Assembly (NCBI RefSeq): GCF_036248255.1
Contig: NZ_CP109179.1
Span: forward strand, 310,001 to 374,000
Direction of reading: 5' to 3'
From: Streptomyces sp. NBC_01717
GTDB taxonomy: Bacteria > Actinomycetota > Actinomycetes > Streptomycetales > Streptomycetaceae
DNA length: 64,000 nucleotides
Positions 1-64,000 of this stretch are shown here, one piece after another (the stretch's first letter is position 1; each line of letters opens with the position of its first letter). The notes under the pieces were generated by a model. The model saw nothing but the letters and a program-made list of their open reading frames with translations, ran no database searches and was not told where the DNA came from. A program made the translations under genes and the position numbers.

Positions 1-887
1 TAGGGCCAGGCGATGCTCGAGGGAGTGCCGCAGTTCAGTCCGGCCATGACAGTATCGCCGGTGGTGACGCTGACGGGCTCACCGATGGTGAGACTTTCGA
101 GGACGCAGGCCGCGGTCTTCGGTTCCACCGACAACAGCGCCGGAGCCCATCCGGACGGGCGGCTTCGGTAGTGGGTGACCACAGCCTGGGCCAGTGACCC
201 CACACCCACCGGGATGGAGACCAGGTCAGGTCCTGCGACGACCCCTTCGGCTACCAGCTGCTCGTCGATCTCGACACAGAGGGTGGAGTAGCCCTCGACG
301 ATCCACCCCGGGATCTGCTCATAGCCCAGCCAGGCGGTGTCCTGGACCAGGACCGCGTCCGGCGCGGCAGCCGCCACGGCCGCCAGGCGCACGGCCTCGT
401 CGTACGGTCCCGCAACCTCGGTAACCTTCGCCTGCTCGGCGACGATGGCCGCCACGGCCTGCGGATGCACGCCCTGCGGGACGAAAACGTGGGCGTGCTG
501 CCCGAGCAGGCGTGCCGTGCGGGCCACCGCCCGGCCGTGGTTGCCGTCGGTGGCCGTCACCAGGGTGACCGGAGTCGTTTCCTTGCCACTCGCTGCGCGC
601 TCGGCAAGGGTGCGGTGGACCGCCCAGGACGCACCCAGCGCCTTGAACGCGGGCAGCCCCAGACGGCTCGACTCGTCCTTGACGAATACACGACCTACGG
701 CGAACTCCGCTGCAAGCGAAGGAAGTTCGGTCAACGGGGTGGGTGAGTAGTCGGGCAGCGCGGCATGGAACCCCCGCACCTCGGCAGGCGCGGGTTCACA
801 CCGCCAAGTACGGGCGCTAGGCCGCACAGACCAGGGCAGGGCACGGAGGGAGGACACGTTCTCAGACACACGATCAGGGTGTATCAT
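1..887 (-). CDS. Diaminopropionate ammonia-lyase, C-terminus off the window
   Basis: PLP-dependent lyase expected to convert 2,3-diaminopropionate to pyruvate and ammonia in the cytoplasm. The minus-strand translation begins near an ATG at 887 preceded by GGAGG (3-base gap, rather tight; a GTG at about 857 is an alternative). It reads W-R-C, then KDESSRLGLPAFKALG containing the PLP lysine, a D-G-N-H-G-R substrate loop, and QDTAWLGYEQIPGWIVEGY, which is the signature stretch of the DpaL/YgeX family within fold-type II PLP enzymes. About 295 residues are present of the usual 370-400; the end lies beyond base 1. The gene is divergent from the LysR regulator at 987, which may control it. No frameshift is seen. 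Confidence 0.85.
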   Translation of the reverse strand, partial: MIHPDRVSENVSSLRALPWSVRPSARTWRCEPAPAEVRGFHAALPDYSPTPLTELPSLAAEFAVGRVFVKDESSRLGLPAFKALGASWAVHRTLAERAASGKETTPVTLVTATDGNHGRAVARTARLLGQHAHVFVPQGVHPQAVAAIVAEQAKVTEVAGPYDEAVRLAAVAAAAPDAVLVQDTAWLGYEQIPGWIVEGYSTLCVEIDEQLVAEGVVAGPDLVSIPVGVGSLAQAVVTHYRSRPSGWAPALLSVEPKTAACVLESLTIGEPVSVTTGDTVMAGLNCGTPSSIAWP

Positions 888-904
888 CCGCCTCCGGTCG
901 GTCT

Positions 905-958
905 AGCGATACTTTTCGACCTGTACTCATCGGAGAAACCAACCACTTAGCTATCGCT
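905..958. promoter_or_regulatory. Candidate operator in the divergent dpaL-like/lysR intergenic region
   Basis: AGCGATA at 905-911 and its complement TATCGCT at 952-958 form a spaced inverted repeat in the roughly 100-base gap between two divergent genes. This is where LysR regulators normally bind. The arms are short and widely spaced, so this is only a candidate. Confidence 0.25.
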
Positions 959-986
959 CCGCGTCGGTGAGGAGGGCGGTCTGCCG

Positions 987-1907
987 ATGTTCGACCTGCA
1001 CCGACTGCGCCTGCTGCGCGAACTCAAGCACCGCGGCACCCTGGCGGCCGTAGCCGCAGCCCTGTGCTACGCCCCGTCCTCCGTCTCCCAGCAGCTCTCG
1101 CAGTTGGAGACCGAAGTGGGCGTTCGGCTGCTGGAACCGGTCGGGCGGCGGGTGCGGCTGACCGAGCAGGCCGAGATCCTCGTCGCCCACACCGAAGCGG
1201 TTCTCGAACGCCTGGAGCGTGCGGAGGCGGACATCGCCACCTCCCTGACAGACCTGACCGGCACCCTGCGCATCGCCTCGTTCCAGACGGCCGCCCTGGC
1301 CTTGGTTCCCACTGCGCTCGACCTCCTGCGTGATCGGCACCCGCGCCTGCGGGTCCACGTCACACACATGGAGCCGGAAAGGGCCCTGCTTGCCCTGCAG
1401 GCCCACGACTTCGACCTGGTCCTCACCGAGGAATACCCCGGCAACCCCAACCCGCGGCCCGCCGAACTCGAAGAGGAAGAGCTGCTCGACGACCCCCTCC
1501 ACCTCGCACTGCCGAAGCCTTCGGACGACGCGCATGCTGGTAGCCCGATGGCGGCACTGCGCTCACTCGCGGACCATCCCTGGGCAATGGAACCGGAAGG
1601 CACACCCGCCCGGCAGTGGGCCATGACGCTGTGCCGCAACGCCGGCTTCGAACCTGACGTACGGTTCGAGACCACCGACCTCCTCCTCCATGTCCGCCTC
1701 GTCGAGCAGAAACACGCCGCCGCCTTCCTTCCCAACCTCGTCTGGTGCGGACAGCGCCCGACCCTCACTCTGCGGCAACTCCCCCGCGGACAGCGCACAC
1801 GCTGCATTTTCACCGTCGTACGCCGTGGCCGCAGCCAGCACCCCGCCATCCTCGCCTGCCGGGACACCCTCCGCCGCGCGGTCACCCTCCGCTCCAGCCA
1901 GACATAG
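987..1907 (+). CDS. LysR-family transcriptional regulator
   Basis: DNA-binding regulator of 306 residues, the normal length for the family. Residues 1-60 form the winged HTH (LRELKHRGTLAAVAAAL, then SSVSQQLSQLE). Residues 90-300 are the periplasmic-binding-like effector domain (LRIASFQTAALALVPTALD at its start). ATG at 987 follows GAGGAGGG with an 11-base gap. It is divergent from the diaminopropionate ammonia-lyase gene, so that gene is the natural candidate target; the inducer is unknown. Confidence 0.93.
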   Translation: MFDLHRLRLLRELKHRGTLAAVAAALCYAPSSVSQQLSQLETEVGVRLLEPVGRRVRLTEQAEILVAHTEAVLERLERAEADIATSLTDLTGTLRIASFQTAALALVPTALDLLRDRHPRLRVHVTHMEPERALLALQAHDFDLVLTEEYPGNPNPRPAELEEEELLDDPLHLALPKPSDDAHAGSPMAALRSLADHPWAMEPEGTPARQWAMTLCRNAGFEPDVRFETTDLLLHVRLVEQKHAAAFLPNLVWCGQRPTLTLRQLPRGQRTRCIFTVVRRGRSQHPAILACRDTLRRAVTLRSSQT

Positions 1908-1974
1908 GACGTCGGCTCACCGTTGGAGGTCGTGTTCTCCCGGTGTTCCCCCGGAATTCAAGGCTGGTCCTGTG

Positions 1975-2130
1975 CTGTCGGCTCACGCCAAGAGACCGTG
2001 GTCGCGCCGGTGAGGCGGCAAGCCATCAGGTCGGTCATGATCAGGTGGATCACCACTTCGGAACGGACCGACAGGGACTTGCAGCCGCGGGCCAGTCGGC
2101 GGTGGAACATCAGCCAGCCGTAGGTGCACC
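1975..2130 (-). pseudogene. C-terminal scrap of an IS5-type transposase
   Basis: Minus-strand translation reads RTYGWLMFHRRLARG followed by a stretch resembling the M-I-x-x-x-M-x-x-L-M-x-R-R-L end of IS5-family DDE transposases. There is no upstream catalytic part. The TnpB-like element end at 2143 directly abuts it. Confidence 0.5.
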
Positions 2131-2142
2131 GTTCCTAGCCAG

Positions 2143-2430
2143 TGCACATAAGTGAGTCCTGGACCCACTGTTGTGTACTGGGCGCATCCCGAACGGTGTT
2201 GGATGCACTGGGTTCCCGCGTTCGCTTCCCGCTCGGCGACGGCCCTCCAGGGGGCCGGTCCGTGGTGGGTGGGCGGGTTCCCTCACGCCCCTGGTCGCCT
2301 GACGCCGCCTAGATCGCGATCGGGCGACGCCCTACGCGATCACTCCGGTAGTGCGGGGGCGGTGCCGTCCGACGCCGGACCGGGTACCCGAGAGCGCGTC
2401 GCCCGATCGTGATCTAGGCGGCGTCGCTCC
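2143..2430 (-). mobile_element. Remnant (copy A) of the 3' end of a TnpB-like IS200/IS605-type element
   Basis: This shares long blocks with 7841-8440, 30963-32660 and 45583-45836/46841-46900. In copy C these blocks are the C-terminal coding part and right end of a TnpB-like gene on the minus strand. Only the last coding segment and the right end survive here. The element end reads, on the minus strand, ACTTATGTGCACTGGCTAGG then AACGGT, after which sequence differs between copies. Confidence 0.55.
2303..2423. repeat. 28-bp inverted repeat inside TnpB-like remnant A
   Basis: Arms at 2303-2330 and 2396-2423 are complementary at 27 of 28 positions. The right arm is the normal TnpB-like coding sequence; the left arm is an inverted partial copy of it. 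The 65-base spacer would form a long hairpin loop. Confidence 0.8.
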
Positions 2431-2451
2431 CGGGCTACTAGGGGAAGTGCT

Positions 2452-2975
2452 GTGCCGGACGCGGCTCCTGGTGCTTCCGGCACAGTGCTCCGTTGGCACC
2501 GCGACCTCGTGGCCCGCCGACGCGCCGTCCAGCCCAAACCGAAGTGCGGAGGCCAGCCCCGCACCGTGCACTCGATCCGAACGCTCCTGCTGCGCCTGGT
2601 CGCCAGCACGCCTTTTGCTCAGGGACCGGGACGGGAAGTTCCCGCAGTTGTTCGAGGACGCTGGTATCAGAGTGGTTCTCAGCGGTGCACTAATGCCGAG
2701 AATGAACTCGGTCATGGAGCAGTGGATGCAGAGTTGCAGACGAGATCGGCTGCACCGCACTTTGATCTGGCACAAGCGCCAACTCCTGTACAGTCTGCGC
2801 GAGTTCGAGTTCTTCGATGACGAGCAACAGGCCGCACCAGGGCCTCGCCAACGCCCGGCCCCTCCACCCGCTGCCCGCTCCGATCGAGGATCCGGAACGG
2901 ATCGCCCATCTGGACATACGACGACGAGCCCGACTTGGTGGCACCCTCTACGAGTACCGACATGCTGCCTGACCA
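2452..2975 (+). pseudogene. Broken rve-type integrase/transposase, C-terminal part
   Basis: Fragments in more than one frame. An N-terminal piece (VLRWHRDLVARRRAVQPK) is joined by deletion to a catalytic piece, LLRDRDGKFPQLFEDAGIRV, then M-P-R-M-N-S-V-M-E-Q-W and the closing L-R-E-F-E region. This is the rve/DDE core of an IS481- or IS3-like integrase. The middle of the core is missing, so it is not functional. Confidence 0.6.
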
Positions 2976-3206
2976 GCATGGATGAGGTATTCGGCAAGCG
3001 CAGGCACGGGCCGACAGGCTGTGTGCTGCAGAGGCTGCGACCTATCCCGTTGCGAACTCACGCGAACGAAACCGCCTGGGCAGCGTGGTGAAAGGCAACA
3101 GGGCGATCCACGCGCGGCCGCGTGCTGCGCGCCATGCGCATTACCGAAGGACGGCATAACTGCCCGTCAAGCTCACCCACCATGCGAGAAAGTGGAGGAA
3201 CATACG

Positions 3207-4538
3207 ATGCCCAAGGGACGACGGCCAGACAGCGGCGAACGTCTGACTGAGATCGGCTCAGGCGAACTCGCCCCGGTGATCGCCGCTCGCCAGACGTCCG
3301 TGCGTCAACCAGTTGTGATGTCCGTCGTGGCGGGCGACTCCGGTGAGGCCCTGGCAGCGGTCGCCGTACAGGCGAATACCGAAGAGGGGGCCCCCGCGCC
3401 CGCGGCTGGCACGCAAGAGCCCGAGGCTGCCGAGGGGAACACGGAAGCCGCGCAGAGCGACAAGAAGACGTCGCGGGAACAGACGCGGACGGAGTCCAGG
3501 GAGAGGGACTTGCCACGCCTTGCCCGTCTTGGCAAGGCAAGGAAGGAATCCGGCAGGGGCGCAGCGGCGCCGAGCGAGCCCGAGGCTGACGCCGACGCCC
3601 CGCCAGCAGAAACCGCGCGGAGCGCCGAGGGCGGAGCAGCCGGGAAGGGGGATGTCGGCCTTGACGCTCCGGACGGCACCGGGCCGTTGGAGGAGGGTGC
3701 TGACGGGCGGTCCTGGGGAGGCCGCCCCAAGAAGCCGATGCTGGCCGCCGCGGCTCTGGTCGGCGCAATATTGCTTGGCGTCCCGCTCCTGCTCGTGGGC
3801 GAGGACCACGACAATCCGCATGACTCAGCCGCGAACTTCCCCCAGGACGCCCGTATGACGGATTCCAGCACGACGGGCGGAGATCTCGGGAATTACGTTC
3901 CGCAACCACCGTCCACCAGCTCGCAACCGGACGGATCACCGGAGTCGAAGAAGCACCACTTCAAGAAGACCGCGTCCGACGGCAAACCGAAGACGGCGGC
4001 CACTTCCCCCGGCAGCGATAGCGGAAAAGTACGACAGAGTGCGCCACAGCCCCAGAGGTCTGGCACGGCAGAGCAGAAGAAGCCAAGCGCCTCCAACGCA
4101 CCGGCCGCGGATCCTGTCACGCAAGGCCGCTGGGCCACGTACACCTTCAGCATGACGAACCGGCTCCTCGGCAGGTGCCTGGTCAAGAACTCTTCCTCCA
4201 CAGACGTCGCACAGGGCTCCTGCGACTACGACAACGACAACGACAAGTGGCGGTTCAACGCCGTGGGCGACGGCACGTATCTGATCAAGAACGAAGCGGC
4301 TAATCAGTGCCTGGACACCAACGGCAAGGACATGTACTTCTCTGGCTGCGCCACAGGGGACATCGGACAGCGCTGGCACTTTTTGGCGGCGGAAGGGTGC
4401 AGCCTCGTGATCAAGAGCAAACAGTACGGCGACTATCTGACGGCGTGGAACGACAGAAGGGTCACCCTGGCGGACCCCAGCACGGTGGACAATCCGGGCA
4501 AGTACAAGTGGGAAGCCCCGTCGCTGCGCAGGTGCTGA
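3207..4538 (+). CDS. Single-pass membrane protein with C-terminal ricin-type beta-trefoil
   Basis: A 443-residue protein of unrecognised overall function. ATG at 3207 is chosen over upstream in-frame starts because GGAGG lies 9 bases before it. Residues 1-175 are charged, Ala/Glu-rich and low-complexity. Residues 178-198 form one membrane helix (LAAAALVGAILLGVPLLLVG). Residues 200-305 are a Ser/Pro/Lys-rich spacer. Residues 310-443 form a ricin-like lectin domain with N-Q-C-L-D-T and Q-R-W-H-F motifs. The likely topology is cytoplasmic N-terminus and exported lectin domain, perhaps binding wall or extracellular glycans. It stands alone between transposon scars. The ricin call is fairly sure; the ligand is unknown. 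Confidence 0.8.
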   Translation: MPKGRRPDSGERLTEIGSGELAPVIAARQTSVRQPVVMSVVAGDSGEALAAVAVQANTEEGAPAPAAGTQEPEAAEGNTEAAQSDKKTSREQTRTESRERDLPRLARLGKARKESGRGAAAPSEPEADADAPPAETARSAEGGAAGKGDVGLDAPDGTGPLEEGADGRSWGGRPKKPMLAAAALVGAILLGVPLLLVGEDHDNPHDSAANFPQDARMTDSSTTGGDLGNYVPQPPSTSSQPDGSPESKKHHFKKTASDGKPKTAATSPGSDSGKVRQSAPQPQRSGTAEQKKPSASNAPAADPVTQGRWATYTFSMTNRLLGRCLVKNSSSTDVAQGSCDYDNDNDKWRFNAVGDGTYLIKNEAANQCLDTNGKDMYFSGCATGDIGQRWHFLAAEGCSLVIKSKQYGDYLTAWNDRRVTLADPSTVDNPGKYKWEAPSLRRC

Positions 4539-4799
4539 CGATCCGCGGCCGCGGGCGCATCGTCCGCGCGAAGCGCGTTCGACGGCCGTCACGGTCACAG
4601 CAGTAAGACTCCGCGGCACGGGCTTGCCGCCGTCGGTGGAATTCACCATCGATAAGACGTCGGTGGTGCGTTACGGTGCCGCGGCCGGGCTCCTTGACCG
4701 TTGCACCGGGTACCACCGCCGCGCCCCAGAGTTCTTTCCTCAACGTGTTCCGCGTGAAGACCTCGCTTTGAGCCGTTGACCACGTACGTCGTCTCGCTC

Positions 4800-5260
4800 T
4801 CGGTCAAACGGCGTGCCGGTACCCATTGGTCAGACCCCGCGCCTGATTGGGTGCGGGCGGAACCTTCGCACAGCACAGCACTGCCCGCGCTGTTGCCGCC
4901 GAGACGGTGATGCCCGACCGGGGCCGACGCGCCTTGTACGCGGTAGTGCCCCCACAGCGGGTTCTCACGAGCGGGGGCAGGATCAACTCCCGCGTATCCT
5001 CCCGTATCGGCGGTCTACCCGGCTTCTTGCTACAGCAGGGTCCACGTGCTCGCGTTCAGCCTCCCGGTCCAGGCGGAGCACCGTTGCCAGGGTGACGAAG
5101 ACGCTGCTCCAGCATTCTCTGGGCAGCAGCCTCGACAACGCCGCAAGCAGCACCCGGTCCCCCGACCTCGTCATCGGCCTCCTTCCTGGGCCGCCAGTCA
5201 GCCGTGATAGACGGAGCGGCCGACCTCCACGACTCGGCAAAGGGCGGTGGCACTGAACCC
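4800..5260 (-). pseudogene. Transposase scraps between the lectin protein and the SorC-type regulator
   Basis: This covers most of the gene-free stretch 4539-5335. Minus-strand fragments in different frames read V-T-L-A-T-V-L-R, then KPGRPPIREDTRELIL, then V-S-A-A-T-A-R-A-V-L, matching the N-terminal HTH region of rve integrases. A further piece near 5180-5256 (R-S-V-Y-H-G-W-L-A) resembles the start of an IS3 OrfB. All are shifted and truncated. In 4539-4800 I see nothing beyond GC-rich palindromic sequence just after the preceding stop. Confidence 0.45.
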
Positions 5261-5335
5261 GGGCTCGGCTGCTGCGTCTGAATCTAGGAGGCCGTCGCCG
5301 GAAAGTCCTCTCGTGCGCCACTGAGGAGGTTAGAC

Positions 5336-6430
5336 ATGGCTGGCTTAGACACGAACAGCTCACAGCCCTCGCTGCCGCCGAAGGTGATACTGCTTGCCGC
5401 CTCCGTCGCCCGACGGTTCAATCTCGACCACCAGTCCAGGGTGGTGATCTCCATGGAATTCGACATCAGCCGGTTCAAGGTCGCCCACCTGCTGGAGGCG
5501 GCCGTGGCTCTGGCCATCGTCGAAATCAGCATCACGGTCCCGGCCGAGATCGACACCGAGCTGTCCACGGCAACGCGTCGACGATTTGGGCTCAAGCACG
5601 CGATCGTGGTCAAGGCAACAGCCGGCGACCCCGGAGGCGCGGATCCGGTCACTCAATGGCTGGCCCCGACCGCGGCCCACCTCATCGCGACGGTGGTGGA
5701 GCCGGACGACGTGCTCGGGCTGGCATGGGACCACGCCGTGAATTCCGTGACCGCGGGATTCACCAATCTGCTGCTGTGCACCGTCGTCCAGTTGACCAGT
5801 GTCCACCCGCTGCACTCCATCACCGTCGACTCCGGTGAGGCAGTCCGCAGAGCCGCGGCCGCCTCCGGTGGCAAGGGTTACCCCATTTGCGCGCCACTGG
5901 TCCTGCCCAACAAGCTCACCGCCGACATCCTCCGCTGTCAGCCGGGCATCGCTGAATCCCTCAACCAGTTCGACCGGGTCACCAAAGCGGTCATGGCCAT
6001 CGGCGCCTGGGGCAGTACCCTCTCCACCGTCTACGACAGCCTGACCGCGGACGAACGCGAGCTGTACCGCCGGCTCGGCGTCGTCGCCGAGATGGGGGCT
6101 TTGCTGTTCAGCAGGGATGGCAGGGAAATCTCCACCGAACTGAACGCCCGCGTCATCTCCGTCGGAAGCGAACAGTTCCGCCGCATCCCCGAGGTGATCG
6201 GCGTCGCGGGAGGGATTCAGAAGGCGGAGGCGATCGGCGCCGTCCTCAGGTCCGGCCTGCTGACGAGCCTCGTCACGGACAGTTCGGCGGCGCTCCACAG
6301 CCTGGGTGGCTCCCCCTGCAGCGAGCCGAACGGGGAACCGGACCTCGGTCCGCGATTGCGCACGGACAAGGCGGATGTCGTCCGGGACACCTCTCACATA
6401 GGGCTCGCGGAGCCTGCCTGCCCTGGATGA
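5336..6430 (+). CDS. SorC/DeoR-type sugar-binding transcriptional regulator
   Basis: 364 residues. The N-terminal HTH (about residues 18-60: ARRFNLDHQSRVVISMEFDI, S-R-F-K-V-A-H-L-L-E-A-A) is the SorC/DeoR-type start, followed by V-P-A-E-I-D-T-E-L. The remainder matches the sugar-phosphate-binding SorC domain, with G-A-W-G-S-T-L near residue 225 and G-V-A-G-G-I-Q-K-A near residue 290. ATG at 5336 has GAGGAGG 8 bases upstream. Family members usually end soon after the V-T-D motif, so the last 50 residues look like read-through into unrelated DNA. No sugar transport or kinase gene is intact beside it, so its target cannot be inferred. Confidence 0.85.
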   Translation: MAGLDTNSSQPSLPPKVILLAASVARRFNLDHQSRVVISMEFDISRFKVAHLLEAAVALAIVEISITVPAEIDTELSTATRRRFGLKHAIVVKATAGDPGGADPVTQWLAPTAAHLIATVVEPDDVLGLAWDHAVNSVTAGFTNLLLCTVVQLTSVHPLHSITVDSGEAVRRAAAASGGKGYPICAPLVLPNKLTADILRCQPGIAESLNQFDRVTKAVMAIGAWGSTLSTVYDSLTADERELYRRLGVVAEMGALLFSRDGREISTELNARVISVGSEQFRRIPEVIGVAGGIQKAEAIGAVLRSGLLTSLVTDSSAALHSLGGSPCSEPNGEPDLGPRLRTDKADVVRDTSHIGLAEPACPG

Positions 6431-6677
6431 AGCGCTGGGCCGACGGCGGATGAACGAGCTACTCCCGGGCAGGACCGTGGCATTGCCGGGGGGGGAGCGC
6501 TGTACATCCGGGGGCCCGACCCCGTCGACCTCACCCTGGCGATGACCGCTGGCGACGGGCGGGTCGCGGGGGTCGACGGCCTCGTCGTCCCCGGGCACCG
6601 CCCGCTACGGGGCTCCGCCCCCACAGTGACACCGCCACGTCGACCCAAGACGCCTGCGTCCAGGAACCTCAGGAGCC

Positions 6678-7766
6678 ATGGTGATCGTCACCTCCGCCGC
6701 CCTACGGACTTCCCTCAGCCAGCTACCGTCGCCCTGGATGAGCGTCACCAGCACGGACGGAATGCTGTTGGCCCGGTTCCGTCCACCACTTCCCAACCCA
6801 GACCCTTTGGCGCTCGCCCACATCCACCGTCACGGCGGTGGCTGGGCACTGACGGTGCTCGAACCCACGCCCGCCAGCGGGCGGTCGGGAGTGAACCGGA
6901 GCACCAATCGCGGCGGACCGCTCGACGGCGACCCGGCCCCGCGACGTTCATTCCCCGGGCAAGCGTCCTGTGGCGAGGATCTTCAGGAGACTCTCCCGGC
7001 ACTACTCAACGCCGACCGAATCCGTTACTGCGCACCGCCATTGGCCCTGGACGGCCGGTTCGCGATTGCCGCACAGGAGCGCGCGGTCGCCATGGCCGCG
7101 CAGGGACGACCCGGCCGGGAGAGCCCCGTAGGAATCTCGATCTTCCAACGCGTCAAGGCGGCGGGCCACCGGGCCGTTACCGTCGCCCCGCACATGGTCC
7201 GGGGGCCTCGCACTGCCGCAGAATTCGCCTCTTCCTGCCAACAGGCCGCGCAGCGGTGGCGGCCGGCGCACCTGGACGAGGAACTCGTGCACATGGGCAC
7301 AGGGCACGCAGTGGAGGACCTGCGCGGTGTCGTCTACTGGACCGTCGTGTGGGCCCGGCCGTTCACGACTCAGGCGATGGCCGAGCTGATGATCGACGTT
7401 CTCGTACTCACCAACGCCGAACGCGCGGCGGCTGGAGTAGCGCCGCTACTTGCGGACCTGCGGCTGACCGAGGCGGCCCAGGCCCACAGCACGGACATGG
7501 TCGTACGGGTCTTCTACTCCCACACCTGCCCCGAGGGGCGAGAGCCAAGGCACCGGGCCGCAGCGGCGGGCTGGCCCCACCCCGTCGTCGGCGAGAACAT
7601 CGCGTGCGGCCAGCGCTCCCCGGTGGAAGTGGTACGCGGCTGGATGGACAGCCCCGCCCACCGGGCCAACATCCTCAACCCGACCTTCACGCACGTCGGT
7701 ATCGGCTACGCAGTCGGCGGCCTGGCAGGGGGCTACTGGACACAGCTCTTCGGCACGAGTGCTTGA
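6678..7766 (+). CDS. CAP (SCP/PR-1) domain protein, probably two tandem CAP-like domains
   Basis: 362 residues. About residues 235-362 form a clear CAP domain: LTNAERAAAG, an H-S-T-D-M helix, Y-S-H-T-C, GENIACG, and W-M-D-S-P-A-H-R-A-N-I-L-N-P. About residues 110-230 (LPALLNADRIRYCAPPLALD onward) have the same helix order but lack the histidine and N-I-L-N motifs, so they look like a degenerate first CAP domain. CAP proteins are usually secreted, yet no signal peptide is seen from ATG 6678 (AGGAG two bases before). A missed upstream start or a truncated 5' end is possible. The exact role of bacterial CAP proteins is generally unknown. Confidence 0.78.
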   Translation: MVIVTSAALRTSLSQLPSPWMSVTSTDGMLLARFRPPLPNPDPLALAHIHRHGGGWALTVLEPTPASGRSGVNRSTNRGGPLDGDPAPRRSFPGQASCGEDLQETLPALLNADRIRYCAPPLALDGRFAIAAQERAVAMAAQGRPGRESPVGISIFQRVKAAGHRAVTVAPHMVRGPRTAAEFASSCQQAAQRWRPAHLDEELVHMGTGHAVEDLRGVVYWTVVWARPFTTQAMAELMIDVLVLTNAERAAAGVAPLLADLRLTEAAQAHSTDMVVRVFYSHTCPEGREPRHRAAAAGWPHPVVGENIACGQRSPVEVVRGWMDSPAHRANILNPTFTHVGIGYAVGGLAGGYWTQLFGTSA

Positions 7767-7840
7767 ACACCGGAGTCCTTGAGGCGGCAGCTCAGCGGGG
7801 GCGAGGGGCGTAATGCGGTCGAGTAGTCGGAGTATGCACC

Positions 7841-8440
7841 GTTCCGGACGAGTGTGCGTGAGTGAGTCTTGGACCCACTGCTGCGTGCTGGGCGCGTCCC
7901 GAACGGTTTTAGATGTGCTGGGTTCCGCATTCGTTTCCCACTCGGCGACGGTCCTTCGTAGGCCGGCCCTTTGGAGGTGGTCGGATGACCTCACACGCCG
8001 GTGCCCGGTCCGGCCTTGGACGGTCCAATGCCCCGCACACTCACTCCTGTCGTGTGGGGGCGGTGAGGTCTTTCCCTATGCTCTCAACTCCGTTCGAGCA
8101 GGGGGTACTCCATCGTGGATCGGGTATCCAAGGGCGCGTCGTCTGATCGCGATAGCTGCGGCGTCATGGCGGGACGTGGTGCGGCGTGGGGTGACCAGCG
8201 GTGTCTGCTAATGCCGGTCACCTCACATGCTGGTGCAGGCGGGAGCCACCGCGACAAAAGCAACGGCGGGTTCGGCGGCCATGGGGATCAGCCGGGCCGT
8301 GAACTTGCCGATGGGCAGGATGGAGATGTGCTGCCGGAATCGCTTCTGGCTGCTGTGATTCTCGGGTTGTTCACGGTGGTGAAGTCGAACCTTCCGATGC
8401 CGATTGCAGCACAGTGTCGTTCACCCCTGAGAACCAACGC
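7841..8440 (-). mobile_element. Longer remnant (copy B) of the TnpB-like element
   Basis: From about 8440 down to 7841 the minus strand matches the C-terminal half and right end of the element at 30963-32660. Pieces parallel to copy C include A-A-I-G-I, F-R-Q-H-I-S, G-K-F-T-A-R-L-I-P-M-A-A, and R-H-D-A-A-A-I-A-I-R-R-R-A-L-G. Stops and frameshifts interrupt them. The E of the RuvC I-G-I-E-D motif is G here, so a catalytic residue is also lost. Confidence 0.6.
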
Positions 8441-8616
8441 CGCGTCAGCCCGCCGGGGGCCTCCGCACTCGCCGGAGCCCATCAGCAGGTACCCCAGGGT
8501 CACCACTCCGGCGGCGACGAGCAGGGCGACGCCGACGTCTGGGTGCGCGTACGCGATGTATCCCGTGAACGCTCCGACGAGGAGAAGGACAAGGACGCGC
8601 AGATCGAGGGGACCGT

Positions 8617-9252
8617 TCACCGGGTCACCGCCGAGCTGACCGAGGGGGTCACGATGACGTCAGCTGCGGCGAGCTTCCGGGCACGCTGTCGGACCTTGCT
8701 CAGGCGCCGCTCGACCGACTTCCGCGTAGTTCCGAGCCGCTGCGCGATCTGCTCCTGAGTGGCGTCGGTGGTGAGCATGGCCTTGCACACCGCCCGCTCT
8801 TCCATCCAGGCCCCCGCCAAGATGATGTCCAGGGTCTCCTGCAGAACGGTCTGGTTCTCGGGGCCCGGCACGGGGCCATGGCCCCATACAGAGTTGTACT
8901 CCGGGATCGTGTCGGGCCCGAGGATCTCGCGCATCCGCTGCCGGTGGCCGCCGGCCCACTGGCGGTAGGCGTCCCAGTAGAATCACAGGGCGAGGTGCAG
9001 GAAGAAGGTGTTCAGACTCCGTCCGCCCTCAGGCTTCCACTCCTGCCGGCAGCTGGACATGAAGTAGGGGACCGCCCGGCCCAGGCAGTCGATGGCGATG
9101 TCCTGCCGGACGTCGTCCCGGCGCATCATCTCCTCGACTTCGGTGTAGGGCGCCGGGAAGTGGATCTGGCGCTCACGGCACCGTTCGATGATCGTGCCGT
9201 CCGGCATCCAGGCGCGCAGCACCTTCCACTCGTACATCCAGAGGCGGTCGTC
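8617..9252 (-). pseudogene. Sigma-factor-like gene interrupted by an in-frame TGA
   Basis: One reading frame from about 9252 to 8617 encodes a helical region (LWMYEWKVLRAWMPDGTIIE near its start, D-C-L-G-R-A-V-P-Y-F further on) and ends with a sigma-70 region-4-like HTH (ATQEQIAQRLGTTRKSVERR). A TGA at 8983-8985 falls between L-H-L-A-L and F-Y-W-D-A-Y-R-Q-W, with clear continuity on both sides, so a point mutation rather than a natural stop is likely. The N-terminal part is missing from this strand. A plus-strand segment at about 9282-9339 (LFEQLEADGFEGPRF) resembles what should precede it, which hints at a local inversion. TGA readthrough cannot be excluded but is unlikely. Confidence 0.5.
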
Positions 9253-9813
9253 CGCCGAAGAGCGGGCAGCTGACGGGGAACTGTTCGAGCAACTGGAGGC
9301 GGACGGGTTCGAGGGCCCGCGCTTCGACATGCTCAAAAGGGCTACTTCGAAGACGGCGACGGCTGGGAGGAGAACGCCCTGGTCAAGGTGTCCTGACTCG
9401 CCGGACAGGCAAGAGAACCCCTTCTTCTGTTCGGCGGACGTGCCGGACAGCCCTTCACAGGAAGTCGACCCGCTCGAGGAGCCGGACGGCCAACGGGTCG
9501 GCGTCGAACCTGCCGGGCCTCCGGGAGCCGGTGCCGTCCGGTCCGTGCACGATGCCGGCGTAGTCGATGCTGCCCCCGGCCGTCGGCTGGTCGTACTCAC
9601 TCACCGCTGGTCTTCCCTCCGTCGCGAGGCAGCCAGCCTCCCGAATTGTACCGAACACGTCAAGCGCCCGCCCGACACCACAGACCGTCACACCCGTCAC
9701 CCCCATCGTGGCCACGTGCGCCTAACCAGCTTGCATGCCCAGCAGTGTGAGCCCCCACCGGCACCCGGCTGTCAGCCGCACGGAGCCAACGTCATCCCAT
9801 CGATTTCGTTGCA

Positions 9814-11052
9814 TCAGCTCACGTAGATGCCTGTGTTCAGCGTCGCCCACTTCCCGTTCCGCACACCGTAAACCGTCAGCTGCTTGTCGGTGGCGTCTCC
9901 GAACTGGTCGAACGCTACGGGGCCGGTCATACCGGCAAATGTGACCTCCGACATGGCGGCCGAGACCGCCGCGCGGGCATGGGCGGGCAGCCTACTTCCG
10001 TTGTCGGCCACGACGCTCTTGACGGCTTCGACGATGGCCCAGGCACTGTCGTAGGCATAGCCGCCGTACGGGCCCGGTGGCGTCGCGTAGCCGGCGATCT
10101 TGTAACTGGTGACGAAAGCCCGGGCCGAGTTGACCATATCCACGGGGGCTCCCACGGAGACCGCGACGTCACCCTCGGCCTGGTCGCCGGCCAGGTCCAT
10201 GTAGGTGGGCTCGTAGATGGCGTCGCCGCCCACGACGGGAATCGCCGCGCTGACCGCCTTCACTTGTCTGCTGATGCGTCCGCACTCGGGGTAGGCGCCT
10301 CCGCAGAAGACGAATTCGGCACCCGAGCCTGCGATCCGGGCGGCCAGGGCGGTGAAATCCTGGTCCCCCACGCTGATGCTGCTCTTTCCTGCCACCGTGC
10401 CGCCGAGCCGAGTGAACTCTGCCTTGAAGGTTGCAGCCAGGCCCAGGCCGTATGGCTCGTCGTCATCAATCACGAAGACTCGCTGCTTGCCGAGTTCCCT
10501 GTAGACGAATTGAGCGACGAAGGGGCCTTGGCTCGCGTCCGTGGTGACTGTTCTGAAGTAGGACTGGTACGGCCGCACGGTGCGACCGGAGAGCCAGTCG
10601 GGGCCCAGCGTCAGGGCCGGGTTGGTGTTGGCTGGCGACACCAGGGTGAGGTCGGCCTGGTCCATGGTCTGTTGCATGGTCAGGGCAACTCGGGAATTTA
10701 GTGGCCCGACAACGCCGATCACATCTGGCTGGCGGACAAAGAGCCTGGCATTAACCTTTCCTCGGTCCGCCATGGCGCGATCGTCCAGGGTTTTTACTTT
10801 GAAGTTGACGCTGGGCACCACTCGTTTCTCATTGGCCTGCTGGGCCGCGAGTTGCACCGAGTTCACGATGCCTTTGCCTGTATCCGCAAGCGGGCCTGTG
10901 AGCGGCGCGCTGACCCCGATCGTGACCGTGGGGAGACGGATGCCGCCGTCGTTCGTGCCGGCGTCGGTGCCGCAAGCGCCGAGGACGGCAAGCCCCACGG
11001 TCAGGGCGGCGCTACCGGCCAGCGCCTTTCGGTACTTCCTTCGGTGGAGCAC
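9814..11052 (-). CDS. Branched-chain-amino-acid-type ABC substrate-binding lipoprotein
   Basis: 412 residues, type I periplasmic-binding fold (LivK/Peripla_BP_6 family). The N-terminus is a lipoprotein signal with lipobox L24-G-A-C27. It then reads IGVSAPLTGPLADTGKGIVN, V-V-G-P-L-N-S-R-V-A, and FVIDDDEPYGLGLAATFKAE, typical of the family. No permease or ATPase genes are adjacent. It is the last gene of the minus-strand conservon block, 114 bases after cvnD, so it may act as an extracytoplasmic ligand sensor for that signalling system rather than as a transporter part. The fold is sure; the ligand and role are inferred. Confidence 0.88.
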   Translation of the reverse strand: MLHRRKYRKALAGSAALTVGLAVLGACGTDAGTNDGGIRLPTVTIGVSAPLTGPLADTGKGIVNSVQLAAQQANEKRVVPSVNFKVKTLDDRAMADRGKVNARLFVRQPDVIGVVGPLNSRVALTMQQTMDQADLTLVSPANTNPALTLGPDWLSGRTVRPYQSYFRTVTTDASQGPFVAQFVYRELGKQRVFVIDDDEPYGLGLAATFKAEFTRLGGTVAGKSSISVGDQDFTALAARIAGSGAEFVFCGGAYPECGRISRQVKAVSAAIPVVGGDAIYEPTYMDLAGDQAEGDVAVSVGAPVDMVNSARAFVTSYKIAGYATPPGPYGGYAYDSAWAIVEAVKSVVADNGSRLPAHARAAVSAAMSEVTFAGMTGPVAFDQFGDATDKQLTVYGVRNGKWATLNTGIYVS

Positions 11053-11166
11053 GTCATTCCTTCCCGGCAGTCGATGGATCTGCCGCGGCGACTGCCGCGG
11101 GGAGCCCGAACGTGTGGATGCAGCGATGTCTAGAGAGCTTTCGTTGACCGGCCCTCAGGTCGTGAC

Positions 11167-11775
11167 TCATCTGGGTGCTGCGGCTTGAGCGAAAACGAGT
11201 GCCTGGTCGAGTACGACGAGCAGCGCGTCCCGTACGGACACTTTCTCGCGTGCGTCGAACTCCACCACTGGCACTTCGTGATCGACCGCGAGAGCCCAGC
11301 GCAACTCTTCCTGCGAAATATGTTCCCGGGTAGGGAAGCGGTTCACTCCGATGGCGAAGGGCACTCCGGCCCTCTCGAAGTAGTCCACTGCGGGGAAACA
11401 GTCCTCTATACGGCGTGTGTCGACGATGACCAGGGCGCCCAGTGCTCCGCGGATCAGGTCGCCCCACATGAATCCGAAGCGGTCTTGGCCAGGTGTACCA
11501 AACAAATACAGCTTTATGCCCTCATCAATGGCCAGCGAGCCGAAGTCCATGGCCACGGTGGTGGTCCGCTTGTCAGGCGTAAGACTGTTGTCATCGATCC
11601 CGAATCCCACCGACGTCATGACGGCTTCTGTGGTGAGTGGGATGCTGTCGGAGATGCTGCCGACCGTGGTCGTCTTACCCACGCCGAATCCGCCCGCGAC
11701 AATGATCTTCACGGGCATCGGCGGGCGTTTTCCCGATGCGCGGCGGCTTTGTTCAGGAGATTGCGCGGAGACCAC
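11167..11775 (-). CDS. cvnD: Conservon small GTPase-like protein CvnD
   Basis: P-loop NTP-binding protein of conservons, thought to act downstream of CvnA/B/C at the membrane. GTG at 11775 is preferred to the ATG at 11814 because GGAGGG lies 6 bases before it and the resulting 202 residues match the usual length. Motifs are Walker A GGFGVGKTT, switch-like T-T-T-V-A-M-D-F-G, LFGTPGQDRF (the family's G3-like motif), and a G-V-N-R-F base-recognition region. It overlaps the end of cvnC by 23 bases, indicating translational coupling. Confidence 0.9.
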   Translation of the reverse strand: MVSAQSPEQSRRASGKRPPMPVKIIVAGGFGVGKTTTVGSISDSIPLTTEAVMTSVGFGIDDNSLTPDKRTTTVAMDFGSLAIDEGIKLYLFGTPGQDRFGFMWGDLIRGALGALVIVDTRRIEDCFPAVDYFERAGVPFAIGVNRFPTREHISQEELRWALAVDHEVPVVEFDAREKVSVRDALLVVLDQALVFAQAAAPR

Positions 11776-12184
11776 GGATGACCCTCCGGAGGGTGTCGAC
11801 GTCCCGGGAAGCATCGAACTCGGCTAGATGGGCGAGGACGCGGCCTTCCGCGTACAGGTCGGCGACCAGTACGCGGACCACATTTAGGTGCAGGCCGAGT
11901 CGGGCGGATATTTCGGCAACCGACAGCGGTTCACGGCACAGCTCAACGATGTCCCGGCGCTCGAAGGTTGTGTGTCTGTAGTCGGTAAGGCCAAGTTCGG
12001 TCGCCACCACCTGGGTCTCGATGGCAATGGCCTCGCTCGAGCCTTGGGTGCGTCCCTGAGTGATAAGGAAGGGGCGGGGCACCAAATCCAGCGGAGGAGG
12101 ATCAGCGGATGGTGCGTCCACAGGCCCGGTATTTCCATAACCGCTCTCCCATGACGTTGGCGGTTCGGGTCCGTACGCGGTCAT
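11753..12184 (-). CDS. cvnC: Conservon DUF742 protein CvnC
   Basis: 143 residues. The N-terminal 35 residues are Pro-rich. The rest is the DUF742 winged-helix-like domain: VPRPFLITQGRT, H-T-T-F-E-R-R-D-I-V-E-L-C, PLSVAEISARLGLHLNVVRV and L-A-D-L. Its start overlaps the cvnB stop (ATGA at 12181-12184). It is a partner in the CvnA-D membrane signalling complex described for Streptomyces. Confidence 0.92.
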   Translation of the reverse strand: MTAYGPEPPTSWESGYGNTGPVDAPSADPPPLDLVPRPFLITQGRTQGSSEAIAIETQVVATELGLTDYRHTTFERRDIVELCREPLSVAEISARLGLHLNVVRVLVADLYAEGRVLAHLAEFDASRDVDTLRRVIRGLRAIS

Positions 12185-12633
12185 GCCTGGATGTGATTCT
12201 TGAGCTCACGGATGAGTTCCGGGGTAAGGGCGGCGCCCGCCCGGTTGGCGAAGAGAGTCATCTCGTAAGCGACCTGCCCGAGGTTCGCTTGCTTCGAGGC
12301 GATCACCCCCATCACCGATCCGCATCCGATGGCGGAGATGAGCAGGTAGCCGTCGTTCATGTCGACGATGACCTTGTTGAGTGAACCGAGCTGGTAGGAT
12401 CCCGCGACCCCACCCGCGAGACTCGTCATGCCCGCAACGATGGCAGCGAGGCGGTCCACATCGGCCCGCTCTCCCTCGATGCACTGGGCGATCATGAGCC
12501 CGTCGGAGGATACGGCGATGGCGTCGCGCACCCCCGCGGTATTCCCAGCGAAACGGCTCAGCAGCCAATTGAAGTTCTCGGCATCCTGGCTCAGGCTGCT
12601 CGACGTTCCCAGGTGCATGTCCGAGCTATTCAT
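12181..12633 (-). CDS. cvnB: Conservon roadblock/LC7 protein CvnB
   Basis: 150 residues, roadblock/LC7 fold. Landmarks are N-W-L-L-S-R-F, GVRDAIAVSSDGLMIAQC, D-R-L-A-A-I-V-A-G-M-T-S-L, and G-Y-L-L-I-S-A-I-G-C-G-S-V-M-G-V. Proteins of this type act as GTPase-activating or scaffolding partners of the CvnD-type GTPase. The start codon lies one base after the cvnA stop, and the end overlaps cvnC. Confidence 0.92.
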   Translation of the reverse strand: MNSSDMHLGTSSSLSQDAENFNWLLSRFAGNTAGVRDAIAVSSDGLMIAQCIEGERADVDRLAAIVAGMTSLAGGVAGSYQLGSLNKVIVDMNDGYLLISAIGCGSVMGVIASKQANLGQVAYEMTLFANRAGAALTPELIRELKNHIQA

Positions 12634-12634
12634 C

Positions 12635-15325
12635 TCAATCTCCTTCTGGGCTTGGGCCGGACTGCGAGGCCCGGGCTATGCCGGCCTCGAACTGCTCGAT
12701 CATGGCGCGCGCCGCCTCGGGATCCATGGGATCGCTCCCTAGATGTCCGGTGTTCGGGACGAAGGACCCGGCCGGCATCTGAGCTCCCGGCACCCGGCGC
12801 ACCAGCCGAGCGGGCTTGCCCGCGCCGCCTCCAGGGCGCTCGGCCAACGGCAGCACCACGGCCGAAGCAGGTTCACCAGTCGGAGTCGGAGGCAGCGCCA
12901 TGGTTCGGCGCGACTTTCTCACCGGCAGCCGCTCGGGTGTGAGCCCCGGGGCAGCCGAAAGGGCTCGCACACTCCGTGACCCTGCACTTGTCGCGGTCGG
13001 GAGACCCTCGTTCAGCACGGGTTCGATCCCGCTCCCCTGTTCCGCTTTGAACCAGTCGAAGGGTCCGGGGCCGGACCGGGCGAGGGACGCGGCACTCATG
13101 GCGTCAAGGTTGATGCTCTCGACGGTGACCGGCTGCTCTTCGGACGGCGAGTCGACGGAGGGTGAGAGCGTCCCGCCGAGATGCTGCATCGTGTCGGCCT
13201 CGGTGGTCCGACGCAGAACGGAAGGCCGGATATCGGATGCCGATGCGAGGGCCGGTTGCTGAGCCATGCCCGCCGTCAGTTCCCGGTGCTCGTCAGGGTC
13301 GGCAGCGATGTGGAACACCCCCGCGGGCAACAGGACCCGGGCGGTGACGCCTCTGTTCGGGGTGTGCCCCAGGCGGACCTGGAAGTGGTGGCGTCGGCTC
13401 AGCCGACCCACCACGAACAGGCCGAGGAAGTCGGTCGACACGAGGTCCAGCCGCTCCTTGCGGACCAGCCGGTCGTTTTCCTCCGCAAGCCGCGAGTCCG
13501 CCATGCCCACGCCCTGGTCGACAATCTGGATCAGGCACAGTCCGCCAGGGAGCACCTCGGCGGAGAACTCAACAGGCGTAGTCGGAGGTGAGAAGGAGGT
13601 GGCGTTGTCCAACAACTCAGCGATCACAAGAGCGAGGTCCGCGGCAACCTGGGGAGACACCAGAAGCGGAGGGATGTCCCCCAGACGGACACGACGGAAC
13701 CCCTCGATCTTTCCCAGGGCCGAACGCGTCAGCTCCCCCAACGGAACAGGAGCGCTCGCCAGAACGGGCTCCGTCCACCCCGAGAGCACGACCAGGCTGT
13801 TCGCATACCGTCGCAGCCGGGACGAAACGTGGTCCAGCCGATACAGACGCTCGAGGACCTCAGGATCGGTCTCCGAACGCTCCATCCTGTCGATCATCGA
13901 CAGCTGCAGCGCGGCGAGGTTCTGGGTCCGGCGTCCCACGTTGCCCAGCATGGCCGCCGCGTTGTCGCGACTGCGTACTTGACGTTCGATCAGAGCGACC
14001 GCCGCGTCCTGGACCCGGTTGAACGCCACCGCCAGTTGCCCGAGTTCGTCCCTCGTCAGAGCTGGCACCCGCCTGATCCGGACCGATGTCTGTCCGGAGG
14101 ACGACCCCGCCGTCTCCTCCACCACCCGCGTCAACTCGACCTCGGCGGCCTGCGCGACCTGCTCAGCAGCACCATGGAGAAGACCCAGCGGTCTCGCAAT
14201 GGACCGGGCCATCCACACCGTGAGCCAGACCATCGTGACCGTGAAGACCAAGACGGCCAAGGTGAAGGCAAGCGCCCACCAGCCGGCATCTGACGCGTTG
14301 TCGGAGGCAACCGCAGCAGAGTCACGAGCGATCTTGTTCTGGACCAGCAGGCGAAGCTGGTCCAGAGAGTCGCAAGCCGCGAAGATGCGTGAGGCCGTCA
14401 CTCCGTCGGGCAGGTCGCTCCGCTGGCCGGTGCCGCGCGGGTTGGCGTATGCCCAAAGACCCAGCGCATCGGCGTAGGTCTTGATCTTCGCGGCCTCGCC
14501 GCCAGACTCGACCTTCTGGAAAAGGTCCACCTCCGAGGGGCTCGCACCCCGAAGGAACCGGCCTCTCTCGGTGTTCGCTACAGCCGTGCGACTCTCGACG
14601 TCAGCCATCAACTGCCGTGCCTGCCCGCGGTCCGACACCACGGTCAGCAGCAGCGCACCAACACTGCTGCTGCTCTCATTCACACGCAACAGCTCTTCCA
14701 CCGTGGCCTGGTCCCGGCCGAAGGCCTCCTGGCCGTTTCCCTGTGCTCCACCGCTGGAAGGCAGCGCGTCGAGCAGCGCGGAGATCACTGAACCGTAGTG
14801 GGTGTCCACATCAATCGGTGTCAGGTCTCGCTTCATTACCAGATATCTGGTGCGGTCCAGATCGGAGGCCTCCCGGAACGCGGCTGTGAGCGCGGCAGGC
14901 GCGCCCGGTCCGAGCCAGTTTTCCCGGAAGTCGCTGACGTCAGCGTCCGTTTGTGAAGCCTGCCGCACGACCGGGTTGCCGTCGCCGTCCGGCGTTGCGA
15001 GATATGCACTGGAGTACAGGCGCTCCCGCTGGAGGTCCGCGATGACGTCGCCCACTTGCCGGGCCAGTCCCAGCTCCGTGGCCGACTGCGTCGACTCCCG
15101 AGCCGCCTGAACGCGCTCGGTGACCAAGGGTGCGGTGAGCAGCACTGCGGCCGTGAGCGGAAGGGCTGCGAGCGCGATGATCCGTTGGCGTACTTGAAGA
15201 TCAGCGAGACGCACCGGCCGCCCTCTTTCGCGTGGAACGGCCATGCTTCGGTCGAGAGGGCAGGACATCGTCCGGCTGAAGCCTCGAGAGCGCATCGTCT
15301 TCGGGTTGCTTCTCCTGGTCCGCAT
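12635..15325 (-). CDS. cvnA: Conservon sensor histidine-kinase-like protein CvnA (NIT-type sensor)
   Basis: Up to 896 residues. A membrane helix near residues 48-68 is followed by an extracytoplasmic nitrate/nitrite-sensor-like region (about 70-345), a second helix (about 350-375, WWALAFTLAVLVFTVTMVWL), HAMP (about 375-440), a dimerisation-like helix with R-R-T-Q-N-L-A-A-L-Q-L and a GHKL ATPase (about 540-680: E-L-L-D-N-A-T-S-F-S-P, then Q-I-V-D-Q-G-V-G-M). The last 200 residues are disordered and Pro-rich. The start is uncertain: M at 15325 overlaps the upstream gene by 125 bases, and M at 15244 (869 residues) is an equally likely start just before V-R-Q-R-I-I-A-L. No strong ribosome-binding site decides between them. 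Confidence 0.92.
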   Translation of the reverse strand: MRTRRSNPKTMRSRGFSRTMSCPLDRSMAVPRERGRPVRLADLQVRQRIIALAALPLTAAVLLTAPLVTERVQAARESTQSATELGLARQVGDVIADLQRERLYSSAYLATPDGDGNPVVRQASQTDADVSDFRENWLGPGAPAALTAAFREASDLDRTRYLVMKRDLTPIDVDTHYGSVISALLDALPSSGGAQGNGQEAFGRDQATVEELLRVNESSSSVGALLLTVVSDRGQARQLMADVESRTAVANTERGRFLRGASPSEVDLFQKVESGGEAAKIKTYADALGLWAYANPRGTGQRSDLPDGVTASRIFAACDSLDQLRLLVQNKIARDSAAVASDNASDAGWWALAFTLAVLVFTVTMVWLTVWMARSIARPLGLLHGAAEQVAQAAEVELTRVVEETAGSSSGQTSVRIRRVPALTRDELGQLAVAFNRVQDAAVALIERQVRSRDNAAAMLGNVGRRTQNLAALQLSMIDRMERSETDPEVLERLYRLDHVSSRLRRYANSLVVLSGWTEPVLASAPVPLGELTRSALGKIEGFRRVRLGDIPPLLVSPQVAADLALVIAELLDNATSFSPPTTPVEFSAEVLPGGLCLIQIVDQGVGMADSRLAEENDRLVRKERLDLVSTDFLGLFVVGRLSRRHHFQVRLGHTPNRGVTARVLLPAGVFHIAADPDEHRELTAGMAQQPALASASDIRPSVLRRTTEADTMQHLGGTLSPSVDSPSEEQPVTVESINLDAMSAASLARSGPGPFDWFKAEQGSGIEPVLNEGLPTATSAGSRSVRALSAAPGLTPERLPVRKSRRTMALPPTPTGEPASAVVLPLAERPGGGAGKPARLVRRVPGAQMPAGSFVPNTGHLGSDPMDPEAARAMIEQFEAGIARASQSGPSPEGD

Positions 15326-16430
15326 CGGCGAAGCCGCCCGCCCAATTCGGGGTTCCTGCCCGCGGTCCCTTCCCCCGGGCGCGTGATGCCCTTGCTCGCC
15401 AAGCCAGCGCGACTGCCGCGAGAGCTAGACCCGTTATGAGGACCATCAACACGACGAATCGGTTCTGCTCGATGTCCCGCTCTCGTGTGGCGAGCAAGTG
15501 ATCCAGCTCGTCCAGTGCAGCGATGTTGAGCTCCAGTGCTGTCCGAGCTAGCTCGGACCGACGGCTCTCCAGGAGTTCCGACCGCGGGGGGAGGGGCTGA
15601 TCGACGAGCGGGGAGCTCGGTGCCAGCGGTTCGAGCGCCGTATGAAATGCGTCGATCTTGCCAAGGAGATCCTTACCAATGGATCGGCTGGCGCTGCTGC
15701 CGAAGCTCTTTGGTAGCCCAGCCTCGACAGCGGATGCCGCCGCGCTCACGCGGTCCCGGGCCACAAGCACGCGGGCCAGTGGGAGGTCTTTGCTCGTGCC
15801 CTGATCACGCAGCACCTCCAGATCGGCCATCCGGCCGCTGTCGGCGATGACCGATGGAAGCCGCAGCATCCCTGCGTCCATCAGGTAGTAGCTGTCGATC
15901 TCAGGGTCGAGAATGAGCTTTGAGGTGTCCCCCACCCGCAGTGTCAAGAAGAGGGCGACGTCCATGGCCTCCGAGTAGGCCCGGTAAGCGTTCTGGCCGG
16001 AAAGGGATGCGGCGGCCAACTCGGCTAGCCTGGTCCGCAGATCCCGCCAGCTGTCCTGGACCCGCAAGCTTCCGCCCACGGTCCTGTCCGCTTCCGCCAC
16101 CGCCGCGACGGCCTTTGTGAGAGCGCGCGGATCCGGACGGCGTCCTGCCACCGCCGCGGACTGACCGTCCGCAATGGCGGCGATCAGCGTGGCCATCGGC
16201 CGTAGATACACCACACCGCGACGCTCGGACTGCGCGAACTCGAGGTCACTGCTGGACACTTGGCCGAAACGCACGGTGGTGTAGGTGAGCGGCGTCAAAA
16301 GACCGAGGACCACACACAGCACGGCGAACAGCCGGAGGCCGCGCGACGGGACTCGCTTCGCCTGGAACATTCCTGGCATGGTCAGAAAAACCAACTTCCC
16401 ACGGTGACGAGATCTGAGCTGTCTTCCCAT
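15201..16430 (-). CDS. Two-helix membrane sensor-like protein upstream of cvnA
   Basis: 409 residues. A membrane helix (about residues 31-50, LRLFAVLCVVLGLLTPLTYT), a large exported helical region (about 55-320) and a second helix (about 323-345, V-V-L-M-V-L-I-T-G-L-A-L-A-A-V-A-L) are followed by a short basic cytoplasmic tail. The layout resembles the NIT/helical-bundle input half of CvnA but with no kinase. It is the first gene of the minus-strand block and overlaps cvnA, so it is probably co-expressed and may serve as an extra input subunit. M18 (MPGMFQAK) is an alternative start. The topology is visible; the function is inferred. Confidence 0.75.
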   Translation of the reverse strand: MGRQLRSRHRGKLVFLTMPGMFQAKRVPSRGLRLFAVLCVVLGLLTPLTYTTVRFGQVSSSDLEFAQSERRGVVYLRPMATLIAAIADGQSAAVAGRRPDPRALTKAVAAVAEADRTVGGSLRVQDSWRDLRTRLAELAAASLSGQNAYRAYSEAMDVALFLTLRVGDTSKLILDPEIDSYYLMDAGMLRLPSVIADSGRMADLEVLRDQGTSKDLPLARVLVARDRVSAAASAVEAGLPKSFGSSASRSIGKDLLGKIDAFHTALEPLAPSSPLVDQPLPPRSELLESRRSELARTALELNIAALDELDHLLATRERDIEQNRFVVLMVLITGLALAAVALAWRARASRARGKGPRAGTPNWAGGFADADQEKQPEDDALSRLQPDDVLPSRPKHGRSTRKRAAGASR

Positions 16431-16639
16431 AGCTGGAAACGTGCTCAGGTCTTACCGAGTTCAGAACATTCCCGCGCCAATCCGGGTCGGACCAGGTGGG
16501 CCCCACCTGCGCGTTCTGCGCCGACGCAGACGGCCCCGCACCCGGCCGGAGGTGGGCGCACCATCCGCGAGCACCAGCGCAGGCGCGAGACCAGGACGGT
16601 GTTCCCCGTCCCAACGGGCCAGCAGCGCGCCAACGGCAA

Positions 16640-16914
16640 CCGGCGGCGTGAGGATCAAGAGGTCCCGGTCCCCTTCGGCACCTCCCAGGGTGACGTAGTC
16701 AAGGACAGTGCGGGCAGGTACTTCGCGAGCTTCGTCCGGACGACCGACGGACCCGAAGTGCTGCCGCAGACCACCGACCAAGTGGGTTTCGGCCTCGGCC
16801 TGACGCACTTCACCGTGCTTTGCGACGGCGGAAAACCAACTCCCCTAAACACACTCCAACTCAGCCCGGATGCCTCGCGCTCGACCGCGCTGCGGATGCT
16901 GATGCGGCTGCCCG
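16640..16914 (+). pseudogene. IS1341-type TnpB scrap fused to an ISL3 transposase scrap
   Basis: About 16640-16835 encodes a piece like the TnpB region before and at the first RuvC motif (D-S-A-G-R-Y-F-A-S-F, then QVGFGLGLTHFTVLCDGGK); the catalytic Asp of the usual G-I-D-L-G-L is Gly here. From about 16850 it continues as an ISL3 transposase (S-R-S-T-A-L-R-M-L-M-R-L-P), which resumes at 19735 beyond the IS21 insertion. In 16431-16640 I see no gene. Confidence 0.45.
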
Positions 16915-16992
16915 TGTCGGCGTACACGTCTATGTGCAGAGCCGCGTACGGATGAACGTGCAGAGCAAGGAGCCCTGTGAAGCGCGAGCGTC

Positions 16993-17415
16993 GTGGTTCG
17001 AGATGATGGGGCGGTGTCTCTTCGCTATTTCAATCAGACCGGCTGGACCGCGATCTTCAGTGGCACCGACACGGAGATCGGCCGCATGGTGCGTGTGGAG
17101 GGCTGGGACCAGACGACCGGGACGGCTCTGGTCGTCGATCCCAAGCGTGGCGCCCTGCGTGCGGTGACTGACTATGAGGACTTCTCCCACTTGGAGCGAG
17201 CCGATCAGGTCGTGGCCGCGGTGCCTGGTGGAGGGTGGCGGGTGCACTGGAAGGACGAGGGCCGGGGTGGAACGCCGCTGACGGAACAGGTGCTGGCCTG
17301 GTTGATCTCCTCGCAGGGGCGGGCGACGGCCATCACGGTCGATGCCCAGGGGCATGTCGAGGATGCTGATGGCGCCGACGCCTTCATCCCGCCAGGTGAG
17401 AGCCCGGATTCCTGA
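16993..17415 (+). CDS. Small passenger ORF inside the IS21 element
   Basis: 140 residues from GTG at 16993, not recognised. It lies wholly between the left IS21 end and istB and converges on istB with an 11-base gap. The product is acidic and beta-rich in appearance: LRYFNQTGWTAIF, G-R-M-V-R-V-E-G-W-D, A-L-V-V-D-P-K-R-G-A-L-R-A-V-T-D-Y, and an exported-style C-terminus is absent. IS21 elements normally encode only IstA and IstB, so this looks like cargo. The codon third positions are GC-rich like real Streptomyces genes. Confidence 0.5.
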   Translation: MVRDDGAVSLRYFNQTGWTAIFSGTDTEIGRMVRVEGWDQTTGTALVVDPKRGALRAVTDYEDFSHLERADQVVAAVPGGGWRVHWKDEGRGGTPLTEQVLAWLISSQGRATAITVDAQGHVEDADGADAFIPPGESPDS

Positions 17416-17425
17416 TCGCAGCTGG

Positions 17426-18196
17426 TCAGGCCACGTCGTTCTCTCGCTCGATGGCCTTGAGGCGGTTCTTCAGCCGGTAGCTGGGGCCGTTGATGGAGAT
17501 CACTTCGCAGTGGTGGAGGAGTCGGTCGAGGATGGCGGTGGCGAGGACCTCGTCGCCGAAGACCTGGCCCCATTCGCTGAAGGTCTTGTTCGAGGTCAGG
17601 ATGATCGAGCCCTTTTCGTAGCGCTTTGAGATGACCTGGAAGACCAGGTTCGCCTCGGCTCGTTCGAGGGGTTGGTAGCCGACCTCGTCGACGACGAGGA
17701 CGCCGGGCCGCAGGTAGGTGCCGAGCTTGTTCGTCAGCCGGCCTGCGGCCTCGGCGGCCTTGAGGTTGCGGACCATGTCGTCGAGGCTGGTGAAGTAGAT
17801 CGAGTAGCCGGCCCGGCAGGCAGCGACCGCCAGGGCGACGGCGATGTGCGTCTTGCCGACCCCGGGCGGCCCGAGCAGAGCGGCGTTCGCCGTGCCCTCG
17901 ACGAACGAGAGGGTGGCGAGGTCCTTGACCTTGCGCGGGTCGAGGTCGGGCTGGAAGGAGAAGTCGTACTCGTCGAGCGTTTTGTGGTGCGGCAGCTTCG
18001 AGAGTCTCAGGCCCTGGCGGAAGCGGCGGTCGTCGCGGACGGCCAGTTCCTCGGAGAGGACCAGGTCGAGGAAGTCGAGGTAGCCCATCTTCCCCTCGTC
18101 GGCCCGACGGGTGTATTCCCTGATGGTTTCCGCGAGGTGGGGCAGGCCGAGTTTGCCGGCCGTGTTGCGGATACGGGTGCTGACCAGCTCGCTCAA
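17426..18196 (-). CDS. istB: IstB-type transposition helper ATPase (IS21 copy 1)
   Basis: 256 residues, AAA+ helper that assembles on target DNA and stimulates the IstA transposase. Walker A is LLGPPGVGKTHIAVAL (about residues 107-122), Walker B is V-L-V-V-D-E-V-G-Y, and sensor-1 is I-I-L-T-S-N-K. Full length, no frameshift. Its start overlaps the istA stop by 4 bases, as usual in IS21. Confidence 0.95.
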   Translation of the reverse strand: MSELVSTRIRNTAGKLGLPHLAETIREYTRRADEGKMGYLDFLDLVLSEELAVRDDRRFRQGLRLSKLPHHKTLDEYDFSFQPDLDPRKVKDLATLSFVEGTANAALLGPPGVGKTHIAVALAVAACRAGYSIYFTSLDDMVRNLKAAEAAGRLTNKLGTYLRPGVLVVDEVGYQPLERAEANLVFQVISKRYEKGSIILTSNKTFSEWGQVFGDEVLATAILDRLLHHCEVISINGPSYRLKNRLKAIERENDVA

Positions 18197-19617
18197 GACG
18201 TTTCCCTCGCGCTCGGGTGGGTGGTGAAGGGGCGGGTTCCGGTCAGCTCGTCATAGACGGACAGCGGACGGCGGCCGACCTCGATATGGGCGGCCACAGC
18301 CCGGTTCAGCAGAGCCTGCAAAGACCCTGTCTCCTCGCCCCGAGGACGTTCACGACGGGGCTGTGGCAGGACATCGCCGGTGGTGGTCCGGCGTCCCTTG
18401 CCCGTGGGCAGACCATCCCAGTGGGCCTCTTCGACGACGCGGACCCCGCGGCCGATCGCCCGAGGATGGGTGGCCAGCAGCGTCTCGCCGCTGGAGCCGG
18501 CGACGGTGGAATGCAGCATGATCTGCGACTTCGTGGCCCGGATCTCCACCAGCTGCCGGGGGCGGACCCTGCGGGCGGGCACCGAGTAGAGGTTGCCGCC
18601 GAAGGCGACCAGGCAGTCCTTGCCGACCGGCCGCAAGTGCCGCTCGGCCACCAGATACGGGGTCGGCGGCAAAGGCTTGAGAGCCACGTGATCACGGGCA
18701 GCACGCTCTCCGATGATCTGCAGGTGAGTCCTGTGGGCCTGAGCCCGTCGCTGCGGGACCCAGGTAGTGAAGGCGGCGTCCATCTCCTCAACGGAGGAGA
18801 AGGACCGGCCGGACAGGACGTGGTCGCGGACGATCAGAACCTGACGCTCGACACGTCCCTTGCCCGTGGGCCGGTAGGCGGCCAGGACGTCGATGTCGAA
18901 GTCGTAGTGGCCGGCGAACCCGACCGCTTCCGGGTGCAGCGGGACCGCCTCACCTGGGGCGACGTGGCGTCGGACGACGGTCTTGGTCCGGTCGTAGACG
19001 ATCGTCATCGGCACCCCGCCGAAGTGGGCGAACGCGCGGCGGTGGCAGTCGAAGAACGTCTGGAGGTCCTGGCCGGTGGTGAAGCAGCAGAACGGGTCGC
19101 GTGAGTACGACAACGTCATGTGGAAGGAGTAGACCTTCTCGATGCCCATGTGGGCGAGGATCTTGCCCTCGTCTCCCCAGTCCACCTTGGCCTGGGCGCC
19201 GGGGATGACTTCGAAGCGGCGGTGCATGCCCGCCAGTTCATTCGGCGTGATGCCGAGTTCCTCGGCGATCCGGGGCCGGGCTTCCTGGACGTAGAGCTTG
19301 GTCCGCTGGTAGTTGCCGGTGAACCCATACTCCTGCGCGAGCCGCTCGTGGATCACAGCGGCCTTCATCAAGATCTCCGCCCGCAACATCGAGTCGACCA
19401 GCGGGGCGAACTCGTCGATCGCCCTGACCCGTGACCGGCCATTCGGTGACCGGCGCGGAGGCGAGGCGGGTCCGGCCGCCGACAGGTACTTGCTGACCGT
19501 CCGCCAGTTCAGGCCCGTCTCCTTGGCGACCTCGCTCAGGGTCATCGCTCCGGACTCGACCAGGCCACGAAAACGCCGCAGTTCCAGCCAGCGCTGCGGA
19601 TCCAGGACCACGGCCAC
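18193..19617 (-). CDS. istA: IstA transposase (IS21 copy 1)
   Basis: 474 residues, DDE/rve transposase of IS21. The N-terminal HTH is MTLSEVAKETGLNWRTVSKY. The catalytic core begins at A-K-V-D-W-G-D-E-G (first Asp), continues with M-T-I-V-Y-D-R-T-K (second Asp) and K-G-R-V-E-R (Glu). It is full length with overlapping istB downstream, so this copy could be active. Confidence 0.95.
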   Translation of the reverse strand: MAVVLDPQRWLELRRFRGLVESGAMTLSEVAKETGLNWRTVSKYLSAAGPASPPRRSPNGRSRVRAIDEFAPLVDSMLRAEILMKAAVIHERLAQEYGFTGNYQRTKLYVQEARPRIAEELGITPNELAGMHRRFEVIPGAQAKVDWGDEGKILAHMGIEKVYSFHMTLSYSRDPFCCFTTGQDLQTFFDCHRRAFAHFGGVPMTIVYDRTKTVVRRHVAPGEAVPLHPEAVGFAGHYDFDIDVLAAYRPTGKGRVERQVLIVRDHVLSGRSFSSVEEMDAAFTTWVPQRRAQAHRTHLQIIGERAARDHVALKPLPPTPYLVAERHLRPVGKDCLVAFGGNLYSVPARRVRPRQLVEIRATKSQIMLHSTVAGSSGETLLATHPRAIGRGVRVVEEAHWDGLPTGKGRRTTTGDVLPQPRRERPRGEETGSLQALLNRAVAAHIEVGRRPLSVYDELTGTRPFTTHPSARETS

Positions 19618-19734
19618 CCCATCTCTGCGACCTCGACCAACAGGCAGCAGACTGCCGAATCCTGAACCTCAACACATCAGGAACCCTGCACGTTCATCCG
19701 TACGCGGCCCTGCACGTTCACGTGTACGCCGACA

Positions 19735-20101
19735 GCCCGCGCGCGTGCCGCGGGTGCACGGTGTCGACGACCGTGCCCTGAAGCGGCGTCACCGCTACGG
19801 CAGCATCCTGATCGACGCCGCGACCGGCGAGCGGATCGACGTACTGGCGGACCGCAGCGCGGCCACACTCGAGCGGTGGCTGTGTGAACATCCCGGCGTC
19901 GAGGTCGTCTGCCGCGACGGCTCAGGGGCCTACGGCGAGACATTCTTCTGGGACCTGCCCGACGCGGTGCAGGTCAGCGACCGCTGGCACATCTGGAAGA
20001 GCCTCTGCGACAAGAATCTGGCCGAGGTCCGCTCCCACAGTTCCTGCTGGGCAACCGCCAACCCGCCCCGCCATGGAGGGGTACGTGAGCTGACGGTGTG
20101 A
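19735..20101 (+). pseudogene. ISL3 transposase, catalytic middle part
   Basis: This continues the reading from 16914: R-V-P-R-V-H-G-V-D-D-R-A-L-K-R-R-H-R-Y-G, then PGVEVVCRDGSGAYGETFFW and V-Q-V-S-D-R-W-H-I-W-K, the ISL3 DDE core with its first and second Asp. It breaks off after N-P-P-R-H-G-G-V-R-E. IS21 split it from its upstream part. Confidence 0.72.
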
Positions 20102-20214
20102 TCAAGGTCAACGCGTCGTTGGGCCAGCAGGAGTCGACTCTCTTGACGCTTGGGGTTCCTGCACACCTCATCCAGAAGACTCGACGTGCCTGCCGCTACC
20201 CCGACTGCGGGCTT

Positions 20215-20290
20215 CGCCTGCCCTGACCTGACCACTTTCAGCCGTCTGGACGAGTTCGGCCTCGCCGTCACCGGGCAGCGACTCGAGCCC
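20215..20290 (+). pseudogene. ISL3 N-terminal scrap
   Basis: Plus-strand reading T-T-F-S-R-L-D-E-F-G-L-A-V-T-G-Q-R-L-E-P-D matches the usual start of ISL3 transposases, then ends at a stop. It is downstream of, and out of order with, the catalytic part at 19735. Confidence 0.35.
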
Positions 20291-20333
20291 GACCTGTCCT
20301 GAGACAGACCGGGAAGCGCGGTTTGCCGGCCTT

Positions 20334-20813
20334 TCACTGAGCAGCTCGAACGTTCAGAGAAAAGCAACTTCCCTCGCTGTTGCCGTGCCTCTCAGGATTG
20401 ATGGGATAACTGATCAGCTTCGATCCTTGCGGGGGCAGGGTGAACGTTGCTGGACTACCGTCTCCACGTTCGAGGATCACCCCATCTACCTGCGCAGAGA
20501 AGGTCTCCTGGGCGTCTCCGTTGTTCACGAATCGGATCTGGGCGACGCGGGCAGGCAGCATCGCCGAGCTTCCCTCTGGCCTGAACAATTGAGTTTGCGA
20601 GCAGTCGACAACAGAGGCACTTACGTGCCCCGCTCCTTTCTCACCGCTCATGAAGGCATATGCGCCGCTCGCAATGGCCAATCCCGCGGCCGCTCCGGCT
20701 GCCGCCATCAGCCAGTCAGGACGCCTCCACGTGAGCGGATTCCAGGGTTTAGGTGGTGCACCAACAGGGGCGTAGGCGCGCGATGCGGCCCATCCTTCGA
20801 TGTAGATGTCCAT
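20334..20813 (-). CDS. Hypothetical single-pass membrane protein
   Basis: 159 residues, not recognised. ATG at 20813 follows GGGGGG. A Trp/Pro-rich cytoplasmic N-terminus (about 1-34) is followed by one membrane helix (about 36-58: WLMAAAGAAAGLAIASGAYA) and an exported domain of about 100 residues with two cysteines (S-V-V-D-C-S and G-S-C-F-S-L) that could form a disulphide. The exported part looks like a small beta-sandwich. It follows the hypothetical gene at 20880-21409 on the same strand with a 66-base gap. Confidence 0.6.
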   Translation of the reverse strand: MDIYIEGWAASRAYAPVGAPPKPWNPLTWRRPDWLMAAAGAAAGLAIASGAYAFMSGEKGAGHVSASVVDCSQTQLFRPEGSSAMLPARVAQIRFVNNGDAQETFSAQVDGVILERGDGSPATFTLPPQGSKLISYPINPERHGNSEGSCFSLNVRAAQ

Positions 20814-20879
20814 GCCCCCCACACACAAGTCGCTTGATCTGGTTCTGAAGCCCGAGATGCCGAGCGATCGATCGGAGCG

Positions 20880-21409
20880 TCACAGCGCACCCCACTCGCA
20901 CAGAACCCTCACAACATCTGACCGAATTAGACCAGACAAGCGGGTGAGGAAGAAGTGCCTTCCGCAACCCTCGACAAGCTGGAGGCCCTTCCTGAGGTCG
21001 GCGGCGGGGTCGTGCTCAGCCTCACCCGCAGCCTTGACCCGCCGCACTCCATTGACACGGCCCATGGATCGGCTGCGTCGAAGTCCACCTCGGCCGGGCG
21101 TCGTGGCCTCCGCCTGCGTCGGCACCCGTGCCCCGTTGCGGTAGATCACGTACTGCAGTTGACGCTCGGCGGCCAGCCGATCGGCGAGGGCCTCTGCGGC
21201 CTGCAGCGCCGTGGTGTTCCCTGCCGCGAGCAGCGCCACCGCACGGCGCGCGGTCTCGCGTACAGCCCGGTAGAACGCGGCCGCCCAGCGCTGCTTCTCC
21301 TGTGAGCGGCGCAGGAGGTCGGCGTACGAGTCGGACGCCAGCAACGGCAAGGCCTCGGCGTGGATCCGCTCTAATCTGCCGGTCAGAGCAGCGTTCAGAA
21401 TCGCTTCAC
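20880..21409 (-). pseudogene. Hypothetical gene with its 5' end cut by IS1182
   Basis: An open minus-strand frame runs from the IS1182 end (21410) to 20880. It begins G-E-A-I-L-N-A-A-L-T-G-R-L and continues as a helical Ala-rich protein (LLRRSQEKQRWAAAFYRAVR, then ALADRLAAERQLQYVIYRNG). The internal M at 21350 has no good ribosome-binding site. The family is not recognised. The missing N-terminus was probably on the far side of the insertion. Confidence 0.4.
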
Positions 21410-23103
21410 CACCGGGCTTAAGGACTCTGCTGAGGAATCCGTGATTCGGGCAGGGCTAGGTCGTTGGTCCTCCACGATTGTTGTGGTTGTGGGCGGGAGG
21501 GCCGAGAGGGATGTCGCTGGAGCCTCGGGCTGATCAGGGGGTGCCGGAGCTGACGGCCCGGGTGGTGCGGGCGGCGTTCCCGAAGGGGACGCTCGAGGTG
21601 CGGATCCGGGAGGCGTTAGGCCCACTGTTTGAGGACGAGGCGTTCGCAGTGCGGGGACGTCCGGCTGTCTCGCCGGGGGCGTTGGTCTTGGTGTCGGTGT
21701 TGCAGTATGCGGAGGGGCTGATCGACCGGTAGGCCGCTGACCAGGTGCGGGCCTGGATGGACTGAAAGTTCCTGCTCGGCCTGGAGCTGGACGATCCCGG
21801 GTTCGAAGCTTCCGTACTGAGCCTGTTCCGTTCCCGTCTCATCGAGCACGGACTGGAACAGGCGAGGCTAGAGCTGGTGCTGGAACGCCTGCGCGGGCTG
21901 GGCTGGTGGCCGGCAGCGGACCGATTACACGCGTGTGCTCGCGGCGGTGCGGACGCTGAACCGGATGGAGTTCGTCGGCGAGACGCTGCGAGCCGCACTG
22001 GAGGCGCTGGTCGCGGCCCCGGCATGGCTGTCCGGCCTGGTTGCAACCGAGTGGGCTGAGCGCTACGGGCCGCGCGTGGACGACTACCGCTTCCCAAGGG
22101 CGAAGAGGTCCGTGAACAGTGGTCAGAGCCGGTCGGGCGGGACGGAATTCGTCCTGCTGGAGGCGGCCTACGCCTCCACGGCTCCGGACTGGCTGCGCAA
22201 GATCGAGGCGGTGCAGGTGCTGCGGAATGCCTGGATCCAGCAGTACCACCGCGACGAGAAGGGGGTGCGCTGGCGGGAGGGAAAGGACCTCCCGCCAGTT
22301 CATCACCGATTGTGCTCGCCCTCCGACACCGATGCCCGCTACGGGATCAAGCGCGGACGGGGCTGGACCGGCTACAAGATGCATCTGACCGAGACCTGCG
22401 AGCCGGATACACCGCACGTGAACACGCAGGTGGCTACCACCGACGCCGTGGCCGCGGACACGGACACGGAGATGATCGAACCGGTCCACCAGACGCTCAC
22501 AGGGTGGGAGTTGCTGCCGGACGTGCATGTCGTGGATGCCGGCTACACCACTGCCGCCTTGGTCCTGGCTGCGACCGAGCAGGGTATGGAACTGCCCGGC
22601 CCCGCCCCGCACGACAGCAGCCGCCAGTCCCGGGAGGATCAGGGGTTCTCCCGCGCCGACTTCACCATCGGCTGGGATGACGAGAGCGCCGTATGTCCAG
22701 GCGGACATCGAAGTTTCGAGTGGTGGGAGCAGAAGAACCACCGCAACGGGACCCCGGTGATCAAGGTGTTTCTTCTCCGCGAGCACTGCAGCTCGTGCCT
22801 GAAGCAGACGTCATGCACCAAGCCCCCGACCGGCCGCCGGGGCAGGGGTATCACCTTCCTGCCACGAGAACGGCACGAGGCCCTCGAAGCCGTCCGCGTC
22901 ACCAAAATCCGCCGCACCCGTTACCGCGACCTGCCCTCAGTCGGCCACGACTTCGCCGCCACCGCGCTCAACATCATCCGCATCAACCGATGGCTGACCG
23001 GCCCCCCACTCGGCGGGAGCCGTACCTCTCACCTCAAACCCCTCATCCTCGCGGCCTGACAGCCCAGTTCGCGAAATTCTGAGCAGAGTACTTAAACCCG
23101 GTG
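21410..23103 (+). mobile_element. IS1182-family element with matching ends
   Basis: The 25-base ends at 21410-21434 and 23079-23103 are inverted repeats with three mismatches (left arm CACCGGGCTTAAGGACTCTG then CTGAG). They enclose one IS1182-type transposase gene. I could not identify a target duplication. Confidence 0.7.
21511..23059 (+). pseudogene. IS1182-family transposase, inactivated
   Basis: The N-terminal frame (MSLEPRADQGVPELTARVVR) hits an in-frame TAG at 21730 and a TGA soon after (just before K-F-L-L-G-L-E-L-D-D-P-G-F), then a frameshift near 21900. A long frame to 23059 carries the DDE core (YKMHLTETCE, then V-H-V-V-D-A-G-Y) and the closing H-D-F-A-A-T-A-L-N-I-I-R-I-N-R-W-L. 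Several independent lesions make it nonfunctional. Confidence 0.8.
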
Positions 23104-23313
23104 CACTGCGATTAGTCCCGGTAGCGGTAGGTGCTGAACAGCTCGCCCTGCCCCGGAACTTTTGAGGCGCCAGCGCTTCGCGCGGGCTCGCCGGTGAACC
23201 GGCCCATCGGCGCCCTCGTATCCCGGGGAGACAGATGAAGCAGAGGGAATCCGGAGCAGCTCCGGGTCCGTTGCCAGGCTCGCGAGTGTGGACACGTCTC
23301 GAAGGGGGTCGCC

Positions 23314-26301
23314 ATGTCATCTCGGTTCAAGCATCTGCCGGATCCGCTTCTGGGAACCGTCAGTGAGGTTGGGGGGCTTGTGATGCACGCCCCGCCGGTG
23401 ACGGCGTACGAGTGGTCGGGAGCATTGTCCAACGGAGTGTTCAACACCAAGCCGTGGTGGGAGGAGTATTTGGCGGCTGGGCTGCCCGCCCCGCCTGGAC
23501 CCTGGAAGGCACGGCTGATCCCGGCGGGCATCTGGCTCTACTCGGGAACCCCGTCGATACAGGATGCGACCCGAGTGGCGAGCATTCCCGTGGAATCGGA
23601 CCGTATGGCAATCGCTGTTGGCGTCGGGGCCCCGAGCCAGGCCATCCTCGACATAATCGCTCCCCTCCTGAGTGTGCTGCCGCCGGACTCACCACGCGCT
23701 GTGCGCCTTTTGCTTCCGCTTCTCGACATGCGAGTGGCCCAGGCGTTCGCAGTCCAGCACCGGGTCGACCTGGTCGCAACCCAGGGGCAGCTATCCCTCG
23801 AACCAGGACGTGTGATCACGTCAGGTCTGGACGGAACCTGGGGGGAGGGCTTCTGGCAATGGTACCGAGTGCGCCCCGATCGGCCCCAGGAACCATATGG
23901 TGCTTTGCATCCCCGGCCTGCGTGGGAGCGCGCCCTGACCGCCGCCGGCCGGCACCCCGCTGTGCCGAGTGCCAGAATCGGGCGTGTGGCGGCCGGGCTG
24001 ACCTTGGGGCCCCTCGGTGTACCGGATCCCCGCTTTGTCGAGTTCGCCTCCCGAATCAGACCGAGTGCCGATTTCAGAGTGATCGTGCAGGCGAACGGTG
24101 TCGATCCTCTTCTCATGTCTGCCTGCACCGCGCTGCTGAGCGAACTGCCGTGGGAGACCGCTCGCCAGACCCAGCTCATCTGGCCTTACGCGGCATCTGC
24201 CGAGGCGGCACGCCAGTCGATCCGGGAGCTCGCCGAGAACATCGGCGTAGAGATCACCGCCCCTACGGCCGGACTTCGCTTGTGTGAAGGCGGCGGTGAC
24301 GTGCACGGGGCACGCTCCGATGGGACGCTCAGCCCCTGGGTGCGCTTCGCACCCGGCGAGCCGGACATGTGGGAAGGAGCGTTGCTACCGGCCCCCTCGT
24401 GGAACGCCAGATTGCACAACAGTCTCAGCACATTACCCACAAACACGATTCCCGTGAGGGTCGAAGCCGGGCTCTACCTCACGGCAGGGCAGGGGGACCC
24501 TGAGTACAACACGCTAGTCGGTGAGTTGGTGCCTGACCGCGAGGTCATGACTGTCTTCGCGGACGGCGACGCGGCACGCCCTCGGGAGCGTCGGTCGCTT
24601 CAGACGCTCCTTGACGGTCTCGACCCCTCGTTGCTGCCAGGGATGCGGCTGGTCATGCGCTCGGCAGCTGATGGCGGCAGGGGCTCTTTCGCTCAGATGC
24701 TGGCCAACCGCTACCGGGTGAGGATCAACGTCGCCACGACCGAGTCCCTGAGAGAGACCGTTGCCCGGAAGGGGCAGGCACAACTGAGGTGGAATCCCTT
24801 CCGCCCTCTGACCACAGCACCTGAACCCATCCGTTCAACCGGGACGAGTGCGATCAACGCCTCATGGAGACCAGCGCCCGCCTCATTGACTCCAGCCATT
24901 GCCAAGGCTTCAGCAGTGCAGCCGGTCACGGACAATGCCGAGAGCCTCCCCACTACCGCCCGATCGGCACGTGAAGGACCAGCCTTGGCACCTGAGGTAT
25001 TCGGAGGGCCCGGGGTCCGTGCCATCTCTGGTGTGCACCCGATACCCGCCGCTACATCGATTCCAGCCGCGACAACCGTGGCGATGCCGGCGGAGGAACC
25101 GCAACCTCACGCTGAACCGGTGGTCGAACCCAGCCCGCGGGCGACCGCCGAATCGACCCCAGGAGCCGATGCAGTCGGCCCCGGGCCGGGCCATGCGCAG
25201 CGCAACCTACCGCCACCCACGCCTTTGCCGGTTCCGCGGGTCGAAGGAGACGGGGTTGATATGGCAGTAGCTCCCATTGCCGCCCTCTTGACCCAGCGCG
25301 CGCCGAACGACGACGCCGCAACGCTCGGCAATGGATCTGGCACCGACACTCGGTCCGTGGGAAACCCTCCCCCGCACAGAACCCCGGACACACAAGGGAC
25401 CCGCCCGGCTGGCCCGCATGTCCCGGCGGAGCCGGAGGAGCCACAGTCGGCCCCGGTCGTCAGCGAACCCGACCCAGCATTGAGCATGCGACCAAGCCGG
25501 GATCCGGAGCAGGCCGAGCCCGCACCCTCCCTCACCCTCCTGGTCCGACGCACCGACCGAAGTACGGACGAGGAACGACGAGGTTGGCGAGATCTGATCG
25601 GCCCCCGGTGCGACACCCACCTCATCGCTGTCAACCATGTACTGGCACAGCACCCCGCCCTGCGCGGTGCGCTGTCCCGCAAGTCGCTTAACGGTGTCAC
25701 CTCGGACCTTGCCGCCCTGCGCTCGTATCTGGAGGGCGATCTGCCCGGCATAGAGTTCGCCCTACGCGAACAGAACCCGCAGATCAGGGATGCTGCGGTG
25801 TGCGTGGTGTCCGGGCTCCGGATGCTGCCGGTGCACAGTGGGATCGCCTATCGGACGGCGCAACTCCCCGCTTCCGCACTCGATGTGTACATCTCCGGCA
25901 CCACCGTTGTCGAGCCCGGATTTGTGGCCGCTACCATCCGCAAGGCCATCTTCGGCGGGAATGTCCTGTACGCGATCTGGAGCCGCACTGCGAGGCGCAC
26001 GGCAGTGATCGACCGCACCGGGACACCTGATGAGGTCCTCTTCCCCGCCGGCGCAGAGTTCTCCGTCCTCGCCGTGCAGCCCTGGGCCGATGGCTCCGGC
26101 CGCCTTGTGATGCTCGACGAGCGGATACCCGAGGCACGTCCTGCTGAGGGCCATGCCGACAAGGGCGACAGACTTCTGGAACGGATGCGTAGCTGCGCCT
26201 CCTTGGTCACTGTCGGGCCCGAGGACCTGGCCGACGCGCCGGAAAGACACCGTCTTGCGATTGGCCTCGACGAACGCAACCAGCTCGTTCGGCGAAGCTG
26301 A
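23314..26301 (+). CDS. 995-residue protein: three tandem repeats, Pro/Ala linker, ART-like C-terminus
   Basis: No signal peptide or membrane helix. ATG at 23314 follows GAAGGGGG. Residues about 30-185, 190-345 and 350-510 are three divergent copies of one module. Each has W-x-x-x-L, a G-L-x-L or G-I-W-L strand, a double-Leu helix ending L-L-S-x-L-P, and a closing x-W-x-R/Y-x-R-P segment. Residues about 510-745 are Pro/Ala/Glu-rich linker. Residues about 760-960 resemble ADP-ribosyltransferases: an arginine in I-A-Y-R-T, a V-V-E-P-G-F-V-A-A-T segment in the S-T-S position, and E-V-L-F-P-A-G-A-E-F-S-V-L in the place of the ExE loop. The catalytic Ser and one Glu look altered, so activity is uncertain. 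The closest relative in this window is 49549-50439. It may be an effector delivered by a contact-dependent route; this is inference. Confidence 0.75.
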   Translation: MSSRFKHLPDPLLGTVSEVGGLVMHAPPVTAYEWSGALSNGVFNTKPWWEEYLAAGLPAPPGPWKARLIPAGIWLYSGTPSIQDATRVASIPVESDRMAIAVGVGAPSQAILDIIAPLLSVLPPDSPRAVRLLLPLLDMRVAQAFAVQHRVDLVATQGQLSLEPGRVITSGLDGTWGEGFWQWYRVRPDRPQEPYGALHPRPAWERALTAAGRHPAVPSARIGRVAAGLTLGPLGVPDPRFVEFASRIRPSADFRVIVQANGVDPLLMSACTALLSELPWETARQTQLIWPYAASAEAARQSIRELAENIGVEITAPTAGLRLCEGGGDVHGARSDGTLSPWVRFAPGEPDMWEGALLPAPSWNARLHNSLSTLPTNTIPVRVEAGLYLTAGQGDPEYNTLVGELVPDREVMTVFADGDAARPRERRSLQTLLDGLDPSLLPGMRLVMRSAADGGRGSFAQMLANRYRVRINVATTESLRETVARKGQAQLRWNPFRPLTTAPEPIRSTGTSAINASWRPAPASLTPAIAKASAVQPVTDNAESLPTTARSAREGPALAPEVFGGPGVRAISGVHPIPAATSIPAATTVAMPAEEPQPHAEPVVEPSPRATAESTPGADAVGPGPGHAQRNLPPPTPLPVPRVEGDGVDMAVAPIAALLTQRAPNDDAATLGNGSGTDTRSVGNPPPHRTPDTQGTRPAGPHVPAEPEEPQSAPVVSEPDPALSMRPSRDPEQAEPAPSLTLLVRRTDRSTDEERRGWRDLIGPRCDTHLIAVNHVLAQHPALRGALSRKSLNGVTSDLAALRSYLEGDLPGIEFALREQNPQIRDAAVCVVSGLRMLPVHSGIAYRTAQLPASALDVYISGTTVVEPGFVAATIRKAIFGGNVLYAIWSRTARRTAVIDRTGTPDEVLFPAGAEFSVLAVQPWADGSGRLVMLDERIPEARPAEGHADKGDRLLERMRSCASLVTVGPEDLADAPERHRLAIGLDERNQLVRRS

Positions 26302-26303
26302 TC

Positions 26304-26328
26304 GCTCGCCCTCGACTGGGGCGCGAGC
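26304..26328 (+). terminator. Candidate terminator after the ART-like protein
   Basis: GCTCGCC at 26304-26310 and GCGCGAGC at 26321-26328 can pair with one bulge, immediately after the stop at 26301. No T-run follows, as is common in actinobacteria. Confidence 0.3.
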
Positions 26329-26369
26329 ATCGGTTCGATCGCAGAACCACTTCATAGCGCCTCTGTGTG

Positions 26370-27389
26370 TCAAGCGGCTTGATCGAGGTGGGTGCGTTGG
26401 TCGCGTTTCATGATCCGGTAGACCACGTTGGACAGGCGTCGTTTGAGGGCCCTGCGGGCTTCGGACGGCGTCTTCCCCTCACTGATTTTGCGCAGGTAGT
26501 AGTCCTGCCCGCGCCCGCCGTCGCGGATCTGGCAGATGGCGATGGTGTGCAGAACCGAGTTCAGCGCGCGGTTGCCGCCGGTGTTGAGCCGGCGGCGGAC
26601 GTTGTTGCCGCTGGAGGCGTCCAGGGGTGCGCTGCCTGTGTAGCTGGCGAAGTGGTGCTCGGTGGGGAAGCGGCTGATGTTCCCGATGTGGCCGATGACC
26701 TTCGCGGCCAGCACGGTGCCCAGGCCCGGCAGAGTGGTCAGCGTGGTGCGGGTCGCAGCGACGGCCTCGCGCATTTCGGCTTCGTTGTCCTTGACCTGCC
26801 GGTCCAGTCTGCGCAGGTCGGCCAGCAGGTCACGGGCTATGTCCCGGCGGCAGTTGTCGGTGGCCGTGACCGGTCGGATGCCCTTCATCAGGCGGCGGCC
26901 TTGTCGGCCGACAGCCCAGTGGGTGCTCCGCCGTGCAGGAGATCGCGCAGGACAGCGTGGAGTCGGTCGAGGACGCGGGTGCGTTCGTGGACCAGGTCGT
27001 CTCGGCGCTCGGTCAGCAGTCGCAGGATCGTGGTCTGATCTTCCTGGGCCACGGGGCGCAGGTCATGACGGAAGAGGGCGGCCTGGGCAACGTGGAGGGC
27101 GTCCTTGGCGTCGGTCTTGCGGTCGCCGCCGGTGGCCAGCAGTCGGGCCCGAGCGGAAAGGGTGGAGGGCACGTCGACCACGTTCTCGCCCGCGGTGGCC
27201 AGCTGTTGGGCGAGCGAGCGGCCCAGGCCGCCGGCACCCTCGACCGCGAAGCGACGGTCGGGCCATTGCTCGCACCAGCTGGCGGATGGCGACGGCGATG
27301 TGGGATGACTTGTGGGGATCGACACCGATCAAGATCACAGACTGCTGCCCTTGCACTCGATGAGACAGGAAGGAGAGTGCGGTGGGCAC
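26370..27389 (-). pseudogene. IS110-family transposase, frameshifted
   Basis: Minus-strand pieces in order: V-I-L-I-G-V-D-P-H-K-S-S-H (first DEDD Asp), then FAVEGAGGLGRSLAQQL with D-R-K-T-D-A-K-D-A (RuvC-like DEDD core), then the C-terminal Tnp domain with LTTLPGLGTVLAAKVIGHIG, Y-T-G-S-A-P-L-D-A-S-S-G and L-N-T-G-G-N-R-A-L-N containing the catalytic serine region. One frameshift lies after the first motif and another at 26888 (A-D-K-A-A-A to M-K-G-I-R-P-V). All catalytic motifs remain recognisable, so inactivation is recent. Confidence 0.78.
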
Positions 27390-27442
27390 CCTGACTTGAA
27401 GTCACTGCGTCACCTTCATGCCTCTGTCGAGCCACACCGCGC

Positions 27443-27526
27443 GGGTGTCGGCCGGCGCCGGCACGCTATCAGTGAGCCAGCCCGAGGGCGGCAAGGAGCA
27501 CTGCGGGCCCATGCCGGCCGACACCC
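27443..27526. ncRNA. Candidate structured (bridge-RNA-like) region next to IS110
   Basis: A perfect 14-bp inverted repeat (GGGTGTCGGCCGGC at 27443-27456, complement at 27513-27526) encloses a 56-base loop in the noncoding sequence upstream of the IS110 transposase start. IS110 elements encode their bridge RNA in the noncoding end next to the transposase. Transcription and element borders are not shown by the sequence alone. Confidence 0.25.
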
Positions 27527-27702
27527 TGGACGCTACGGCTGCAGACCGAGCGTCTGGGGTCGATTCAACAAGTCAGGAGCCCAATTTTCCATCAGAGATG
27601 CCGGATCCTATGAAACTCCCGGGAGCCTCGCTCAAGAGCATCCACGCGTCCCGCGGCGACGATGCGGACGTCGTATCAGCTCGTAACACGATCACGATCG
27701 GT

Positions 27703-27890
27703 GTTTCTTGAGGCGTCTCCAGCAGGTGAGGCCGCATGCCAACGAGACAGGTACATAGTGGAGTTCGGTTCGCCGTTCCCAGCGGACGGCGAGGTGCTGG
27801 AACTGGTGGAGCAGGGCGCAGATCTGCTCGACGACGTAGCGGAGCTTGCCCAGGCCCTTGATGTTCGGGGCGCCCTTGCGGGAGATGAGC
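27703..27890 (-). pseudogene. C-terminal scrap of an IS5-type transposase
   Basis: Minus-strand reading IKGLGKLRYVVEQICALLHQ, then L-A-V-R-W-E-R-R and L-A-C-G-L-T-C-W-R-R-L-K-K, the usual end of IS5-family DDE proteins. The catalytic part is absent. Confidence 0.55.
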
Positions 27891-28312
27891 CTGCACGAAT
27901 GGTTCAACGACATCGACAGCCCGGTCCCGCGCTTCCTCATCCTTGATCAACCCTCGCAGGCCGGACTCCCCTACGAGACTCGCGGCGGCGGGTTCGGATC
28001 CGCCCGCGCCACGCTCCTCAATCCCTACGAGGCGATCCACTCCAGCATCGAATCCCTCGCCGGTTTCTTCCAGGTCATCGTCCTTGAGCATGGTGACCTG
28101 GAGATGAAACCTTCCGCAGTGCTGTTCATGCACGATGGAGGCGCAGCAACGGCGAGGAACTCGTCCCTGAGCACTAAATTAACTACGACTCAGGCGAGTG
28201 ACCTGGTGGGGCAACTAATCAGCGCTGTACGTGAGGCAGAGGCTTGCTGCAAGGTAAGCCAGCCCGTGACATCTATGACGACAAGCAACGCTCGGTGGCC
28301 AAGATCGTGAGA
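27890..28312 (+). pseudogene. Fragment of a DUF3732-type gene
   Basis: The plus-strand reading LHEWFNDIDSPVPRFLILDQ followed by P-S-Q-A and later F-F-Q-V-I-V-L-E-H-G-D-L-E is characteristic of the C-terminus of DUF3732 proteins (SMC/ABC-like ATPases, Walker-B-like L-I-L-D-Q-P-S-Q). Everything upstream is missing and the fragment is joined to IS5 sequence. The part after 28140 (T-T-T-Q-A-S-D-L-V-G-Q-L-I-S-A-V) may come from a different small gene. Confidence 0.45.
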
Positions 28313-28423
28313 CAAGACTCTGGCTGGCCACGGATGAGACAGCCGAGGGCCTCCAGGTCAGGCCATCGGCTGTGGTCATGAGAATCGAGAATCCACACTC
28401 TGCTCCGCAGGAGTCCGTCTCCT

Positions 28424-28443
28424 CTCCGTCCTGAAGGGCGGAG
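28424..28443 (-). terminator. Hairpin downstream of the NlpC/P60 gene
   Basis: CTCCGTCC at 28424-28431, loop TGAA and GGGCGGAG at 28436-28443 form an 8-bp stem just after the stop at 28455. It could instead be the end of a lost IS200/IS605-type element, whose right ends have similar hairpins. Confidence 0.4.
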
Positions 28444-28454
28444 TGTGATGCGGG

Positions 28455-29300
28455 TCAGGTGGGGCGCACCACTGCATAGACCGGCATCGCGTGCAACGGC
28501 TGCACCGTGACATTGCGGCCCGGCCGCGGTGCATGGATGACCCGGCCGTCACCTATGTACATCCCGACATGAGCAGCGCCGCGATAGAAGACGAGGTCAC
28601 CGGGCCGGGCCTCGGATACCGGTACGCGTCGGCCGGCGTTGATCTGACCCCATGTTGTCCGAGGCAGCTCCAGGCCTGCACGGCGATAGGCGTACTGCAT
28701 GAGTCCCGAGCAGTCGAAGGAAGAGGGGCCCTCCGCCCCCCAGACGTAGGGCTTTCCACGCTGAGCGAGAGCCTCGCTCAGCGCAATCCTGACTCGGCCC
28801 GCGGCCGGAACGTGTGCCGAGTGTTCTCTTCTTATCTTCTGCGCTTCCAGGACGGCTTGCCGCTCTGCGGCCCTTCGCTCGCGGGCGAGCCTTCTTTGCT
28901 TGGCCTGGGCCTGCTTCTTGCGCAGAGTGGCAGCGGCCTCCCTGCGCGCGATGCTCCGCCGGGCCTCCAGCGCAGCCTCCTCTGCGGCCATATCCCGCCG
29001 GGCCTCCAGTGCAGCCTCCTCTGCAGCCGTATCCCGCCGGGCCTCCATGTCAGCCTGTTCTGCGGCCGCGTCCCGCCGGGCCTCCATTGCGGCTTCCTCT
29101 GCAGCCGAGTCGAGTGACCGCCGGATTGAGGCACGGTCGGTGCGCGTATTCGCCCGGAGCTTGCTTACGTCGGTATCACCCCTATGGCCATCAGGTCTTG
29201 GCGGGGCATCACCGGACTGCGGCGCGGCAGTGGCAGTGGCAGTGGTGGCCATCAGGACAGCCACGGATACAGCCACGCGGGGAACTCTGATCGACACCAT
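28455..29300 (-). CDS. Secreted NlpC/P60 peptidoglycan endopeptidase with coiled coil
   Basis: 281 residues. A signal peptide (about 1-26, ending A-T-A-A) is followed by an acidic stretch, a long charged coiled coil (about 60-165) and a C-terminal NlpC/P60 domain (about 165-281). Catalytic residues are Cys197 in F-D-C-S-G-L, His244 in A-A-H-V-G-M and the third-position His256 in V-I-H-A-P. The coiled coil contains about five 12-residue repeats of the type A-A-E-x-A-x-x-E-A-R-R-D. It should cut stem peptides in the cell wall; the coiled coil may hold it in place or inhibit it. It is monocistronic. Confidence 0.92.
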   Translation of the reverse strand: MVSIRVPRVAVSVAVLMATTATATAAPQSGDAPPRPDGHRGDTDVSKLRANTRTDRASIRRSLDSAAEEAAMEARRDAAAEQADMEARRDTAAEEAALEARRDMAAEEAALEARRSIARREAAATLRKKQAQAKQRRLARERRAAERQAVLEAQKIRREHSAHVPAAGRVRIALSEALAQRGKPYVWGAEGPSSFDCSGLMQYAYRRAGLELPRTTWGQINAGRRVPVSEARPGDLVFYRGAAHVGMYIGDGRVIHAPRPGRNVTVQPLHAMPVYAVVRPT

Positions 29301-29389
29301 CGGGACCGCCTTCTTTCCAATTCTGCAGCTTGGGAGGACCTACGTAGACGAGACGGAACTGGTTCAGACGGCCCTGCCCGGAGATCCAC

Positions 29390-29797
29390 ACCGATCGCCG
29401 CGCCGTAGACGTGGCAGCACAGCCGGTCGTCGCTGGTCGGGACGTCCGGACGGCACCAGTTGGTGATGTCCACGGCCAGCACGATCCGCCCGTCGGCGGA
29501 CTTCGGAAGTGGCAGGCCGGCTAGCGTGCAGCGCAACGGCGTCGGCTCCAGCCAGCCCCGTTCCAACGCGGTATACAGGGCCTCGTGGCCCCGTCGGTGC
29601 TCGACCGCCAGGCAGAGTTCGACCAGGGTCTTCACCGGCCCGTCCGCGCACAAGATCGCGTCGGTGAGCTCGAAGAGCGCCTCGGCACGGCTGTACAGGC
29701 AGTAGCAGAAGTCGACGCATAAGCGGGACAACGCGCTCATTGCCTCGCCTGCGGGCGCGTCGACGGGGAGACTCATCGTCAGCGGCCGTTCCTTCAT
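29390..29797 (-). pseudogene. N-terminal part of a Streptomyces DDE transposase
   Basis: Begins near 29776 (MSLPVDAPAGEAMSALSRLC) and continues with R-A-E-A-L-F-E-L-T-D-A-I-L-C-A-D-G-P-V-K-T-L-V-E-L and L-A-V-D-I-T-N-W-C-R-P-D, a well-known actinobacterial transposase start. It loses homology after C-H-V-Y-G at about 29390, so about two thirds is deleted. Confidence 0.62.
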
Positions 29798-29869
29798 GCC
29801 TCGTTACTCGACATCTCGAAGCGTGAAGAACGGCCGCGTCGCGTGCCGCACGAGTCCTGGGATCTGAGC

Positions 29870-30060
29870 AGGTCGAGTAACCTGCGATGTTAAACGCCAA
29901 GCAGAGGAGGATGGACAGAGGTCTGCCGCAGCCAAGGTGGATTTTGATGGCCAGGCCTCCTCGGGATTGACCGAGGGCATGATCGTCCGGTTCGTCCTGC
30001 CGGTGGTGCCACAGGGTGCCTGGCTCACGTTGCCCGGTGCAGGGTCTGGCGCGGTTGCGT
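29870..30060 (-). pseudogene. IS5-type transposase scrap
   Basis: Minus-strand D-E-P-D-D-H-A-L-G-Q-S-R-G-G-L and then K-I-H-L-G match the segment after the first catalytic Asp of IS5-family transposases. Both ends are missing. Confidence 0.42.
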
Positions 30061-30142
30061 GCGACCGCGAAGTTCAGGCTGGGCGACCGTGGATGAGAAG
30101 CCATCGGCGGATCACGCAGGATTGCCGGCCGCCCGGTTTGAG

Positions 30143-30685
30143 CTACATTGCATATTCTGCGCACATTTGCTTCGCTCGATCATGCGCACGGATGAAGAAC
30201 TCGAGTTCAAGTTGGGCTCGCATGTCCATCCGTACCGCGAAGGGGGCAAGCTTCATAGCATCGGCTATTCGAAGTTCGTCCCACCCTCGGCGGTACAGGC
30301 CCATGACTACCGCCGACCGTTCCAGCACGTCGACTTCGACGATGTGGCCCGCCGCAACTCTCTCGATCAACTGGTGATCGAACTTTGGTAGGGCAATTGC
30401 TCGGGAGCTCAGGCGCCTTCGCTCTCGCGGGGTGAATCCAGCCCAGATCCCCTCCTCTGCATCGAATCGGATCGCCTCCGTCAGGCAGTTAAGCCGAACG
30501 GGGCAGGCAAAGCACACTTGCTTGGTTTCCATCACTTGCGAGTCGACAGCAGGACCGAAGCCATCGGGGAAGAACATGGACGGATCCGATCCAGCACAGA
30601 GGGGCCCGGCCGGTTCTGCAGGCACGGCGCCTGTAGCCGCGAGTCCACGCACGTCGCTGTTCGGAAACATATGGTCGTGTGTCAT
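30143..30685 (-). CDS. WhiB-family Fe-S transcription factor with long C-terminal extension
   Basis: 180 residues; most WhiB-like proteins have 85-120. The four cluster cysteines are present: C30, C58, C61 and C67 (V-C-F-A-C-P-V-R-L-N-C), followed by the turn G-I-W-A-G (usually G-V-W-G-G) and T-P-R-E-R-R-R. Residues about 105-180 add a helical segment (VVMGLYRRGWDELRIADAMK) that looks like a second HTH. Such proteins bind DNA or the principal sigma factor and respond to redox or nitric oxide. No neighbour suggests a target. ATG at 30685 is the first in the frame. Confidence 0.87.
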   Translation of the reverse strand: MTHDHMFPNSDVRGLAATGAVPAEPAGPLCAGSDPSMFFPDGFGPAVDSQVMETKQVCFACPVRLNCLTEAIRFDAEEGIWAGFTPRERRRLSSRAIALPKFDHQLIERVAAGHIVEVDVLERSAVVMGLYRRGWDELRIADAMKLAPFAVRMDMRAQLELEFFIRAHDRAKQMCAEYAM

Positions 30686-30962
30686 TGGGGCACCTCATCG
30701 TGGGAGGGCGGCAGTCGGACGTTTGACACGGTTGCAAGACAGGAGCAGCGTGGGGGGCCGTTTTCTGTGGAACGGACGCAACCAGAGGAAGATGACGGGA
30801 ACCGAAGGACGGTCGCGTATTACCCATACGCATCGGGGCCCGGAGCGGTTCACGACCTTCGAATAGGCCCTGGAAGCTGCTGTGCGCGGCGTGTCAGGGC
30901 GCCTGAAGGGCCGTTGTCCCATCGATCAAGTTGCCCGCTCTCCCCTGGTGAGACGGGAAACC

Positions 30963-32660
30963 GTTCCTAACGAGTGCGTGAGTGAGTCTTCGACCCACTG
31001 CTGCGTTCGGGTCGCATCCCGAACGGGTTTGGATGTGCTTGGTTCCAGGGGGCCGGTCCGTGGTGGGTGGGCGGGTTCCCTCACGCCCCTGGTCGCCTGG
31101 TGCGGCCTGGGCGGTCCGATGCCCCGCACGATCACTCCGGTCGTGCGGGGGCGGTGTCGCCCGTCGCCGTATCGCGTGTCCGAGGGCGCGTCGTCCGATC
31201 GCGATGCCGGCGGCATCGTGACGGGACATCTTTCGACGTGGGGTGGCCAGTAGTTTCTGCCAGTGCTGGGCACCCCACAGGCCGGTGTAGGCCGGATCCG
31301 ACCGCGACAACGCCCAGACCGTGCCCGGCGGCCATCGACACCAGCCGGGCCTTGAGTTTCCCGGTCGGGATACCGGAGATGAGCTGCCGGAAATGCTTCC
31401 TGCTGCCGTGCTTCTCGCGGGTCTTCTCAGGCGTGAAGGCGAGGTCTTCGATGCCGATCGCGGCGACACCGGCACGCACCGCCCAGTTGATCAACCGGGT
31501 CAGCGCGTGGCGGATCTGTGCGTCACGGTGACCGGCCGAACCGGACAGGTCGTAGCCGAAGCGGTGCGGCCCGCCGACGGGGTTGCCGTGCCGGTCGAGC
31601 CGGTAGGCAGCGAAATGGTCCGCGTTGGTGTCGACACCGATCATCCCCGAGCGCGGGCGGTCTCCAGCGGGACGGTCTGCACGGCGGGGCGTTGCCAGGA
31701 AGCGGTGAGGCACCAGCGGCCGCGCTGCGTGTCGAGGTGGATGCGGTAGGCCACCGCCCGGTTCGCAGTGATGCGGTCGGCCCACTCCGCACCCCGGTGC
31801 GCGAACCCGATACGGCCGGTGAGGGTGTACCGGCCGTGCCCGGTGCTGGCCAGGTGCGCGACCGGAACGGGCAGCTTGATGGACACTTCGCCGTCCGGGG
31901 TGACGCGGATCGTCTCGTTCCCGAACCGCTTCCCCGACTCACCATCAGCAGCAAGGAACCAGCGTTCCGCCTCCCACCGTTCCCGCCACTCGTCTTCGGT
32001 GAGACCGGCCTGGGCGAGGTGGTGGCGGGTGTTCAGGGAACGCTTGCCGCCCCGCACCACCCGCAGCCGTCCGGCCTGCCAGTCGGCTACAGCCGCGGCG
32101 TGCCGCGCCTCGAGTGCCGCGAGGCGGCGGGACTTGCTAAACCACTCGTTCTTCGACCGGTAGCCGCGCGCTTGGTGCCCTTCTCCCCGAGCGGGAGGGA
32201 CAGGCGGTGCCGCAGCGTCCTGATCCCGGCCGCCAGGTTCTGGATATGCGCCGCCTGGCAACGGCGCGCCGGCGCCCACTGATCATGCGTGGCTCTTCGT
32301 GATCGCACCCGCGATCCGCGACGACGACACCCCGGTCAGTTCCCGCTTACGCGCCGCCCAGGTGTCCGCATTGTGCTCCAGATCGTCCGCGCAGCGGGCC
32401 TTGAGATCACGGGAAGCCAGCGCACCCTGATGCGCACCGACCGCACGCAGAACCACCTCGTCCTGGGACGTGAGGTGCTTGAGACGGTCGCGGATCGCCA
32501 CCCCGCACGGGCCGGGCACCACGAAGGAGGCCGCCAGTTCCCGCAAGTCACCCACCCCATCCCCCCGGGGCTGTACACCTGTCACCCAGCCCAACGAGCA
32601 CCAGCCACCAAGGTCACCCATTCGACCCCAGAACCCCCGTTCCCACGTCCACCAACCCAC
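30963..32660 (-). pseudogene. TnpB-like RNA-guided nuclease gene of an IS200/IS605-type element (copy C), frameshifted
   Basis: Minus-strand pieces in order: N-terminal helical part ending SSRIAGAITKSHA (to 32283), then R-R-L-A-A-L-E-A-R-H and R-V-V-R-G-G-K-R-S-L-N-T (to about 31650), then the RuvC-like core. The core has Asp in G-V-D-T-N-A-D-H-F, Glu in A-I-G-I-E-D-L-A-F, and the last Asp in M-S-R-H-D-A-A-G-I-A-I-G-R-R-A-L-G. All three catalytic acids survive, but at least four frameshifts separate the pieces. No zinc-finger cysteines are seen between the Glu and last Asp, unlike many TnpB proteins. The gene runs into the right end near 30963, which is shared with copies A, B and D. The left end was not identified. 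Confidence 0.7.
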
Positions 32661-33236
32661 CCACAGGGCTCACTCCCGCTCACCATCACTCACTTCATGC
32701 AGTAAACCGACAGCAGCTCGCAACCCCACACCTTACGAACTACAGCTGCTGCGCCTGCCGGAATAATAGTGTTCGTTCGGCCAGCATGATTGCACGCTCA
32801 GGCAATTCATTGAGACGTGCTGCTTCGCATATGGCCGACCGAGTAGCCGGCGGGGGCGGTTTCGGTCACTGAGCAACTGGCTCACGGCAACGTTCCGGTT
32901 CTGCCTGACCAGTAGAACTGTGCGAGCGCGGCCAAGTCGCCCCTACGGAACCTCACTAAGAGTTGTGAGTAGCTGGCCTTATCTGAAGGTGTCTCCAGCA
33001 CTGAATAGTTACTGACTAGTTGCCCTTAAGATCGCACGCGGCCCGCTGGCGCCTGACTCGTGTCGTGCAGCAGGGGCCGGTGATCATTGTCGTTGATCTT
33101 GCGTCTTTGAGTCACAGATATTTTGTCTTCTCATACCCACAGAAAGGCTTCGGCCCTGAGATTTACATCCGAGCAGAGAATAGGTCATCTGCTGAGCTGG
33201 GCGGCAGAATGGAATGAGAGCGGTGAGGGGAGAAGC
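32661..33236. other. Stretch without a recognised gene
   Basis: Less GC-rich than its surroundings, especially 32760-33236. It may hold the lost left end of the TnpB-like element. No convincing ORF, RNA or repeat was found. Confidence 0.4.
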
Positions 33237-33416
33237 ATGTGGTCCTACTCCCTGAGCCTAGGAGCCTCGCATGCCCTTCTAAACGATTCGCTCAAAAATG
33301 CAAAGATCACGAACCTGCTTACCCCTGACGAGCGTAACTTGATAGATGCAGCACGAAAACTGGCAGCGCAATCGGGACGCTCACGGAACAATGCCGTTAA
33401 ATGCCCTCCGAGTTGA
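33237..33416 (+). CDS. Small hypothetical ORF
   Basis: 59 residues from ATG 33237, preceded by GAGGGGAG at good spacing. The product (MWSYSLSLGASHALLNDSLK at its start, L-T-P-D-E-R-N-L-I-D-A-A-R-K-L further on) is not recognised. Codon usage is less GC-biased than the neighbours, suggesting foreign origin or a remnant. Confidence 0.25.
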   Translation: MWSYSLSLGASHALLNDSLKNAKITNLLTPDERNLIDAARKLAAQSGRSRNNAVKCPPS

Positions 33417-33590
33417 GGACGAGTTTGTCCGGGATACGCGTCGCCAACAAGCCCCCGAAGCGCGAGTTCAACCCCGGCGAAAGGGGCTACTGAACTTGAA
33501 TAGGTGATGTCGGGGTCGGCTGCCCGGCGGGAGTTGCCCGCCTCGCGGGGCTATGGGTGTTGCCGGGCAGTCCATCGGGAGGATCTTCCC

Positions 33591-34099
33591 GTGAGCCAGC
33601 TCCTGCCGCAGCTACCGAAGCCCGAGTTCGTCTTGATCACCATCGAGACGCCACCCGAGGCGCGCACCCATATCGCTGTTGATCTCAGGGAGACCGGTAT
33701 CCCAGGTGGGTTGATCGGATACGAGTACCGGCCACCGAGCGAACCGGTGTGCTTCGGGGGGATCGGTGAACGGGGGCTGGTCGCCACCGCGACGAGTGGC
33801 CTGTTCGGACGTATCGCCGTCGACGTGGCCAGTGGTCACGTGGTGCAGATCCCCAGTGTCGAGTCATCGACGACCCATCACGTGAACTGCGACCTCGACT
33901 CGTTCAGCCGATGTATCGCAGCCGTGATCGCACGCTTCCCGTTCTATGCGGAGGGCAACGAGGAGAGGTTCGAGGAATGGCGGAAGAACTGCGCGAGCTC
34001 GTCTCCGGCATCGACGGGACCGCTCTCGCGGACAACGGGTTCTGGGAGACCTTCTGCGACGACGTGGCGATCGGAGACTATGCGGACTGGGATGCGTGA
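33591..34099 (+). pseudogene. SUKH-type (SMI1/KNR4-like) immunity protein gene, one frameshift
   Basis: GTG at 33591 follows GGGAGG. The first frame reads V-C-F-G-G-I-G, LFGRIAVDVASGHVVQIPSV, H-H-V-N-C-D-L-D-S-F-S-R-C-I-A-A-V, typical of SUKH proteins ('+D-x-x-x-G-x-V' then 'V-N-S-x-x-x-F'). Near 33975 the frame shifts to one encoding M-A-E-E-L-R-E-L and FWETFCDDVAIGDYADWDA. SUKH proteins usually neutralise polymorphic toxins; SUKH-4 is the nearest subgroup I can suggest. No toxin gene is adjacent: the gene lies between an IS630 end and the IS630 transposase. Confidence 0.5.
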
Positions 34100-34109
34100 T
34101 CCGGCCGTC

Positions 34110-34650
34110 CAGGCTCAGGCCGGTGGCAGTGATGCAGCAGTCGACGAGGGCAGGGCGGTACTGGATCTTCTTGATCCGACGTTTCACGGCTCTGGTGATC
34201 TCGCCGAGGTCCGCAGCGGCCAGGTTGCCCAGGTCGCGCTTCACCAGCGCCCAGATGCCCTCGGTCGGATTGAGGTCAGGGGCGTAAGCCGGCAGTTGGA
34301 ACACGGTCAGCCAGCGGCATTCACCTCGATGAATTCCTTCATGCCGGCGGTCAGATGGAGGCGGACGTTGTCCCAGACCAGCACGATCGGGCCCCCAAGC
34401 TGGATCCGAGCGCGGACGACCAGGTCACGGAAGTCCCGCCATCCGAAGCCCTTCGGCTCATCGTTGCGTCCGCGATACTCGCGGATCGCATGGATGAGCC
34501 GGGACCGCCGGCCCGGCTTGAAACAGGCCATGCCCGCCATCGACACCCGCCCGGAGCCCCGGCCACGCACCCGTACAACCGGGGTCTATCCGATCCGACC
34601 CCAGGTCCTGGCACGCGGCGGAGTCATCGACTGCCCGGCCTCGTCGCTGA
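34110..34650 (-). pseudogene. IS630 transposase, C-terminal half, frameshifted and intron-split
   Basis: Minus-strand pieces S-D-E-A-G-Q-S-M-T-P-P (first catalytic region), FGWRDFRDLVVRARIQLGGP, I-V-L-V-W-D-N-V-R-L-H-L (second Asp) and YAPDLNPTEGIWALVKRDLG (third acid) match the intact protein at 47911-48519 closely. A one-base deletion breaks the frame at about 34305, and the normal stop is lost. Confidence 0.75.
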
Positions 34651-35634
34651 GTAGGCCCGGGGCGCGGTGCCGGGATTGCTCCCGGCCCGTCTCCCCGGAC
34701 CTCTCGCCGAACCCGCCGTGCCTATTACTAGGCAACGGGCTCTCCACGGTCTCTGCCGTCAGGTGGTTGCAGTGGTCCAGGGGTTGGGAATCGTGTTGCC
34801 GCGGTAGCGATACCGGGTGACCGGGATCGCGCTGATCTTCCGCAACTCGATCTCGCCCGCGCTGATCGGCCGCCACCGCCCGGTGGGGGTGGTGAGCCGT
34901 CTGCGGACGTCCGTCCAGTTCCAGTGATGCCGTTCTTGCAGCAGCCGGATGACTCGCCACCAGACGAGGTTGTCCAGGTTGCTGAAGGTGCGCTTTGCGA
35001 CGGCATGCCTGAAATAGTTGGCCCATCCGTGCGTGACCTGGTTGAGGTTCACCAGGACCACGGCCAGGTCCTGCTGCGATGTTCTGTGGGTGAGGGTACG
35101 GATCTTCGCCTTCACCGACCGGGCTGGCCGGTCGGCGATGAAGGTGTAGACGTACCACTTGTCCGTTCCGCGTTTGCGGCGCCACTGGATGTGAAACCCC
35201 AGGAAGTCGAACCCCTCGCTCAGGTGCACCAGTTGGGTCTTGGCTTCCGAGAGCCGCAACCTCATCGGTGCGAGAACCTGGGCGATCTCCTCGCGCAGTG
35301 CCTCGGTGTCCTGCCTGGTCCCCTTGACCAGGACGACGAAGTCGTCCGCGTAGCGGACCAGCCGCCACGAGGGCAGACCCTTGGCACCCCGTCGTTCGCG
35401 CCGACCGCTGGTGGACAGCTCTCCGTCTGGTTCCCATGCCCGGTGCAGGTGCTCATCGAGCACCGACAGGGCGATGTTCGCCAGGAGCGGGGAGATGATG
35501 CCCCCTTGCGGAGTGCCGGTGAATGTCTCCTGATGTTCCCCGAGCTCCGTGAGGAGACCGGACTTCAGGAATGCCTTCACCAGTGCCAGCACCCGCTTGT
35601 CCTTGATCCTCATCCGGACGCGGTCCATCCTCAC
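34651..35634 (-). mobile_element. 3' part of a bacterial group II intron inside the IS630 transposase gene
   Basis: Domain V is visible at 34709-34742 on the minus strand: a 34-nt hairpin beginning GAGCCCGTTGCC and ending GGCGGGTTC. A short domain VI-like stem follows, and the 3' end is near 34651 (reading ...GGGCCTAC before the IS630 exon). The intron-encoded reverse transcriptase lies upstream. The 5' half of the intron is missing beyond 35634. Confidence 0.68.
34759..35634 (-). pseudogene. Group II intron reverse transcriptase/maturase, N-terminus missing
   Basis: 291 residues of the usual 420 or more. Retains RT motifs T-G-T-P-Q-G-G-I-I-S-P-L-L-A-N-I, the catalytic R-Y-A-D-D-F-V-V-L, G-F-D-F-L-G-F and the maturase X region (H-G-W-A-N-Y-F-R-H and L-V-W-W-R-V-I-R-L-L). 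The palm's first Asp region is lost with the 5' end. It ends with R-Y-R-Y-R-G-N-T-I-P-N-P-W and no HNH endonuclease domain. Confidence 0.85.
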
Positions 35635-35639
35635 CTACG

Positions 35640-35790
35640 CAGGCGGCGTGTTGAGTGTGTTCGACCACACGATGCTCCTGCTGGCCGATGCCGGCTTCGA
35701 TGCGAACGAGTTCGCCCGGGACGTCCGGGCCACCGACGCCCAATTCCCGGTGCGCTCCTCCGCCCGCCGGATACGCACCGTGCCTAAGCT
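35640..35790 (+). pseudogene. IS4-type transposase scrap
   Basis: Plus-strand reading MLLLADAGFDANEFARDVRA then T-D-A-Q-F-P-V-R-S-S-A-R-R resembles the second-Asp region of IS4-family transposases. It is truncated on both sides. Confidence 0.38.
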
Positions 35791-35924
35791 TGACTCTGTC
35801 GGGGATCTTGGATGGTCGGGCTCAGCTGCCGAGGGTTCGCCAGGACTACGGTCGGGGGATCTCGTTCTGGTCCAGGAAGGTCTGGAAGGCGGTCGGCGGT
35901 CTCGGTGAAGAAGCTTCGTCGGTC

Positions 35925-37270
35925 ACTGACCGCCCACGTTCCGGGCGCTCTCGTGGGAACTGGTGCACCGAGGGCGGTCCGGAAACGGCTGGCACTGGTT
36001 CTTGTTGAACCGCGCCACGATCAGGGGTGCCTCGGTGGGCGAGGAGGCCGGGTAGGGGCCGTGCCAGCCCTGGCTGACCTGGCCCCGGGGGCAGGTGCCC
36101 GTCGGCGGTCGAAGCCGATGTGGAAGTCGTCCCGGTCGAAGCCTTCGTTCCTGCGGTGCTGACGGGTGGGGTTGCCCGGCAACGGCCCGCTGACGGCGAC
36201 CTGATGTTCGCGGGCGGCTCGTTCCAGGCGGACCAGAGAGGTGTAGCCGCCGTCGACCAGGTGCTCGGCCGGCAGCAGTCCGCGACGCGCCAGGCGGGTG
36301 TGGATGCCGGGCAGGGACTGGCCGTCGTTCGCGGCGGCCGAGGTGGTGGCCACGTCCGTGATCACGTTGGCGGTGTCGGAGGCACACGTCTCGGTGGCAT
36401 GCGCAGCGAATCCCTTCCAGCTGATGATGTGTCCGTGCCGCACGTAGCGCGCCGTGGTGTCGTAGGGGGAGACGATCGCCGAGGAGGGTGGCAGACCGCC
36501 GTCGTCGGCAGTGCGCCAGCGCAGGCGGCCTGCCGTGTTCACGGTAGTAGTTCTGCACGACGATCTGCCGCAGCACCTCGGCCTGTGGTCCGGGCCGGTA
36601 ACCCGATTCGTGCCGGTAGAGGCGTTGCAGCAGTCGGCAGGCGTCGTCACCAGCGGCAAGGATCCTGGTTTTGGGGCGGGTGGGGTTCTTGCCCAGACGG
36701 ACCGGACGGCCGTAGCGGCGTCCCCAGTCCTCGTCGACCAGGCCGGTCAGCAGGTGCGAAGCGGTGCGGGCCACTTCTTCCAGCACGGCACGGACGGCCT
36801 CGGTGACCAGTTCCAGCCGGGTCAGGTCACGCAACGCGGCCAGGACGTGGGTGGAGTCGGTGCGCTGCGTGGTGCGCTCGTGTACGAGTCCGGCCTTTTC
36901 ACGCGCGCGAGCGCCAGATCGAGGAGGCTGTCGGCGCGGTCGCCCCGGGTGAGCGCTCGCGGAAGTCGGCCAGCACGCTGTGGTGGAAGCCGGGATCATC
37001 CAGCTCCATGGCCAGGGCGTACTTGAAATCGATGCGGCAGCGAACTGCTTCCGCTGCCTTCCGGTCCGACAGACCGAGCAGGAACTGCAACACACAGACA
37101 GTGGCCAGCTGGGCGGGCGAGATGCCCGGGCGTCCGTCGCGCGGGTAGCCCGCGAAGTCCTCGTCGCACCACAGCCCGTCCAGCCGGTCTCTCACCCACA
37201 TCGCCGTCGTACCGCCTGGGTTGCTCGCCCGCGCGATCTGCGCGGTCAGGGACGGGACTTGCTCACCGGA
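35925..37270 (-). pseudogene. IS1182-family transposase, truncated and frameshifted
   Basis: Reads from 37270 (V-P-S-L-T-A-Q-I-A-R-A-S-N-P-G-G-T) through [61 protein letters not shown] and L-V-D-G-G-Y-T-S-L to C-T-S-S-H-E-S-A-R-N-V-G. Three frames are used and the C-terminal part is missing. It differs from the IS1182 at 21410, so it is a separate lineage. IS21 copy 2 inserted near its 5' side. Confidence 0.75.
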
Positions 37271-37490
37271 ACGGGGACGGAGCAACAACTGACACCTCGA
37301 CAACTGCAACGATCTTCGAAACAGCCCCGAGCATGCCTGCTGATCATGCTGGCGCACCGGGAAGCTCCAAGTGCGCCCGCCAGGGATTGCGGGACAGCCC
37401 TTAGCAGTGGCACCTGCTGTCGGCGACGCCTGAATCATGACCCACTTTCGACGGTTGAAAAGTAACCCCCGGTCGGTCAGTTGATGTTGG

Positions 37491-38297
37491 TCATTCCCCG
37501 GTGCTGGCTGCTGGAACCCGTCCGAGGTCGCGTCCGCGCATCCGGTAGCTGTCGCCCTTGAGGGAGGTCACTTCGGCATGGTGGACGAGGCGGTCGATCA
37601 TCGCGGCGGCGACGGTGTCGTCGCCGAAGACCTCGCCCCAGCGTCCGAAGGGCTTGTTGCTGGTGACGATCACGGACGCGCGTTCGTATCTTCCTGAGAT
37701 GAACTGGAAGAACAGGTTCGCGGCCTCGGGCTCGAACGGAATGTAGCCGACCTCGTCGACCACGATCAGCGGGATCCGGCCGAGACGGGTGAGCTCGTCG
37801 CTGAGCCGCCCTGCCGAGTGGGCCTCGGCGAGGCGGGTGACCCACTGGGCGGCGGTGGCGAACGCGACCCGGTGGCCGGCCTGGCAGGCTCTGATCCCCA
37901 GCCCGGTGGCCAGGTGGGTCTTGCCGGTTCCGGGCGGTCCGAGGAAGATCACGTTCTCCTTCCCGACGACAAAGTCGAGCGTCCCGAGGTGAGAGATGAC
38001 CTCGCGCTTGACCGACCGCTGGTGGTCGAAGTCGAAGTCCTCGAGCGACTTGCGGGAAGGAAAACGAGCCGCTCGGATGCGTCCCTCGGCGCCGTGAGAG
38101 TCGCGGGCGGCGACCTCCCGCTGCAGACAGGCGGCCAGATACTCCTCGTGGCTCCACTCCTCCGAGCGAGCCCGATCGGCAAGCCGGGCAGCCGCATCTC
38201 GCAGAGCAGGAGCCTTCAATGCCTTGGTGAGATAGATGAGTTCGGACGTGACATCGCGATTGCTGCCTGCCTGCTTCGTATTGTTCGAGCTCATCAA
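37491..38297 (-). CDS. istB: IstB-type transposition helper ATPase (IS21 copy 2)
   Basis: 268 residues. Walker A is I-F-L-G-P-P-G-T-G-K-T-H-L-A, Walker B is L-I-V-V-D-E-V-G-Y and sensor-1 is V-I-V-T-S-N-K-P-F. Full length. Its start overlaps the istA stop by 4 bases. It is only distantly related to the IstB of copy 1. Confidence 0.95.
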   Translation of the reverse strand: MMSSNNTKQAGSNRDVTSELIYLTKALKAPALRDAAARLADRARSEEWSHEEYLAACLQREVAARDSHGAEGRIRAARFPSRKSLEDFDFDHQRSVKREVISHLGTLDFVVGKENVIFLGPPGTGKTHLATGLGIRACQAGHRVAFATAAQWVTRLAEAHSAGRLSDELTRLGRIPLIVVDEVGYIPFEPEAANLFFQFISGRYERASVIVTSNKPFGRWGEVFGDDTVAAAMIDRLVHHAEVTSLKGDSYRMRGRDLGRVPAASTGE

Positions 38298-39595
38298 GCT
38301 GCCCCTTCACCGGTGATCAGTCCGCCGTCGATGACGCCGAAGATGCGGTCATAGGACTCGAGCGACCGCTCTTCGACCTCAGCGACGTCCGCGGGGATCT
38401 GCTTCGCACCGGCCGTCTTGCGGCCGGCAACGGCAGCGGCAGCATGGTCGAGATCGGTGATCGTCTGGTGTCTGGCCCAGCAGCGGGTATGTCGGGCGAC
38501 CTCGACTCCGCCGCAGGTCACCAGGACCTGGTCCAGGTCGGCGGCCACCTCGACGCGGCGGCCGATAGCCAGCGGATGGACGGAGTAGTCGCAGGTGTCC
38601 AGGCGGACATAGTGGTCCCGCGGCAACCTGAGCGACGCCTTCCACCAGCCCGGCGGAGAGATGGGAGGCAGCGACAGCATCCGCGACCGGTCGGCCTCGA
38701 GCCGGTCGGACGGCCGGGCCTGCAGAGTGCGGTGGATGCGCCGGTTGGCCTTGGTGAGCCAGTCGGCCAGCTGGACGTTGAAGTCAGCCGGCGAGGTGAA
38801 CACCCGCCCCGGCAGAAACGACGTCTCGAGATAGCCGTTCGCCCGCTCGACCAGGCCCTTCGCCTCCGGATCCCGCGGCTTGCAGAGCACGAACCTAACG
38901 CCCAGCAGCCCGGCGAACGCAGCGAACTCATCGGTCAGCCGTGGCCCGCCGGACCGCCAGGAGCCGACGGCTCCCTCGTTTTCCCAGACCAGCGTCCTCG
39001 GGACAGCGCCGAGGTCGGTCAGCAGCCGCCAGTGCCCGGCGATCAGGTCGGCCGCCGACCGCGACGGCAGCATCCGGGCGGTGATCCACCGCGAATAGCC
39101 GGCCACCATCACCAGCACTGGCGGATGTCCCACCTGCCCGAAGCCCAGCGGGATCTCGGCCGGCGGGAACCACAGATCGCACTGGGCCAGCTCGCCGGGT
39201 TCATAGACCGTCCGCGACGCTGGATCGACAGGACGATAGGCAGGCCTCAGTTCGCGGACCCGGTCCTTGAGAACGGTCAGGCCCCGGTCCCAGCCGAGAC
39301 GTTCGGCGATCACTGTCGCCGGCATATCGGGCCACTGCTGGAGCAGTTCGCGGATCTGCGGCTCGACGACGTCGACGATCGAGCCCTTTGACGCCCTCTG
39401 GTACTTCGGCGGTGCGTCGTCCGCGATGGCTCTGCGAACGGTGTTCCTCGAGATTCCCAGCTTCCTTGCGATGGCTCTCACCGGCATCTCCTCGGCCCGG
39501 TGCAGCCGGCGGATCTCCGCCCAGTCCTCCACGCTGATCACCACTCCTCCCGGTCTGGCTAACGAGCCAGACCCCTGGAGGGGGTCAACTTTCAA
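38294..39595 (-). CDS. istA: IstA transposase (IS21 copy 2)
   Basis: 433 residues. The N-terminal HTH is EEMPVRAIARKLGISRNTVR. The rve core has Asp in G-E-L-A-Q-C-D-L-W-F, Asp or Glu in T-L-V-W-E-N-E-G and Glu in E-A-K-G-L-V-E-R-A-N-G-Y. Full length and in frame, so it may be active. Confidence 0.93.
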   Translation of the reverse strand: MKVDPLQGSGSLARPGGVVISVEDWAEIRRLHRAEEMPVRAIARKLGISRNTVRRAIADDAPPKYQRASKGSIVDVVEPQIRELLQQWPDMPATVIAERLGWDRGLTVLKDRVRELRPAYRPVDPASRTVYEPGELAQCDLWFPPAEIPLGFGQVGHPPVLVMVAGYSRWITARMLPSRSAADLIAGHWRLLTDLGAVPRTLVWENEGAVGSWRSGGPRLTDEFAAFAGLLGVRFVLCKPRDPEAKGLVERANGYLETSFLPGRVFTSPADFNVQLADWLTKANRRIHRTLQARPSDRLEADRSRMLSLPPISPPGWWKASLRLPRDHYVRLDTCDYSVHPLAIGRRVEVAADLDQVLVTCGGVEVARHTRCWARHQTITDLDHAAAAVAGRKTAGAKQIPADVAEVEERSLESYDRIFGVIDGGLITGEGAA

Positions 39596-39632
39596 GCGTC
39601 GCTACTGGTCCACTTTTCAGCCGTCGCCGACA

Positions 39633-40233
39633 ACCTGCTCCCCAGCCTCCTCGAGCCGACCGCTCAATCCGCCGCCGGGCTCGTGGCTCTCCACCACGAA
39701 GCGGTGGCAGTCGGTAACGACGTATTTCTCGATCAAAGCGACCATGCTGGATTGGTGGTGAACCAGATAGTCCTTGTAGCCGTTTTCTCTGGCAGGTCCA
39801 GCACGAATCGAAGGGAAGCAGGGTCACACGGCGTGGAAGATCGGAAGACCTTGAACAGGCTGCAGTGCTCGCTGAAGCAGTCGCGTGCGGCGGCGGATAC
39901 GCGGGCTGCTGCTGCGGCATGCCCCGCAAACGGGTCGCTCCGACCACTCGTGGTGGCAGATCTTGGTGTGGAGTCCACTGGTGCGGCAGCGGGTGCCCTA
40001 CGCGGAGCCACCTGCCGGACCGGGCCGCTCCGAGTCCTTGTGAGCGGCCCTGGGCGCAGGTTATGCGGAGCATGACGGTTGCAACGATGCACGCAACTAC
40101 GAGTGCAACGAAAAGCGATGGACGTTACGGCCGGCGATCGGGCAACCGAGGCGCTCGGGCCAACGGTTACGGCAACAGCAGTTGCTACGACCTCATGATC
40201 GGCTGTGGTTATCGAGCATAGGAGAGCAAGTCC
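39633..40233. other. Stretch without a recognised gene
   Basis: Both strands are open for 130 to 490 codons in places, but this reflects high GC content. The long minus-strand frame is largely antisense to the JAMM gene. I recognise no protein family. It presumably contains the promoter of 40234. Confidence 0.45.
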
Positions 40234-41331
40234 ATGATTCCAGTAGCCGGGAACGAAGGCGCTCAGGGCGCGGCTGTGATCATGGGGCATCGAACTCTTG
40301 AACCGTTCGTCAGCGCCGCACTGTCCGCATACGAGACGTGTACGCCCGAGAAGCCGCCATCGTGTTTCGCCGTCCTGGTCGGCGAGCTCGTCAAGGGCGA
40401 GGCTCTGGTCCATGGAGTGGAGTTCGGGCGTAACGTGCGGGCCACGGAACTGGCCGCTACGGATGAGTACAGGTCGACGATCGTGCCACGCTTCGGGCCG
40501 GCCTACGACAACGAACACCGTGGGTTTTGGTGCGACTCCACCGACCTGTTGAACATCAGCCGAAAGGCCGAGGCGCAAGGCTGGGACATTCTCGGGTCCA
40601 TCCACCTGCACCCCGACTGGCATCGCATAGGTCCGCCCGCTGAGCGTGGGCTCACGATCAGCGAGGCGCCCACCCCCATGGATGCCTACATGATCAGCAG
40701 CACCTCCTGGCCGGTGAACATGATCTGTTACCTGGAGCGCCCGAACCAGGATGTTCACTACACTCTGGCTGCGTGGGGCCCTGGTGCCGAGCCAGGCGAC
40801 TGTGTGCCGATTCCGATTCAGTTCCTGATCAATGCCGAGGCGACGCCCCCACCCAGCGACCAGGCAATTCCTTCGATCTTTGCGGACATGGTCCACGCCT
40901 GGTCCAGGGCTGATCCCGAAGCATTCACCCGGGCCTTCGCCCCGGACGCCGACTTCACGTCCGTGCGCTCCAACCACTTCAGAGGAAGCCAGGAGATCGC
41001 GGCGGCGCACAGCCAACTCTTCAAGACGGTGTACGCCGGTACTCGTCTCACGGCAACCGTGCAGCGGGTGAGCAATCCGAGGCCGGACATCGCCATCGCC
41101 CATGTGGAATTTGGCCTGGCCCACGTGGACGGAAGGCCGGCACGGGGCTTGGGAGGCAATCCGGGCCACACCATGCATGCGCAGGCCGTGCTCGAAAGAC
41201 GCCACGGCGACTGGCAGATCATTTCGTTCATGAACATGGTGCCGCTGCAGCCACCGCCCGAGCCTCGTTCTACGGGGACGGCCGGTGAGGACTTGGGCAT
41301 GAAGACGCAGACGCGGGGCGGGTCTCGATGA
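40234..41331 (+). CDS. JAMM metalloprotease-like domain fused to an SgcJ/EcaC (SnoaL-like) domain
   Basis: 365 residues. About 40-185 look like a JAB/MPN+ metalloprotease: Glu51 in L-V-G-E-L, H124-L-H126 in GSIHLHPDW, and T147/D150 in S-E-A-P-T-P-M-D, giving E...HxH...[S/T]xxD. The spacing from HxH to the Thr/Asp pair is longer than in classical JAMM. About 212-337 are an SgcJ/EcaC-type NTF2-like fold (HAWSRADPEAFTRAFAPDAD, F-R-G-S-Q-E-I-A-A-A-H, and closing D-W-Q-I-I-S-F-M-N). The ATG at 40234 follows GGAGAGCAAG. Known JAMM proteins cleave peptide bonds at the ends of ubiquitin-like proteins; NTF2-like domains often bind small molecules. No ubiquitin-like gene is adjacent. The VOC gene downstream on the same strand suggests a small-molecule pathway. 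The combination is unfamiliar to me. Confidence 0.78.
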   Translation: MIPVAGNEGAQGAAVIMGHRTLEPFVSAALSAYETCTPEKPPSCFAVLVGELVKGEALVHGVEFGRNVRATELAATDEYRSTIVPRFGPAYDNEHRGFWCDSTDLLNISRKAEAQGWDILGSIHLHPDWHRIGPPAERGLTISEAPTPMDAYMISSTSWPVNMICYLERPNQDVHYTLAAWGPGAEPGDCVPIPIQFLINAEATPPPSDQAIPSIFADMVHAWSRADPEAFTRAFAPDADFTSVRSNHFRGSQEIAAAHSQLFKTVYAGTRLTATVQRVSNPRPDIAIAHVEFGLAHVDGRPARGLGGNPGHTMHAQAVLERRHGDWQIISFMNMVPLQPPPEPRSTGTAGEDLGMKTQTRGGSR

Positions 41332-41608
41332 TGCGCTTTCCCGAGCGGGGTGGACAGCATCGGGGACGCCGGCTGCAGCTCGGCGCTATGCGGACACGTT
41401 CGAGGTGCTCCGCGCTCCCTCGGCGCCGGGTACGCTCTCTGGCCCGTTCACCCCACGGTTATTCGCGGCAACCGCATGCGGTGCAGCAGCGGTTTCCGCG
41501 GAATCCGGCCGTGCGCACGCTGCTGTTGCCCGGTGCCGGGCAGATCACGTTCATGCGAACCCCGCTTCTGCTGCTGACCACGATCTGCACACCAACAATG
41601 GAGACGAC

Positions 41609-41974
41609 ATGACCCGGCCGAAACTTCGTCACCTGGCTCTTTACGCCCGCAATCCGGAGGTCCTGGCGAAGTTCTATTGCGAGCATTTCGCCATGGAAAT
41701 CTTTTTCAGCGACGCGGAGGGCAACCATTTCCTGAGCGACGGATATCTGACCCTCGCGCTACTGAAGCTCCAGATGGCAGGTGAGGCACCAGTGGGGCTG
41801 AATCATTTCGGCTTCCACATCGACGACGCCGCGAGTACGTGCGCGGCCCTCACAGCGGACGGGCTGGAGGAACCGGCCCTCCGTGCAACCACGCGGCCGT
41901 TCGCCGAGTTCCGGGCAATTGACCCGGAGGGCAACTGGTTCGACCTGTCGGAACACGGCTACGGCGTCCCGTAG
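41609..41974 (+). CDS. VOC-family (glyoxalase/dioxygenase fold) protein
   Basis: 121 residues, one VOC module: K-L-R-H-L-A-L-Y-A-R-N-P at the start, then N-H-F-G-F-H-I-D-D, and D-P-E-G-N-W-F-D-L at the end. Likely metal ligands are His in R-H-L-A, His in L-N-H-F-G and Glu or Asp in the last strand. ATG at 41609 follows GGAGACGAC. It is 277 bases downstream of the JAMM-SgcJ/EcaC fusion, on the same strand; the gap holds no convincing gene. VOC enzymes include lyases, isomerases and resistance proteins; the substrate is unknown. Confidence 0.85.
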   Translation: MTRPKLRHLALYARNPEVLAKFYCEHFAMEIFFSDAEGNHFLSDGYLTLALLKLQMAGEAPVGLNHFGFHIDDAASTCAALTADGLEEPALRATTRPFAEFRAIDPEGNWFDLSEHGYGVP

Positions 41975-42129
41975 GCACTGAGGTCGCCTCGGCAACGTGA
42001 TGGTTGCAGTGCATGACGCTGCGGGGGCCGAGTCGGCCGCCGCTGGGTGACGTGGTGTCGGATATGGGTGAAGCCCCTGGTAGGAACAGGTCAGCGAAGA
42101 TCGCGTTCCAGAGTGCCAGAGGCTTCACA

Positions 42130-42790
42130 CATTAACCAGTATCAGCCACATCGCCGTGCTCAATGTCGGTAGGGAGACTGCCGAGACCCTGGCCCGGTTG
42201 CTGCACGAGCACCGCGAGCGGCTTGGCATCGGCAAGAACACCCGCGCTCTGGGCGTCTTCAAGTAAAGCGTCCTGGTCCTGCGGTGGTTCATTGACGGGG
42301 CCCGGCTGGCCCAACTTGCCCTGAACAACGGGATCTCCGTCCCCACGGACTTATCGCTACCTGCGCGAAGGGCTGTCCATGCTCGTCGACCACGCCCCGG
42401 GCCCGTCCACCGCTCTTGAACGCCCGGCAGCCGTCAGATGCACCCGCCTCAACCTGGACGGCACCGTCATCGGCACCGACCGCGTCGGAGCCCCCGGGCG
42501 CCGACCTGTGGTGGTCCGGGAACCACAAGCACTGTGGCGCGAACGTCCAGGTCATCTCTGCTCCCGACGGCTGGCCGATCTGGGTTTCCCCGGTCCGCCC
42601 CGGCCGCGAACGCAACCACCTGCGCCCGCACCCACGGCCTGATTGACGCACTCAACCGGCTCGCCGCCAGGCTGGACATCCCTACCCTGACCGACCTTGG
42701 CTACGAGAACGCTGGCGACGGGTTCTGCGTAGCACACCAACGAGCCAGAACCTGGAAGCTACGGTTTGCTTCTCTGCAAGCCCTAACTGA
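42130..42790 (+). pseudogene. IS5-related (DDE_4-type) transposase, broken
   Basis: Plus-strand pieces in several frames: R-W-F-I-D-G-A-R-L-A-Q-L-A-L-N-N-G-I-S, then L-N-L-D-G-T-V-I-G-T-D-R (first Asp), I-S-A-P-D-G-W-P-I-W-V-S-P-V-R, ARTHGLIDALNRLAARLDIP and L-T-D-L-G-Y-E-N-A-G-D-G-F (second Asp). Frameshifts and loss of the C-terminus inactivate it. In 41975-42130 I see nothing. Confidence 0.65.
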
Positions 42791-42933
42791 ACGGCGTTGC
42801 TTCTAAGCGGCCATGGATGCTTGCGGTGTGTCACGCGACATCCGGGGGCGGGGGGTCGCGGTGACCCTCATGCTTCCCCCGCCCGGCCTCCCGGTCCGAG
42901 CGGGTCCCCAACCCTGCGGTGCCGCCGCGCCGC

Positions 42934-43317
42934 TCACGCTGCGGCCGGCTGCTGCTCCTCGGCCTCGAACTCGACGTCGAGGCTCGGGTCGAACGCATCA
43001 GGCCCCGCAGTCAGCTCGGTGGTGGTGTACGAATCGAACCTGGACGGGTCGTCGATGAGGTTGTGGAGGACGACGGTGTCGGCGCCGTCGTCGGTCCGGT
43101 GAACCTCGAACAATCCCTCGACGATGTCGCGACAGCTCATCAGCATCGCGGGCTCGTCCTCGGTCAGGCGCGGCCGTCGCTGTGCGACGAACCGCTCCAC
43201 GACCGTAGTGCCGTCGTGCGGCCGGTACTGCAAAGCGAACTGAATCGATGGGGCGCACCGCGGCGCCCTCATCCAGCATTCCGTAGCCCCCGCCGCAAGC
43301 AGACGAGCTGTCAGCTC
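42934..43317 (-). pseudogene. Orphan gene fragment of unknown family
   Basis: An open minus-strand frame from a stop at about 43330 to 42934 reads R-F-A-K-E-L-T-A-R-L-L-A-A-G, TVVERFVAQRRPRLTEDEPA and D-I-V-E-G-L-F-E-V-H-R-T-D-D-G, ending with an acidic tail. It looks like a real helical protein lacking its N-terminus. Transposase scraps flank both sides. Confidence 0.38.
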
Positions 43318-43489
43318 CTTGGCGAAACGGGTCTACTGGGAGAAGTCCACCAACTCGCCCTTCAGGGTCCCGCTCGGAGCCACCAGTTCATCAACCGGCA
43401 CGGCCGACTGTTCTGCCGCCGCACCGCCGCCACTGTCTGGCGTGTCATCGTCACAGGGCACCTGAGACATGGCCACCTGGATCACCTTC

Positions 43490-43740
43490 AGGCGGAACAA
43501 ACGCGTGGCAACAGATCGGGTCCAACGACCCCAGAAGCGGTTGAACAAGGAAATCAGGCGCCGGGCCGACGTCGTCGGAAGCTTCCACGGCCGAGGCGCC
43601 ATCGGCCGCCTGATCCGCTCCATCCTGGCCGAGCAAAGCGACGAATGGGCCAAACAACGCCGCCATATGGGACCCGAGATCCTCGGCCACTACCGCCTAC
43701 ACCTGATCAAAGGAAAGCCCACCGAGACAACCGAACCGAC
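43490..43740 (+). pseudogene. IS256-family transposase, C-terminal scrap
   Basis: The reading R-L-N-K-E-I-R-R-R-A-D-V-V-G-S-F-H followed by A-I-G-R-L-I-R-S-I-L-A-E-Q-S-D-E-W is the conserved end of IS256 (Mutator) transposases, including the last catalytic region's neighbourhood. The N-terminus is absent. Confidence 0.68.
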
Positions 43741-44186
43741 AGCCCGACTAACATCCACAGCGGATCACCGAGTCACCGTCGATACACCACGCCACCGGAC
43801 GTGACCCATGGTCCTGCCCCCGCCCGCGGGAGGACGCAGGGACAGGACCGTCGAAGGACCGCGCTAGCTGCCGAGCCGGGGAAACTCAGCTTGCTGACTC
43901 GGAGGCAAGAGCCGCCCCACCATCGGGAAATGGCGGAGTCGAGACGGCCGTCCCCACCTGCCGCGATCTGATGTGGTGGCAGGCACCTTCAAACAACTCA
44001 ACGCGGCGAAGATAAAAGGGGTTCATTACCGTCCGCGCGCCCGTTCTTCCGCGCCGGATCGTGCCGGTCATAGCCCAAATGAACCGTCATCTCGCCCTAG
44101 AGTGCGGACGGGTACACGGCGTTGTACAGGGGGGAGTACTGTCCGCTCGAATCAACCCCTGATGTACAGATGTGCGTGGAGGACAG

Positions 44187-44771
44187 ATGAAGGCACCCAC
44201 CCGTGCGGGGAAGCGCTCGGGCGCCCTGATATCGGGCGTGGTCATGGGTTTCGTTGGTGTGGGCCTGTGTGCCACTCCGGTGTCAGCCCACACACCCACG
44301 TGGCAGGTGACCTGTTCCGAGGTCACCATCGATCTCACGGCATACAACGACAACGTCATCAACACGGTGACTGTCACCGTTGACGGCAAGGACCTGTTGC
44401 CCACTGAGGAGTTCGGGCGTGAGTTCCACAAGACGCTGAAGCTGCCCGAGCACAAGATCGCAGTCCCAGTGCACCTCGTCGTGAAGGCCGGCGACGACGA
44501 GAGGTACTCCCGTGACGAGATCAGGACCTCGCCGGTCTGTGAAGTCACGTCACCGCCTCCGACGAAGCCGACGCCCTCGGACACCCCGAGCACTGAGCCG
44601 CCCAAGCCCGAGACTCCCGCTCCGTCGACCAGCGCCCCTGCGCCGCATCTTGCAGAGACTGGTGGATCAAGCACCACCCCGCTGATCGCCGGTGCCGCGG
44701 TCGCTGCGGTTCTGGCGGGTGGTGGCATCCTGGTCGCGATCCGCAAGCGCCGCCCGGCCACTCGCGGCTGA
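44187..44771 (+). CDS. Cell-wall-anchored surface protein with LAETG sortase signal
   Basis: 194 residues from ATG 44187 (GGAGG 7-11 bases upstream). A signal peptide (about 1-34, cleavage after P-V-S-A) is followed by a small exported beta domain (about 35-120) with two cysteines (C43 and C118) and a Pro/Thr/Ser-rich wall spacer (121-153). The sorting signal is LAETG at 155-159, then a hydrophobic helix and R-K-R-R. LAxTG motifs are recognised by class E sortases of Streptomyces. The start at 44172 in frame is less likely. Function of the exported domain is unknown. The upstream 380 bases contain no gene and presumably the promoter. Confidence 0.85.
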   Translation: MKAPTRAGKRSGALISGVVMGFVGVGLCATPVSAHTPTWQVTCSEVTIDLTAYNDNVINTVTVTVDGKDLLPTEEFGREFHKTLKLPEHKIAVPVHLVVKAGDDERYSRDEIRTSPVCEVTSPPPTKPTPSDTPSTEPPKPETPAPSTSAPAPHLAETGGSSTTPLIAGAAVAAVLAGGGILVAIRKRRPATRG

Positions 44772-44786
44772 CTTCATCGAGGCAGC

Positions 44787-44821
44787 ACGTGTCCTGCGGT
44801 CGAACAGACCGCAGGACACGT
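44787..44821 (+). terminator. Strong terminator hairpin after the LAETG gene
   Basis: ACGTGTCCTGCGGTC (44787-44801), loop GAACA and the perfect complement (44807-44821) form a 15-bp stem 15 bases after the stop codon. No T-run follows. It is symmetric, so it could serve both strands. Confidence 0.75.
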
Positions 44822-44933
44822 CCATCCGCGATCTTGCGTGGGTATCCCTGGCTTCAGCCGCGGAGGGAAACACATCCTTGGTGTGGAGGCGCGAAGCACC
44901 GTGGATCTCTGCGCCTGTGCCGTGATGGTCACA

Positions 44934-45250
44934 TGGGCCGCTTCAGGCCCTCGACGTACCGTTTTGACCGTGGCCTGACCCTTGTGGGTCAGGCCAATCT
45001 GCGCCGGATCGCTTTGCGAGAGCGGGACCGGCCCAGCGTGGCAAGTATCGGCACGCTCGATACCGGCTACTACGTCGTCCGGGACGGCATCGTGTACGCC
45101 GACCACTACGGGGATACGCTCCCTCAGCTCCGCACCGAAAACCGCGGCCTGACCCACGCCTACTACCTGTACGTGTCGTTCACGGAGACTCTCGCTCGCC
45201 ACGCTCGCTGGCCGACGCCATGGCCTCGAAACCAATCCTCACAGACGTGA
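44934..45250 (+). pseudogene. Remnant of a P-loop kinase-like (AAA_33-type) gene
   Basis: The frame contains LVGQANLRRIALRERDRPSV, then V-R-D-G-I-V-Y-A-D-H-Y-G and G-L-T-H-A-Y-Y-L-Y-V-S-F-T-E-T-L-A-R-H-A. These match the middle of small Streptomyces kinase-like proteins (normally V-V-E-G-I-L and Y-Y-L-D-V). The Walker A segment is missing, there is an internal deletion after S-I-G-T-L, and the end is lost. In 45251-45582 I see no gene. Confidence 0.5.
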
Positions 45251-45582
45251 ACCGGCTACGGATCGTCGCCGTTGTAAGCGATGAAGGCTCCTGTCTCCGT
45301 GGAGGATGGCAGGAAAGAGGCGGCCAACTCCCCCGGCCGCCCGCCTGAATCAGTTTGCTCTCTCTGCGCCTCGAGGGCGAACTGCAGTTGGCCTCGCGCT
45401 CCCCGCCGAGGCCACGGGGCCGTGCGTACGGCGGTCCTAGGCCGCCCTGCCCCTGAAATGATCCCGTCAGAGGCAGGGTGGCCTTCCCCTGAGTGCGGAC
45501 TTCCCTCAGTCACACTGAGGCCGGAGATGAACACGTTGTCTTTTTCGACCATATGACGCTGTCCCTGCCGCCCGACCGCTCC

Positions 45583-45836
45583 TAGCCAGTGCACATGAGT
45601 GAGTCCTGGACCCACTGCCGCGTACTGGGCGCACCCCGAACGGTGTTGGATGCACTGGTCCCCCGCTTTCGCTTCCCGCTCGGCAACGGCCCTCCAGGGG
45701 GCCGGTCCGTTGCGGGCGGGCGGGCGGGCTCCCTCACGCCCCCGAGTGCCCGGTCCAGCCTGGGCGGTCCGATGCCCCGCACGATCACTCCGGTCGTGCG
45801 GGGGCGGTGCCGTCCGACGCCGGGCCGGGTGCCCTA
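45583..45836 (-). mobile_element. Remnant (copy D) of the TnpB-like element end, split by IS5
   Basis: Shares the right end and adjoining coding block with copies A-C. It resumes at 46841-46900 (codons for R-H-D-A-A and G-R-R-A-L) after the IS5 insertion at 45837-46840. The element end reads, on the minus strand, ACTCATGTGCACTGGCTAGG then AGCGGT. Confidence 0.58.
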
Positions 45837-46840
45837 GGCACTGTTTCTCGGATCATGTTCGGAGCCAGATCATGATGGCTGCGAGGGTGACGGTTCCGAG
45901 GTAGATGTAGGCGCGTTTCTCGTAGCGGGTGGCGACGGCGCGGAAGCCTTTGAGTCGGTTGATGGCGCGTTCGACGGTGTTGCGTTTCTTGTAGCGCTCG
46001 CTGTCGAACCCGGTGGGCCGGCCGCCTCGAGAACCTCGGTTCTGCCGGTGTCTTTGCTGGTCGAGACGTTCGGGGATGGTGTGCCGGATTCCGCGTCGTC
46101 GTAGGTAACGGCGGTTCTTCCGGGACGTGTAGGCCTTGTCCGCCAAGACATGGTCGGGTCGCGTGCGGGGCCGTCCGACTCCGGTGCGGGGCACGGAGAC
46201 CTGCTCCAACACACGCTCGAGCTGCGGGCCGTCACCGTAGTGTCCGGGCGTCAGGACGAAAGCGAGGGGGCGGCATCGTCCCTCGGCGACGAGGTGGATC
46301 TTGGTGGTGAAGCCGCCGCGGGAACGTCCCAGACACTCGCCGATCTGACCACCTCCTCCAGCCGGACGGCCAGTCTCCGCAGCACCGGATCGACCTGGTT
46401 CGTCCCCCGGCCGGCCCCCTTTTCAGGGACCGCGGCCGCCGACGCTTTCCTCGCGCCGGCGGCGTGCTGGTGGGCCCGCACCGCCGTCGAGTCCACCGAC
46501 ACATCCCAGTCGATCCCGCCCGCGGCGTCCTCGGCAGCCTGGATGCGAGACAGCAGCATCTTCCAGGTTCCATCAGCTGACCAGCGACGATGCCGCTTAT
46601 AGACCGTTTCCCACGGCCCGAACCGCTCCGGCAGATCCCGCCACTGCACACCCGTCCGCACCCTGTAGAGAACCCCGTTGATCACCCGCCGATGATCGCT
46701 CCACCGACCTCCACGCGCACCACCAGGAGGTAAGAACGACTCCAGCCGATCCCACTCCGCATTCGTCAGATCCCCACGGCCCATGCAACCAGCCTGACCC
46801 CAACACCCCACTCACGTCCGGAGATCCGAGAAACAGTGCC
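45837..46840 (-). mobile_element. IS5-family element with perfect ends and target duplication
   Basis: The ends GGCACTGTTTCTCGGATC (45837) and its complement ending at 46840 are 18-bp perfect inverted repeats. TA (or CTAG, depending on where the element is taken to begin) is repeated on both sides. Removing it restores the TnpB-like sequence. It is the best-preserved small element here. Confidence 0.88.
45853..46811 (-). CDS. IS5-family transposase in two overlapping frames
   Basis: Frame 1 (46811-46251) holds the N-terminal domain (LTNAEWDRLESFLPPGGARG), R-V-R-T-G-V-Q-W-R-D-L-P and the first catalytic Asp in W-D-V-S-V-D-S-T-A-V-R-A-H-Q. Frame 2 contains C-L-G-R-S-R-G-G-F-T-T-K-I-H-L, H-V-L-A-D-K-A-Y-T-S-R (second Asp) and R-N-T-V-E-R-A-I-N-R-L-K (Glu). 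The switch falls near 46340-46380. Many IS5 members of this subgroup make the full protein by programmed frameshifting, so this may be functional; a simple indel is the alternative. Confidence 0.82.
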
Positions 46841-46927
46841 TAGAGCGCATCGCCCGATCGCGATACCGGCGGCATCGTGACGGGACGTCCTGAGCCGCTG
46901 GCTTGCGACCACGGGCGTCTTGCCGCG

Positions 46928-47337
46928 TCAGGTGATGCTTCGGGTGATCGTGACGTCGCTGGCTTGGTCGTCCGCGCCTGGGGAGTCCACTGCGACGCGC
47001 ACCTTGAACTCGCTGCGGTTTCCCACCCGGTATACGTACCGGGTCGATTGCTCAACGTCGACGCCGCCGATGCAGCCGTCCAGCAGGAGTAGTGAGCCGT
47101 CGAAGACCGTGGTAAATGCGAGGTCGGCTACCTCGCGGTCCTCAGACTGCGGCACGAAGAAACGTATCTTGATGAGTCCCGTCTGAGGCCGGACTCGAAC
47201 CGCCACGTGGGTATCGCCGCTGGCTGCGGCTGCCTCCGCCAGGGCGAGGAGAGGGGCACCCAATCGGTCGCCCCGAGGTGCAGCACAGCATGGTTCACGT
47301 AGATATCGACTCCAGCGACCTGCACTGCGCTCCTCAT
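46928..47337 (-). pseudogene. Hypothetical gene with one frameshift
   Basis: The first frame (M-R-S-A-V-Q-V-A-G-V-D-I-Y-V-N-H-A-V-L-H-L-G) continues in another frame as APLLALAEAAAASGDTHVAV, then R-F-F-V-P-Q-S-E-D-R-E-V and L-L-L-D-G-C-I-G-G-V-D, ending I-T-R-S-I-T. The break is near 47260. The product would be about 135 residues, beta-rich, no signal peptide. The family is not recognised. Confidence 0.45.
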
Positions 47338-47506
47338 CCTCAACACCTCAGACCGCCGATCAGGCTGCTATTCCGTAAGTTGTGTGGACTACTGAACTTG
47401 AATGGGTGATGTCGGGGCCGTTCGCCTGACGGTAGATGCTTGGGTTCGATAGGCAAGGCATGTGAGGTAGGCGCAGGGCGGAGGGCTGACCGACGCCGAG
47501 AGAGCC

Positions 47507-48519
47507 ATGCGGGAGCGGTTACGGCTGCAGGCCGTCGAGCGCTTTGAGGGCGGGCAGAAGAACGGCGAGATCGCTGTCGCGCTACGGGTGAGCGTGCGGT
47601 CGGTGGAGCGGTGGCGACGTGCCTGGCGCGAGCAGGGCGAGGGTGGGGTGCTGTCGAAGGGATCTCCGGGGCGGCCCCGACTCAGCGATGGCCAGATCGC
47701 CCGGCTGGAGCGGGAGTTGGAGCGAGGTCCGCTTGCGCACGGCTGGGCCGATCAGCGGTGGACGCTGGCTCGGATCAAGACGGTGATAGGCCGGCTGTTC
47801 CACGTCTCGTACACGATCGAGGGCACCTGGCGGTTCCTGAAGCGGCACGGGTGGAGCTGGCAGCAGCCCGCACGGCGGGCCATCGAGCGCGACGACGATG
47901 CAGTTGAGGTGTGGAGGAGGGAGACCTGGCCGCGGGTAAGAGCATCGCAGCGGAAGGCGGCGCCTGGGTGGTCTTCGAGGACGAGGCCGGGCAGTCGATG
48001 ACTCCGCCGCGCGCCAGGAACTGGGGCCGGATCGGTCGGACTCCGGTTGTTCGGGGCCGGGGCTCGGGGCGGGTGTCGATGGCGGGCATGACCTGCTACA
48101 AGACGGGTGATCGCTCCCGGCTCATCTACGCGATGCGCGAGTACCGGGGCCGCAAGGACGAACCGAAGGGCTTCGGCTGGCGGGACTTTCGCGACCTGAT
48201 CGTTCGCGCTCACACCCAGCTCGGCGGGCCGATCGTGCTGGTCTGGGACAACGTCCGCCTCCACCTGACCACCGGAATGCGCGAGTTCATCGCCGCGAGC
48301 GCCGAGTGGCTCACCGTGTTCCAGCTGCCCACGTACGCGCCCGACCTCAACCCGCAGGAAGGCATTTGGTCGCTGGTCAAGCGCGATATCGGTAACCTTG
48401 CCGCGGCTGACCTTACCCAGATCACTCGCGCGGTCAAGCGCAAGCTAACGATGCTGCAGTACCGACGCGAGGTCCTCGACGGCTGCCTTGCGGGCACCGG
48501 GCTGGCCTTGGACGTGTGA
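47507..48519 (+). CDS. IS630-family transposase in two overlapping frames
   Basis: Frame A (47507-48001) has two HTH regions (EIAVALRVSVRSVERWRRAW, then K-G-S-P-G-R-P-R-L-S). Frame B (47911-48519) has the DDE core: V-V-F-E-D-E-A-G-Q-S-M-T-P-P, I-V-L-V-W-D-N-V-R-L-H-L and Y-A-P-D-L-N-P-Q-E-G-I-W. The frames overlap by 91 bases and the switch is near 47940-47980. IS630 elements sometimes use programmed frameshifting; an indel would be the alternative. Copy 1 (34110-34650) is closely related. Confidence 0.82.
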
Positions 48520-48593
48520 CCGTCTCGGCCACCCCAGGGGCGACGGGCCGAATGCGGTCGAAGACAACGCTACTGGTCAGCTACGGTGACGCG

Positions 48594-48956
48594 ATGACCG
48601 AGAGCCTGCCCGACGACGTAGCCGACGTACTTGGGCTTGTCCTCAACACGGACGAGCCGGTTCACGCCGCGCTCCGAAGGCAGGTCCCGCACCTCCACGT
48701 GAAATCCCGCTGCACATGCGGGTGCGGTACCGCATATTTCGAGCTCAACACCAACGAGGTGGAGCCCGCCTCGACCGGTCCCGGCACCGTCGTGGCTGCC
48801 GATGCACAGCTTTACACCGAAGCCGGCGATTGCCCCGGCGAGGTCCTGGTCTTCACGCAAGTCGGCTACCTGTCGTGGCTGGAGGTCTGCTCCTGGTGCG
48901 AGGAGATCGAGGTCAATCTGACTGCGGCGCGTCGGTGGCTCCAGGCACCCCCGTGA
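48594..48956 (+). CDS. Passenger ORF inside IS630 copy 2
   Basis: About 120 residues from ATG 48594 (an in-frame ATG at 48552 and the frame start at 48516 are alternatives; no strong ribosome-binding site). Not recognised. It has a cysteine cluster, S-R-C-T-C-G-C-G-T, and a later pair C-S-W-C, which could bind zinc, then E-E-I-E-V-N-L at the end. It follows the transposase gene and lies inside the right terminal repeat. The position matches the SUKH-like gene of copy 1, yet the two proteins are unrelated. Confidence 0.52.
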   Translation: MTESLPDDVADVLGLVLNTDEPVHAALRRQVPHLHVKSRCTCGCGTAYFELNTNEVEPASTGPGTVVAADAQLYTEAGDCPGEVLVFTQVGYLSWLEVCSWCEEIEVNLTAARRWLQAPP

Positions 48957-49099
48957 GCCCGAACAGCCAGTGCGCGACAATCTCGGACCAGGACATCACC
49001 ACGATCAACCCGACATCACGAGTTCAAGTTCAGTAGCGAAGAGACGGTGTCCGCGGGCCACAGCGTAGATCCCGTAAGCCGGCGGCAGTCTTTTTCGAG

Positions 49100-49420
49100 G
49101 CGGTCTTGAGCCAGATCGCGGGCCGGTTCACCCGGGTCGAACCCCCGTCGCCGTGCGCGGAGCCTGCTCCTGGGCTTGTTGTCGGACCTGCTCCGCAGCA
49201 CTGCTGGACGATCGCCAAGTGGGTCGGCGAGGCGACCCCGCAAGGGATGCAGCACTTGTTGTGCCAGGCTTCCCGGGATGCTGATGCTGTCCGTGACGAC
49301 GTGCGGGAGTGCGTGGACGAACACCTCCAGGACCCCGACGCCGTGCTGGTGGTCGATGAGACGGTGGACCTGAAGAGGGGCGGCAACCGACGTAGTGCTC
49401 CTTGCCAGTGGCGCGGGGGA
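49100..49420 (+). pseudogene. IS701-family transposase, N-terminal scrap
   Basis: The reading I-A-G-R-F-T-R-V-E-P, W-T-I-A-K-W-V-G-E-A-T-P-Q-G-M-Q-H-L-L and RDDVRECVDEHLQDPDAVLV followed by V-D-E-T is the conserved start of IS701 transposases up to the first catalytic Asp. It then decays by frameshift. Confidence 0.66.
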
Positions 49421-49548
49421 CCGGCGCGGAGCCGGCGTGGAATCTCTTGCTTGGCCAGATCCACCACTGCCTGGCCAGCCACAAGAAGTTCGACAAGCCA
49501 TCGTCTTCAACACCCAGCGCGTTCACTTCATACTGCGGTCTCGAACGC

Positions 49549-50439
49549 CTACTTCGCCACGATCAGCCCTGGGGGGCGGCCACGCGGTCCCATGAGCTCG
49601 ATAGGGCGGACGGAAGGCACCGCCGCTGCCCGGTGTAGCTCTACCGCTGCCCGTTGCATCTCTGCCACCGTGCTCTCGTCCAGCCATTCGCCATGGCCGC
49701 TGCCAGAATCCGCACGACGGTGCTCATAGGGCTCCTGCGGGAACATCTCGCGCATCAACACGACAGGCCGCTGCCCTTCGAACACTTGCAGCACTTTGAA
49801 ACGAGTACCAGGAAGAAAGACCAACCTCTCCGGGGTATATGGGTCGACTGCTCCCGTACGACGCCCCGTTAGTGACCAGACCAAAAACCCGGGTCCACCC
49901 TCGCTGACTGCGGCTGCCGACGCCGTCGCGCTCCAGAAGCCCTGATCGACGACGACTCGGTTCTCGCGATACCAGTCTGTCAAGCTGGCGCCCATGCTGG
50001 TGCGCACGATCGCGGGACCGCGATAGGCAGGCAGCCTGCGAAGGCCCGAGGCGACGCAACGAGCAAGGGGCAAATGTGCACCCGGGGTCCCTTTGAGTAG
50101 AGCCGCGTCAAGCCATGCCCATTCCTCGGCCAGATGCAGGTGGACTGCTGCCAGGTCGGCGAGAACGGCGAGCCGGTCGTCAGGACGACGCCCCTGAGGG
50201 CTCCGGACTTCTGGCAGGGCCCGTGCCATATCCGACACGGTCTGGCGGAATCGCCTGCCGTACAGGCTCCACAGTTGGAGCCGATCTCGGGCAATGCCGC
50301 GTCCGCCCGTCGGTACGATCCGGGCAAGGGCTCTGGGAACTGGTTGCACCCGGACCTCGGTGTCGCCCCGGAGATCCTGCAGAATGGATGCCGAGCCCGC
50401 GTCGGGGTCTGTGTCGGGGAACTGCTTGGCAACACTCAT
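49549..50439 (-). CDS. Stand-alone ART-like protein related to the 23314-26301 C-terminus
   Basis: 296 residues with no signal peptide. About 60-280 align with the C-terminal part of the 995-residue protein: A-S-G-L-R-R-L-P-A-Y-R-G (against V-S-G-L-R-M-L-P-V-H-S-G), V-V-V-D-Q-G-F-W-S-A-T-A-S (S-T-S position, with a real Ser here), F-L-V-W-S-L-T-G-R-R-T and E-R-L-V-F-L-P-G-T-R-F-K-V-L (E loop). This fits the R-S-E class of ADP-ribosyltransferases. The absence of the N-terminal repeats suggests the 5' part was lost, or that it is a free effector domain. It ends at 49549 beside IS701 debris. Toxin activity is inferred, not shown. Confidence 0.65.
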   Translation of the reverse strand: MSVAKQFPDTDPDAGSASILQDLRGDTEVRVQPVPRALARIVPTGGRGIARDRLQLWSLYGRRFRQTVSDMARALPEVRSPQGRRPDDRLAVLADLAAVHLHLAEEWAWLDAALLKGTPGAHLPLARCVASGLRRLPAYRGPAIVRTSMGASLTDWYRENRVVVDQGFWSATASAAAVSEGGPGFLVWSLTGRRTGAVDPYTPERLVFLPGTRFKVLQVFEGQRPVVLMREMFPQEPYEHRRADSGSGHGEWLDESTVAEMQRAAVELHRAAAVPSVRPIELMGPRGRPPGLIVAK

Positions 50440-50739
50440 CGCGTCGGTTCTCCCTGCAACGTGGAGGGTGGCGGCGCCCGGCAGGAGCGCCGTCAGTGAA
50501 ACGCTGTCGACGACAGTACGAACGGTTTACGACCCAAGACGGGCTCCAGGGAAATATCTGCACGACAGGACACTTGTGACTTCCCGTTCGCGCCGACCGG
50601 GGCCTGTCGTGACGATGCATAGTGCGGAGTGTGGTAATCGCCCCAAGGACGAGGGGAGGTTAGCCGTTTGCTATCGCCGGAGCGGACGGCGCCGCGAAAT
50701 CTGCTGGTGTGCGCTCGGACGGGGAAGTGGCCAGTTAAC

Positions 50740-51480
50740 GGATCCGTCTCACTTGCGGTGTTTGCGGAGGGCGAAGTTATCCCGAGAGGATGCGATGGCG
50801 GAGAAGGGGTGAATCTTGCCCGGCCATACACTTGGCGCTTGATCAGTTTGGTTTTGTTGATGACTCCCTCGGTGCCACCGTTGTGAAACGGGCAGGTGAG
50901 TGCGGTAGTCACAGCGTCGCGGTCTCGCTCGAGGCCACAGGCGAAGGGCACGCAAATGGAGCAGGTTTGGCCTGCACCGAGGTGATCCACGTGTTCCACA
51001 GGGCGTCGTTCTCCTCCGCAGGCTTCAGCAGTGTGGCGAAGGTGTGAATCGTCGCGGCGAGCGCGGCCATCGGCGGGCAGGCCGCGGTAACGGTCTCCGT
51101 CCGTTCGCGCTGGTGGTGATTGAGGCGATCAGGTCGGGTGAGGAAGTAGCGGGCCAGCCGACGCGGTGAGAGCGCCGGACGGCCAGCCTCGACACGCCCC
51201 TGGTTGATGTACTTGTGGAGCAGGTTGAGGCTGCCGTAAATGGCCGAACTCTTTGATCTCCCGGAACAGATGCCTGACCGGGACGGCCGGGTCTTCCTCG
51301 CGACGTCGGCGCAGGTGGTCGCGGTAGGGATCAAGCAGTGTGCCGGTACTTGGGGGCGCGGATGAGTCGCTCGGGCTCGTCGATGTGTGGGTAGCGTTTG
51401 ACCGTGTTCAGTGCGAGGTCACGATGCGACGGCGAGCAGCGAGCTCGTGCTGTTCCAGTAGCCCGACGACCGACGGAATC
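50740..51480 (-). pseudogene. ISL3 transposase, C-terminal half, frameshifted
   Basis: Pieces in order from about 51470: LALNTVKRYPHIDEPERLIR, then I-Y-G-S-L-N-L-L-H-K-Y-I-N-Q-G-R, R-R-L-A-R-Y-F-L-T-R-P-D-R-L, L-L-K-P-A-E-E-N-D-A-L and N-G-G-T-E-G-V-I-N-K-T-K-L-I-K-R-Q-V-Y-G-R-A, the usual ISL3 ending with the last acid changed context. At least two frameshifts. It may belong to the same family as the scraps at 16850-20290. Confidence 0.72.
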
Positions 51481-51696
51481 CGCAACCTCCCCTGGAGCAA
51501 CGACACGACACACCACCACTCCCACAGGACTGCAGCTCCCGCGCCCAACCAGTGAAAACGTCGTCCTCAAGCCCGGAAGACAACAGGTTGTAAAGCCACT
51601 GAGAGAACAAGATCAGGAAACCCCGTCGTGCGGCGGTGTCCCCCACGGCTGGCCAGTGCGTGCCAAGTCCACCGACGCGCCCGCGTGACAAATTGC

Positions 51697-53016
51697 TCAC
51701 CGGATGCGAGTTGTGGCATCAGCTAAGGCACGCTGTGCAGCAATCCGGTCAACGCGGACTGTCTCACCGTTCACAACTACGGGCTCACCCGCGACCCACA
51801 CATCCTTCACAGCCCGGGAGCCGGCCGCCCACATGAGATTCGCTAAGAGTTGCTCGTCTGCGACGTCAAGGCCCGCCGCGAAGTAGGGCCCGTCCACGTC
51901 GATGTGCGTCATGTCTGCCCAGTTTCCAGGCCTCAGAGCTCCAATGTCAGTTCTTCCGAGTGCCGCTGCCCCTCCCGCCGTGGCCATCAAGAACGCATCC
52001 TTCGCGGTAAGCGCCAATGGGTCAGACATGGACAACCGCGAGAACATCATCGCGAGTCGGGCCTCCTCCCATAGGTCTAGGTCATCGCTACTCACAGGCC
52101 CATCGGTACCGAGACCGACAGGAATCGAGGCTGAACGGAGCGCATGAAGCGGGGCCATTCCAGCAGCGAGTTTGGCGTTCGACCCCGGGCAGTGAGCTAC
52201 ACCAGTGCCTGACTCAGCCAGCAGACGTATGTCATTGTCGGAGAGGTGTACGGCATGGGCTGCGAGTAGCCGCCCCTTCAGGAGGCCTGTCTTCTGCAGC
52301 AACTGGATGGTCGATCCGTGCTCCCACCGCTGCGCGAGATCTTCATCAACGGTTTCAGCAAGGTGGATGTGGACGAGAGCTCCGCGGCCCGCGGACTCTT
52401 CCGCCGTCACGTGCAACGCCTGGGTTGGCAAGGTGTAGGCGGAGTGAGGCCCATAACACAATTCGATTCGATCCCCTGGCCCGAACCGCAAGCCATCTGC
52501 GTCTATCCACTTTCCAATAGCTTTAATCTCGCTGTACCAGTCGATTCCTGGCCTGTTGATGTAGGCAGGCGCGACGAGTACACGGCTCCCCGCTTCAAGC
52601 GCTGCTTCCACCAGTTCTTCGGCATGAGCGTACATCTCAGCGCTGGTAGTCACGCCGTACCGCAACATTTCAATGCACCCAAGCAGCATTCCTGCGCGGG
52701 CATCGCGTGCCCGCATCCGCGCCTCAGTTGGCCAGATTACGTTCTGGCGCCGCGCCATCGACGGCAGGTCGCCGCCTATACCCCTCAGAATGGTCATTGG
52801 AGAGTGAGCGTGGGTATTGACCAGTCCAGGTGTAAGGATGCCGGGCAAGACGCTACAGGCGACATTTTCAGTGATCGAAGGAGCGGCTGATGCTGCACCA
52901 CAGTATGTGATGCGCCCATCTGGGCCTACGTCGACCACTGCGTCCCGAAGTACGGAGCAGTCCGGATCGGCCGGCAGAACCACCGGGACAAAGAAGCGTT
53001 GCGCTATCGGCATCAC
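51697..53016 (-). CDS. Amidohydrolase of the MtaD/TrzA type (adenosine-derivative or triazine deaminase)
   Basis: 439 residues, full length. Metal-dependent deaminase fold: H69-A-H71 in V-N-T-H-A-H-S-P-M, H218 with E221 in VHIHLAET, H254 in A-A-H-A-V-H-L and D305 in G-L-G-T-D-G-P-V-S-S-D-D. A-H-C-P-G-S-N-A-K-L precedes the last ligand. The closest characterised group I recognise is 5-methylthioadenosine/S-adenosylhomocysteine deaminase; related enzymes act on aminodeoxyfutalosine or triazines. GTG at 53016 is directly followed by an ATG, and neither has a strong ribosome-binding site. It lies downstream of the response regulator (356-base gap, no gene seen in it). Confidence 0.88.
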   Translation of the reverse strand: MMPIAQRFFVPVVLPADPDCSVLRDAVVDVGPDGRITYCGAASAAPSITENVACSVLPGILTPGLVNTHAHSPMTILRGIGGDLPSMARRQNVIWPTEARMRARDARAGMLLGCIEMLRYGVTTSAEMYAHAEELVEAALEAGSRVLVAPAYINRPGIDWYSEIKAIGKWIDADGLRFGPGDRIELCYGPHSAYTLPTQALHVTAEESAGRGALVHIHLAETVDEDLAQRWEHGSTIQLLQKTGLLKGRLLAAHAVHLSDNDIRLLAESGTGVAHCPGSNAKLAAGMAPLHALRSASIPVGLGTDGPVSSDDLDLWEEARLAMMFSRLSMSDPLALTAKDAFLMATAGGAAALGRTDIGALRPGNWADMTHIDVDGPYFAAGLDVADEQLLANLMWAAGSRAVKDVWVAGEPVVVNGETVRVDRIAAQRALADATTRIR

Positions 53017-53372
53017 AGGAGCAAGCCCATCAAGTCGGTATCTTGGAAAGGGGATTCCTTACCAGTGCCCCGGCAACGAAGTTGGCTCTGACGCTGATAC
53101 TGGCATCCCCAGTGTGCGTTCCGCGCGGCCCAGTGGATGAACCCTCGGCCAGGTCAAAGGATCTCGATCGGACCATGCCGAACCTTAATGACATCTGCCA
53201 AGGTTGGGCGAGTTCAGCCTGACATGAGCACATAAAAATCGGCGCATTCGATGCGCAATAAGAATACTGAAGTACCCGACGGGGGAGAATGTGAGGGGAG
53301 TTCCGATTCACTCCTAGTCTTGTTGGACCTGCCGCCGATTATTCTGGGCAAATCCGACGGAGACACAGTGCG

Positions 53373-54059
53373 TCAGAGGATACCAACCCTCATTGCATAC
53401 GCAACAGCGTGAGTTCTGTTTCTGAGCTTCCATCGCTTCACAACATCATGAATTATTCCTTTAATCGTCCGCTCCGAGTAACTCATTCTTGCAGCGATCT
53501 CACCCGTATCCATTCCCTCCGATAGCATGCGAAGCACTTCTATCTCGCGTGCCGACATTCCGCTATCTTGCAGCACCTCCGCTAGGATTGTCTTCCGCTT
53601 CCGCTGGCGCAACTCGGCAACCAGTTGAAACACCAGCATCTCCGGCATTTGACTATGCCCGGCGCTCGCCTCGACAACCGCATCAACGAGTTGATCAAGA
53701 TTCGTTTGACTTCGAGGCAAAAAACTAGTCATTCCATACTCGATCGCCAAATTGAGCTGGCTCTCGCTGATTGCGTCGGCCACGATCACAACAGGGATAG
53801 GGTAATGGAAAGTTCGAGCGGCGTCGTGTTTCAGCACCTTCAGCCATTCGTCGTCCATATTGTTCAGAACCAACACGGAGACGTCCGCCTCAAGTAGGCT
53901 CCCTCGCGGCAGCACGCTTACGCGGGGAGACGATGTCAGGTAGGCGTTGATTCCATGCTCAAGGATCGCGTCACTAGCTCTAAGAGCGACCGAGATGGGG
54001 GCGCTCTCCCGGCCCCCCTCCACGTCCTGTTGCCGGGCGAATGTCGTGTTATCGCGCAT
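53373..54059 (-). CDS. LuxR/NarL-type regulator with degenerate receiver
   Basis: 228 residues from ATG 54059 (GAGAA upstream). The C-terminal LuxR HTH (about 165-228) is strong: MSAREIEVLRMLSEGMDTGE, I-A-A-R-M-S-Y-S-E-R-T-I-K and L-R-N-R-T-H-A-V-A-Y-A. The N-terminal receiver-like part lacks the acidic pair after the first strand (V-A-L-R-A-S-D), the phosphoacceptor Asp (V-L-V-L-N-N-M) and the lysine (S-F-L-P-R-S), so phosphorylation is not expected. No kinase gene is adjacent. The same-strand amidohydrolase downstream is a possible target. Confidence 0.82.
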   Translation of the reverse strand: MRDNTTFARQQDVEGGRESAPISVALRASDAILEHGINAYLTSSPRVSVLPRGSLLEADVSVLVLNNMDDEWLKVLKHDAARTFHYPIPVVIVADAISESQLNLAIEYGMTSFLPRSQTNLDQLVDAVVEASAGHSQMPEMLVFQLVAELRQRKRKTILAEVLQDSGMSAREIEVLRMLSEGMDTGEIAARMSYSERTIKGIIHDVVKRWKLRNRTHAVAYAMRVGIL

Positions 54060-54712
54060 GGAGTTCTCGCTTCTCCGAGGTGCCGTCAACATCCCCACGC
54101 AACCCATGCCGTAAAGTTCGACCTCTTTCTTATGATTCTCATCACACAGACAAGATGAACTCGCCGCCGTGGTGGTGGGCAGACGGCCCGGGTGCCCGGC
54201 TCACGAGCCGGATCCCACCCGCACAGGTCACAGTCTGAGTGCATCCGGCCCAGCGCCTGTACTGGCAAGTCACTTGAGCGGAAATGCCAGGCGGGCACGC
54301 CATAACCGACATCCAGTGTCCGGCCGCTTCGAGGTCTTGGTATCTCTCGCGCGGCAGACAGGTCGGCCCCCTGCCCTGGCGCCCGGTCAGGGACTTGGTT
54401 GATCGGTAGCCGCAGAGCGTTTGGTGGGGGCTGATCTGCCGGGCCTGGGTGAGAGCAGAGCTTCGTCGTGCTGCCTCATCTCGACCACGGCCGACGTCTT
54501 GTGGAGCCTAACGTTCGTCGGACCGAAGCTGAGCCAGCGGATTTCGGATGCGTCGCCGGTCTGCTCTGCGCAGCGCTTCGCCTCATGCTCACGATCGGGA
54601 TTGAGTGTCCAGTGTCGTGGCAACAATCTCGCCCTGAGGAGGAGCTCTCCTGAAGCGCGAACGCCCGTCGTTCTCGCAACGGAGCGCTTCGGGGCGCCCC
54701 AAACCGTGCAGG
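54060..54712. other. Stretch without a recognised gene
   Basis: Short frames occur on both strands but none matches a family I know. It contains the promoter region of the minus-strand regulator near its left side. No RNA gene or repeat was seen. Confidence 0.4.
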
Positions 54713-55264
54713 TCAGCTAGCGAATGACGCCTCCAGAGCTGCAGCGATCCCCCGGTCGTAGCCCTCTCGAACTGGCATCAGATCCTTGCGCGTCTCCGCC
54801 TTCTCGAGTCCGAAGTACGCCTCGATGTGTGACATTGGCGTGCCATCCTCCAGCGCCGCGGCGATCGCGGCATGGCGCAGGTCGTGTACGCCGACCTTTA
54901 GGCCAGCCCGCCGCATTGCGTTCCCGAACAGACGGGGCAGAGCTCCCTCACGCTCCAGGCCAAGGAGCAAGGGCTCGTCCGCATCCGCGGTCTGCCCGGC
55001 CCGGTAGCCATCCAGTAGGACGGCGGCTGACGGGGCGATCCGGATGGTCCGCTCGCAGCATCCGTCACGAATGGTCAGCCGGGGGTCCTCGCCCGGCTGC
55101 CAGTCCCGCACCTGCAGTGCCTGTACCTCGCCGCGACGGAGGCCGGCCACCAGCATTAGCCGGGTCCCGGCCTGAAGCAGAACGTCGTCGGCGGTCGCGG
55201 CGAGGGCTTCGCGTGCCACCTCGATCGACAGGGTGTGGTGGGACGGGATCCTCGAAGTCGTCAT
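54713..55264 (-). CDS. Minimal tyrosine recombinase catalytic domain
   Basis: 183 residues from ATG 55264. Residues fit the integrase core: R43 in G-L-R-R-G-E, H127-x-x-R130 in V-H-D-L-R-H, and the nucleophile Y169 in V-R-E-G-Y. The second histidine (usually L-G-H) is replaced by Leu at Y-F-G-L. The arm-binding and core-binding N-terminal domains are missing; the upstream frame to 55441 has no homology. It may be the 3' end of a broken integrase or a very small recombinase. No attachment site or tRNA gene was found beside it. Confidence 0.7.
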   Translation of the reverse strand: MTTSRIPSHHTLSIEVAREALAATADDVLLQAGTRLMLVAGLRRGEVQALQVRDWQPGEDPRLTIRDGCCERTIRIAPSAAVLLDGYRAGQTADADEPLLLGLEREGALPRLFGNAMRRAGLKVGVHDLRHAAIAAALEDGTPMSHIEAYFGLEKAETRKDLMPVREGYDRGIAAALEASFAS

Positions 55265-55474
55265 GCGGCGACGATAGCGATGGGCGCTGACAGGTGGAGC
55301 CGAAATGCACGTCCGCCCCACCCGGGCGCTGTTCGGGGCGGGGCGGTCTCGTAGCTGCGCCCAGCCATAGGCACGAGTGATGAGTCCGGGTATCGGGCCG
55401 GTATGACAACCGGTCCGGGTCAGGGGCCGCAGTCCCACCAATGTTCGGCTGCAGCTTCACACTGACTGCGCGAC

Positions 55475-55843
55475 TCAGCGGCCTGCTGCGCGCTGGCCGT
55501 CTGATCGAGGGCTGTCTGCGCCTCTCCGCGCCCCCCGAGCCGAGAAGCAGTCCGGGTTCTGAAGGACCATGTTCAACTGGGAGCGTGCGATGTTGGCGGC
55601 CTGCGCAGATCCCGCCCCCGCCTGAATGAATTCTTGGTGGATGTCGCGGACGGCTTTCCCGGTCTCATCGCAGCTTGCCGTATCAGCGCCCTTCACGGTC
55701 GTCCTGCGACCGATGAAGTAGCCTCACCCGGCTCCAGCCGCAAGGCACAGGACGGCGCCCATGGCGATCCCTGCCTTCGCTCGGCTGCTGAGCTTCCGCA
55801 GTTAAGGTCTGGCAGGTTCGGGTGATGCCGTGGTGTCGGTCAT
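55475..55843 (-). pseudogene. Small Streptomyces membrane protein gene with two in-frame stops
   Basis: ATG at 55843 follows GGGGGG. The frame reads M-T-D-T-T-A-S-P, then a TAA, KLSSRAKAGIAMGAVLCLAA, a TGA, and then D-I-H-Q-E-F-I-Q-A-G and VLQNPDCFSARGAR. Homology continues through both stops, the pattern of a short exported or membrane protein ending in the N-P-D-C-F motif seen in many Streptomyces small proteins. Convergent point mutations explain it better than recoding. Confidence 0.42.
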
Positions 55844-55861
55844 GGATCCCCCCTCGGGACG

Positions 55862-56330
55862 ATGGAGCAGCAGGATAGAGGCTGCACTCGGTGCGACCTG
55901 CGATCCGACCTACCCCGCCTCCGCACCCTGCGGGCTTGGTACGCCATATGGTTGGCCCGCCTCGACGAGGCCATCGCGGCAGCCGAGCAGCAGGAAAGGG
56001 AGCGGGAGCAGGGCGAGCAGGCACGGGCGCCGGCGCCGCACTGGCTGTTGAGCTCGGCATCGGCGTCGGCTCCCCACCCATCGAGGTGAACGTCGGCGGG
56101 TACTACGCGGCCGGGAAGCGTTGCCGGGCCATCAGCCGGGCGCAAGACCTGACAGCCCTGGCCGACGGGATCCGGTCAACGGTGTGCCCTGGCGGCCATC
56201 GCTGCACGCCGGGCCATGCTTGTCCGCGCAGGCGCACGCGCGAACTGGCCGCGCTCTGCCGCACGTACGTCGTCGGGCTCGCACCTACTCCAATACCCAC
56301 CTCGGCATCAGCTTCGCGGCTATGACCCCA
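55862..56330 (+). pseudogene. DUF6233-like Streptomyces gene, frameshifted
   Basis: Starts M-E-Q-Q-D-R-G-C-T-R-C-D-L, then LRTLRAWYAIWLARLDEAIA and a Glu-rich helix. After a frameshift near 56040 it reads VELGIGVGSPPIEVNVGGYY then A-A-G-K-R-C-R-A-I, and after another shift S-N-T-H-L-G-I. This is the layout of DUF6233 proteins, normally ending C-x-x-C-x-x-D-T-x-L-G. Function unknown even when intact. Confidence 0.5.
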
Positions 56331-56331
56331 G

Positions 56332-56583
56332 GTGGCCGCGATGCTGCCGCATCTGGACCAGGCCTGCGACACCCACTACCCCCGGCACACCGAGGACGTC
56401 GTCGCCACCCGCCCCGCGGTCCGTGACGGGTGCCTAGCGGTCTCCGACGCCCTGGGCCTCGGCGTCGAACTGGACAGCGACGCGCTCGCGGTGCTGCACC
56501 GCCGCTGGCTCGACGACAACGGCACCCATCACGACCGCAACGACGCGACGGCGATGCGAAGGCTGTGCGCGCGGGAGGGGTGA
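56332..56583 (+). CDS. Small hypothetical ORF
   Basis: 83 residues (M-L-P-H-L-D-Q-A-C-D near the start, D-A-L-G-L-G-V-E-L-D-S-D-A-L further on) from ATG 56332, with no clear ribosome-binding site. It ends 9 bases before the convergent stop of the giant gene at 56592. Coding potential is plausible from its frame but the family is not recognised. Confidence 0.3.
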   Translation: MAAMLPHLDQACDTHYPRHTEDVVATRPAVRDGCLAVSDALGLGVELDSDALAVLHRRWLDDNGTHHDRNDATAMRRLCAREG

Positions 56584-56591
56584 CGGCAGCG

Positions 56592-59500
56592 TCAGGGGAG
56601 AGTGAGTGGTTGGGTTTTGTCTCCGGGTGCGGGGGCGGGCCGGTCGGGGTGGATCGCGACGAGTCGGGCGTTGCCCTGCGCGAAGGTGCTCTCCCGGCCG
56701 AAGAACTGGTAGCCGGACTCGATGAGCTGGAGGATCTCGTGCCCCAGCACCGCCGAGGGGCCTCCCTCGTCGGGCGACCTGTTGCTGTCCCAGAGGGCGC
56801 CGTTGCCCAGGTTCTCGATCTCCTGCCAGAAGTTTCCCGCGTTCAGCTGCCCGCCGATCAGCATGCCTTCGATCCGCGGACCGAGACTGGTGACGATTTT
56901 GAACACGGCGCGCTCCGCGATGCCGCCGTCCACAAAGGCGTAGTTGGCGGCAACGGACCAGTTGGAGATGTTCAGCCGCCGGCCTATCCGCGCGTCCTCG
57001 GACAGCCGGTCCCCGACCTGCCGCTTGCCCTGCTGGTACGCGGCCCACTGACTGATGTCGCCCTTGCGGCCGAGGACGAGCTTGCGCTTCGCACCGAGCG
57101 CCGCCGCCCGGAAGTTCGCCATCGTCTTCGACGCGGTGGCGGTCAGGTCGGCACGGATGCTCGTCTCCAGGGCTGCCACCAGCTCGCCCCTGCCCCGCCC
57201 CTGGGGCGGACCCACCAGCCTCTTCAGGTACTCAATGCTGTTATTAGGTTCCGAGTTGAGAATGCCCCATTTCGGGCTTTTGTGATTCGCCTGCCAGGTG
57301 TCGTACTCGGCGAGGTACCTGTCGATTCCGCCCTCCGCCTTGGCGACCAGCCTGGGCACCTCACCGTCGATCTTGCCCGGGTAGTGCATGCGAGGATCGA
57401 CGCCAGCGGTGAGGACCTGTTCGACCGCGTCAGACATGTCGCTGACCCCCTCGAACCGCTCCTGACCGCTGCTGCCCGAGCCCGGGGAAGAGGCAATGGC
57501 TGCGGAGCTGCCGCTGTTCCAGCCGTCGGACGGGAAGACGGCCGTCGTGCCGGGGGAGGTTCCGCGCGCGCCAAGCGGGGTGTTGCCGTTCCAGTCCCGG
57601 GGGATGTCCTTGACGTCGACGAGCTGAACCAAAATCACTTTCTTGCCGTGCACCTGGATGTTCTTGCCGTACACCGTGGTGACCGTGTCGCCCACTGAGA
57701 CGTTTTCGTGCCGGCCTACGACGCGGAACGTGGAGCCGCGCGGCAGCAGCCGCTCACGTTCGACGTTCCCGTACTTGGCAATTTCAGCGACTGCGGCGCC
57801 GCGGCTGGAGACCACCTCGAACACCACGCTCCGCGAGACAAAGTGACGCTCGCCGTCATGCTGTACGTAGTCTTTGGCGAACCCGCTGGCGGTCTGCGGG
57901 CAGTGCGAGCTGGACATGTAGGGGGCGTGTCGGTAGGTGCTGCCCACGGGGAATGCCTTGCGCACCCAGTCCTCGACGTTCTCGGCCTTGAGAACCTCTG
58001 GCGGGATGTTGTGACCGTGGTAGGTGATGTGCGGAGTGTTCGGGGTCGCGGCCTTGGCGATCGCCAAGTCCAGGTGGCCAAGGACTGTCTCCATCGGCGC
58101 GCCCAGCTTGCTCCCCGGGATGTCGAGGAAGTCCTCCTTCTTCAGGTGCATGTTGATCGGCTTGAAGGCATAGTCGGTATAGCCCCTGACGTACTTGCGC
58201 TCGGCCGCGCTGAGGCTCGTGGCCCACTTCTGCGACTCCGGCACGAGCCTGTTCGCCCTGTCGGCCTCCAGTTTCGTGCGGGGTTCGGCGCCGCCCAGGC
58301 CGTATCGCTGCCATGGCCTTCCCGCCTTGCCGGTTGCGGCGGCCTGGAGGATCTGCCCAACCTGGTCGGCCGCCAACCGGCCATAGACGACCGAATCGTT
58401 CTCCACGCGGTACGGCCACGGGGAGTCAGCCAGCGCCTGGTGCCGGACGCTGTCGAGGGAGGAGAAGACGAGCTCGGCACGAGGGTGCCCGCCCTCGTCC
58501 TCGGTACCCGGGTAGACCGTCACCCGGCCTGCGAAAGCCCGGTCCGAACGGTGCTTCCTCCACCACAGTGAAGACCTCTTATCGCCCCAGGCCACGCTCT
58601 GCCCGCCGCCCTTGGGGTCGGCGGACCTCTTCCGGGCACCAACACCGGCGACGTCAAGGACCTCTTCGACCCTGCGCAGGAAGTCATCGGCAGCAGACAT
58701 GCTGGTGTTGTTCCAGCCTAGAGGGAACGGCGTTGTTGTGGCGGGGGCAGTCCCACGCGCCGTCTTGCCGAGGCCCGCGGCGCCGCTCGCGGTGGCGGAC
58801 TTGCCCCAGGGGTGGAAGGTGCGCCAGGCGGTGGCCTTGCCGTCGGCGTCGTAATTCAGGTGAACACGTGGGGCTTCGCCTTCTGACTGGCTGAAGGTCA
58901 CCTGGCCGACGGGTGCGTTGACCGTCAAGCCGGTGATGTCCGCGATGATCTGGGCGTCGGGCTGTGCGTGGCTGGCGGTGGCGGACTGCGCTCCTGCCGT
59001 GCAGGACAGCAAAGTGATCTCGTTGAATTCCGACCAGTCATTCTTGGCAGTGTGCAGTACCTGGCCGAGTTCCTCGGCGGACCAGACCCTGGTGCTGCCG
59101 TCCGGGCCGACGACCTCGAACCCTTTGTCGTCATGGTGGAGCGCCAGGAAAAAGGACTTTCCGAACCCTTCCGGAAGATCCCACTCCTCACCGACCCGCT
59201 TCCGGCCATCCACCCGCCACTGCAAATAAGTCTTCTGCTCGGCAAGCTTGCGGTAGACGTCCTTACGCTTCTCGAGGTCCTTGGCGTCGAAGGACATCAA
59301 ACCGATGCGCTTGCCCTTGGAGTCGGCGATCGCCTGTACTTGCGCGTTGACGGCAGCCCACCGCTCCCGCTCGTCGCTGGACGGCGTCGATGGCTGCTCC
59401 GACGACGAGGCCGCAGACTGCGGCGCGTGGTCGCGTCCCGCACCGCTCTGTCCTGGGTCGGCCAGCGTGCTGCTGCGTGTGGAGCTTGCGTCCGGCGTTG

Positions 59501-62500
59501 GCAGGGCCGGAGTCGAGACCGCCAGCCCGTAATCCATGACGTCCGATTGCCCTGGTATCGAGTTCCAGCCTTCCTTGGGGAATTGCGCTTCCGTCAGAGG
59601 TGTCTGGTCAGGTGTGTCCTGGGTCCCCGCCTCGGTCGGGGGCCGCGGCGTCGGGGAAGGGAGCGGGGTCGCCTCGGAGACGGTCACTTCCACGTAAGCC
59701 GAACCCGCTCGGCCTCGGACGGCGCGCTTGTCGACCACGGTGAATTTCATGTCCGGCGGGAAGAGGACCAGGTTCGTGTCCGGCCGGTCGGAGAAGGGCC
59801 TGACATCACGTCCCGTGGAGTTGCGCACACGGAAGACGACCAGATGCTGCGGCCCGTCGCTGTTCGGTTTGGGCAGGAGCTGGAGCGCCTTCTCTAGGTC
59901 CGTCGTGGCTCTCTGGACCAGCGCGAGACGTACCTCACCCCCAAGCTGGGCGGGGCTCTCGACGGCGGTCCCTGGCATCCATACCGGCAGGAAGACTTCC
60001 TTGCCCACAGGCGGCAGTGCTGTCAACGCCTCCTTCACCATGTACGCGTGGACGGGCAGGAAGCTCAGGGTGGTTTCGGCGATCTGGTCCAGACGCCGCG
60101 TGACGGCACGGACGGAATGCCCGGGCCAGTCAGCCGTGTTTCGGGTGACGACCTGGTCCAGCTCCTCCACCGTCTTGGTGAATTGCGGGCTCTGGACGAG
60201 AAGCCGCGGCAGCATCTCGGCGGCGCCGCTGTACGGGCCCAGGGCACGCGCTTCCACCCGCGCAGCCGCGATGTTCTTCCACCGGTTGAGCCAGTTGGTG
60301 AGCAGTTGGCCGGTGGCGTCGTCGAAACGAGACGTGAACTTCTTGAAAGCGTCTTCGGGTTGTTCGGTCGTGGCGTGCAGTTGCAGGGCGGCTATGTGCG
60401 CCTGCTGCAGGTGGACGGAGCCCTGCTGCCGGTGATCGGCCTTCCACCGCTCGACCGCGGCAGCCACGCTGAGGGTCTGACTCGTCACCGCGCCCCGCCA
60501 CTGGTTGCCGGGCGACGCGAACACCTGCTGCAGGTCGTCAGGCGCGGGCGCTTGCGCCTCCCGCCTGGTCGCCTGGCTCATCAGCCTGTAGAAGCCCAGG
60601 TGGGGCAGAGTCAGTCCCGCCCGGAGCTCTTCAGGGGCGGGCTCGGGCAGCACGGCGGCGACCGTCTCGTCGGCCCACTGGTACATGCCCAGCGCGTCGC
60701 CTGAGAGGATCTCGGCACGCTTCTTCGTGGGGTGCACCGCCTGTATGGCTTGGAGCACCTCGATCATCGAGGCCGTGCCGGTTTCCAGCGAGTGGCTCAT
60801 CACCGCCAGATGGAAGGGGCCCGGGTTGTCGGCCCCGCTCACCTGGTCGTACGCGGCCAGCAGCCACTTCTCGCTGTCGGCCGGACCGGCCGACAGCATA
60901 AATCCCCGCAGGGTCAAGCTCTGCCGTTGGTCGGCGGGGTAGGGCAGGTCGGCCGGCGGGCGTGCGGTCAAGCTGGCCGGCCTCAACTCGGGCTCGCTCT
61001 CCCACAGGTCGGCGAAGGTGTTCGGCTGTTCCTCGGTATTGGCGTAGGCGGCACGCCGGAACGCGTCCATCAAGTCGGCCAGGGCCGCCTCACCGCTCTC
61101 GCCGAGCAGGTGGTCGAAGGCCTGCACCGCCTCAGCGGCGTTACGCGGCTCAGCGTCCAGGAACACCCGGGATGCCGCCTCCGCACCGTAATGGCCCGCC
61201 AACAGCGCATACAGCTCGGACACCGCCCGCCGGGCCCCTTCGATCACCGCCGGGCTGGCAGCAAGCGCCCGACCGACCATGCCTTCATACAGCAGACTCT
61301 GCCAGGTCCAGGCAGGATCGTCGTACACCGCGTCGAAGGGCGACAGCCTCTCTCCCGAGCCGAACCCCGAAGGGTCAGCAATTATCCACTTGGCTTCCTC
61401 AAGCATCTCCTTGGTGCGTGCGGTGACCTGGGCCTGCTTGTCCGCCCGCTCCTTGAGCAGCCGCTCGGCAAGCTCCCGGCGGCTGCCCTCAGCGTCAGAC
61501 AGGAATACGACGAGCCTGTCGAACACCTCCTTCTCAGCACTCTCGTAGAGAGGAAGATTTGTCACTAGAATGTGCCGGAACGCCTTGGCGCTTTCCCGCA
61601 TTACGTCGTCTTTGTCCGCCATCGAGGACGCCTGGATTTCCGCGACCTCCATCTCGAAGCGGGTCTCAAGGAATTCCAAGATGACCGCCAGTTCGTCCGC
61701 CTTCTTGGCGTCCTTACTTGCTGCCTTAGCCAGTGGGTCGATGGTGCCGTCGGGCAGATAGCGGCCGTCGCCGTCCGGGTTGTGCACCACGATGGGCCGG
61801 GGCCATCCGGTCGGCTGCTGTGTGAGCCCGAGGTCGATCGGCAACCCGGAGGCGAACTTCGCCTCCGGCCGGTACAAACGCGAGACCAGCTTGCCGAGCC
61901 CTTCCTCGTCGAGGCGGAACGCATGCCGGGGGAAGTCCCCGCCGATCCGCGCCACCTCGCGCAGCACGGACAAGGCGATGCCCTCACGCACGTCCGCACC
62001 GTGGAAGACCTCCTCCTCGAAGGAGACCAGAACCCGCCGCCGGCCGGCCAGCCCATCCGGGTAGGTGTTCACCCACTGAATGCGCTCCCCGTGGAAGTCG
62101 ATGCCATCCAGGACCCTGGCGGAGCGCAGAGGCCTCTCACGGCCCGGCATCCGCAGCTCGCGCATGCTGGCCCGGCCCAGCGGGTCCCCCTGGTCGTGCA
62201 GGGACACCCAGCCGCCGAGCCGCTCCAGCTCCTCGATGCCGAAGACCAGCGTGGTGGGACCGTACCGGGTCTGCATCGGGGCGTCCCCGGACTCCACCCG
62301 GAAGAACGCGAAGTCCCCGTTGCCAAACGGCTCCGCGTCTGTCTTACTCCAGCCCGAGGCGAGGAAGGCATCGCCCTGCCGTTCCAGAGCCGACAGGGAA
62401 ACCAGCACACCGCTGTTGGCGATGGCATGGAAAGCAGGGGTGGCGTGCTTGAGCCTCAGCGGAAGATTCCGCAGCCGCTCATACAGGTCCTGCCACTGCT

Positions 62501-64000
62501 TGTCGCCCAGCAGGTCAGCCACATCCGACCGCAGTGCCGCGACGTTGCCGCGCGACAACTCCCGCACGAACTCCGCCCTATCCGCACGCGACATCTTCTC
62601 AAGATCCAGCACGACGGAGCCCCACTGCTTCCCTTCCGGGACGCTGGCATACGCCTTGCGCCCGCGGTAGGCCCGCACAAGTTCGGCCAGCGCCCCCAAC
62701 GTGCTCGGAGCCACAGGCCGCAAACCATCCCGGACCAGCTCGCGGGCATTACCGGCCGCCACCGCGCGCTGCACCGCGTCCGCGAGATTCCGGGCCGCCG
62801 CCACCGTCGGCACAAAACTGTCCCTCAAGTGGTACTGGCCGCCGAAACGGGCAGCGTCCACCATGAAACCGTTCAACGCCTGCGCCACCACATCGGCGAA
62901 ACGCCGCACCTCGCCCGCATGCTCGAGTACGCGGCGGACAGCGGCCCCTGAATCGCCAACTTTTCGATGGAGCAACCGATTCCACCGGTTGCGGAACCGG
63001 TCAATCTCGGTGAGAGCGTTGTAGAAGTCCCCGCCGCTCAGCAGCTGTTCCAGGCCGTCCAGTGACGCCTTCAGCTCCTGGAAGCGAGCTTGGACCTCCT
63101 CACCGGTCCACAGAACCTGGCTACCGTCCCCACCGCCGGCGGCGCGGGCCGCACGGTCCAGACGGGAAGCAAAGTCCCGAACCCTGCGAGCCCACCTGGA
63201 CCCATCCAGCCCCGCGAACCGGTCCACCAACTCGTGCAGCTCCCGCTGCGACAGAATGCCGGTGTCAATCAGCACCTTCGTCGTATCCCGCGTGTCGGGA
63301 TCCAGCGCCCGCCATTCCCGCCAGGGCAAGACGCCCCGCGCGCGAGCATCACTCAACGAGCCCAGCGACGTGACCTCCTCGCCGTCGAACACGAAATAGG
63401 GCGGGTTGAGTTCCTCGCCCTGGTTTGTTGGCGAGTTCCAACCGTTGGACGGGAATTGCATCGCGGTGTCGGGGGCGGTCCCGCCAACCGCGTTCCGGAG
63501 GCCCCCGGACCCGTCACCAGTCCCGGACGAGCCCTGAGGATGGAAGGTGCGCCAGGCGGTGGCGTTGCCGTCGGCGTCGTATTTCAGGTTGACACGCGCA
63601 TCCTGGCCCCACTCGGTGAACGCCACCTCGCCGACAGGCGCGTTGACCGTCCACCCGGAAACGTCCGCAACGATCTGCGCATCGGCCTGGGTGCGGTCCG
63701 GGGTCGTGGACTCCGCGCCCGCGGTGCAGGACAGCAAAGTGATCTGCTTGAAGCCGGACAGCTCCTTCTTACGCGCGCGCAGTTCCCGGCCGACCTCCTC
63801 CGCACTCCACACCCGGCTGCGCCCGTCCGGCCCCACGACATGGAACCCCTGCTCGTTATGGTGAAGCGCCAGGAAGAACGACTCCCCGAACCCTCGCGGA
63901 AGGTCCCGCCACTCACCGACCTTCCCCTTGACCGCGTCCTTCCGCCACTGCACATAACTCCTCTGCCCGCCAAGCTTGCCGTACACGTCCTTACGCGCCG
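56592..64000 (-). CDS. Giant modular protein ('lonely Cys'-like repeats and ART-like domains), 5' end off the window
   Basis: At least 2468 residues; the frame continues past base 64000, so M at 63986 is not a true start. Residues are numbered from it. Two copies of one module (about 1-165 and 1575-1740) share K-D-V-Y, F-F-L-A-L-H-H, V-V-G-P-D-G-x-x-R-V-W-S-A-E-E, T-L-L-S-C-T-A-G (Cys 87 and about 1660) and A-T-A-W-R-T-F-H-P. This looks like what databases call the 'lonely Cys domain'. About 190-1450 form a long unrecognised region ending in a degenerate ART-like fold. About 1985-2135 is a clearer ART: S-T-Y-R-H, M-S-S-S-H-C, then V-E-R-E-R-L-L-P-R-G-S-T-F. About 2200-2464 looks like a second one (N-W-S-V-A-A-N-Y-A-F, V-F-K-I-V-T, G-H-E-I-L-Q). 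The motif F-P-x-x-G-W-N recurs four times at module joints. It is probably an effector or surface polyprotein. Confidence 0.8.
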   Translation of the reverse strand, partial: ARKDVYGKLGGQRSYVQWRKDAVKGKVGEWRDLPRGFGESFFLALHHNEQGFHVVGPDGRSRVWSAEEVGRELRARKKELSGFKQITLLSCTAGAESTTPDRTQADAQIVADVSGWTVNAPVGEVAFTEWGQDARVNLKYDADGNATAWRTFHPQGSSGTGDGSGGLRNAVGGTAPDTAMQFPSNGWNSPTNQGEELNPPYFVFDGEEVTSLGSLSDARARGVLPWREWRALDPDTRDTTKVLIDTGILSQRELHELVDRFAGLDGSRWARRVRDFASRLDRAARAAGGGDGSQVLWTGEEVQARFQELKASLDGLEQLLSGGDFYNALTEIDRFRNRWNRLLHRKVGDSGAAVRRVLEHAGEVRRFADVVAQALNGFMVDAARFGGQYHLRDSFVPTVAAARNLADAVQRAVAAGNARELVRDGLRPVAPSTLGALAELVRAYRGRKAYASVPEGKQWGSVVLDLEKMSRADRAEFVRELSRGNVAALRSDVADLLGDKQWQDLYERLRNLPLRLKHATPAFHAIANSGVLVSLSALERQGDAFLASGWSKTDAEPFGNGDFAFFRVESGDAPMQTRYGPTTLVFGIEELERLGGWVSLHDQGDPLGRASMRELRMPGRERPLRSARVLDGIDFHGERIQWVNTYPDGLAGRRRVLVSFEEEVFHGADVREGIALSVLREVARIGGDFPRHAFRLDEEGLGKLVSRLYRPEAKFASGLPIDLGLTQQPTGWPRPIVVHNPDGDGRYLPDGTIDPLAKAASKDAKKADELAVILEFLETRFEMEVAEIQASSMADKDDVMRESAKAFRHILVTNLPLYESAEKEVFDRLVVFLSDAEGSRRELAERLLKERADKQAQVTARTKEMLEEAKWIIADPSGFGSGERLSPFDAVYDDPAWTWQSLLYEGMVGRALAASPAVIEGARRAVSELYALLAGHYGAEAASRVFLDAEPRNAAEAVQAFDHLLGESGEAALADLMDAFRRAAYANTEEQPNTFADLWESEPELRPASLTARPPADLPYPADQRQSLTLRGFMLSAGPADSEKWLLAAYDQVSGADNPGPFHLAVMSHSLETGTASMIEVLQAIQAVHPTKKRAEILSGDALGMYQWADETVAAVLPEPAPEELRAGLTLPHLGFYRLMSQATRREAQAPAPDDLQQVFASPGNQWRGAVTSQTLSVAAAVERWKADHRQQGSVHLQQAHIAALQLHATTEQPEDAFKKFTSRFDDATGQLLTNWLNRWKNIAAARVEARALGPYSGAAEMLPRLLVQSPQFTKTVEELDQVVTRNTADWPGHSVRAVTRRLDQIAETTLSFLPVHAYMVKEALTALPPVGKEVFLPVWMPGTAVESPAQLGGEVRLALVQRATTDLEKALQLLPKPNSDGPQHLVVFRVRNSTGRDVRPFSDRPDTNLVLFPPDMKFTVVDKRAVRGRAGSAYVEVTVSEATPLPSPTPRPPTEAGTQDTPDQTPLTEAQFPKEGWNSIPGQSDVMDYGLAVSTPALPTPDASSTRSSTLADPGQSGAGRDHAPQSAASSSEQPSTPSSDERERWAAVNAQVQAIADSKGKRIGLMSFDAKDLEKRKDVYRKLAEQKTYLQWRVDGRKRVGEEWDLPEGFGKSFFLALHHDDKGFEVVGPDGSTRVWSAEELGQVLHTAKNDWSEFNEITLLSCTAGAQSATASHAQPDAQIIADITGLTVNAPVGQVTFSQSEGEAPRVHLNYDADGKATAWRTFHPWGKSATASGAAGLGKTARGTAPATTTPFPLGWNNTSMSAADDFLRRVEEVLDVAGVGARKRSADPKGGGQSVAWGDKRSSLWWRKHRSDRAFAGRVTVYPGTEDEGGHPRAELVFSSLDSVRHQALADSPWPYRVENDSVVYGRLAADQVGQILQAAATGKAGRPWQRYGLGGAEPRTKLEADRANRLVPESQKWATSLSAAERKYVRGYTDYAFKPINMHLKKEDFLDIPGSKLGAPMETVLGHLDLAIAKAATPNTPHITYHGHNIPPEVLKAENVEDWVRKAFPVGSTYRHAPYMSSSHCPQTASGFAKDYVQHDGERHFVSRSVVFEVVSSRGAAVAEIAKYGNVERERLLPRGSTFRVVGRHENVSVGDTVTTVYGKNIQVHGKKVILVQLVDVKDIPRDWNGNTPLGARGTSPGTTAVFPSDGWNSGSSAAIASSPGSGSSGQERFEGVSDMSDAVEQVLTAGVDPRMHYPGKIDGEVPRLVAKAEGGIDRYLAEYDTWQANHKSPKWGILNSEPNNSIEYLKRLVGPPQGRGRGELVAALETSIRADLTATASKTMANFRAAALGAKRKLVLGRKGDISQWAAYQQGKRQVGDRLSEDARIGRRLNISNWSVAANYAFVDGGIAERAVFKIVTSLGPRIEGMLIGGQLNAGNFWQEIENLGNGALWDSNRSPDEGGPSAVLGHEILQLIESGYQFFGRESTFAQGNARLVAIHPDRPAPAPGDKTQPLTLP

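Follow-up and report, generated by a model that had tools for sequence, protein, structure and literature searches.

A JAMM-SgcJ/EcaC fusion gene and a VOC gene lie among insertion sequences

The window is the whole stretch of DNA that we analyzed, 64,000 nucleotides from Streptomyces sp. NBC_01717 (contig NZ_CP109179.1, positions 310,001 to 374,000). Among insertion sequences in this window sits a cassette of two genes that encode a JAMM-SgcJ/EcaC fusion protein and a VOC protein (Table 1). The VOC gene likely starts at the ATG at position 41609, leaving a gap of 277 bases after the fusion gene.

Table 1. Features of the cassette and the mobile elements around it (positions are those of the window)
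Feature	Position	Strand	Evidence
IS21-type transposition genes and group II intron reverse transcriptase, around the cassette	17426-19617, 37491-39544, 34759-35628		
Ribosome-binding site of the fusion gene, AGGAGAG	40220..40226	+	Sequence; seven bases 5' of the ATG
JAMM-SgcJ/EcaC fusion gene, 365 aa	40234..41331	+	ORF list, profile matches, AlphaFold2 model
JAMM-fold domain, residues 12-198	40267..40827	+	
S43, column of the canonical JAMM catalytic Glu	40360..40362	+	Glu in 0/202 rows
E51, initially proposed catalytic Glu	40384..40386	+	Glu in only 17/202 rows
Extra segment specific to the family (about residues 72-93), at approximately the place of Ins-1 in other JAMM proteins	40447..40512	+	Alignment with Mec+ and relatives
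H124-x-H126-P-D-W-H130, putative zinc-binding signature	40603..40623	+	H124, H126 and P127-H130 all in 202/202 rows
T147-P-M-D150, S/T-x-x-D part of the JAMM motif	40672..40683	+	Alignment
SgcJ/EcaC NTF2-like domain, residues 204-341	40843..41256	+	
Ribosome-binding site of the VOC gene, GGAG	41600..41603	+	Sequence
VOC (glyoxalase/dioxygenase fold) gene, 121 aa	41609..41974	+	PF00903, 28.2 bits (cut-off 20.6)

We found that the second half of the fusion protein matches TIGR02246 (SgcJ/EcaC) with 79.9 bits, above the NCBIfam cut-off of 33.95, and that it agrees with this family in structure comparison too. An initial annotation, made from the sequence, had described one 365-residue frame with an SgcJ/EcaC domain in its second half and a VOC gene next on the same strand, and it was right on each point; the VOC protein scored above the Pfam cut-off. 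The first half matched Pfam Prok-JAB with 12.5 bits, under the 25-bit cut-off. In structure, solved JAMM proteins align with the AlphaFold2 model of the fusion protein (mean pLDDT 79.8, pTM 0.57) across residues 12-198. That is, this half has the JAB/MPN fold that the initial annotation had proposed.

SgcJ and SgcE6 of C-1027 belong to the SgcJ/EcaC family TIGR02246 and share sequence model and fold with the window domain. In contrast to these proteins, the window domain is fused to a JAMM domain, and no enediyne cluster was recognized by eye in the gene list of the window. We also considered an iota-carbonic anhydrase identity for this half and rejected it. The signature of those enzymes is (H)HHSS in the C-terminal part, as given in the available part of the source (PMC8425729); this motif is absent from the window domain, which ends with FMNMVP.

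In the VOC protein, H8, H66 and D112 are invariant in all 18 aligned sequences (chosen from 53), and, going by the VOC fold, these two His and one carboxylate are candidate metal ligands. The protein had no match to PDB sequences at E 0.01. When its model was compared with solved structures, the Z scores of extradiol dioxygenases, glyoxalase I, methylmalonyl-CoA epimerase and ArsI differed from one another by no more than about 2 units; the other four versions of this model reached a mean pLDDT of only 60-66. Glyoxalase I and the fosfomycin transferases, both VOC enzymes, act on thiol adducts, which is only suggestive for the window.

The JAMM site is conserved and lacks the canonical glutamate

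A scan for two short patterns, covering 84,980 species genomes, led to 101 confirmed loci. The best 80 of the 101, a plasmid locus and the window make up the 82 loci used here. Together with 120 listed proteins they gave an alignment of 202 rows, in which the window is present in both sets and 187 sequences are distinct. G88, Y91, R96, W99, H124, H126, P127, D128, W129, H130, D150, N162 and W181 are invariant in all 202 rows. Because H124, H126, D128, H130 and D150 do not vary, an active metal site is likely.

The initial annotation had read a JAMM pattern in the first half, with E51 as the catalytic Glu and H124, H126 and D150 as the remaining residues. The fold and the His and Asp residues stand, but E51 does not. 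It is poorly conserved (Table 1), and we rejected it as the catalytic Glu on that ground; the canonical Glu aligns with S43. The S43 column contains P, S, R, G, A or C. In this region a Mec+-like protein of the same genome reads HPDEACGVVAG and the window protein KPPSCFAVLVG. The PDB match 2kcq also puts the canonical Glu at S43, although the match is weak there (0.9 bits). Because hhalign of the family against Mec+ aligned nothing globally and 30 columns locally, our placement of the Glu column rests on 2kcq, on the strand pattern and on a MAFFT alignment with Mec+, in which the last part of the Mec+ motif is wrongly placed.

The fusion protein resembles JAMM/MPN+ metallo-isopeptidases in fold and in its putative zinc ligands (H-x-H and D). 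It differs from the deubiquitinases AMSH, Rpn11 and BRCC36 and from archaeal PfJAMM1 in two ways. The catalytic Glu of their ExnHxHx7Sx2D motif is missing, and 20 residues separate H126 from T147, compared to 7 between the second His and the S/T in the motif as given in the available part of PMC9313428. Judged from its sequence by the Glu test, the fusion protein is not a canonical JAMM isopeptidase. The term metalloprotease, used initially, is thus not supported, given a Glu column that is empty of Glu throughout the alignment and an E51 that is not conserved.

We looked for another acidic residue in the extra segment, which forms helices at residues 73-82, 84-87 and 89-92 in the AlphaFold2 model. 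E78 (40465-40467) is its best-conserved acidic residue, being Glu in 196 of the 202 rows. The other six, five 3HCDH fusions and the protein P0109, have V or Q, which weakens E78 as a sure replacement for the general base. In CSN5, Glu104 of the Ins-1 loop binds zinc in the inhibited state, according to the available part of PMC9313428; any likeness of E78 to this residue would be only a parallel.

JAMM genes occur with several kinds of partner genes

We determined which partner genes lie within 3 kb of the JAMM gene in the 82 loci, using tblastn. SgcJ and VOC were both present in 49 loci, 26 of these with a divergent LysR gene. The others had 3HCDH (18 loci, one of them also with a weak SgcJ match), AKR (5), VOC only (4), P450 (2), SgcJ only (1) or none of these (3); one of the last group (L026) has SDR and flavin monooxygenase genes directly downstream. 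Altogether, SgcJ was less than 3 kb from JAMM in 51 of the 82 loci and VOC in 53. Elsewhere in these loci, a remaining 1.08 Mb, neither was found in any of the 82, and the LysR, 3HCDH, AKR and P450 queries matched in 6, 2, 5 and 4 loci, respectively. The association of SgcJ and VOC with JAMM is more than chance.

The loci are not independent: 27 of the 82 come from Lentzea (16), Amycolatopsis (6), Kibdelosporangium (2), Umezawaea (2) and Kutzneria (1). All 26 loci with LysR fall among these 27, and LysR is restricted to one clade of the tree. The AKR partners come from one clade, and likewise the P450 partners. Partner types are distributed by clade on a tree of 93 rows, with a minimum of 15 changes from one type to another. 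In one locus (L025) the VOC gene is divergent, so the link between JAMM and VOC is not due to one inherited order alone.

Several of these genes are also found fused. JAMM is joined to SgcJ in the window protein, P0002-P0006 and P0016. SgcJ is joined to VOC in 13 of the 82 loci and in 47 proteins (P0121-P0167), 46 of which have precomputed Pfam matches to NTF2-like and VOC models. In L095 (9878-11482) a single open frame, 534 codons from the first ATG, covers JAMM, SgcJ and VOC; P0121, the database protein from that contig, starts inside this frame and has 294 aa. There are 3HCDH-JAMM fusions (L027, L029 and L030) and JAMM-P450 fusions (P0115 and P0116), and three loci (L058, L077 and L122) have the order P450-JAMM-P450-SDR. 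A plasmid of Streptomyces sp. NBC_01320 carries JAMM, SgcJ and VOC as separate genes in the order seen in the window.

The layout had initially been presented as one without known precedent. We found no published description of a JAMM-SgcJ-VOC layout in the literature searched, which covered few subscription papers. However, the layout is not peculiar to this strain, since it recurs elsewhere in several fusion arrangements. Within the class, the accessory family was detected at E 1e-10 in 6 of 394 genomes, including that of the window and one (G013) counted on two short pieces only.

The 3HCDH partner has as its best PDB match an enzyme of vitamin B6 breakdown, narrowly above 3-hydroxybutyryl-CoA dehydrogenases, and its NCBIfam matches are far under the cut-offs. 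Fusions of L-carnitine dehydrogenase with thioesterase exist, in which a 3HCDH protein is joined to a hot-dog thioesterase. The 3HCDH-JAMM fusions are similar in that 3HCDH is linked to a second enzyme, but the second domain is JAMM. Of the AKR loci, L028 has a polyketide synthase and L043 an NRPS-type protein as neighbors, and no biosynthetic cluster was recognized by eye in L033. Nor was one recognized by eye around the window cassette in the gene list, from which ten genes were run against Pfam.

The JAMM domain is related to chuangxinmycin-type proteins

A search of the class gave two distant JAMM members, in genomes G152 (locus L119) and G250 (locus L120). The L120 protein is P0168, named from Frankia casuarinae, and its gene is the first in the order JAMM, ThiS-P450 fusion, ApbA-type reductase, aminotransferase and B12-binding radical SAM (L120:7606-13689). 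The ThiS-P450 protein has 504 residues; its ThiS domain (PF02597, 38.3 bits) has a Gly-Gly end, after which the protein continues into the P450. A search for further chuangxinmycin-type relatives among 35 genomes from the family and order to which G250 belongs matched two, G250 and G152 themselves. In L119 (1782-12424) the JAMM relative lies amid genes for P450, SDR, DUF6875, FAD-linked oxidase, tryptophan halogenase and aminotransferase, perhaps an uncharacterized pathway to a halogenated product.

Searching with the L120 JAMM protein gave 74 proteins. One of them, P0210, is a JAMM-ThiS fusion of 359 aa, with enzyme and carrier on one chain. Another, P0198, is recorded as 'JAMM metalloprotease' of Actinoplanes tsinanensis, a species that makes chuangxinmycin. 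Based on the species and the name of the record, we infer that P0198 is CxnF.

In the available part of a secondary account of the chuangxinmycin pathway (PMC12087186), CxnB is an aminotransferase, and the deubiquitinase-like sulfurtransferase CxnF acts together with CxnE, a ubiquitin-like carrier, to convert a ketone to a thione. There the NAD(P)H reductase CxnC converts the thione to a thiol and the P450 CxnD makes the C-S bond; the B12 radical SAM protein CxnA goes with CxnA1, and CxnR is a LysR-type regulator (PMC12087186). The genes of L120 fit the enzyme types of CxnA, CxnB, CxnC and CxnF, with the CxnD and CxnE types as one gene. L120 thus appears, from its sequence, to be a chuangxinmycin-like gene set in which ThiS carrier and P450 form one protein. 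The divergent LysR gene of 26 of the 82 loci recalls CxnR, but its restriction to one clade counts against the parallel.

We compared the window's group to the chuangxinmycin type (75 rows, consisting of the 74 proteins and L119). Over 179 residues, the window JAMM domain and P0198 share 40% identity (E 6e-48), and a myxobacterial member shares 43% with P0198. The column of the canonical Glu in the 75 rows contains R (68), N (3), S (2) or a gap (2), with Glu in none of 73. E78, G88, R96, W99, H124, H126, P127, W129 and N162 are present in 75 of 75 rows, and H130 and D150 each in 74. Both groups have the signature HxHP[DN]WH...PTxMD. In contrast, residue 128 is N in 69 of the 75 chuangxinmycin-type rows and D in all 202 rows of the window's group. 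A quick tree of 91 rows, which left out 14 Lentzea rows and used 10 of the 74 proteins, has a branch with 100% SH-aLRT support that sets the ten chuangxinmycin-type proteins apart from all others; L119 forms a long branch there and its placement is unsure.

Taking P0198 as CxnF, the window protein is like CxnF in family, in the absence of the canonical Glu, in the common signature and in keeping E78. It is unlike CxnF in its surroundings. The CxnF pathway has its own carrier, reductase and P450, and neither SgcJ nor VOC is named in the available part of its description (PMC12087186), whereas the scanned piece of the window gave no carrier match, and no reductase or P450 matched within 3 kb of the window JAMM gene.

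No carrier gene was found near the cassette in 81 of 82 loci

We searched the 82 loci with a ThiS model built from 15 sequences, using frames of at least 70 codons and again with at least 40. No carrier gene was found in 81 of the 82 loci, of which 58 extend 9.5 kb on both sides and 24 are short of this on one side. The sole match below E 1 was weak (E 6e-5) and came from L025. The model does detect the ThiS domain of L120. It gave no carrier match in the piece of the window that was scanned. The matching stretch of L025 (12833-13564, minus strand), from Actinomadura macrotermitis, is MoaD/ThiS-like, lies about 2.8 kb from JAMM and has no Gly-Gly end in the part seen.

Of the 32 genomes or records tested, drawn from the 82 loci, 31 contain ThiS-family genes; the exception is a plasmid record alone. 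The window genome has four, all on another contig. Used as a query, the L120 ThiS domain matched 231 of 396 genomes of the phylum, the matches being ordinary CysO-type proteins. The available part of PMC6006322 describes a Streptomyces pathway that can use carriers encoded outside its cluster; because that pathway borrows carriers, the absence of one near the cassette is not fatal to a role for a carrier.

The initial annotation had envisaged a small-molecule setting with a ubiquitin-like carrier, from which a product could be released or on which it could be modified, and had suggested a search for conserved co-occurrence with ubiquitin-like or biosynthetic genes. The kinship to chuangxinmycin-type proteins and the ThiS-P450 protein of L120 agree with the setting and a possible carrier. 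Release of a product from the carrier is not supported in the form proposed, and the 82 loci showed no co-occurrence with a carrier gene apart from the one weak match in L025.

Possible functions of the cassette

In our view the JAMM half, which is related to the chuangxinmycin JAMM protein and would bind zinc, most likely transfers sulfur from a carrier and is not a protease; we give this close to an even chance of being correct. The putative zinc would be held by H124, H126 and D150, with H130 nearby in sequence, and would bind the thiocarboxylate of a carrier of the ThiS/MoaD/CysO type. Sulfur from the carrier would then pass to a carbonyl of a small molecule. Hydrolysis would be disfavored without the general-base Glu of JAMM peptidases. 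The product would be completed by partner enzymes, which are NAD(P)H reductases and P450 elsewhere in the family and the fused SgcJ/EcaC domain and VOC in the window. Our data show the fold, the conserved residues, the loss of the Glu, the cassette and the homology to the chuangxinmycin-type protein, and from there we infer the zinc, the sulfur transfer with its donor and substrate, and what SgcJ and VOC would do. Because the missing Glu is common to the window's group and the chuangxinmycin type, it fits sulfur transfer rather than hydrolysis. Partners found in other branches (dehydrogenase, reductase, and P450 with SDR) resemble the steps of chuangxinmycin synthesis after sulfur addition, and the L120 gene set and the four ThiS-family genes of the window genome also speak for this reading. 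In contrast, SgcJ and VOC, the partners in the window's branch, are not known parts of a chuangxinmycin-like pathway. The difference at residue 128 and the different partners leave room for a different reaction. Further points against sulfur transfer are the 81 loci with no carrier match, the fully supported branch between the two groups and the six rows with V or Q in place of E78.

Alternatively, the JAMM half may be a zinc hydrolase acting on an amide, ester or thioester of a small molecule. The part of the Glu would then fall to H130, D128 or E78, and SgcJ and VOC would isomerize or oxidize the product. The invariant residues of the metal site (H124, H126, H130, D128 and D150 in all 202 rows) and partners that are small-molecule enzymes speak for this reading. 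We consider it unlikely, as none of the 202 rows has the general-base Glu and sulfur transfer is the activity linked to the nearest relative from a characterized pathway (PMC12087186, in its available part). The loss of the Glu also speaks against a protease like QbsD or PtmS1, which would process a sulfur carrier by trimming the tail after Gly-Gly so that the carrier can be loaded. A Streptomyces JAMM protease of this kind takes part in a thioacid pathway, according to the available part of PMC6006322, and the ThiS domain of L120 ends in Gly-Gly before the P450. Mec+ (the CysO hydrolase), QbsD and PtmS1 have in common with the window's relatives that they are JAMM proteins tied to sulfur carriers. 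However, no capped carrier was found adjoining the cassette in the 82 loci, and the window genome already has a canonical JAMM protein, the Mec+-like one near a CysO-like gene, which keeps the Glu that the fusion protein lacks. A protease of this type is thus quite improbable. If the missing Glu meant instead that the JAMM fold is catalytically dead, it could serve as a ligand binder or as a scaffold for SgcJ and VOC, and the recurrent JAMM-SgcJ and SgcJ-VOC fusions would fit such a complex. A dead fold would not be expected to keep its two His, its Asp and one more His invariant in 202 rows that span actinobacteria and myxobacteria, and we regard this last alternative as very improbable.

If sulfur transfer is the correct reading, a broader notion follows that we offer tentatively and think somewhat doubtful. 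The cassette could be one branch of a set of unrecognized, self-contained thiolation modules of actinobacteria and myxobacteria. In such modules a JAMM protein would act without proteolysis, moving sulfur from a household carrier to a carbonyl, and an exchangeable partner (3HCDH, AKR, SDR, P450, or SgcJ plus VOC) would finish the product. The window would hold an undescribed third chemistry, with the sulfur step and an NTF2-like enzyme on one chain and VOC completing it. If so, the use of a protease fold for carbon-sulfur chemistry extends far beyond one antibiotic pathway, and small genes annotated as 'hypothetical protein' or SgcJ/EcaC oxidoreductase would mark undiscovered sulfur metabolites in Streptomyces, Lentzea, Amycolatopsis and myxobacteria. 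The JAMM family is in effect a natural experiment on how a JAMM domain functions without its Glu, and a JAMM gene set with interchangeable partners may mark unrecognized enzymes for sulfur addition or related small-molecule chemistry.

Other genes near the cassettes

We noted several other genes in the window and in related loci. Four loci from the same branch as the window (L022, L023, L024 and L121) have an EF-hand gene immediately upstream of JAMM, as judged with Pfam in two of the four. On the minus strand of the window, 11167-15145 contains a conservon-like set, in which a NIT/HAMP/ATPase sensor kinase and an ATP/GTP-binding protein have small genes between them. The plasmid locus L101 has a similar annotated conservon-like set plus a P450 gene, upstream of the cassette. 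At the end of the window (56592-63998, minus strand), an open frame of 2468 codons that leaves the window has two modest ADP-ribosyltransferase matches.
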